The notes under the pieces are model-generated. The model was not told the origin of the DNA. It saw only the letters and a program-made list of their open reading frames with translations, and did not search any database. A stretch of DNA of 30,454 bases, taken from IMG/VR virus record IMGVR_UViG_3300030012_004996, positions 1-30,454 of that record, one strand, 5' to 3'. Every line of letters begins with the position of its first letter. Positions within the stretch are counted from its first letter, which is position 1. Both the position numbers and the translations under genes were made by a program. Source of the stretch: a virus. Below are positions 1-30,454 of this stretch, piece by piece.

Positions 1-156
1 AGAGAAAATAAAACAGTTACTTTCACATTATCTGCTAAAAATGGAGATGGTATTCAGCAATTAACAATTCCTAATGCATCTCTTATTTCAGAACAATTAG
101 CATCTAGTTCTGATGGGGCAGTTCGTTTAACACTTAACTATGTAGGCCACTCATGA
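1..156 (+). CDS. Partial C-terminus of a probable virion structural protein
   Basis: The frame is open from the first base and ends at a TGA at 154-156, giving the last 51 residues of a protein whose start lies outside the window. The fragment is polar and rich in Ser, Thr, Asn and Leu, with alternating hydrophobic residues typical of beta-rich phage structural proteins, and contains no cysteine. Its stop codon overlaps the next start (ATGA), so it is translationally coupled to the tail gene that follows. A tail or virion role is inferred from that context alone; no family can be named from so short a piece. Confidence 0.6.
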   Translation, partial: RENKTVTFTLSAKNGDGIQQLTIPNASLISEQLASSSDGAVRLTLNYVGHS

Positions 157-1106
157 GCGAAAGTTTATTTTATAACAGGGATGAAAACATTAGTGGTATA
201 TCAATACCTACAAGTTTTTCAGCTTTAAATACTCCTATTTATGGTTCTACTGTAGAATTCTCATCAAGAAATAATGATTATAAAACTGATGATTTTTACT
301 ATAATATGATACCTATGTCAGTTAATAATTTAACTGCTAGATTTGGTTTGAAATATAAAGTTAATGAAGCTAATGCACAAAAATTAGCTGTATTTTTTGA
401 GGCTCAATCTGGGAACCATAATTTTAAATTTGCGCCAGATAATTCTAATATATACAAAGAAATGTCAGGTGTATGTGATAGCTATGGTATAACTTTTGTA
501 AATAATCAACACTATGAAGTAGCTGCTAGTATTACTGTGGATCACGCTCCAACAATTCTTAAATGGTCGGGGATGGGCTGTTTCGCTAATTTAAATTTTC
601 AGGCTTATGATTACTCTACTTCTTATGAAAAATATGATGTAGTTTATACGGGAATAAGCCAAAATAAATTAGACAACTTTTATTACTGCACAGGAAGTCA
701 TACTTCTACTCAAACAAATAGCCCTACTGGTGACAGTTCAATGTGGAGTCAAAAATTCTTTTTTGAGCCAGACGTTGGTAGTCAACCTGCTGTAGAAATA
801 AAAAATGATGTTTTAGAATATAAAAATTCTTTTATTCAAAGACTGAAAACAAATGATAACATCTCTACTTTTGATATTAGTTATAATTTTAGTAATATTT
901 CTGATGCCCAAACCAAAAGCATGATTCACTTTTTAGAAAATAAAGGTGGTTACAGAAGATTTGAACATCAAATACCTTCAGTTTACAATAGACCTAAAGT
1001 TTACTATTGTAAAAGTTGGTCGCATACTTGGAATCATGTAAATTCCAATAGCTTAAAAGTAAATTTTACAGAAGACCCTTTAGGTGTAATTCCAACAGGA
1101 ACATAA
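153..1106 (+). CDS. Tail protein with two gpM-like domains flanking a CBM5/12-like insert
   Basis: The 317-residue product looks like a phage minor tail protein. Residues about 236-308 follow the pattern of the lambda gpM-type minor tail family: a hydrophobic strand, a helix ending in FLENKGGYRRF, then a Tyr/Trp-rich strand ending in a VNFTED segment. Residues about 59-130 repeat the same layout (helix ending FFEAQSGNHNFKF, closing strand ASITVDH), so the protein seems to hold two copies. Between them, residues about 153-203 resemble a small carbohydrate-binding module (Tyr-x-x-x-Asp-Val-Val-Tyr near the start, Pro and Trp near the end), as found in CBM5/12 modules on phage tails. Start ATG overlaps the preceding stop. 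A role in the tail tip or in binding a surface glycan is inference; the family assignment is by eye and moderately sure. Confidence 0.55.
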   Translation: MSESLFYNRDENISGISIPTSFSALNTPIYGSTVEFSSRNNDYKTDDFYYNMIPMSVNNLTARFGLKYKVNEANAQKLAVFFEAQSGNHNFKFAPDNSNIYKEMSGVCDSYGITFVNNQHYEVAASITVDHAPTILKWSGMGCFANLNFQAYDYSTSYEKYDVVYTGISQNKLDNFYYCTGSHTSTQTNSPTGDSSMWSQKFFFEPDVGSQPAVEIKNDVLEYKNSFIQRLKTNDNISTFDISYNFSNISDAQTKSMIHFLENKGGYRRFEHQIPSVYNRPKVYYCKSWSHTWNHVNSNSLKVNFTEDPLGVIPTGT

Positions 1107-1107
1107 A

Positions 1108-2205
1108 ATGGCGAGAAACATTGTAAAAAGTTATAATTCCATAGTGGCTACTTCAGATTCTACTGTGGCTTTCAGCACTGCGGATCAATCCTTGTTGTTA
1201 CATCAGCTAACACAGGGTTTAGAGTATTCTATAGGATATGAAAGACTAAAGTCAAAGCAAATTGGATCTCAAGATTTATCTACTGATGATATTTTTCAAC
1301 AACCAGATGTATCATTAAATATTACATATATTCCTGAACCTAATTTTTCTAATGAAATTCAAGGGAGATTTATTAACACAAATCCTATCTCCTCATTTGC
1401 AAACTTTTTTGAAAATACTACTGAAGCAGACTCTACGAATTTTTATGCGTTAATAACAAAAAATGCCGAAGATACTTTTTTAAATAAGCTGCAATTTTTT
1501 ACCTCACAAAATTTTAATGGAGATGACTCTATTGCTTTTGGCAATTGTTTTCCTACATCTTATAATTTAAGCTATTCTGTAGGATCTTTACCATCAGTTA
1601 GCACTCAATACATATGCTCTAATGTAGTTTTTGATCCACTAACTGGAACATCTATGGAGTCTCCAGCTATAAATTTAACTGGAGGAAATAATGATAATGT
1701 AGGAAGGTCATTGTTTGAGTTTGGTATAAACTCCACCAGCACAAGTATTGAAAAGGCTCCTCCTGTAGTTAATCCAGATAATACTAATAGTGATATCACT
1801 TTACAGAATTTACAAGTTGGAGGTCAAATAATTTCTGGAACACATTTAGTTCAATCTGTTGATATGAATGTATCATTACCAAGGGTTTCTTCTTACGGAT
1901 TAGGTAATGATTACGCTTACAACAGAAAAAGACAGTTCCCAGCAAATGGAACTTTTTCTGTTTCATCTTTAGTTTCAGGTTTAGAAAGTGGGGCTATGAC
2001 AGGAGTTTTATCCTCTGATAGAAATTATCAGTTTGATTTAAAATTAGAGGCTAGCGGAAAAGTAATGATTTATAGAATCGAAGATGCGAAGTTGACATCT
2101 TATAATTACTCTATGAATGTAAATGGAACAATGAGTTACGATGCTTCATTTAGTTTTGAAGTAACACAATCAAAAGGCTTAAAAGTAAGTGGAACTCGTT
2201 ACTAA
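1108..2205 (+). CDS. Tail tube-like structural protein, probable two-domain duplication
   Basis: This 365-residue protein is beta-rich, very low in charge clusters and rich in Ser, Thr and Asn, as expected for a tail tube or tail-associated virion protein. Two halves look related: TSYNLSYSVG at residues 150-159 matches TSYNYSMNVNG at 330-340, and each is preceded by about 120 residues of alternating strands with the same order of elements (a strand starting near residue 36 and again near 247). The segment between the halves, about 180-245, is Asn/Thr/Gly-rich and likely a linker. It starts at an ATG two bases after the previous stop, with AGGA eight bases upstream, one of the few Shine-Dalgarno-like sites in the window. 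Function is inferred from fold character and position beside the gpM-like gene. Confidence 0.5.
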   Translation: MARNIVKSYNSIVATSDSTVAFSTADQSLLLHQLTQGLEYSIGYERLKSKQIGSQDLSTDDIFQQPDVSLNITYIPEPNFSNEIQGRFINTNPISSFANFFENTTEADSTNFYALITKNAEDTFLNKLQFFTSQNFNGDDSIAFGNCFPTSYNLSYSVGSLPSVSTQYICSNVVFDPLTGTSMESPAINLTGGNNDNVGRSLFEFGINSTSTSIEKAPPVVNPDNTNSDITLQNLQVGGQIISGTHLVQSVDMNVSLPRVSSYGLGNDYAYNRKRQFPANGTFSVSSLVSGLESGAMTGVLSSDRNYQFDLKLEASGKVMIYRIEDAKLTSYNYSMNVNGTMSYDASFSFEVTQSKGLKVSGTRY

Positions 2206-2588
2206 TCGTAATCGATTTTAATATTTTTACTTTCGTAACCTTTTTCTTTAATCCTGTTTGGATGTTCCGCGCCTTTACGTTCCTTTTTGTAATTGTCGTA
2301 AAACTTCTCCTTTACTGGATCTAACCCACCACATTTCTCTGCTCTCTTCGCACTCAATTCAGCAGATAGGTCCATCATATCGCCTATAGTGCCTTTTTTG
2401 TTGTATGTGGCATCCATATACTGTTGACTACTAAAAGGATCGATAGAATTATCTATAGAAGCGTTGGGAGCAAGGAAAACCCTGCTCCACTCAACGCCAT
2501 CTTCTGAATATTTGTGTTCATCATTCATCCCTTGAATTACCTCTCGGTATTCATCTCTTTCAGGATGTTTATATACATAAATAGGCAT
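2202..2588 (-). CDS. FmdB-like small phage protein with degenerate zinc ribbon
   Basis: The 128-residue product opens with MPIYVYKHPE, the first-strand signature of FmdB/zinc-ribbon regulatory proteins common in T4-like marine phages (MPxYxYxCP). The expected zinc cysteines are missing: the usual CxxC position reads KHPERDE, and only one Cys remains, near residue 86 in KCGG. The rest is charged and largely helical, with a Lys-rich tail. The gene starts inside the Hsp20 stop codon (TAATG) and its own TAG overlaps the stop of the convergent tail gene. Role unknown; in relatives it lies near structural or regulatory genes. The family call rests on the N-terminal 45 residues only. Confidence 0.45.
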   Translation of the reverse strand: MPIYVYKHPERDEYREVIQGMNDEHKYSEDGVEWSRVFLAPNASIDNSIDPFSSQQYMDATYNKKGTIGDMMDLSAELSAKRAEKCGGLDPVKEKFYDNYKKERKGAEHPNRIKEKGYESKNIKIDYD

Positions 2589-2902
2589 TACTTAATGTCT
2601 ATTTTTTTTGCCTCCGCAATTGCCTTTTTGGGGAGAGTTATTTTTAAAAGACCGTTCTTTAATGAGGCAGATATATGGTCCTCTGCTACTAAATCATATA
2701 AAAATAATTGATATGATTTATGTCTACCTTCAGTTGTAGCATCTATTGTTAAGATATTATCTGTAACTTTAATATCTACATCTTTCTTACAAAAGCCAGC
2801 TAATTCGAATTCTGCAAGATAAACATCTCCAGATTCTTTGACTGGGTAAGTTTTATTTGTTTTGTTGATATCGTTAAGAATGTTGTTAATTAGTGTATTC
2901 AT
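2588..2902 (-). CDS. Hsp20/alpha-crystallin small heat-shock protein
   Basis: The 104-residue protein has the alpha-crystallin domain from about residue 20 to 100. Visible hallmarks are the early strand around YLAEFELAGFCKKDVDIKV, the strand NILTIDA, and the closing GLLKITLPK box (the family's G-x-L-x-I/V-x-I/L-P-K motif), followed by a short AKKIDIK end. It lacks the long N-terminal arm and the clear C-terminal I-x-I tail of cellular homologues. Hsp20 proteins are ATP-independent holdases; T4-like marine phages often carry one, presumably to protect virion or replication proteins during infection. It sits in the minus-strand operon between the glycosyltransferase and the FmdB-like gene. Confidence 0.9.
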   Translation of the reverse strand: MNTLINNILNDINKTNKTYPVKESGDVYLAEFELAGFCKKDVDIKVTDNILTIDATTEGRHKSYQLFLYDLVAEDHISASLKNGLLKITLPKKAIAEAKKIDIK

Positions 2903-2908
2903 ACTTAA

Positions 2909-4015
2909 TTAATTAACATTTATCGTGCCATTTAGTTTTTCCCCAAAAACAAGGGATAAAATAGCTTCGGTAGTTTTCTTGTATGTCATGTTGTCTCCCA
3001 TTTTGACACCCTCTGTGTTAACCTGTCCTACTTTAGATTCAGCTTTTTCCATAGCGGAGACAGCTTCATCTTCGGACCATGTATAAAAAACACCATTATT
3101 AAAATCATTTTTCTTAGTAAAAAACACTCCGTCTTCACAGGGTGTTGTGCCAGATGATTCAATCAAAATTGAGTTATCTTCAGTCGCCCAATCTTTATGA
3201 GATGTTTCATTTAAGACTACACTCCACTTGCCTAAACAAGTAGCATTAAAAGCTGGTATGTTCCAGCCTTCTCCTCCAGATAGACCTGTGAGGTCAATAT
3301 CTATAGCATTTAAAAACTCATTTACTTCAGAATTTTTAGCTAATCTTGGTATGATATTGAGATTGTTGTAGTTCGCACCTTGTGTAATATCATTCCAGAC
3401 ACCTTGCATTTGCTCTTGATTTAAAAAAGGATTGTTTATACAACACGAAAGTTGATATTTATTATTATTACCATACTTTTTTAACCAAGTTTGTATAATC
3501 TTTTTAGTATGTTTCCTATTCTCATACTTACCCATAAGGCCAAAATGGATAACATCTTTTAGATACTCTTTCCCAGTGACATGAAAGTCTTCATCAAAAC
3601 CAAGAGGAATGAATTTAGTATTTGCTAGACCTTTTTCTTTATAAAGATTTTCAGCGTATTTAGAAGAAAAGATAACAGTGTCTTGAAGACCTGCTATCGT
3701 AGTTTCTAGTTCTGTAGGTTCACTACATTCATAAAATGTAAACAAATGTTGATCTTTAGTCTTTCTGTTTTCAGAACCATTTAAATGCCATAGTTTAAAG
3801 GTGGGTGTAAATTTCGAAATCAATTTCCATCTATTGTTTATAGCATCTTCAATGTATTTTTTCAAATCATCACTTATATCAAAAGCAGATAAATCTGGGT
3901 CACCTATCGGAAAGATGCCCAGATTTACATCTAGCTTATGAAGCTCTCTGATAATGTTAAAACTAACATTACCAAAGCTCAAACTATTTAAGGGAGCTTC
4001 TAATATTAAGTTCAT
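2909..4015 (-). CDS. GT-B type glycosyltransferase (GT4-like)
   Basis: The 368-residue protein resembles group 1 (GT-B) glycosyltransferases. It starts with a short strand followed by the Asn/Gly-rich first turn (LNSLSFGNVSFNI), has the central Rossmann-like restart at about residue 175 (IHFGLMGKYENRKH), and the nucleotide-sugar-binding region near residues 265-290 (LTGLSGGEGWNIPAFNA), where Gly-Glu-Gly-Trp-Asn precedes the helix that usually contacts the donor. There is no signal peptide or membrane segment, so it should act in the cytoplasm. The start ATG overlaps the SSB stop (TAATG). It lies in the replication/regulation operon, well away from the main glycan cassette, so it may have a different acceptor, possibly DNA or a virion protein. 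Donor and acceptor are unknown. Confidence 0.65.
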   Translation of the reverse strand: MNLILEAPLNSLSFGNVSFNIIRELHKLDVNLGIFPIGDPDLSAFDISDDLKKYIEDAINNRWKLISKFTPTFKLWHLNGSENRKTKDQHLFTFYECSEPTELETTIAGLQDTVIFSSKYAENLYKEKGLANTKFIPLGFDEDFHVTGKEYLKDVIHFGLMGKYENRKHTKKIIQTWLKKYGNNNKYQLSCCINNPFLNQEQMQGVWNDITQGANYNNLNIIPRLAKNSEVNEFLNAIDIDLTGLSGGEGWNIPAFNATCLGKWSVVLNETSHKDWATEDNSILIESSGTTPCEDGVFFTKKNDFNNGVFYTWSEDEAVSAMEKAESKVGQVNTEGVKMGDNMTYKKTTEAILSLVFGEKLNGTINVN

Positions 4016-4377
4016 TAAAATGGAACATCGTCACCTTGAACATCACTTGAGCTACCGTCTCCGTCTCCCTCGGACTTTTTAGAACTCAAAAACTGAAGAT
4101 CTTTTCCACGAACAAAGTATTTACTGAATTTTTTGCCATCCTTTTCCCAAGATGACATGCATAGTTCTCCATTCACAATAAACTCTCTACCTTTTGACAA
4201 GTATTTTTCAGCAATCTCTGCTGTCTTGTCCCAATATTCAACATCTACGAAACACTTAGTTTTTGCATTCGATGTAGAGATACCAGCTCTTAGGCTGACT
4301 ACTTTTTTACCATTGTTGGTGGTTCTTACTTCTGGGTCTTTAACCAGATATGCTGCGGCTGTAATAGAATTATACAT
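4015..4377 (-). CDS. ssb: Single-stranded DNA-binding protein, bacterial type
   Basis: The 120-residue product is a bacterial-type SSB. The OB fold spans about residues 3-97, with the opening strand NSITAAAYLVKDPEVR, the core VDVEYWDKTAEIAEKYLSKG, and VNGELCMSSWEKDGKKFSKY, all in family order. A Gly/Ser/Asp-rich linker follows, and the protein ends in DDVPF, equivalent to the acidic DDDIPF tip that recruits replication and repair partners in bacteria. It is shorter than E. coli SSB mainly through a short linker. The phage therefore uses a bacterial SSB rather than a T4 gp32, matching its bacterial-type helicase and polymerase. It overlaps the sigma gene by 8 bp. Confidence 0.93.
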   Translation of the reverse strand: MYNSITAAAYLVKDPEVRTTNNGKKVVSLRAGISTSNAKTKCFVDVEYWDKTAEIAEKYLSKGREFIVNGELCMSSWEKDGKKFSKYFVRGKDLQFLSSKKSEGDGDGSSSDVQGDDVPF

Positions 4378-4981
4378 AATTTGCTTCTTTTTTTACTTTG
4401 TTAATAAATTTATTGTGGATGTTAATACACCCTTGGATGCTTAAATTAAGCTTTTTAGCTATATATCTCCAAGGGATGAGTTTATTGTTAGTCGATCCAT
4501 AGCGTAAGTCAACTATTTTTTTAACTCTTTCGTCTTCTTCTGTTTCTAAGCACCTTTCAAACACATTTAAAGCCTCTTCTTTGTCGATATCTTTAATGAA
4601 TGAATCACAGCTAGGTTCTATGTAAGTATTTTCATCGTCTATAAAACACTCTCTATTTTTCTTCTTCTTGTTCAAAGCATTGAGACACTTCCACTTAGTT
4701 TGGTTAGCTAAATGGGTAGAAAATTTAGTGTTCCTCGAAGGGTCGTAATTTAAAGCTGAATCATAAATTGTTATTTCTTTGTCTTCAACGATTAAATTTT
4801 TATCAAACACACATTGGGGGCTTGACATAAAATGATTAACCATTGTGTGAAATATGCCAGAGTGTCGATCAACTAAAGCTATTAGGCTTTCTTGATCAGC
4901 ATTATCCTCTTGTATTTTTGATATGAGTGTCAGGTCACTTTCCACTGAACCCATTCTATCGCCTGTATTTCCTTTTTCCAC
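4370..4981 (-). CDS. Phage sigma-70-family factor (gp55-like late sigma)
   Basis: The 203-residue protein has sigma region 2 at about residues 31-105: the YDPSRNTKFSTHLANQTKW segment matches the core-binding/-10 recognition helix FDPxRGxKFSTYAxxxIR. A helix-turn-helix like region 4 lies at about 150-200 (VDLRYGSTNNKLIPWRYIAKKLNLS). Regions 1 and 3 are absent, as in compact phage sigma factors such as T4 gp55, although gp55 has no clear region 4. The first in-frame start is GTG at 4981; an ATG at 4952-4954 (giving 194 aa) has AGG seven bases upstream and is a serious alternative. Two TATAAATA boxes lie 22-40 bp upstream on the same strand, suggesting late and possibly autoregulated expression. 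It should direct host RNA polymerase to phage promoters. Confidence 0.78.
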   Translation of the reverse strand: MEKGNTGDRMGSVESDLTLISKIQEDNADQESLIALVDRHSGIFHTMVNHFMSSPQCVFDKNLIVEDKEITIYDSALNYDPSRNTKFSTHLANQTKWKCLNALNKKKKNRECFIDDENTYIEPSCDSFIKDIDKEEALNVFERCLETEEDERVKKIVDLRYGSTNNKLIPWRYIAKKLNLSIQGCINIHNKFINKVKKEANYV

Positions 4982-5002
4982 AGAAATTAAAAAAATCTGA
5001 TT

Positions 5003-5010
5003 TATTTATA
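5003..5010 (-). promoter_or_regulatory. T4-late-type promoter box TATAAATA, proximal
   Basis: On the minus strand this reads TATAAATA, the exact T4 late promoter -10 element recognised by gp55-type sigma. A start site 5-7 bases downstream would give a leader of roughly 15 bases to the GTG of the sigma gene. The region is AT-rich, so chance occurrence is possible, but a second identical box sits just upstream. Confidence 0.5.
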
Positions 5011-5013
5011 ATA

Positions 5014-5021
5014 TATTTATA
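5014..5021 (-). promoter_or_regulatory. T4-late-type promoter box TATAAATA, distal
   Basis: This is a second exact TATAAATA on the minus strand, 11 bp (about one helical turn) upstream of the proximal box and in the same orientation. Tandem boxes in phase in front of a late-sigma gene are suggestive, though base composition alone (AT-rich) makes single hits common. Confidence 0.45.
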
Positions 5022-5039
5022 AAACGTATACGATACAGT

Positions 5040-5083
5040 ATTACGTATTACTATATCTATAACGTAATAGCTAAGAATTACGT
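5040..5083. repeat. Three-copy ATTACGT motif, possible operator
   Basis: ATTACGT occurs at 5040-5046 and 5077-5083, and its reverse complement ACGTAAT at 5062-5068. The first copy extends into a short palindrome (TTACGTAA-like, TATTACGTATTAC). Start-to-start spacings are 22 and 15 bases. The cluster lies midway between the two divergent promoter sets, the place expected for an operator shared by both. The binding protein is unknown. Confidence 0.35.
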
Positions 5084-5165
5084 TTATCCCGTTTCACGGT
5101 TATTATACATCTATGAAGCGATTTGTCAAGAAAAAAAATTTTTTTCCAAAATGTTGTATTTGAGC

Positions 5166-5194
5166 TTGCCTTAGATCGCTACTAGGTGTAAAAT
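5166..5194 (+). promoter_or_regulatory. Sigma-70-like promoter upstream of nrdB
   Basis: TTGCCT (5166-5171) and TAAAAT (5189-5194) are separated by 17 bases, matching four and five of six consensus positions. Transcription would start only a few bases before the nrdB ATG at 5204, giving a very short leader with no Shine-Dalgarno. It would drive the RNR genes and perhaps the whole downstream block, as the host RNA polymerase would read it without phage factors. Confidence 0.45.
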
Positions 5195-5203
5195 TCTTTA
5201 ACC

Positions 5204-6175
5204 ATGATTTTTGAAGAACAAGTATCGAGGAAGCCCGACCATTACCCTTGGGCGCAGGAGTTTATTGAGGCAATGCATAACGGTTTTTGGACCGACAAAG
5301 AATTTAGTTTTAGCAGCGATATTCAAGATTTCAATGTAAATTTATCTGGAGATGAAAAAGAGATGATTATCAGGACTCTCTCTGCTATTGGTCAGATTGA
5401 GGTCGCGGTAAAAAAATTCTGGAGCAAGCTTGGAGATAATTTACCTCACCCTAGTTTAACTGATTTAGGATATGTAATGGCTAACATTGAGGTAATCCAT
5501 AATAATGCTTATGAAAGACTTTTAAAGGTCTTGGGCTTAGAAGATATTTTCGAGAAAAATTTACAATTAGACTTTATCGAGGGTAGAGTTAAGTATCTGC
5601 GTAAATATAACCATAAATTTTATAAAGATTCAAAAAAACAATATGTTTATTCAATTATTCTTTTTACTCTTTTTGTAGAGAACGTTTCTTTATTTAGTCA
5701 GTTTTACATTATTAATTGGTTTAACCGATATCGCAACGTGCTGAAAGATACTGGTCAGCAAGTTAAATATACTAGAAATGAAGAGAACATTCATGCTCTA
5801 GCTGGTATTAAAATTATTAATACTATCCGTAGCGAACACCCTGACCTTTTTGACGATGAACTAGAAGAAAGAATCGCCAGTGAAGCTAAAGCTGCTTTTG
5901 TAGCAGAAAGTAAAATTGTTGATTGGATGATCAATGGTTTTAATGAAAAAGGATTGAATGCCGATATTATAAAAGAGTTTATTAAAAACAGAATTAATGA
6001 CTCTTTGGAAAAAATTGGTTTTCATTCAGCATTTGATGTTGACACCTCATTGTTGGAAGATACAATGTGGTTCGAAGAAGAATTGATGGGCAATAATGCC
6101 ACTGATTTTTTCCACTCAAGACCAGTGGAATATTCAAAAAATTCTCAAACATTTGATGCTGACGATCTTTTTTAA
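5204..6175 (+). CDS. nrdB: Class I ribonucleotide reductase, beta (radical) subunit
   Basis: The 323-residue protein is the R2 subunit that generates the radical for NDP reduction by NrdA. All six dimetal ligands are visible: E66 (QIEVAVKKFW), E96 and H99 (IEVIHNNAY), E159 (LFVEN), and E194 and H197 (EENIH). Y103, four residues after H99, fits the radical tyrosine. The first ligand is Glu rather than the Asp of E. coli R2, as in Bacteroidota-type and other groups. The C-terminus ends in FDADDLF, the flexible acidic-aromatic tail that docks on the alpha subunit. The stop TAA shares one base with the nrdA ATG, so the two subunits are coupled. Length is normal for the family. Confidence 0.95.
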   Translation: MIFEEQVSRKPDHYPWAQEFIEAMHNGFWTDKEFSFSSDIQDFNVNLSGDEKEMIIRTLSAIGQIEVAVKKFWSKLGDNLPHPSLTDLGYVMANIEVIHNNAYERLLKVLGLEDIFEKNLQLDFIEGRVKYLRKYNHKFYKDSKKQYVYSIILFTLFVENVSLFSQFYIINWFNRYRNVLKDTGQQVKYTRNEENIHALAGIKIINTIRSEHPDLFDDELEERIASEAKAAFVAESKIVDWMINGFNEKGLNADIIKEFIKNRINDSLEKIGFHSAFDVDTSLLEDTMWFEEELMGNNATDFFHSRPVEYSKNSQTFDADDLF

Positions 6176-7821
6176 TGAAAAAATATAAATGGCTTAACAA
6201 GGACTCCCGCGACTTTTTAAAAAGAGGTTATCTTCAAACTGGAGAAACTGCCGAAATAAGAGGTAGAGATATTGCGGTAGCTGCTGAAAAGTCTCTTAAA
6301 TTGAAAGGCTTTGCAGATAAATTTGAGGATTATCTATCTAGAGGTTTTTATTCTCTTTCTAGTCCTATTTGGGCTAACTTTGGAAGAGACAGGGGTTTAC
6401 CTATATCCTGTAATGGGGTATATATTGAAGACCGCATGGATGCAATTCTTGACAAACAAGCTGAAGTCGGTATGCAAACTAAACATGGCTCTGGCACATC
6501 TGCTTATTTCGGAGCTTTAAGATCCAGAGGCGCAGACATTTCTGCTGGTGGTACATCTAGCGGCCCTATCCATTTCATGGAGCTTTTTGACAAAGTTACG
6601 TCTGTTGTTTCTCAAAGCAATGTTAGGAGGGGTTCCTTTGCTGCTTATTTACCAATAGACCACCCTGACATTTTAGAATTTCTTAGAATTAGATCAGAGG
6701 GTAACCCTATCCAAGAAATGTCTTTCGCTGTTTGTATAACTGACGAATGGATGAGATCTATGATTGAAGGAGATAGGAAAAAACGATCCACTTGGGCTAA
6801 TGTCGTCAAAAAAAGATTTGAAACTGGTTATCCGTATATTTTCTTTACTGATACCGCAAATACAAACGCACCTAAAGCTTACAAAGATAAAAAACTTAAA
6901 ATACATGCATCTAATTTATGTAGTGAGATATTCTTACACTCGTCTGAAGATGAATCTTTTGTTTGTTGTCTCTCCTCACTAAATTTGCTCAAGTGGGATG
7001 AAATTATAGAGACTGATGCTATAGAAACATTAACATATTTTTTAGATGCAGTTATGGAAGAGTATGTCCAAAAAACAAAGGATATACCTTTTATGAAAGC
7101 TTCTCATAATTTTGCTAAACGACAAAGAGCTTTAGGCTTGGGTGTTTTAGGTTGGCATTCTTACCTTCAATCAAAAATGATTTCTTTTGAAAGCATGGAT
7201 GCTAAGTTTATCAATACTGAAATTCATAAAGCTATTTCAGAAAAATGCGACAAAGCTACAAAAGAATTGGCTGTTTTATTTGGAGAACCAGAACACTTGA
7301 AAGGTTATGGTAAAAGAAATATGACAACAATGGCCATAGCTCCCACTACCTCAAGTTCATTTATTTTAGGGCAAGTATCTCCCTCTATAGAACCTTTAAA
7401 CAGCAACTATTTCACAAAAGATTTAGCTAAAGGAAAGTTTACTTATAAGAACCCTTACCTAGAGTCCTTACTAGAAGAGAAGAAAAAGAATACCCAGACT
7501 ACTTGGAAGTCTATCTTGGTTAAAGGTGGTTCTGTCCAACATTTAGATTTTCTTTCAGATGAAGAAAAAGCTGTATTTAAGACTTTTGGAGAAATTTCTC
7601 AAAAAGAGGTTGTGATTCAAGCCGCTCAAAGACAAAAATTTATCGATCAAGGACAGAGTTTAAATGTCATGATTTCTCCTAAATGTCCACCAAAACAAGT
7701 TAGCGAGCTACTTATCTTTGGGTGGGAGCAAGGAGTCAAAAGCTTCTACTATCAAAGAAGCGCTAACCCCAGCCAAGAATTAGCTAGATCTATCTTAAAT
7801 TGTTCCTCTTGCGAGGGATAA
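6175..7821 (+). CDS. nrdA: Class I ribonucleotide reductase, alpha (catalytic) subunit
   Basis: The 548-residue protein carries the RNR active site: C79 (PISCNGVYI) and C264 (VCCLSSLNLL) form the redox pair, N247-C249-E251 (NLCSEI) is the catalytic triad with the thiyl cysteine C249, and Y525-Y526 (SFYYQRS) is the radical-transfer pair. C543 and C546 near the C-terminus (NCSSCEG) are the shuttle cysteines that regenerate the active site with thioredoxin or glutaredoxin. It is about 200 residues shorter than E. coli NrdA, and the N-terminal ATP-cone is absent, so dATP shut-off through that domain should be missing, a common state in phage enzymes. It is translationally coupled to nrdB and followed by a 39 bp gap. 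Confidence 0.96.
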   Translation: MKKYKWLNKDSRDFLKRGYLQTGETAEIRGRDIAVAAEKSLKLKGFADKFEDYLSRGFYSLSSPIWANFGRDRGLPISCNGVYIEDRMDAILDKQAEVGMQTKHGSGTSAYFGALRSRGADISAGGTSSGPIHFMELFDKVTSVVSQSNVRRGSFAAYLPIDHPDILEFLRIRSEGNPIQEMSFAVCITDEWMRSMIEGDRKKRSTWANVVKKRFETGYPYIFFTDTANTNAPKAYKDKKLKIHASNLCSEIFLHSSEDESFVCCLSSLNLLKWDEIIETDAIETLTYFLDAVMEEYVQKTKDIPFMKASHNFAKRQRALGLGVLGWHSYLQSKMISFESMDAKFINTEIHKAISEKCDKATKELAVLFGEPEHLKGYGKRNMTTMAIAPTTSSSFILGQVSPSIEPLNSNYFTKDLAKGKFTYKNPYLESLLEEKKKNTQTTWKSILVKGGSVQHLDFLSDEEKAVFKTFGEISQKEVVIQAAQRQKFIDQGQSLNVMISPKCPPKQVSELLIFGWEQGVKSFYYQRSANPSQELARSILNCSSCEG

Positions 7822-7860
7822 ATATTCATTTTTAATATTTAAAAGTGTAATTAATTTTTG

Positions 7861-8841
7861 ATGGAATACGACTTTTCAGATCAAGCTAAAGAATTTTTAG
7901 AGTCACAGGCCGCTAAAAGACCTGGGCGTAAAAGTGGAGCGCAGACTCCAGCTAAACCTTCGGAACGTAAAAAAGGCTCTAAAAAGAACCCTAAAGGTTC
8001 CGCAGGTGGAGGTAAAAAAGCTCCAGCTATAACTTTTTCTGAAAAAGTTATTACTGCTCTTAAGAATAAAGTTAAAGAACATAACGCGAAATATTCCAAA
8101 AAAGTCACTCTCGGCCAACTTAAAAAGGTATATAGGAGAGGTGCGGGTGCGTTTTCTAGCAGCCATCGTCCTGGAAAAAGTAGGGGTCAGTGGTCTATGG
8201 CTCGCGTAAATACATTCCTTAAAATGGTTCGCGGAGGCAAAGTAAAAGAATCTTATAGAGCTGCTGATGGCGACATCGCTAGAGGTAGTGAAGAATACTA
8301 TAATGAGCCAAATGGAGAAGTTTACATTGACTACAATGAGGTAGAATTTGGCCTTGCTAAAATAGATCTCTTAAAAGCTGGTGTCGATGAAATAGAGATG
8401 GATCAAGATATAGAAGATATCGATTACTCTGAAGCGGAAAAAAAAACTTTAAATAAACCGTTTAGATTACCATCTGGTTCTAAAAAAAAATTTGGAGTTT
8501 ACGTCAAAAACCCTAAAGGTAATATTGTAATGGTTAAGTTTGGTGACCCTAATATGGAAATCAAACGCGACGACCCAGCTAGACGTAGAAATTTTAGAGC
8601 GCGTCATCAGTGCGACACAAACCCAGGTCCAAAGCATAAAGCTAGGTATTGGTCTTGTAGATTTTGGAGTAAAAAGCCAGTTAACAAGATGACATCTAGT
8701 GAAGCGTTAGCTTGGGACGATGAAGAGGTATTGAGTGAGTGGGGTTGGGATGATGCTAACTTTGCAGAACAACAAGATTTATTAAATTCTTTACCATTTT
8801 TATCTGAAGTAAAGGAAGTTGTTGAAGAAGAAGGTTTATAG
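7861..8841 (+). CDS. Basic two-domain protein of unknown function
   Basis: I choose the ATG at 7861 (326 aa); a TTG one codon earlier is also in frame. Residues about 20-56 are Lys/Gly/Ser-rich and likely disordered, like a nucleic-acid-binding tail. Residues about 58-124 form a domain (TLGQLKKVYRRGAGAFSSS, RGQWSMARVNTFL) that I recognise as recurring in large phages and giant viruses without known function. Residues about 200-270 are a second recurrent phage domain (FRLPSGSKKKFGVYVKN, FRARHQC, ARYWSCRFW), with H249, C251 and C266 as possible metal or structural residues. An acidic linker joins them, and the tail after 280 is acidic with several Trp. It follows nrdA after 39 bp. No function can be assigned; a DNA-packaging, head or nucleoid-binding role are guesses. 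Confidence 0.7.
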   Translation: MEYDFSDQAKEFLESQAAKRPGRKSGAQTPAKPSERKKGSKKNPKGSAGGGKKAPAITFSEKVITALKNKVKEHNAKYSKKVTLGQLKKVYRRGAGAFSSSHRPGKSRGQWSMARVNTFLKMVRGGKVKESYRAADGDIARGSEEYYNEPNGEVYIDYNEVEFGLAKIDLLKAGVDEIEMDQDIEDIDYSEAEKKTLNKPFRLPSGSKKKFGVYVKNPKGNIVMVKFGDPNMEIKRDDPARRRNFRARHQCDTNPGPKHKARYWSCRFWSKKPVNKMTSSEALAWDDEEVLSEWGWDDANFAEQQDLLNSLPFLSEVKEVVEEEGL

Positions 8842-8849
8842 GATATAAT
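8822..8849 (+). promoter_or_regulatory. Sigma-70-like promoter before the glycan cassette
   Basis: TTGAAG (8822-8827) and a perfect TATAAT (8844-8849) are 16 bases apart. Predicted initiation near 8856 leaves about five bases before the ATG at 8861, again almost leaderless. The -35 box lies in the last codons of the preceding gene. It would allow separate control of the glycan cassette. Confidence 0.45.
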
Positions 8850-8860
8850 CATGCATTTGC

Positions 8861-9712
8861 ATGAGAGTATTATTTATATCTGACTTCACACTTGAACAAA
8901 GACAAGGTGGCGCTCAATTAAGCAATAAATTGCTTATCGATAAAGGCAGAGAGCTGGGTCTCGATATAAATGAACACCACCACAACTCATCAGTTACAGA
9001 TTTTCTATCGTCTTATGATTTGGTGATTAATTCTAATCTTGAGGCAATCAGTAAAATTTCTCCTGAAAAGCTTCCTTTTATTCTTAAAATGCCTAACTCA
9101 ATTAGGCTTGAACATGATTCTTGTTCATATTTGCATGATGATACTAGGTTAGAGTTATTTTCTAAATCTAAAAAGAATTTTTTCTTAAGTAATTATCACT
9201 ACAATTATTTTAAAAATCTATATGGGGATTACTTTCATAATGTAGAGATCGTTTACGATGCTATCGATACTTCTAAGTTCAAAAAATCGGACCATGAAAA
9301 AAAATATGATGTAGTTTATTGCGGTTATTTGCACCCCCTTAAAGGTTTGAATAACTTAATTAGGTTTGCTAATCAAAACCCAGATAGAAAAATAGATATT
9401 TTTGGTTGGGGAGAAATTTCTCCTCAAGAAACTTTTAAAGACTGTCCTAATATTAACTTCAATGGTCACGCCGAATATGAGGATATCCCTTTGATATTAC
9501 AGTCATCAAAAGCTATTTTTCATCAACCCATAGTGAATGAACCATTTTGCAGAATGATTGGTGAGGCGATTTTATGTGGTATTGAAGAGATTATAGGTGA
9601 CAAATCAAAAATAGGAAGCTATCTTGAATTTAATGATGTTGGCTATGAAAAGTTCAGGGATCGTTGTGAAAACGCTCCATCTATATTTTGGGAAAGGGTT
9701 TTAAATAAATGA
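8861..9712 (+). CDS. GT4-like glycosyltransferase (GT-B fold)
   Basis: The 283-residue protein opens with MRVLFISDFTLEQRQGGAQ, the typical first strand and Gly-rich loop of group 1 glycosyltransferases. The C-terminal nucleotide-sugar half begins near residue 144 (YDVVYCGYLHPLKGL), and an EX7E motif is present at E227-E235 (NEPFCRMIGE), the family's donor-binding signature. At 283 residues it is about 80 shorter than usual, with a reduced N-terminal domain. An upstream ATG at 8851 leads only to ten codons and is not used here. Its stop overlaps the next start by four bases. It is the first gene of the cassette; donor and acceptor are unknown. Confidence 0.8.
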   Translation: MRVLFISDFTLEQRQGGAQLSNKLLIDKGRELGLDINEHHHNSSVTDFLSSYDLVINSNLEAISKISPEKLPFILKMPNSIRLEHDSCSYLHDDTRLELFSKSKKNFFLSNYHYNYFKNLYGDYFHNVEIVYDAIDTSKFKKSDHEKKYDVVYCGYLHPLKGLNNLIRFANQNPDRKIDIFGWGEISPQETFKDCPNINFNGHAEYEDIPLILQSSKAIFHQPIVNEPFCRMIGEAILCGIEEIIGDKSKIGSYLEFNDVGYEKFRDRCENAPSIFWERVLNK

Positions 9713-10533
9713 AAATAATTATACCTATGGCGGGGACGGGTAATAGATTTGTAGAATCTGGTTACAAAGACCCTAAACCTTTAATAAAAGTAAATGGCAA
9801 AAGAATAATAGAATATATTTTGGATATGTTTGAAGAAGAGGACGTTGTATTTATATGTAACGAGACTCATCTTAATAACACAAAAATCTACGATGTCTTA
9901 AAAGACTTGAAGCCAAAAAGCAAAGTAATCTCTATGGAAAATCATAAGCTTGGTCCAGTTTATACTGTGACAAAAGCTTACAAAGAAATTGCAGACGATG
10001 AAGAAGTAATTATTTCTTATTGTGATAATCCTTATACTTGGGATAGGTCTCATTTTAACAACTATGTTAAAAATAATAAATTAGACGGTTGTATTTTATC
10101 TCATACAGGATTTCACCCTCACACTTTAGCTGAAACCAAAATGGCATATATAAAAGAAAAAAACAATTTGGTTCATGAAATAAAAGAAAAAGAATGTTAC
10201 ACTAATAATCCTATGAGCGAACACGCTTCGACAGGAACTTATTATTATTCGAAAGGCGAGTATGTAAAAAAATACTTTGATCTTGCTCTTGAAAACAATT
10301 TAACCCATAATGGAGAATATTATGTAACTCTTGTTTATAATCTTCTCGTAAAAGAAGGTTTAAAAGTTGGGTATTATGACACTGAATTTGCTACTGTTAT
10401 GGGAACGCCTGAAGAAGTAGAAAATTTTGAAGCATGGGCTAATATAATAAACGGAGGACAAGTTTCCAATGAGACAGATCTAATAAAGTGCTACCAGTAT
10501 TGGAAAAAATATCATGAAAACAATATACGTTGA
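9709..10533 (+). CDS. Sugar-phosphate nucleotidyltransferase-like protein (GT-A fold)
   Basis: The 274-residue protein has the nucleotidyltransferase signature at its N-terminus: PMAGTGNRF (residues 6-14, the G-x-G-x-R loop) followed by DPKPL (21-25), whose Lys contacts the phosphates. A Mg-binding SYCDNPYTW segment near residue 104 replaces the usual D-x-D strand end. The family makes NDP-sugars or similar activated compounds from an NTP and a sugar- or polyol-phosphate. It starts in the stop of the previous gene (ATGA) and overlaps the HAD phosphatase gene by 20 bp. Neighbouring phosphatase, kinase and aldolase genes suggest it activates an uncommon phosphorylated building block; the substrate cannot be read from sequence. 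Confidence 0.8.
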   Translation: MKIIIPMAGTGNRFVESGYKDPKPLIKVNGKRIIEYILDMFEEEDVVFICNETHLNNTKIYDVLKDLKPKSKVISMENHKLGPVYTVTKAYKEIADDEEVIISYCDNPYTWDRSHFNNYVKNNKLDGCILSHTGFHPHTLAETKMAYIKEKNNLVHEIKEKECYTNNPMSEHASTGTYYYSKGEYVKKYFDLALENNLTHNGEYYVTLVYNLLVKEGLKVGYYDTEFATVMGTPEEVENFEAWANIINGGQVSNETDLIKCYQYWKKYHENNIR

Positions 10534-10825
10534 TATAGATGAAACAATTTGCTTTCATGACGAAAGCATTCCCCTTGATGGAAACAGGGATTATAATGAT
10601 GCATCTCCTAGTCTTGAAAATATATCAAAGGTTAACAAATTATATGACGAAGGAAATAAAATCGTGTATTGGACCGCTAGAGGTAGCAGGAGTGGTATAG
10701 ATTGGACCGAATTTACGACCAAACAACTTGAGGAATGGGGTGTTAAATTTCACGAAGTAAGATGCGATAAACCTTATTATGATATCTTCATCGAAGATAG
10801 AAGCATCAGAATAGAAGAAATTTAA
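10514..10825 (+). CDS. Small HAD-superfamily phosphatase
   Basis: The 103-residue protein carries all HAD motifs in compact form: nucleophile loop D7-I-D9-E-T (DxDxT), motif II WTARG near residues 54-58, motif III Lys in CDKPYYD, and the closing acidic pair in FIEDRSI. No cap domain is present. This short type is typical of capsule and polysaccharide loci, where such enzymes dephosphorylate sugar-phosphate intermediates. It overlaps the nucleotidyltransferase gene by 20 bp, a strong sign of one pathway. Alternative: a general nucleotide or polynucleotide 3-phosphatase, less likely given its neighbours. Confidence 0.82.
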   Translation: MKTIYVDIDETICFHDESIPLDGNRDYNDASPSLENISKVNKLYDEGNKIVYWTARGSRSGIDWTEFTTKQLEEWGVKFHEVRCDKPYYDIFIEDRSIRIEEI

Positions 10826-10828
10826 TGG

Positions 10829-12154
10829 ATGGAAAAATCTAAAATTATTAGTGTGTCAGGTCCGTCAGGAGTTGGGAAAACAACAATTTCCCGAATGCTT
10901 GCTGCAATATGCGGCTTAGACCAAACGTTAATTTTAAGTGGGGATGATCTACACAAATGGCCCCGAAATCACAAAAAATGGCTCCAGTATACACACTTTG
11001 ATCCAGCGGCAAATTTTTTACAAACAGGATCTAAAGATCTTAAACTTTTAAAAACAGGCGAAAATATTTTTAGAAAAAAATATAACCATGATACAGGTAA
11101 CTTTACGAAACCCTTACTTATCAAGTCTAAAAAATATATTATAAACGAAGGGCTACATGCTTTTTATTTAAAAGATGACAGTTTAATTTCAGATATAAAA
11201 ATATACGTAGAGACTGAAAGTCATTTACAGGATAGCTGGAAAATAAAAAGAGACATAAGCAAAAGAGGATATAATTTATCTGAAGTAGTTGAAACTATTA
11301 ATCGCAGGAAAATTGATGAAGAAAAATATATTTTTCCTCAAAAAAATGACGCAGACGTTATAGTAACTTTTATTGAAAAAGATAAAAAAATTGAATTTAC
11401 TTATTCGTTAAAAAACAAAAAAGCAGAAGCTTTAATAATAGATTTGCACAAATTCTATAAAAGCCATAAAGAGTTTGTTGAGGTTGCTGATTGTTTATCT
11501 AAGCGCCATGACCTTACACAAAATAAAGGTGGTAACATGTCTTATAAATGTGGCAACTCATTAGTTATAAGCTCTTCTGGTTCATCTTTCCAAGAAGTAA
11601 CCTCTACTGATGGATTTACTTATTGCGACCATAATGGCCGACAAGTATTCTCTGAACAAAAACGACCGTCTATGGAAGTAGGCATACACTGTTTAATGAA
11701 GGAAAAGTGCGTTCTACATACTCACCCCAGTTATGTACTAGCTCTTTTATGCAGTAAGGAAGGAGAACAAATTATAAATAACCTTTTTGGTAAAGAATGT
11801 TCTTTAATTAATTATTACTGTCCAGGAAGCGAACTTCATAATAATTTTCCTTCTAATTCTTCCGTAGTTTTTGCTAAAAATCACGGACTATTCATTGGAG
11901 GTGAAACTCTTAAGTTCTGTTTAAATAAAACAAATAAAATTAATAAAAAAGTAAAACAATTTTTATTAAAAGATAAAAAACAAAAATATCTTTTTCCAGA
12001 TGCGTGTGTTTTAGAAGAAGAAAATTTATTTTTACATGGATTTGTAAAGTCTATTATAAAAGATTCCAATCTCACCATGCAGTATTTAGAAGATAATGAT
12101 GTCAAAAAAATATTGGACCTAGAAGAAGAGAAATATAGGAAAAAACAATCATGA
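10829..12154 (+). CDS. Fusion of P-loop (uridine kinase-like) kinase and class II aldolase
   Basis: The 441-residue product joins two enzymes. Residues 1 to about 190 are a P-loop kinase: Walker A GPSGVGKTT (11-19), a GDDLHKW segment (38-44) like the substrate-binding Asp of uridine kinase/phosphoribulokinase, and INEGLHAFY (105-113) at the Walker B position. Residues about 205-400 are a class II aldolase/adducin domain: NKGGNMS (232-238) phosphate loop, E283 at the acid/base site (PSMEVGIH), and the three zinc His H297, H299 (HTHP) and H352 (NHG). All catalytic residues of both halves are present. It likely phosphorylates a small sugar or polyol and cleaves, condenses or isomerises a phosphorylated ketose. 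Position between the HAD phosphatase and GDPD-like genes supports a precursor-making role. I do not know a characterised fusion of this type. Confidence 0.85.
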   Translation: MEKSKIISVSGPSGVGKTTISRMLAAICGLDQTLILSGDDLHKWPRNHKKWLQYTHFDPAANFLQTGSKDLKLLKTGENIFRKKYNHDTGNFTKPLLIKSKKYIINEGLHAFYLKDDSLISDIKIYVETESHLQDSWKIKRDISKRGYNLSEVVETINRRKIDEEKYIFPQKNDADVIVTFIEKDKKIEFTYSLKNKKAEALIIDLHKFYKSHKEFVEVADCLSKRHDLTQNKGGNMSYKCGNSLVISSSGSSFQEVTSTDGFTYCDHNGRQVFSEQKRPSMEVGIHCLMKEKCVLHTHPSYVLALLCSKEGEQIINNLFGKECSLINYYCPGSELHNNFPSNSSVVFAKNHGLFIGGETLKFCLNKTNKINKKVKQFLLKDKKQKYLFPDACVLEEENLFLHGFVKSIIKDSNLTMQYLEDNDVKKILDLEEEKYRKKQS

Positions 12155-12624
12155 TATTAATTTCACATCGCGGAAATATAGATGGTCCCAATCAAGATAA
12201 AGAAAACACTCATAGATATATACAAAAAGCTTTGGACGCAGGATATCATGTAGAAATTGATGTGTGGCGTATCAATGATAAATTATTTCTCGGTCATGAT
12301 AAACCCGAAATTTCTGTATGCTTGGATTGGATTACGTCAAGAAGACAAAAACTTTGGGTTCACGCTAAAAACGAAGAGGCTTTATTTTATTTGACATCTA
12401 ATACAAACCTTACTGTTTTTTTTCACGAAAAAGAAAAATATTCTGTTATATATAACGGAAGGGACATAGAAGGAAACATAATAAAAGGTGCAATATGGGC
12501 GCATAATTTAGAAAAATTGAGCAAAAATTGTATAATACCACTACTTGACCTAAAAGATTTGGCCCGAAAACCAAAAACAAAAATTTTAGGAATTTGTTCA
12601 GATTATATAGAATTAGTAAAATGA
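12151..12624 (+). CDS. GDPD-like phosphodiesterase, minimal form
   Basis: The 157-residue protein contains the full active-site set of glycerophosphodiester phosphodiesterases: H6-R7-G8, E18-N19, E35-x-D37 (HVEIDVW) and H49 in LFLGHD. It is about 100 residues shorter than typical GDPDs, and the C-terminal half of the TIM barrel looks reduced. No signal peptide is visible, unlike periplasmic homologues, so it should act in the cytoplasm. Such proteins hydrolyse glycerophosphodiesters; in this cassette it may act on a polyol-phosphodiester or an NDP-polyol intermediate. It begins in the ATGA overlap with the kinase-aldolase gene and ends in an ATGA overlap with the methyltransferase. Confidence 0.75.
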   Translation: MILISHRGNIDGPNQDKENTHRYIQKALDAGYHVEIDVWRINDKLFLGHDKPEISVCLDWITSRRQKLWVHAKNEEALFYLTSNTNLTVFFHEKEKYSVIYNGRDIEGNIIKGAIWAHNLEKLSKNCIIPLLDLKDLARKPKTKILGICSDYIELVK

Positions 12625-13289
12625 TAAATACAAAAAAATGTTCACAAGAAAGATGGCTTACTGCTCAAGAAACAGAATTTAATGTCTGGGGTGGATATAA
12701 TGTCGGTGATGGTGATGATTGGAGTGAATATTGGAAAACTCATATAAATAATTATGACGATATCCAAGGGAAGCATTTTGAAAACGTAATAGAAGTTGGT
12801 TGTGGACCCTTTGGGAAAAATTTATCTAGAGTCCTAGAGCTTATAACTTATAAAAATTTATATGTATTAGATCCTCTTTTAGATAAATATACTCACAAGG
12901 GCATGTCTGGTATATCTAATATGTGCAAAAACCTTAATATTGAAAAACTATCAATACCCCTAGAAGAATACACTGAACACAAAAACAAAATGGATTTGAT
13001 AATTTGTAACAATGTTTTAGATCACTGTTATGATTCTGATAAGTGTTTTGATAATATGTATGAATCCTTGAGAAGTGGAGGCATTTTAATATTTGGTAAT
13101 GATTTAAAAGATGAATCTGATATAGCTGTAGCTAGAGACGCGATGCATCCAATAATGCTACAAGAAGATTATCTTGAGCAAAAATTTTCAGTTTATGAGA
13201 GTGTTTTTAAAAAAATTATACCAAGAGAAGAGTGTAGAAACACTGAAGCTTGCTGCGGTTGCATCTTTACTGTTTTAAGAAAAAATTAA
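12621..13289 (+). CDS. SAM-dependent methyltransferase (class I)
   Basis: I start at ATG 12621 (222 aa), which overlaps the preceding stop as ATGA; the frame is open 27 bases further up but with no better start. Motif I is VIEVGCGPFG (residues 56-65), an acidic residue ends the next strand (YVLDP, D84), and the post-motif strand reads MDLIICNNVLDH. These are class I Rossmann methyltransferase features of the Methyltransf_11/23 type. No DNA-methylase catalytic motif (NPPY or PC) is present, so a small-molecule or sugar O-methyltransferase is likelier, which fits its place in the glycan cassette. The substrate is unknown. Confidence 0.82.
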   Translation: MINTKKCSQERWLTAQETEFNVWGGYNVGDGDDWSEYWKTHINNYDDIQGKHFENVIEVGCGPFGKNLSRVLELITYKNLYVLDPLLDKYTHKGMSGISNMCKNLNIEKLSIPLEEYTEHKNKMDLIICNNVLDHCYDSDKCFDNMYESLRSGGILIFGNDLKDESDIAVARDAMHPIMLQEDYLEQKFSVYESVFKKIIPREECRNTEACCGCIFTVLRKN

Positions 13290-13300
13290 AATAACTAAAA

Positions 13301-14065
13301 ATGAAAGTCGATAAAGTAATATGGTCTTCAAGTGCAGAGTATAGTGACTTCTGGAATATTAATTCATTAATTCATAATAAATTTCTTGGCCTAGATTGCG
13401 TTCTGCTCCTATACGGTAAAAAGAAAGAGCTTGGTTTAAGTGAAGAGTTTGGTAAAATTATAGAGCTTGATTTTGAAGAGGGCGCTCCTCATATACCGCA
13501 ACTAGTATTTAATAAGTGGCATTATACCAAAAATGAACCCGAAACCACTTGGCTTGTCGGAGATATTGATCAAATACCTTTACAAAAAAATCATTTTATT
13601 AATATAGTCAAAGATGTCCCTGAAGACTCTTATGCTCATTTAGCAGAAGATGCTTGTAGAAATGCAGGTGCTCCTTACTGGAAAGAAACAAAAGGGCCGA
13701 TAGTAGGGCATTATCACATAGCTAAAGGTAAAACTTTTGATAAAACTTTTAATTTAAGCAAGAGTCTTGTAGATCATACAAATACATTAGTGGAAAACTC
13801 TCAAAAAGATAAACAGCCTATATGGGCTTATGAAGAATGGTATACAGCAGACCTAATTAAATCTAGTCAAGTTGATTTTCATGGATTTAGTCGCGGGGGC
13901 GATGGAGCTTTAGGCTATAAAATTTGCAGATCACAAAATAGTATTTATGATCGCGAACTTCTTATTTCTCAAAAATATGTAGATTATCACTGCCCCCGTC
14001 CTTATAAAAAAAATCAAGACCAGATAAACTATATTCTAAAAATGGCGTGGGGAGAGCTAAGTTAA
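13301..14065 (+). CDS. Probable GT-A glycosyltransferase
   Basis: The 254-residue protein has a GT-A-like D-x-D motif at D88-I-D90 (WLVGDIDQIPL) after about 85 residues of alternating strands and helices, the expected distance for a nucleotide-sugar metal site. Several Trp/His-rich segments follow (APYWKETKGPIVGHYHIAK). No membrane segment is visible. The gene is separated from the methyltransferase by 11 bp with an A-rich leader and no Shine-Dalgarno. I do not recognise a named GT family; the call rests on the D-x-D placement and six glycosyltransferase-like genes around it. Confidence 0.55.
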   Translation: MKVDKVIWSSSAEYSDFWNINSLIHNKFLGLDCVLLLYGKKKELGLSEEFGKIIELDFEEGAPHIPQLVFNKWHYTKNEPETTWLVGDIDQIPLQKNHFINIVKDVPEDSYAHLAEDACRNAGAPYWKETKGPIVGHYHIAKGKTFDKTFNLSKSLVDHTNTLVENSQKDKQPIWAYEEWYTADLIKSSQVDFHGFSRGGDGALGYKICRSQNSIYDRELLISQKYVDYHCPRPYKKNQDQINYILKMAWGELS

Positions 14066-14066
14066 A

Positions 14067-14909
14067 ATGTTTTTATGTGGAACATATTTTAAACATCAAT
14101 GCAAGCTTCAACTAAGTAGTTACAAAGATGCTAGAACTTCAGAATTCTTTCCACAGGAGGATGAATCTTTAGACAATGATTATGTTTTTTGTAGACCTGA
14201 ACATTTATCTTTGTTGGATACTTATACTAAAATCGGTTCAGTAAAATTACCTGAAAAGTTTAACTTGGTTACGCATAATTCAGATATAAATTTTACAAGT
14301 AAAGAAATTGATTATGTTTTAAATTTATTTCCCAATATAGATACTTGGTATACTCAAAATCTTGTAGCTTCACACCCCAAAGTTAAACCAATACCTATTG
14401 GGATAGCCAATCCTAAATGGTCGCACGGGAACCAAGACAGGTTTACTAAAATACAATTAAAAAAAGTAAATAAATTCCAAGGGGTATATATAAACTTTAA
14501 CATCTCTACAAATCCAAGAGCTAGACAAGAGTGTTTGGCGAAGATTGGGTTTCCTTACAATTTACAATTAGAAAAAAACTATCCAGACGCTTCTTCTATA
14601 AAAGCTCACGATAATTTTGTTGAATCGACCCAAGAAAGATATTTAAGCGACATGGCAGCTTCTTATTTTACCATGTCTCCAATCGGTAATGGAGTAGATT
14701 GTCATAAAACTTGGGAGGCTCTCTACATGAAAAGTATACCTATTGTAACTAGATGGTATGGGGTAGAAAAGTTTAAAGAAATGGGTATACCTATTCTAAT
14801 AATAGACGATTGGTCAGAATTAAAAGACTTGGATTTATCTCCAGATCTTTACAATAAATTATGGCAAGATTTCGAACCAAGCTCCTTGAACTTTGAATTT
14901 TTTAAATGA
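14067..14909 (+). CDS. Exostosin-like glycosyltransferase
   Basis: The 280-residue protein carries the hallmark MSPIGNGVDCHKTWEALYM (residues about 203-221) followed by SIPIV, the nucleotide-sugar-binding pattern of exostosin/GT47-like and related viral glycosyltransferases (P-x-G-N-G-x-D-x-H-R-x-W-E-A-L). The first half is a poorly conserved Rossmann-like domain. There is no signal or membrane segment, in contrast to the Golgi relatives. It starts one base after the previous stop and its own stop overlaps the next start (ATGA). Donor is unknown. Confidence 0.7.
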   Translation: MFLCGTYFKHQCKLQLSSYKDARTSEFFPQEDESLDNDYVFCRPEHLSLLDTYTKIGSVKLPEKFNLVTHNSDINFTSKEIDYVLNLFPNIDTWYTQNLVASHPKVKPIPIGIANPKWSHGNQDRFTKIQLKKVNKFQGVYINFNISTNPRARQECLAKIGFPYNLQLEKNYPDASSIKAHDNFVESTQERYLSDMAASYFTMSPIGNGVDCHKTWEALYMKSIPIVTRWYGVEKFKEMGIPILIIDDWSELKDLDLSPDLYNKLWQDFEPSSLNFEFFK

Positions 14910-15592
14910 AAGATATAGACAAAATTTACATCATACATTATACAAAGCTAGGGGCAAGAAAGACTCACATGCAAACACAGATGGAAACTTGGTTCCCTGA
15001 TATTTCTCATGAGTTTGTAGAGGATTTTGATCAAGAAAAACTTTCTAGCGATATTATAAGCGATAACTTTGATCTAGAAACTTTTGAAAAAAAATTTGAA
15101 AGGAAAATGTTAATTTCCGAAATGTCTCTGTGCATGAAATATAAAAAAGCTGTATCAGATATAGTTGAATCCGATCAAGGAGAATATTTTTTTATTTTAG
15201 AGGATGACGTAATTTTTAAAGAAGACCCCATTGTTTATGTAAACAAAATGAATAAAATATGCCGCGACCATAATTTAAAATATGATTGCGTGTTTTTGGG
15301 AGAAGCGTGGATTAGAAAAGGGGACGACAGGGATATCTTTGGGAAAAAAGATCATCCAGCGACCAATGGGTTATGCACGGTTTTATATACAAGAGAGGCT
15401 CTAAAAAAATTAAACAATTATCTACAATCAAATAAAATTACTCAACCTTTGGATTGGGAATTCAACACAGCTTTTGAAAAAATGGATTTTCAAGTATATT
15501 GGGGCAAAGCTCTAACAAAACATGGTAGCGTGTTAGCTGTTGATGAAGATTCTCTAAAACATCTTAAATCAAGTCTAAGAGATTCTTACTAA
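14906..15592 (+). CDS. GT25-like glycosyltransferase
   Basis: The 228-residue protein matches the GT25 (LPS galactosyltransferase LgtB/LpsA-like) pattern: an N-terminal strand IYIIHYTKLGARKTHM, the helix SEMSLCMKYKKAV (residues 71-83, family SExGCxxSH-like), and the metal-binding FILEDDVIF with E99-D100-D101. A second acidic cluster (QPLDWEFNTAF) near residue 200 is where the family places its catalytic base. GT25 enzymes add galactose or glucose to LPS or proteins. The ATGA overlap at the start and the TAATG at the end tie it to its neighbours. Confidence 0.75.
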   Translation: MKDIDKIYIIHYTKLGARKTHMQTQMETWFPDISHEFVEDFDQEKLSSDIISDNFDLETFEKKFERKMLISEMSLCMKYKKAVSDIVESDQGEYFFILEDDVIFKEDPIVYVNKMNKICRDHNLKYDCVFLGEAWIRKGDDRDIFGKKDHPATNGLCTVLYTREALKKLNNYLQSNKITQPLDWEFNTAFEKMDFQVYWGKALTKHGSVLAVDEDSLKHLKSSLRDSY

Positions 15593-16527
15593 TGTCTAAA
15601 AAAATAAAACTAAAATTTTCTTCTCCTTGGGATTCGGCAGCAGATAACAATGCTCGTGTTTTATATAATTGGGGAAAGCTTCCTAAATGTTTTGAGCTAA
15701 CTACTAGTGATGATTATGACTATTTAATAGTGCTAAATCACAGCAATGAAATGTATTCTTCTCCCAAAGAAAAGAATATAGCTGTAACTATGGAGCCTAC
15801 GTGGAGCGTTAACTCATTAAAAGACTTAAATAAATATTGCGAACATGTAATTACCTGTGATCAAAAAATACAAGGAGAAAACGTACATCATACTTTTTCT
15901 TTTTTGTTTACTCACGATTCAAGAAATAATAGTTATACTAACAATTTATATGGGCCGACAGCTAATGAGTATTTAAAAGACGAATCTTTACCTGAAGACA
16001 TAGACAGTCCTGAATATCCTAAAAAAATGTCTTTCATGGTTGCTAATCATGGCGCATTGGCGGGAGCATCGCAGCCAGTATCGTCTAATTATTACATCAG
16101 AGAAAGTTTATTATTAAAAATTTTAAATTCAGATTTAGACATAGATATTTACGGTAAAGGTTGGTCTATAAATGACTCAAGGTACAAAGGCTCTCCTCCT
16201 CTAAAAAAGACAGCTCTTAAAAACTATAAATATTCTATATGCATGGAAAATAGCTGTGAAGATTTCTACATTTCTGAAAAATTTTTTGATGCGTTTTTAA
16301 ATAACTGCGTCCCTGTTTACTATGGTTGTTTGAAAATAAAAGAAGCTTACAATGAAAACGCTTTTATTACATTTAATCCAGAGGCTGATAATGTTATAAG
16401 TGAATTGAAAAATATAATGGAACAGCCAATCTCTTGGAGACTACCAGCTATTCAAGAATGCAAAAAAGATTACTTTGGCAAATATAACCTTTTGAAATAT
16501 CTACAAAAATTTATTAAAAAAATTTAA
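15592..16527 (+). CDS. GT10 family alpha-1,3/4-fucosyltransferase
   Basis: The 311-residue protein has the GT10 signature: SICMENSCEDFYISEKF (residues 215-231) followed by a VPVYYG turn (240-245), matching the conserved FxxxxENSxxxDYxTEKxxxAxxxGxxPVxxG block that binds GDP-fucose. No membrane anchor is present, as in bacterial FucT enzymes such as those of Helicobacter. The same cassette encodes Gmd and Fcl, which make GDP-L-fucose, so donor supply and transferase are encoded together, strong support for the assignment. The acceptor is unknown. Confidence 0.85.
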   Translation: MSKKIKLKFSSPWDSAADNNARVLYNWGKLPKCFELTTSDDYDYLIVLNHSNEMYSSPKEKNIAVTMEPTWSVNSLKDLNKYCEHVITCDQKIQGENVHHTFSFLFTHDSRNNSYTNNLYGPTANEYLKDESLPEDIDSPEYPKKMSFMVANHGALAGASQPVSSNYYIRESLLLKILNSDLDIDIYGKGWSINDSRYKGSPPLKKTALKNYKYSICMENSCEDFYISEKFFDAFLNNCVPVYYGCLKIKEAYNENAFITFNPEADNVISELKNIMEQPISWRLPAIQECKKDYFGKYNLLKYLQKFIKKI

Positions 16528-16529
16528 AA

Positions 16530-17180
16530 ATGAAAAAAATTATAAGCTTTGGTCTATGGGGAGAAAATCCTCGCTACACAATAGGAGCATTAAAAAATGC
16601 AGACCTAGCTAAAGAAATTTATCCTGATTGGATTTGCCGTTACTATGCTGGTAAATCTACACCAATAGAAATAATTAAAAGTTTGTATGAAAAAGATAAT
16701 ACAGAAATTATAATTATGAATGAGCAAGGTGACTGGAATGGGATGTTTTGGAGATTTTTTCCAGCTTCTGACAGTGATGTAGAAGTAATGATTTCTAGAG
16801 ACACTGATAGCCGTTTGTCAGAAAGAGAAAAAGCCGCTGTAGACGAATGGCTTGATAGTGATAAAGGTTTTCATATAATGAGAGACCACCCAGCGCATGG
16901 GACAGAAATACTTGGAGGAATGTGGGGCGCGAAATCAGGTTCAATCCCTCAAATGAAAACTCTTATACTAGAATACTCAAAAGGTAATTTTTGGCAGGTG
17001 GATCAAAATTTTTTAAAGGAAAAAATATACCCAATAGTAAAAGACAACTGTTATGTCCATGATGAATTTTTTGAAAAAAAACCTTTTCCAACTATAAGAA
17101 AAGATGGTATTGATAAAAATGGCAACCCAACTAATTTTATAGGAGAGCCTGTAAACGAAAAAGACGAAAGAATATGGTAG
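16530..17180 (+). CDS. Glycosyltransferase of a recurrent marine-phage family
   Basis: The 216-residue protein shows a GT-A-like motif S89-R-D91-T-D93-SRL preceded by a strand, and the helix REKAAVDEWLDSDKGFHIMRDHP typical of a glycosyltransferase-like family seen in polysaccharide loci and large marine phages (start FGLWGENPRYTIGALKNA, later LGGMWGAKSG). It has no membrane segment. It starts two bases after the GT10 stop, and its end overlaps the epimerase start by 7 bp. Donor and acceptor are unknown; recognition is by pattern and moderately firm. Confidence 0.7.
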   Translation: MKKIISFGLWGENPRYTIGALKNADLAKEIYPDWICRYYAGKSTPIEIIKSLYEKDNTEIIIMNEQGDWNGMFWRFFPASDSDVEVMISRDTDSRLSEREKAAVDEWLDSDKGFHIMRDHPAHGTEILGGMWGAKSGSIPQMKTLILEYSKGNFWQVDQNFLKEKIYPIVKDNCYVHDEFFEKKPFPTIRKDGIDKNGNPTNFIGEPVNEKDERIW

Positions 17181-18079
17181 CAAAAAAAGCAATTGTAACA
17201 GGAGGAGCTGGGTTTATTGGTTCTCATATTGTAGATTACCTTCTCACAAAAGGGTGGTATGTTAAAGTGATAGATAATGAGTCTGCCGAGACTCATGATA
17301 AATTTTATTGGAATAAAAATTCAGAAAATCATGAAAAAGACATTTGTGATTATGACTCTATCAGACCTATATTCGATGGTGTAGACTTTGTGTTCCACTT
17401 GGCCGCAGAGTCGAGGATTCAACCCACTTTAGATAATCCAATATTAGCCGCTGAAGTTAATACGGTAGGTACATGCACAATACTTCAATGTGCGAAGGAG
17501 GCGGGAATTAAAAGAGTTGTTTATAGTTCTACTTCAGCTTCTTATGGCTTAATTAATAAAATACCTAATGAGGAATCGATGAGGACTGACTGTCTTAATC
17601 CATATTCAGTAAGCAAGGTGTCTGGCGAAGAATTTTGCAAAATTTATACAAATTTGTTTGGTCTAGAGACTGTTGTTCTAAGATATTTTAATGTATATGG
17701 AGAGCGTCAACCATTAATTGGCCAATATGCTCCAGTTATTGGTTTGTTTTTGAAACAAAAAAAAGAAGGTAAGCCTATGACAATAATTGGAGATGGATTA
17801 CAGCGCAGAGATTTTACCTATGTTAAAGATGTCGTTAATGCTAATTTTTTATCTTCCCAAAGCAATCATGTCTCTGGAGAAGTGATTAATGTAGGAACAG
17901 GGGAAAACTATAGCATATTAGAGTTAGCTCAAGAAATAGGTGGAGATTATGAATTCATTGAACCAAGGAAAGGGGAATTGAGAGAAAGTTTAGCTGACAA
18001 TTCTAAAGCTAAAAAACTTTTAAAGTGGAGACCAAAAACTAATTTAAAAGAATGGATAAAAGCACAACAAAAAAAATAG
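17174..18079 (+). CDS. NAD-dependent sugar epimerase/dehydratase (SDR, GalE-like)
   Basis: The 301-residue protein is an extended SDR enzyme. The NAD-binding GGAGFIG is at residues 10-16, the active-site SSTSASYG at 118-125, and the catalytic pair Y144/K148 in NPYSVSK. RYFNVYGERQ and GDGLQRRDFTYVKDV are the substrate-binding segments of UDP-hexose 4-epimerases and relatives such as WbpP. It probably interconverts an NDP-hexose, supplying a donor to one of the neighbouring transferases. Exact substrate cannot be fixed; NDP-glucose/galactose or their N-acetyl forms are the common ones. It overlaps fcl by 28 bp. Confidence 0.88.
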   Translation: MVAKKAIVTGGAGFIGSHIVDYLLTKGWYVKVIDNESAETHDKFYWNKNSENHEKDICDYDSIRPIFDGVDFVFHLAAESRIQPTLDNPILAAEVNTVGTCTILQCAKEAGIKRVVYSSTSASYGLINKIPNEESMRTDCLNPYSVSKVSGEEFCKIYTNLFGLETVVLRYFNVYGERQPLIGQYAPVIGLFLKQKKEGKPMTIIGDGLQRRDFTYVKDVVNANFLSSQSNHVSGEVINVGTGENYSILELAQEIGGDYEFIEPRKGELRESLADNSKAKKLLKWRPKTNLKEWIKAQQKK

Positions 18080-18981
18080 TTATTACTGGGGCGAATGGTT
18101 TTTTAGGACACCATTTAACAAAGAGATTAAGGGGTAAATACAATTTAATTACTCCTAGCAGTAGCGAATTAGATGTTACCTCATCTAAAGATTTTCATGA
18201 TTATCTCTTTTATCACCAACCTGATTATGTTATTCATTTGGCTGCTGCTTGTGGAGGTATTGGAGCGAATCAAAAATCCCCAGCAGATTTCTTTTTTAAG
18301 AATTCACAAATGAGCTTGAATGTTTTATCGGCTTGTCAGAATTTAAATATTAAAAAATTAATTACATTAGGAAGCGTTTGCTCTTATCCAAAGTTCACTC
18401 CAGTTCCATTTAAAGAAGAAAATATCTGGGATGGTTATCCTGAAGAAACAAATGCTCCTTATGGGATAGCTAAAAAAAATCTATTGGTTGGCTGTAAAGC
18501 TTATAATGATCAATATGGCAGTAATTTTATTCATTTAATCCCAGTCAATATGTATGGAGAGTATGATAATTTTAACCCTGAAAAGTCTCATGTTATTCCA
18601 GCTTTATTAAGAAAGTTTATTGAAGCTAAAAAAAACGGAGAAACTTCTGTAACTGTTTGGGGAGATGGGACTGCCTCTAGAGAATTTCTTTATGCTGGTG
18701 ACTGTGCTAAAGCTATAGAACTTTCTATAGAACGTTATGACTCTCCAGATCCGATCAATATAGGGACTGGAAAAGAAATATCAATTAAAAATCTTGTAAC
18801 TTTAATTAAAGATGTTGTTGGGTATACTGGTGAAATTGATTTTGACACTAGCAAGCCTAATGGTCAGCCTCGTAGATGTTTAGATATAAGCAAAGCTAAA
18901 GAACAATTAGGGTTTGTCGCAGAGACAAGCTTTAAGGAAGGCTTGGAAAAAACTTATAACTGGTATATGAATTTTAAATAA
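18052..18981 (+). CDS. fcl: GDP-L-fucose synthase
   Basis: The 309-residue protein is GDP-4-keto-6-deoxymannose 3,5-epimerase-4-reductase. The NADPH loop GANGFLG is at residues 13-19; S108, C110, Y137 and K141 correspond almost number-for-number to the E. coli enzyme's S107, C109, Y136 and K140; and the NMYGEYDNFNPEKSHVIPAL block contains the catalytic His (about H180). GDGTASREFLY is the diagnostic substrate segment. It produces GDP-L-fucose from the Gmd product. Its gene lies immediately before gmd and overlaps the epimerase, and the GT10 gene two genes upstream can use the product. Confidence 0.95.
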   Translation: MDKSTTKKIVITGANGFLGHHLTKRLRGKYNLITPSSSELDVTSSKDFHDYLFYHQPDYVIHLAAACGGIGANQKSPADFFFKNSQMSLNVLSACQNLNIKKLITLGSVCSYPKFTPVPFKEENIWDGYPEETNAPYGIAKKNLLVGCKAYNDQYGSNFIHLIPVNMYGEYDNFNPEKSHVIPALLRKFIEAKKNGETSVTVWGDGTASREFLYAGDCAKAIELSIERYDSPDPINIGTGKEISIKNLVTLIKDVVGYTGEIDFDTSKPNGQPRRCLDISKAKEQLGFVAETSFKEGLEKTYNWYMNFK

Positions 18982-18984
18982 ATA

Positions 18985-20034
18985 ATGAAAAAAGTATTAA
19001 TAACAGGCATTACAGGTCAAGACGGAAGCCTCATGGCTGATTACTTGCTCAAAAATACAGAGCATATGATTGTCGGAGGAGTGAGAAGGTTAAGTGTGGA
19101 GAATCATAAAAACATTAAACACTTAAAAGACAATCCTAATTTTTTTCTTATTGATTTAGATGTTGCCGATCCTCAAAATACAGAAAAAGTAATTTCAGAG
19201 CATAAGCCTGATTATTTTATTAATTTTGCAGCTAATTCTTTTGTCGGTAGTAGTTGGGATATGCCCTTTAACCACATGCAAACTAACTGCATGTCTGTTT
19301 TACACCAACTAGAAGCAATTCGTCGCCACTCCTCACATTGTCGATACTATAATGCTGGCAGCTCTGAAGAGTTTGGAGATGTTATTCAGTCTCCTCAAAC
19401 AGAAGACCACCCATTACGCCCTAGAAGCCCGTATGGAGCCTCTAAATGCGCCGCTAGACATTTAGTCAAGGTCTACAGAGATTCTTATGATATTTATGCA
19501 GTTCAAGGTTGGTTGTTTAATCATGAGGGAATAAGGAGAGGGGAGGAATTTGTTACTAGAAAAATCACTAGAAATGTCGCTAGGATTCTTGTGGATTATG
19601 AATCAGGCAAAAAAATAAAACCTTTACAATTAGGTAATCTAGATTCAAAAAGAGATTGGAGTGACGCTGAAGATTTTGTTCGAGGGGTATGGTTGATGTT
19701 GAATCAAGACAGAAAAGATCCAAAAGAATATGTTTTATCTTCCAACGAGACTCACACTATTAGAGAATTTGTGGAAGAAGCTTTTAATTTTGCTGGATTT
19801 CATAGAAGTCAATGCAAATGGAAGGGTGAAGGATTAGACGAAAAGTATTTTCACGGTCCTGATATTCTTGTAGAGATTAATAAAAATTTTTACAGACCAG
19901 CAGAGGTTGATTTGTTATGGGGGGACTCCACTAAAGCTAGAGAAGAGCTTGGTTGGGAACCAAAAACTAATTTTTTACAGCTTGTGAAAAAAATGGTTGA
20001 CTGCGATGTGGGATCTATTTACCCTTACCCGTGA
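18985..20034 (+). CDS. gmd: GDP-mannose 4,6-dehydratase
   Basis: The 349-residue protein starts with VLITGITGQDGSLMADYLL, the GMD NADP loop (G8-x-x-G11-x-x-G14). The active site shows S126 and E128 in AGSSEEFG and Y150/K154 in PYGASK. LGNLDSKRDWSDAEDFVRG is the strongly diagnostic GMD segment. It converts GDP-D-mannose, taken from the host, into GDP-4-keto-6-deoxy-D-mannose, the Fcl substrate (also the branch point to GDP-rhamnose and GDP-perosamine). Length is near the family norm. The gene ends the glycan cassette; its TGA overlaps the GTG start of the next gene. Confidence 0.96.
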   Translation: MKKVLITGITGQDGSLMADYLLKNTEHMIVGGVRRLSVENHKNIKHLKDNPNFFLIDLDVADPQNTEKVISEHKPDYFINFAANSFVGSSWDMPFNHMQTNCMSVLHQLEAIRRHSSHCRYYNAGSSEEFGDVIQSPQTEDHPLRPRSPYGASKCAARHLVKVYRDSYDIYAVQGWLFNHEGIRRGEEFVTRKITRNVARILVDYESGKKIKPLQLGNLDSKRDWSDAEDFVRGVWLMLNQDRKDPKEYVLSSNETHTIREFVEEAFNFAGFHRSQCKWKGEGLDEKYFHGPDILVEINKNFYRPAEVDLLWGDSTKAREELGWEPKTNFLQLVKKMVDCDVGSIYPYP

Positions 20035-20378
20035 GCAAGAAGAAGGGGCCGAATAAAAGAGAAATCTTATTTAGATTATTAAATGTTCCCGATAAAGGAA
20101 GGAGACCTTTTTTTGCTAGGGAAATGAAAATGCTTAACGATCTTTGTGATCGTTATTCGCAAGATTTCATGGCTATTGTCTACTTTGATAAGAAGTTTGA
20201 CTCTTTAGCTTACCTTGTTAGTGACAAGCTAAAAGAAACTCTCGATGAAAAATTTAGAGCTTTCAATTTTAAGGTTGACTTATCTAAGTATAAAACCTAT
20301 GATATAGGCGACAAGGTTGGAGAAGACTTAAGTATATCTCGCAAAACAAAAACAATAAAAGACTTTTTACATGAGTGA
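20031..20378 (+). CDS. Uncharacterised 115-aa protein next to the recombinase
   Basis: The start is a GTG at 20031 overlapping the gmd stop (GTGA), and the end overlaps the recombinase start by 8 bp. The product is basic at the N-terminus (SKKKGPNKRE), then predicted mixed alpha/beta with a KGRRPFFAREMKMLNDLC segment and a Lys-rich tail. No cysteine pair or known motif is seen apart from one Cys. Its location directly in front of a UvsX/RecA-like gene makes a helper role in recombination or replication possible, for example a loader, but nothing in the sequence shows this. Confidence 0.7.
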   Translation: MSKKKGPNKREILFRLLNVPDKGRRPFFAREMKMLNDLCDRYSQDFMAIVYFDKKFDSLAYLVSDKLKETLDEKFRAFNFKVDLSKYKTYDIGDKVGEDLSISRKTKTIKDFLHE

Positions 20379-21480
20379 AACACCAGACCCAAACGATATT
20401 CTAGGAAATTTTTTGAAATCAAACAAAAGCGATCACTACAATTTTGAAGAGGAGTGTGATTATAAAGTTTCTAGCGGCTCTCTTCAATTCGACCTTTGCA
20501 TGAACGGGGGCTTTGGACCTGGGTTACATCGTTTTACTGGTCTTACAGAAGGAGGAAAAACATCCGAGGCTTTAGAGGTCATGAAGAACTTTTTGACTAC
20601 AATAGAAAAACCTAGAGGAGTATATATTAAGGCTGAAGGCAGACTGGGTAAAGAGATCAGAGAAAGATCTGGAATAAAATTTGTGTGGTCGGCAGATGAA
20701 TGGGTAGATGGCACTTGTTTTGTTTTAGAAACTAATATTTATGAAACTGCCATGACTTGTATCAAGCAACTCATTGACAATGTAAAAAACGAACATAAAT
20801 ATTGTTTCATATTAGACTCTGTTGATGGGTTAATAGCAAAAAATGATGCCCCTAAAGGTTTTGATGAATTCTCTAAGATAGCAGCAGGAGCAAACATCGC
20901 ATCTGTTTGGTGCAAAAAGACTAGTATAGCTTTAGGCAAAAGAGGACATATGGCTATTTTCATCAGTCAGGTAAGGTCAGAAATGAGAGACCAATATTCC
21001 AAAGAGCCTCCTAGACAGTCTGTATCTACAGGCGGCTATGCTTTACAACATTATGCTAATAGCGTCATTCAATTTCAACCTAGATATAAATCGGACTTGA
21101 TTCTTCAAAACCCTAGCATAAAAACTATCGACGAGAAGAAAAACCCAATCATCGGTCATTTTGCAAAAGTTTTGATTTGCAAATCTCCGAACGAAAAATC
21201 TAATGTAAGCTTAACTTATCCCGTTAGATATAATCGTTCTGGTGGCAATTCTATTTGGATTGAGAAGGAAATCGTAGATTTGCTTTACGCTTGGGAGTTC
21301 GTAGAAAAAAAAGGTGCATGGATTAAACCGACAGAAGATTTTTGTGAGTTGTTGACAGAAAATAAATTAAACTTCCCTGATCAAATCCAAGGTGATAATA
21401 ATTTATTCAAAACGCTTGATCAGGACGAGAAGTTATGTGAATTCTTAATTAAGTATTTTAGGGAACAAATCGGAGCATGA
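20371..21480 (+). CDS. RecA/UvsX-like strand-exchange recombinase
   Basis: The 369-residue protein has the RecA core: Walker A G57-LTEG-G62-K63-T64, catalytic Glu E89 in YIKAEGRLG, Walker B CFILDSVDGL with D149, the IFISQVR strand (residues 196-202) and the STGGYALQHYANSVIQF segment (219-235) that follows DNA-binding loop 2. The order and spacing match RecA and T4 UvsX. It should form filaments on single-stranded DNA for recombination-dependent replication and repair. The Walker A differs from both RecA (GPESSGKTT) and UvsX. Overlaps at both ends (8 bp and ATGA) place it in one unit with two small genes, including a nuclease. Confidence 0.88.
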   Translation: MSETPDPNDILGNFLKSNKSDHYNFEEECDYKVSSGSLQFDLCMNGGFGPGLHRFTGLTEGGKTSEALEVMKNFLTTIEKPRGVYIKAEGRLGKEIRERSGIKFVWSADEWVDGTCFVLETNIYETAMTCIKQLIDNVKNEHKYCFILDSVDGLIAKNDAPKGFDEFSKIAAGANIASVWCKKTSIALGKRGHMAIFISQVRSEMRDQYSKEPPRQSVSTGGYALQHYANSVIQFQPRYKSDLILQNPSIKTIDEKKNPIIGHFAKVLICKSPNEKSNVSLTYPVRYNRSGGNSIWIEKEIVDLLYAWEFVEKKGAWIKPTEDFCELLTENKLNFPDQIQGDNNLFKTLDQDEKLCEFLIKYFREQIGA

Positions 21481-21884
21481 AATTTGTTGATCGATTCGGA
21501 AAAGAAAGAAATCTCAAGAACGCAAAAAAATATTTAATTAACTGGGATAAGCCTAGTAGAAGCAAATTTCAAACAACTGTAAAAGAATTTTTGCGACCAT
21601 ATTGGGAGAATGATATTGTTTTTGAAGAGTTTAGAGTTGTTGGAAGCAGGTTAACTTTAGACTTTTACAACGCTAATAAGAAAATAGCAGTAGAAGTTCA
21701 AGGCGCTCAACATACTAAATTTGTTAAACATTTTCACAAAAATCATTTTAAGTATGCCGACCAACTAAAGAGAGACGAATTAAAATTAAACTTTTGCCAA
21801 GCTAATAAAATAAAATTAGCAGAAGTTTATCCTAAAGATGAAATAAAAGCATCTTTATTTAACGAACAAGATATATATTTATGA
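21477..21884 (+). CDS. Small PD-(D/E)XK nuclease
   Basis: The 135-residue protein has a compact PD-(D/E)XK core: an N-terminal helix with E37, then R59-L-T-L-D62-F and, after a short turn, A71-V-E73-V-Q75-G, giving the D-x(n)-E-x-Q catalytic pattern, followed by a His-rich helix (AQHTKFVKHFHKNH) and a helix with RDELKLNFC. The layout resembles DUF559/Vsr-like endonucleases. It starts in the recombinase stop codon (ATGA), so a role in processing recombination intermediates is likely but inferred. A restriction-like or homing role is less likely given the tight coupling. Confidence 0.65.
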   Translation: MKFVDRFGKERNLKNAKKYLINWDKPSRSKFQTTVKEFLRPYWENDIVFEEFRVVGSRLTLDFYNANKKIAVEVQGAQHTKFVKHFHKNHFKYADQLKRDELKLNFCQANKIKLAEVYPKDEIKASLFNEQDIYL

Positions 21885-22123
21885 ATTTACCAGAAGGAAG
21901 CGATAACGGAGAATTTTGTATCCCTACAGAAATGGTTGACAAACTTTATGATTTGTCGGGAGGAGCAGATAAATATAAAGGCGTTATTATGGCTGTGTCT
22001 TCTGAAAATGGAAAACCACTTATTTATTGTAAATTTGATTGTGGTATGACAGAATTCGCTCTAACTAAAGCCTTGGAAAATCATTTCCAGCATCCATCTA
22101 ATGAGATAACAGAAGAAGATTAA
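21881..22123 (+). CDS. Uncharacterised 80-aa acidic protein
   Basis: An 80-residue acidic protein between the small nuclease and the helicase. It starts in an ATGA overlap and its stop abuts the helicase ATG, so it belongs to the replication operon. Predicted secondary structure is a helix (TEMVDKLYDLSG) followed by two strands (KGVIMAVSS, PLIYCKFDC) and a second helix, ending in an acidic tail (NEITEED). Two Cys (C50 region) are not in a zinc pattern. No family recognised. Confidence 0.7.
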   Translation: MNLPEGSDNGEFCIPTEMVDKLYDLSGGADKYKGVIMAVSSENGKPLIYCKFDCGMTEFALTKALENHFQHPSNEITEED

Positions 22124-23641
22124 ATGATATATAATTTCGAACTAGAAAAACAGTTATTAGCTGGCTTACTCAAAGATCCAGAAAGTCTCTCGGAAATTTC
22201 TAATTTCATTAGTAATACAGATTTTTATTCTAAACAAAGTTCTTTGCATTCTGCTATATTTAGGATTATACAGCAAGCCATTGATGCAGGTGATGAAATT
22301 GACGAGGTTATAATCGCTCAAAGAGTCAATGAGGTTGGATTGTCTTTTGAAGATAATCTTAATCCCTCTGATTATATTAAATCTTTGTCTCTAAGGAAAG
22401 TTCCTAAAGGTAATATTCTAAAGACAGCTAAAGAACTTAAGAAGTATACAATAAGAAGAGAGATACTAGAGTCTTCTCAAGAGATAGTTAAGAAGATGAA
22501 GAACATCGCTCCAGAATCTTCTTATAGAGATATTATAGAAGTAGCTGATAATGTTTATAATTCTCGTATTAATCTCTACGAGATAGGTAATGATACTCCA
22601 GAGAATATTTATGAGGAAATGGAAGCTCTTGTCGAAGAGCGTGGGAATAACCCTGTGACTGAATTTGGCATGATGGGTCCACATGCTAAGATAAATGATA
22701 TTTATGGTTCTCTTTTAAGGGCTGGTAATATTACAGTAATTGTAGCTCGTTCTGGGGTTGGTAAAACCCAGTTTTGTATGGATTACTCTACAAAAGTTAG
22801 CTTGCAATACGATGTTCCTGTTTTGCATTTTGACAACGGAGAAATGAGTAAGGAAGAACTTATTATGAGGCAGTGTGCTGCTTTATCTGGTGTCCCCATG
22901 CACTTGCTAGAGAGCGGAAAATGGAGGAAAGCTGGAGAAGACGTTGTAGAAAAAGTAAGGTCTGTTTGGCCCAGAGTTAAAAATTTAAAATTCTACTATT
23001 ACAATGTTGGAGGTATGGATGTAGACTCTATGGTCAACACTCTAAAGAGATTTTATTATGCTAAAGTAGGCAGGGGAAATCAAATGGTATTTTCTTTTGA
23101 CTATATTAAAACAACGTCTGAAAATAATGGTAATAAATCAGAATGGCAAGTCGTTGGAGAAATGGTTGATAAGTTTAAGAAGTGTGTGCAAAAAGAAATT
23201 TTACATGATGGCAATCCAGTTATACCCATGATCACATCGGTTCAATCTAATAGATATGGAATAACAACAAATAGAACATCTCAAAACATAGTTGATGATG
23301 AATCTATTGTTTCTTTATCAGACAGGATCACTCAATTTTGTTCTCACATGTTTATTCTTCGCAGCAAAACTACAGATGAAGTAGAAACAGAAGGCGGGAG
23401 GTTTGGAACACATAAACTAATTAATGTGAAAGCTAGGCACTTAGGTAGCGATATCGCTGGTGCTGTAGAACCTGTAAGTATCGGAGACTCGTTGAGAAAA
23501 AATGCTATTAATTTAGATTTTAATAATTTTAATATAACAGAAAGAGGCGATCTTAGAGATATAGCGAGAGTTTTAAATGGAGAGGAAGATTTAGATAGTA
23601 ATGGAATCCAAGAAACAATCCCCGACTTCGATCAATTCTGA
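22124..23641 (+). CDS. dnaB: Replicative DNA helicase, DnaB type
   Basis: The 505-residue protein has the two-part DnaB build. Residues 1 to about 110 follow the DnaB N-terminal helical domain (LEKQLLAGLLKDPE, HSAIFRIIQQAIDAG). The RecA-like C-terminal motor has Walker A A-R-S210-GVG-K214-T215, the H1a Glu at E240 in HFDNGEMSKEELIMR, a Walker B region VFSFDYIKT near residue 325, and a basic loop with KARHLG near residue 440. It unwinds the fork 5' to 3' as a hexamer. The C-terminus overlaps the primase gene by 41 bp, coupling the two partners. Confidence 0.92.
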   Translation: MIYNFELEKQLLAGLLKDPESLSEISNFISNTDFYSKQSSLHSAIFRIIQQAIDAGDEIDEVIIAQRVNEVGLSFEDNLNPSDYIKSLSLRKVPKGNILKTAKELKKYTIRREILESSQEIVKKMKNIAPESSYRDIIEVADNVYNSRINLYEIGNDTPENIYEEMEALVEERGNNPVTEFGMMGPHAKINDIYGSLLRAGNITVIVARSGVGKTQFCMDYSTKVSLQYDVPVLHFDNGEMSKEELIMRQCAALSGVPMHLLESGKWRKAGEDVVEKVRSVWPRVKNLKFYYYNVGGMDVDSMVNTLKRFYYAKVGRGNQMVFSFDYIKTTSENNGNKSEWQVVGEMVDKFKKCVQKEILHDGNPVIPMITSVQSNRYGITTNRTSQNIVDDESIVSLSDRITQFCSHMFILRSKTTDEVETEGGRFGTHKLINVKARHLGSDIAGAVEPVSIGDSLRKNAINLDFNNFNITERGDLRDIARVLNGEEDLDSNGIQETIPDFDQF

Positions 23642-24668
23642 AGAATTTCAAGGAATTTTAGAATCGATAGGCTACAGTCTTATAGATTGTGGTGATCATT
23701 GGAGAACTCAAGCTCTTTATAGGGATGGAGACAATAGCACTGCTGTCAAGATATACAAAAACACTGGTGTTTGGATGGATTTCGTCGAGAACAAAGGTTG
23801 TAAACCTTTTGAAGCTTTAATTAGGCTTACTTTAAAAGACAATAAGCAGATAGAAGAAATATTATTAAACTCTTCCACAGATAGTGTAACTGTTTATCAG
23901 CCTAAAGAAAAAATTGAAATGGAAAAAATTTATGATGATTCTCATTTAGAGAGGTTATTCCCTAATTATAACTTTTATAATAAAAGAAATATTTCTGAAC
24001 AAACTCAAAAAGCTTTTCAAGTAGGATTAGCTGGAGTGGGAAAGATGTATAGAAGAATGGTCTTTCCAGTATATAATGAACATAATCAAATTATTGGATT
24101 CTCTGGAAGAAAAGTAGATGATAATAATGATTATCCAAAATGGAAACATATTGGGAGGCGTAACAATTGGGTTTATCCAGCTTTCAACTGTAAAACTGGT
24201 GTTGATAAAGAAATTGAATTAAAAAAAGAAGTAATTTTAGTAGAAAGTATAGGAGATGCGTTGGCTCTTTACGAACAAAACATTAAAAATGTTCTTGTCA
24301 TTTTTGGCTTATCTGTTAATAATAACATTATTAATTATCTTAGTGGTAGGTCTATCGATCATATATATATTTCAACAAATAACGATGAAAATAGTGGGCA
24401 AAATAGAGGATTTATCGCCGCACTAAAGAGTTTTTTAAAGCTTTCTAATTACTTCGACTTAAGCGCCTTAAGTGTAAAATTCCCTCCAAAGTCATATAAT
24501 GATTTTGGTGACGCTCATTTAGATAATTGTGACATAAAGAAATATTGGCTAGAAAAATCAATAGATCAGACTGCACAACTTAAATTTATTTGCGATTTTG
24601 TTAAAAACAACTCTTCAAGCTTCACTAAAAAAGAAATAAAGACCGCTTTATTGCTTAGTGATGCCTGA
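23601..24668 (+). CDS. DNA primase with Toprim domain, zinc site lost
   Basis: The 355-residue protein looks like a trimmed DnaG-type primase. Residues about 15-75 resemble the CHC2 N-terminal region in order (HWRTQALYRDG, GVWMDFVENKG, PFEALIRL) but lack the zinc-binding Cys/His set. Residues about 150-190 match the RNA-polymerase-like middle (RMVFPVYNEHNQIIGFSGRKV). The Toprim core shows E215 and D219 (VILVESIGDALAL) and then STNNDENSG (258-266) where DxD is expected; only D262 is clearly retained. It synthesises primers for the helicase-coupled fork. The unusual Toprim second motif and lost zinc site make activity less certain, though the position beside dnaB supports it. Confidence 0.82.
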   Translation: MESKKQSPTSINSEEFQGILESIGYSLIDCGDHWRTQALYRDGDNSTAVKIYKNTGVWMDFVENKGCKPFEALIRLTLKDNKQIEEILLNSSTDSVTVYQPKEKIEMEKIYDDSHLERLFPNYNFYNKRNISEQTQKAFQVGLAGVGKMYRRMVFPVYNEHNQIIGFSGRKVDDNNDYPKWKHIGRRNNWVYPAFNCKTGVDKEIELKKEVILVESIGDALALYEQNIKNVLVIFGLSVNNNIINYLSGRSIDHIYISTNNDENSGQNRGFIAALKSFLKLSNYFDLSALSVKFPPKSYNDFGDAHLDNCDIKKYWLEKSIDQTAQLKFICDFVKNNSSSFTKKEIKTALLLSDA

Positions 24669-25686
24669 ACCTCAAACACCTCTGTCTGCTAGCCGTATCA
24701 AGACCGCTCAATCGTGTTCTTGGTTGTATTGGTCAAAGTATAAACTACGTCTTCCAGAAAAAGGGAATGACGGAGCTAGAAGAGGCTCGATATGTCACCT
24801 TGTTTTTGAGGTTTTAGGAGTTAAAAAAAGAAAAAAATATTTTAATAAAATAATTAAAACTGAAGATGTTTTTTCTGTCCCCTCTATAAAAAGACTTATT
24901 CTTAAACATGCGGTAAAAGAAGGTGTCGATGATAGAGAAAACATAGAATTGATGAAGGACATGATCTTTAATGGATTGTCCTATGATTTTTTTGGCGGTG
25001 ATTTATGTAAGCCAACAGAAGAATACTCTGAAAAAGATTTTGATATAGTTAATACCGAGGGGGTTTTTAGTTATAAAATAAGAGGCTTTATTGATAAACT
25101 TTTTCTATACAAGAAAGAAAAATTTGCTCTGATTAGAGATTTCAAAACAAGCAAAGACGTATTCAAAGGTAAGGATCAAACAGATAATTTACAAGATTTG
25201 ATGTATAGTCTAGCCGTAAAAAAGCTTTTCCCAAAATATTCAAACAGGGTCAGTGAGTTCTTATTCCTGAAGTTTGACTTAGACCCCAATGCTTCTAAAT
25301 CTGGTGTTGTTAGGATGAAACCTTTGGACCCTGACGAATTAGAGGGTTTTGAGTTACAACTCACAGAGATCCAAAAATATCTTGATAACTTTTCTGAAAG
25401 AGACGCTAAATATAATTTCGCAGCGCATCAAGGGTTTCCCAAAGATAATTCTTTCAGTGGTAAACTTCTTTGTGGATTTGCCACGCGCAAAGGAGAATTA
25501 AAAAAGGATGGCTCACCTAAATGGCATTGTCCAATGAAATTTGATTTCTTCTACTATGAAGTTTACAACAAGGAAGGCCAGTTTTCGAAATCATACTTCG
25601 AAGAAGAGTTTTCCGAGAGCTTGATACCTGAAGGTGGTTCTTGTGAGCTTAGATATTATCAGGGTTGTCCCGCACATTCTTCTTGA
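24661..25686 (+). CDS. RecB-like PD-(D/E)XK exonuclease, possibly with Fe-S cluster
   Basis: I use ATG 24661 (341 aa); GTG 24658 is one codon earlier. The RecB-family signatures are all there: LSASRIKTAQSCSWLYW at the N-terminus, GSICHLVFE with H46, D145 in RGFIDKLF, D160-F-K162 in IRDFKTSKD, and the QxxxY motif Q178-Y182. C19 in the N-terminal block plus C-terminal cysteines (C271, C290, C328, C336) recall the four-Cys iron-sulfur staple of Cas4 and AddB; which three would pair with C19 is not clear. It should be a 5' or 3' DNA exonuclease for recombination or host DNA degradation. It overlaps the primase end by 8 bp. Confidence 0.78.
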   Translation: MPEPQTPLSASRIKTAQSCSWLYWSKYKLRLPEKGNDGARRGSICHLVFEVLGVKKRKKYFNKIIKTEDVFSVPSIKRLILKHAVKEGVDDRENIELMKDMIFNGLSYDFFGGDLCKPTEEYSEKDFDIVNTEGVFSYKIRGFIDKLFLYKKEKFALIRDFKTSKDVFKGKDQTDNLQDLMYSLAVKKLFPKYSNRVSEFLFLKFDLDPNASKSGVVRMKPLDPDELEGFELQLTEIQKYLDNFSERDAKYNFAAHQGFPKDNSFSGKLLCGFATRKGELKKDGSPKWHCPMKFDFFYYEVYNKEGQFSKSYFEEEFSESLIPEGGSCELRYYQGCPAHSS

Positions 25687-25710
25687 CCTCATGGCTTAAT
25701 TAGGTATCTT
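25683..25710 (+). promoter_or_regulatory. Possible promoter before the split polymerase genes
   Basis: TTGACC (25683-25688) and TATCTT (25705-25710) are 16 bases apart in one of the few gaps of the plus-strand block (25687-25716). The predicted start site would coincide with the ATG at 25717, a leaderless message. The -10 box matches only four of six positions, so the call is weak. Confidence 0.3.
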
Positions 25711-25716
25711 ACTTTC

Positions 25717-26454
25717 ATGATACCTGTATTCAAGTCTACTTACTCTATTGGCAAGAGTATTTTAACTCTTGATGAAGACGAGATCGAAGGCGGTCCCGAT
25801 AGCATCTTCACCATATGCGAAGAAAACGATATTAAATCGTTAGTCCTAGTAGAAGACTCTATGACGGGATTTGTAACTGCTCACAATAGATGTAAAGATA
25901 AAGATATCGATCTTGTTTTTGGACTTAGGTTGACTTGTTGTAACGACACAACAGAAGATGACAATTCAGACCATAAAATCGTAGTTTTTGCTAATGATGA
26001 TGTTGGATGCAAACTGCTTTACAAGATTTATTCCCATGCTCATACAGGTAACGGCAAGGTAGATTTTGCGTTTCTTAATTCTGTTTGGAATGATAGTGTT
26101 GAATTAATTATTCCTTTTTATGATTCATTTATCTTTAATAATAATTTTCACTTAAGAAAATGTGTTCCTGATTTCAGTAAGATAATGCCTACATTTTGGG
26201 TAGAGGAAAATAATCTTCCATTCGATGAATTGCTAAAAGAGAAAGTGGTTACATTCTCTACTAGAATCGATAGACCCACTAAGAGAGTAAAAAGTATTTA
26301 CTACAAGAATAAGAGTGATGTAGAAGCTTTGCAAACATACAAAATCATTTGTAACAGAAACTTTGGGAGACCTGCTACTTTAAGCTGTCCCAATCTAGAT
26401 CACTTTGGAAGCAATGAATTCTGTTTTGAATCTTACTTAGAAAAACAAAAATGA
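25717..26454 (+). CDS. Separate, inactivated PHP domain of DNA polymerase III alpha
   Basis: The 245-residue protein aligns by eye with the N-terminal PHP part of DnaE: PVFKSTYSIGKSIL at the start stands where HLHVHSEYSLLDG is found, SIFTICEENDIKSLVLVEDSMTGFVTAHNRCK matches the following helix and the ALTDHGN strand, and LVFGLRLTC matches IIGCEFY. The metal-binding histidines are gone (HLHxH reads VFKST; TDH reads EDS), so it cannot be an active PHP phosphatase or exonuclease. The C-terminal LDHFGSNEFCFESYLEKQK resembles the DnaE stretch just before the thumb/palm, where the polypeptide stops. The polymerase core is in a separate gene after an exonuclease gene. Likely role: a structural subunit of the phage polymerase. 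Confidence 0.72.
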   Translation: MIPVFKSTYSIGKSILTLDEDEIEGGPDSIFTICEENDIKSLVLVEDSMTGFVTAHNRCKDKDIDLVFGLRLTCCNDTTEDDNSDHKIVVFANDDVGCKLLYKIYSHAHTGNGKVDFAFLNSVWNDSVELIIPFYDSFIFNNNFHLRKCVPDFSKIMPTFWVEENNLPFDELLKEKVVTFSTRIDRPTKRVKSIYYKNKSDVEALQTYKIICNRNFGRPATLSCPNLDHFGSNEFCFESYLEKQK

Positions 26455-27083
26455 ACGAATCACTACTTAGATTTAACAAAAAACAAAGATATGTGGTCTT
26501 TGACACTGAAACAGAGGGCTTAAACTTGGTCACTTCTCGACCTTGGCAAGTTGCATGGTTATTAGTAGAGGGCGATAAAGTCATTGCGCGTAATGACATG
26601 TTTATCCATTGGCCTAATCTTAATGTTTCAGAAGGGGCTGCTAAAGTGACAGGCTTCTCCATGAAAGAATACAACAAAAAATGTAAAGCCCCCAATCAAG
26701 TTTGGGAGGAATTTTCTAAAGATCTTTACGATGAAAACAATTTAATCATCGGTCAAAACCTGTTAGGGTTTGACGTTTACATGGTGAATATTTGGCGTAA
26801 GCTAATGGGTAAAGATTCAGACTATTCTTTTATACCTCGTATTTTAGATACTAAAGCTTTAGCCACAGCTATAGCTAAAGAAATGCCTGTAGTTAAAAAC
26901 GATTTTATCGGTTGGCAATACAGGTTATTGAATTACAGGGAAAGAGGTTTAAAAACATCTCAAGCCACTTTATTGAAGAAATATAATATTGACCACGATC
27001 CTAAGAGGCTGCATGATGCTTTATACGATATTGAGATGAACTTCAAAGTGTTTCGCAAACAATTATTCGATCTTGAGATATGA
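26451..27083 (+). CDS. DEDDh 3'-5' exonuclease (DnaQ/epsilon-like proofreader)
   Basis: The 210-residue protein contains all catalytic residues of the DnaQ superfamily: D18 and E20 (VFDTETEGL, Exo I), D108 in GQNLLGFDVYM (Exo II), and H188 and D193 (RLHDALYD, Exo III, the DEDDh type). It starts in the stop of the PHP gene (ATGA) and overlaps the polymerase start by four bases. It is the proofreading subunit by position. The domain order PHP, exonuclease, polymerase mirrors Firmicutes PolC, where the exonuclease is inserted in the PHP domain of one chain. No clear clamp-binding motif was identified. Confidence 0.9.
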   Translation: MNESLLRFNKKQRYVVFDTETEGLNLVTSRPWQVAWLLVEGDKVIARNDMFIHWPNLNVSEGAAKVTGFSMKEYNKKCKAPNQVWEEFSKDLYDENNLIIGQNLLGFDVYMVNIWRKLMGKDSDYSFIPRILDTKALATAIAKEMPVVKNDFIGWQYRLLNYRERGLKTSQATLLKKYNIDHDPKRLHDALYDIEMNFKVFRKQLFDLEI

Positions 27084-29635
27084 GTTCTAGGACATTTAAA
27101 GGGTATAATACCCCATTTCCAGTGGGGGTAAAACTCCCAGAAATCAAAATACAAAAAAAATATTATGACGAGGTTGCTTGTAAAGACCTGGGAGATAACT
27201 TTAAGTTCTTAAGGAAGCTTTGCTTTGCTCGTCTTAAAGAAAAAGGCATTGATGAACTAGAAAACTCTCAAGTATACTACGACAGGCTAAAAGAAGAGTT
27301 AACCATTTTTGATGAACTTGGTTTTGTGGATTACATTCTTTTGAATTGGGATATTATTAACTTCTGTAAAGAAAACGATATCCCGACAGGAGCAGGTAGA
27401 GGCAGTGCAGCAGGTTCCTTGGTTCTCTATGTCATAGGAGTTACCAATATCGATCCTATTGAATATGATTTATTCTTTGAGAGGTTCGTCTCAAAAAGCA
27501 GGGCTAAGAAGATCGAGCATAATGGAGAAGTATTTTTAGATGGTAGTTTATTAGCTGATGTAGATAACGATATTTCCTACGATAGAAGGGCAGAGGTTAT
27601 TAAATATATCGAAGATAAATATGAAGGTAAGACATCAAAAATTCTTACTTTAAATACTCTTAGTGGTAAACTTTGCATGAAAGAGTGTGGCAAGATTATA
27701 GCTGAACTCTCTGAAATGGAAGTAAATCAAATAAGCGACACAATCCCTAAACATTTTGGTATTGTAGCTAAATTAGACGCAGCTTATGAAGAGAGTGAGT
27801 CGTTCAAATCTTACGCTGATAAACACCCTAAAGTATTTGAGATAGCTAAAAAATTACAAGGATTGAACAAAAATACTGGAGTCCATCCTTCTGGTATTTC
27901 TATTTCATATTATGATTTAGATGGGATTATGCCACTTCAGAAAACCAATGATGATTCTTTAATTTCTGGTTACGACATGAATGACGTAGCTAGCCTTAGT
28001 GTCAAATTTGATATTCTAGGTCTAAGAACTCTTTCTGTTGTCCATGATGTTTGCAAACAAGTGGGAATAAACGCTTCGGACATAGACATTAATGATGAAA
28101 CTATTTATGCTGCTTTATCTTGCCTCCGATCACCTCAAGGTCTTTTCCAGCTAGAAGCAGAAACAAACTTTAAAGTTTGCAAGCTGATAGCTCCTCAAAA
28201 TCTAGAGCAATTGTCTGCCGTGGTAGCTATAGCAAGACCTGGAGCTTTAGATTTCAAGGATAGTTATGCTACCTATGTAAGAACTGGAGATTTCCAGTCT
28301 GTTCATGAATTCTTTGATGATATTTTGAGCTATACTGGAGGCATCCCACTCTACCAAGAACAGCTTATGAAAATGGCTGTAAAGGTTGGTTTCACTCTAG
28401 ATGAAGCTGAACAGCTAAGAAGAATTGTTGGCAAAAAGAAAGTCGATCAAATGCCAGCTTGGAAGGCTAAAATTGATGAAAAGATTATTTCCAATAAATT
28501 AGATAGAGCTATTGGTGATGTTCTTTGGAGAGTTGCGGAGGATTCTGCTAATTACTCTTTTAACAAATCCCACTCTATCAGTTACGCTCACTTGGCTGCT
28601 ATAACTGTTTACTTAAAATTTAAATACCCACAAGAATTCTTTCTAAGTTTATTAAAGTTCGCAAAGTTTGAACCTAACTCTCATGAGGAAATAGCTAAAA
28701 TTTCTCAAGAGCTTTCTCATTTTGATATTAAGCTTTTACCACCTGATTTAAACAAGTCAGATATCGACTTTAAGATAGAGGGTAAAAATATTAGATACGG
28801 TTTAAATTCTATTAAAGGCGTATCCACTAAAGTTTTACAGTCCTTGTTGGACTTTAGAGAGGATTCTTTCTGTAACAAATATGAAGTGTTTTTATCTGCT
28901 AAACAAGCAGGTTTAAATATAGGAACCTTGTCAGCTTTAATTCAAGCAGGATTATTAGATTCTTTTGTTCAAAGCAATCGTCCTAGATTAGTTTTAGAAG
29001 CTCAAACATTTAATATTTTGACAGATAGAGAAAAGAGAAATTTTTTAGCTCTTGGAGAAAAAGATAGCTATGATATAATCAACTCTATTCATAATGCTAA
29101 GAAGCAAGATATGGTTGGAGATGATAATAGGAAAATGTTTTCAGATAAAAGATTTGAGACATTTCGCAAAAAATATCAGCCATATAAAGATATTTATGAG
29201 ATGAACAAAAAGCATTTAAAGTATGCTAATTGGTTTTTTGAAGAAAAGCTTTTAGGTTATAGTTATTCTCATAATATTAGACAGGTTTTTAGCTATGAAG
29301 ATGACTTTCATTCAGCAGATACTGTCAAAGAGCTTAATGATCGTGCTAATGTAAAATTTGTGGGGGTTTTAACGGATATTATGCGTAGAACCAGTAGAAA
29401 TGGCAATAAATATGCTCGCTTGACCATGCAAGATGAAGGTGGGGTTTTAGAGGGTTTATTCCTAGACAGTAATAGAGATGCTAGATTAACTGATTATCTA
29501 GATTCTGGGAAAAAATTGCCCAAAAAATCCGATATTGTGATAATATACGGCTCAAAAGGAGATGACATTGTTTTTGTAGACAAAATATTCCCTTTGAAAG
29601 ACAAAATCTACATGAAGTTATCTGAACTTAAATAG
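27080..29635 (+). CDS. dnaE: C-family DNA polymerase core (DNA polymerase III alpha, lacking PHP)
   Basis: The 851-residue protein is the catalytic part of DnaE without its PHP domain. GAGRGSAAGSLVLY (residues 104-117) and IDPIEYDLFFERF (124-136) are the palm entry; D160 and D162 in LLADVDNDI match the catalytic D401/D403 of E. coli; D311 in KFDILGLRTL matches D555. GIPLYQEQLMKMA and FNKSHSISYAHLAA are the conserved finger and tandem helix-hairpin-helix entry blocks. An OB fold closes the protein (VKFVGVLTDIMRRTSRNGNKYARLTMQD, about 755-845). A roughly 20-residue insertion separates FERF from the first Asp pair. E. coli alpha has 1160 residues; the difference is the missing PHP and a short C-terminus. 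It is coupled to the exonuclease gene. Confidence 0.94.
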   Translation: MSSRTFKGYNTPFPVGVKLPEIKIQKKYYDEVACKDLGDNFKFLRKLCFARLKEKGIDELENSQVYYDRLKEELTIFDELGFVDYILLNWDIINFCKENDIPTGAGRGSAAGSLVLYVIGVTNIDPIEYDLFFERFVSKSRAKKIEHNGEVFLDGSLLADVDNDISYDRRAEVIKYIEDKYEGKTSKILTLNTLSGKLCMKECGKIIAELSEMEVNQISDTIPKHFGIVAKLDAAYEESESFKSYADKHPKVFEIAKKLQGLNKNTGVHPSGISISYYDLDGIMPLQKTNDDSLISGYDMNDVASLSVKFDILGLRTLSVVHDVCKQVGINASDIDINDETIYAALSCLRSPQGLFQLEAETNFKVCKLIAPQNLEQLSAVVAIARPGALDFKDSYATYVRTGDFQSVHEFFDDILSYTGGIPLYQEQLMKMAVKVGFTLDEAEQLRRIVGKKKVDQMPAWKAKIDEKIISNKLDRAIGDVLWRVAEDSANYSFNKSHSISYAHLAAITVYLKFKYPQEFFLSLLKFAKFEPNSHEEIAKISQELSHFDIKLLPPDLNKSDIDFKIEGKNIRYGLNSIKGVSTKVLQSLLDFREDSFCNKYEVFLSAKQAGLNIGTLSALIQAGLLDSFVQSNRPRLVLEAQTFNILTDREKRNFLALGEKDSYDIINSIHNAKKQDMVGDDNRKMFSDKRFETFRKKYQPYKDIYEMNKKHLKYANWFFEEKLLGYSYSHNIRQVFSYEDDFHSADTVKELNDRANVKFVGVLTDIMRRTSRNGNKYARLTMQDEGGVLEGLFLDSNRDARLTDYLDSGKKLPKKSDIVIIYGSKGDDIVFVDKIFPLKDKIYMKLSELK

Positions 29636-29646
29636 TGTAAAGAATT

Positions 29647-30454
29647 ATGATGGGTCTAACTGATTTTAATTTAACACCCAAAGCAAAAAAGGGACTTAAG
29701 GATTCGCAAAAATTTGCAGAAGCCAATGGGCATAATCTAGTAACAACAGCTCATTTGGTTTATGGTTGTATGATGAACATATCTGATAGCTGTGCTGTGA
29801 GGTTAAAAGCATATGATCTTCACATAGAAGGTAATAAATTTATAAAGCTTTTTAAAAAATACGCAGCTAAAAATAAAAATTACTTTCAGGCTATGAAAGG
29901 TCAAGGTGCTTGGCACGAAGATGTAAATGAAATTATATTCTTTGCTAAAGACTTTTCAGATAATTTTGACAGTTACTTTATAGGGATCGAACATATTCTT
30001 TATACTATTTTAGATATGGAGGGTCATTTCATAGAATATATGAAGAGTAAAGACATTGATATTATACATGCAAAAGATATCATTGAGACTTATATTCTAG
30101 AGACTAGTATCCCTCCTACCGATCAAATCAAAGGTATACTTTCAGACTCTACGAGATTGGATATAGAAGAAAAATTTAAATTAAAATCTCGTAGTAGAAA
30201 AGACTCTTCAGAGGATTCTTTATCTAACTTAAAAAAATACTGTGTTAATTTAAACGAAAGATTTGTGACTCAAAAATCTTCTCTTATCTCTGGCAGAGAT
30301 CGTGAGATAGATGAGCTAGTAGAAATTTTATCTAAAAAGAATAAGAGTAATGCTATTTTAGTCGGTGATGCGGGTGTTGGCAAAACCGCTATAGTAGAGG
30401 GTCTCGTACAGAAAATAATCAACCAAGAAAGCCCACCTTATATGTCTCTAGCGC
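29647..30454 (+). CDS. Clp/Hsp100 AAA+ ATPase, N-terminal part (runs off the window)
   Basis: The frame from ATG 29647 (a second ATG follows directly) stays open to the window end, giving 269 residues. Residues about 8-150 resemble a Clp_N double-repeat domain (LTPKAKKGLKDSQKFAEANGHNLVTTAHLVYG, then NEIIFFAKDF and IGIEHILYTIL). Then comes the D1 AAA+ entry LKKYCVNLNER, LISGRDREIDELVEILSKK and Walker A G240-DAGVG-K246-T247, as in ClpA, ClpC and ClpB. These hexameric unfoldases feed ClpP or disaggregate proteins. Whether this one has a second ATPase domain or a ClpP-binding loop cannot be seen. A phage-encoded copy could redirect host proteolysis or help virion assembly; that is inference. Confidence 0.88.
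   Translation, partial: MMGLTDFNLTPKAKKGLKDSQKFAEANGHNLVTTAHLVYGCMMNISDSCAVRLKAYDLHIEGNKFIKLFKKYAAKNKNYFQAMKGQGAWHEDVNEIIFFAKDFSDNFDSYFIGIEHILYTILDMEGHFIEYMKSKDIDIIHAKDIIETYILETSIPPTDQIKGILSDSTRLDIEEKFKLKSRSRKDSSEDSLSNLKKYCVNLNERFVTQKSSLISGRDREIDELVEILSKKNKSNAILVGDAGVGKTAIVEGLVQKIINQESPPYMSLA

Follow-up and report, generated by a model that had tools for sequence, protein, structure and literature searches.

Class II phosphoribulokinases (PF00485, PRK07429) combine a P-loop kinase fold with an Asp/His dyad and His/Arg residues for the ribulose phosphate. To our knowledge, their product ribulose-1,5-bisphosphate (RuBP) is known almost solely as the substrate of RuBisCO. Class II aldolases, such as L-fuculose-1-phosphate aldolase (FucA) and the RhaD-type aldolases of aldolase/SDR fusions (PRK08324), share a fold, three metal-ligand histidines, a catalytic glutamate and an Asn/Ser/Gly phosphate site, and act on diverse substrates. 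Known gene pairs of a kinase with a class II aldolase are catabolic. Glycan synthesis has its own cassettes. Temperate phages carry Gtr O-antigen modification cassettes (GtrA-GtrB-GtrC), and the GDP- and ADP-heptose pathway, as is generally known, uses an isomerase, a kinase, a HAD phosphatase and a nucleotidyltransferase, proceeding through a bisphosphate. In the glycan clusters of cyanophages S-SM2 and Bellamy, genes for a nucleotidyltransferase (NTPT), a class II aldolase, a HAD phosphatase and a GDPD-like phosphodiesterase follow one another in that order. We describe a viral locus that shares these four functions with the cyanophage clusters and differs in having a kinase, to which the aldolase is fused, and an NTPT of one domain rather than two.

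The locus lies in a 30.5-kb virus record from IMG/VR, the whole of which is called the window below. An open reading frame on the + strand (10829-12154) encodes a 441-aa protein with a phosphoribulokinase (PRK)-like domain (residues 1 to ~195; 10829-11413), a class II aldolase domain (residues ~207-390; 11447-11998) and a C-terminal extension (11987-12151). Pfam finds the PRK/uridine-kinase family at residues 6-182 (E 4e-34; 118 bits, cut-off 22) and Aldolase_II (PF00596) at residues 224-370 (E 1.5e-18; 67.7 bits, cut-off 22.2). The kinase has the motifs 11-GPSGVGKTT-19 (Walker A), GDD (38-40) and INEGLH (105-110), and the aldolase has N236, S250-G251, S281, E283, H297, H299 and H352. Among 31 aligned fused homologues, G11, S13, G14, G16, K17, D39, H42, R46, H87, R141, D142 and R146 are invariant in the kinase, as are E283, H297, H299 and H352 in the aldolase. 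With these homologues as input, an AlphaFold2 model spans both domains at a mean pLDDT of 90.7. The earlier note had proposed that both domains are fused in one phage protein with all the named residues present, and the reading frame, Pfam matches, conservation and model agree; the fusion is genuine, with two predicted complete active sites. Alignment identifies the C-terminal extension as shortened remnants of two segments, ALYPDHVVFLG and LLNWDAEKYR, of the unfused cassette aldolases described below.

The fused family was found by scanning IMG/VR with an alignment of the neighbouring NTPT and then applying home-made profiles to the reading frames; a scan with the fusion protein alone found none, its exact peptide patterns being too specific. 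There are 57 fused kinase-aldolase viral ORFs, 34 of them non-redundant at 90% (the window's included), and the others are 34-42% identical to that of the window. In the kinase tree all fused copies fall in one supported clade (98). It also takes in two unfused copies, L058 among them, while the unfused viral kinases L082 and L091 branch just outside, a picture that fits a single fusion event in viruses. On one contig (L058) the two halves are separate ORFs, as might be expected if a lost stop or an assembly error had joined two genes elsewhere, but its kinase is nearly identical to that of a fused copy (L057). A lost stop codon, raised earlier as a possible undoing of the fusion, is excluded by the 57 homologous fused ORFs, and their non-redundant number and single supported clade leave an artefact of any kind with a negligible probability. 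The fusion is common in aquatic viral contigs and absent from the 80 bacterial and archaeal loci examined. Against GenBank phages, the fusion protein gave one weak kinase-only match and the first 25 kb of the window no near match.

The kinase had been called uridine kinase-like; we relabel it phosphoribulokinase-like. Its best PDB matches are class II PRKs (6h7h, 6kev, 5b3f, 9qkp) at E values of ~1e-34 to 1e-28, against ~2e-7 for uridine kinases, and modelled residues 2-263 align to phosphoribulokinases with a Z score of 24.9. Both NCBIfam udk equivalog models stay far below cut-off, scoring 65.9 and 64.8 bits where 220 and 180 are required. H42 and R46 are of PRK type, where a bacterial Udk carries Tyr instead of the His and lacks the Arg; these two and the residues at 141 and 146 are the same His/Arg residues as in PRK, and the P-loop and Asp/His dyad are present. 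We take H42, R46, R141 and R146 to be the counterparts of the ribulose-5-phosphate residues mapped in Rhodobacter PRK. The catalytic dyad of AtPRK, Asp58/His106 (PMC9978339), becomes D39/H87 of the fusion when renumbered through the alignment to 6h7h, whose offset is constant. The kinase nevertheless differs from class II PRKs in lacking their C-terminal domain, and its NCBIfam PRK07429 match (174 bits, residues 3-188 only) does not reach the cut-off of 236 bits. H56, invariant in fused kinases and near-invariant in cassette kinases, is Pro in a true PRK (L003), and therefore the substrate of the fusion kinase may differ from exact ribulose-5-phosphate. Also unlike class II PRKs, these kinases are joined to an aldolase in phages or to a GT87-like membrane protein in bacteria, and they sit in glycan cassettes, mostly in RuBisCO-less genomes.

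In the aldolase half, modelled residues 207-385 align to FucA (Z 21.2), and a DHAP-bound Bacillus thuringiensis aldolase is also among the fold matches. The three metal-ligand histidines are invariant in 143/143 aligned cassette aldolases and E283 is present in 142/143, with one gap; the catalytic residues are kept throughout the cassettes, Prochlorococcus included. The fused domain thus has the Pfam score, fold, metal histidines, catalytic glutamate and Asn/Ser/Gly phosphate-site residues of a class II aldolase, which makes it a putative aldolase. It is set apart from the L-fuculose-1-phosphate and RhaD-type enzymes by its PRK-like partner and by linked genes for nucleotide-sugar synthesis and glycosyl transfer instead of sugar catabolism.

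Four genes are tightly packed at 9709-12624, all on the + strand. The NTPT gene (9709-10533) has a GlmU/RmlA/MobA-like fold and a Pfam NTP_transf_3 match; its product matches cyanophage and bacterial cassette NTPTs at 36-41% and, having a single domain, corresponds to domain 1 of the cassette enzyme, which has two. It is followed by a small HAD phosphatase gene (10514-10825; 65% to SSM2_207 of S-SM2), akin to capsule-biosynthesis phosphatases (PDB 9iqw, ‘capsule biosynthesis protein’, E 4e-12), then by the fusion gene, whose stop is overlapped by 4 bases by the gene for a short GDPD-like phosphodiesterase (12151-12624; 157 aa; 40% to SSM2_208). The latter has HRG...E.D...HD motifs, and its catalytic motif is kept in 81/81 homologues; searches with the gene gave no further functional clue. 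At 157 aa it is unusually short, the solved glycerophosphodiesterase 1v8e having 224 aa. Among the 55 other viral fused loci, the fusion and nucleotidyltransferase genes overlap by 4 bases in 50, a GDPD-like gene occurs in 54, and a HAD gene occurs in 36 and was not seen in 19. The fusion is part of a conserved nucleotide-sugar module (NTPT, HAD, GDPD), a tie absent from the earlier note.

The module lies inside a + strand glycan cassette (8861-20034) with several glycosyltransferases, a SAM methyltransferase, a nucleotide-sugar epimerase, a GDP-fucose synthase-like protein and a GDP-mannose dehydratase; no GtrA family match was found among the window ORFs scanned. Its 15592-20034 part holds GT10 fucosyltransferase-like, GDP-fucose synthase-like and GDP-mannose dehydratase genes, and the phage seems to have the capacity for GDP-fucose synthesis and fucose transfer. 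Elsewhere in the window, a replication block (25717-29635) encodes a DnaE-type polymerase III alpha core (27080-29635), a separate RNase T-like exonuclease (26451-27083) and a 245-aa protein upstream, with DnaB-like helicase and primase genes adjoining. A five-ORF block on the - strand (2202-4981) encodes what appear by eye to be an Hsp20-like, an SSB-like and a sigma-factor-like protein; three of the ORFs were scanned and gave no Pfam match.

An unfused form of the cassette is found in Pseudomonadota, Bacteroidota, Bacillota, Bdellovibrionota, Melainabacteria and others, in a Woesearchaeon, and on plasmids and prophage contigs. It encodes a two-domain nucleotidyltransferase, GtrA, a GT2 glycosyltransferase, a GDPD-like protein, a HAD phosphatase, a ~350-aa aldolase and a membrane protein-kinase. 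The last has ~700 aa, about nine hydrophobic segments and GT87/ALG3-like similarity, and its C-terminal half is the kinase; when the N-terminal half of the L082 kinase protein was searched, nothing more came to light about its function. These bacterial, plasmid and prophage relatives share GtrA, GT2 and GT-C-like membrane proteins with the Gtr O-antigen cassettes but differ in having dedicated kinase, aldolase, HAD, NTPT and GDPD genes for making the donor; the phage of the window has the donor genes and no GtrA. Since kinase and aldolase occur unfused in the same cassette, and the fusion keeps remnants of the C-terminal aldolase motifs, we regard the fusion as a compact form of two enzymes of a Gtr-like pathway. 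The cassette apparently represents a widespread, uncharacterised bacterial and viral pathway of surface-sugar decoration. One copy (L002 6022-14984) lies on a small IncR plasmid of Escherichia coli near IS26 and is present in 2/5,426 genomes, and a Woesearchaeota chain of 846 aa (L148 2472-5012) joins a GtrA/DPMS domain and a further N-terminal region to a PRK-like kinase.

Open-access literature on kinase, aldolase and O-antigen, on cyanophage aldolase, on Gtr with aldolase, on RuBP with O-antigen and on xylulose side chains yielded no description of such a pathway. Within that literature, the view that the kinase-aldolase pair has no characterised precedent holds; of the opposite prospect, a fusion both common and already characterised, the first half proved right, and for the second no account was found.

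Cyanophages lack the kinase. No kinase relative was found in the complete genomes of S-SM2 and Bellamy or in 15 kinase-less viral contigs, using same-cassette kinase profiles that do detect the fused loci. Six records without a kinase contain psbA/psbD, and no such gene was found in the viral records with a kinase that were searched; many of the records are fragments.

Decay of the kinase is seen in cellular genomes as well. In 13/13 distinct Prochlorococcus-family copies the GT87-like membrane protein is full-length (L108 10178-12262; L143 10460-12601; L182-L192), the dyad and substrate-site residues of its PRK-like domain are lost, and so, in most, is the P-loop lysine. Kinases of non-photosynthetic Melainabacteria retain dyad, P-loop and substrate site. 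A check of 13 sites in 130 kinases found 123 fully intact; the exceptions were the true PRK (L003), one truncated contig, a phage copy (H56Q), Prochlorococcus L143, Nitrosospira L164 (H42Y, R46Q, H87S), Sideroxydans L161 (H56D) and Anaerolineales L144 (H56P). RuBisCO searches, done after this check, gave strong matches for L164, L161, L144, L099, L108, L136 and 10/11 further Prochlorococcus-family genomes; none was found in the assembly of L143 itself, which was grouped as Prochlorococcus. Changes at family-invariant columns number 22 in L143, 4 in L144, 3 in L164, 2 in L099, 1 in L161 and 0 in L136, while the 58 other, RuBisCO-negative genomes average 0.33 (maximum 2), their kinases being essentially intact. 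The excess in RuBisCO-positive genomes has a one-sided p of 3e-4 (0.0015 without L143); the comparison ignores phylogeny, and the idea behind it arose after the first cyanobacterial cases. The exception is a Hylemonella MAG (L136), RuBisCO-positive with an intact kinase. Nitrosospira and Sideroxydans, Calvin-cycle (CBB) autotrophs with a detectable kinase, had been considered as counter-examples; of the two, Nitrosospira proved at residue level to have a broken kinase site. The losses may represent few independent events, perhaps one in a cyanophage lineage and one in a Prochlorococcus lineage. With the kinase lost or absent in Prochlorococcus and cyanophages and the aldolase residues invariant, the cassette can do without its kinase in a Calvin-cycle setting, but not without its aldolase.

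Upon the observed architecture, conservation and gene context, and upon the way the kinase has been lost among Calvin-cycle hosts and the phages that infect them, we build a pathway in which we infer the identity of RuBP, the direction, the aldolase reaction, the order of later steps and the sugar. The earlier suggestion of one dedicated pathway for a small phosphorylated sugar is very likely right; between the two directions it had offered, kinase to aldolase is the likely one. By the established chemistry of the two families, a PRK that phosphorylates a ketose-5-phosphate at C1 gives it a ketose-1-phosphate end, to which class II aldolases bind. The kinase would phosphorylate ribulose-5-phosphate, or a very similar ketose phosphate, at C1 to a 1,5-bisphosphate, whose ketose-1-phosphate (DHAP-like) end the fused aldolase would take up to cleave, re-condense or epimerise the molecule. 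The HAD phosphatase would strip one phosphate, the nucleotidyltransferase would activate the product, phage glycosyltransferases would transfer it, and the GDPD-like enzyme would have a conserved part. In a fused protein the bisphosphate would pass straight from kinase to aldolase, which could prevent the build-up of a compound wasteful in heterotrophs. The scheme shares with the heptose pathway the logic of bisphosphate, phosphatase and nucleotidyltransferase; it differs in that an aldolase replaces the isomerase and a PRK-type kinase the ribokinase- or GHMP-type one. As to the sugar, C4 epimerisation of RuBP would yield L-xylulose-1,5-bisphosphate. Xylulofuranose side chains occur in O-antigens (PMC11380512); that paper, on the Yersinia L-xylulose O-antigen, was checked as a lead and does not mention an aldolase. 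We lean slightly towards the fusion being a bifunctional nucleotide-sugar pathway enzyme whose kinase is a functional phosphoribulokinase and whose product decorates a glycan of the host surface or virion.

The loss pattern suggests that what the aldolase receives from the kinase, on the way to a nucleotide-activated sugar, is probably RuBP or else a different bisphosphate of the Calvin cycle. In its full form, the proposal is that RuBP is the entry metabolite of a widespread surface-sugar pathway of heterotrophic bacteria and viruses, in which a non-photosynthetic PRK, joined to the enzyme that uses RuBP, would produce it, and that cyanobacteria and cyanophages drop the kinase as the Calvin cycle supplies RuBP; we put its chances a little short of even. 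The reading of the kinase as a functional phosphoribulokinase draws on its nearness to PRKs in sequence, fold, dyad, H42 and R46, on the recurrence of kinase, aldolase, NTPT and GDPD together in the 55 fused loci and in unfused cassettes of many phyla, on the kinase, not the aldolase, being the part lost in Prochlorococcus, Nitrosospira and cyanophages, and on the excess of changes at invariant columns in RuBisCO-positive genomes and the psbA/psbD distribution. It is strained by the intact kinase of L136, by Sideroxydans differing at H56 only, by H56 itself and the missing PRK C-terminal domain, and by the 19 loci in which HAD was not seen; it also offers no route from a pentulose bisphosphate to a glycosyl donor and no account of GDPD. 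The main alternative kinase product is sedoheptulose-1,7-bisphosphate, formed by the same logic from sedoheptulose-7-phosphate, with the aldolase building a heptose- or tetrose-derived sugar. Like RuBP, this bisphosphate comes from the Calvin cycle, so the loss pattern fits, and a near-invariant H56 that is Pro in L003 would suit another substrate; yet none of the PRK residues tested, whether catalytic or at the ribulose-phosphate site, has been lost, and no heptose-specific enzyme is consistently linked. We judge such a bisphosphate of Calvin-cycle type unlikely.

Marginally less probable again is a kinase-aldolase pair in sugar synthesis whose substrate is unrelated to the Calvin cycle (another ketose phosphate, a tetrulose or a polyol), the decay in autotrophs being coincidental or a loss of that step. 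The substrate diversity of class II aldolases, the close folds of L-fuculose-1-phosphate- and DHAP-binding members and the intact L136 kinase would allow it, but kinase loss is associated with RuBisCO and with cyanophages, and the aldolase persists. A catabolic or salvage enzyme of the fuculose, 5-deoxyribose-disposal or 3-oxo-tetronate kinase/aldolase type, feeding DHAP to central metabolism, would agree with the described gene pairs and with the FucA and B. thuringiensis fold matches; we think it very improbable given that the constant neighbours are nucleotidyltransferase, GDPD and glycosyltransferase, GtrA and GT87-like genes and that the kinases of those pathways belong to other families. 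Hardly any credence attaches to a uridine or cytidine kinase that merely happens to be fused to an aldolase from some other pathway: the fold superfamily is the same, but the udk score of 66 bits against 220, the His42 in place of the Udk Tyr and the co-occurrence of both domains, unfused, in one cassette contradict it.

Behind the odd phage fusion stands what appears to be an undescribed glycan pathway, present across many phyla and among aquatic viruses. Should the link to RuBP prove true, PRK-like enzymes would serve a major function besides CO2 fixation, with consequences for the annotation of PRK in RuBisCO-lacking genomes and for ideas on the origin of PRK; it would also explain why phages of photosynthetic hosts differ so cleanly from the rest.
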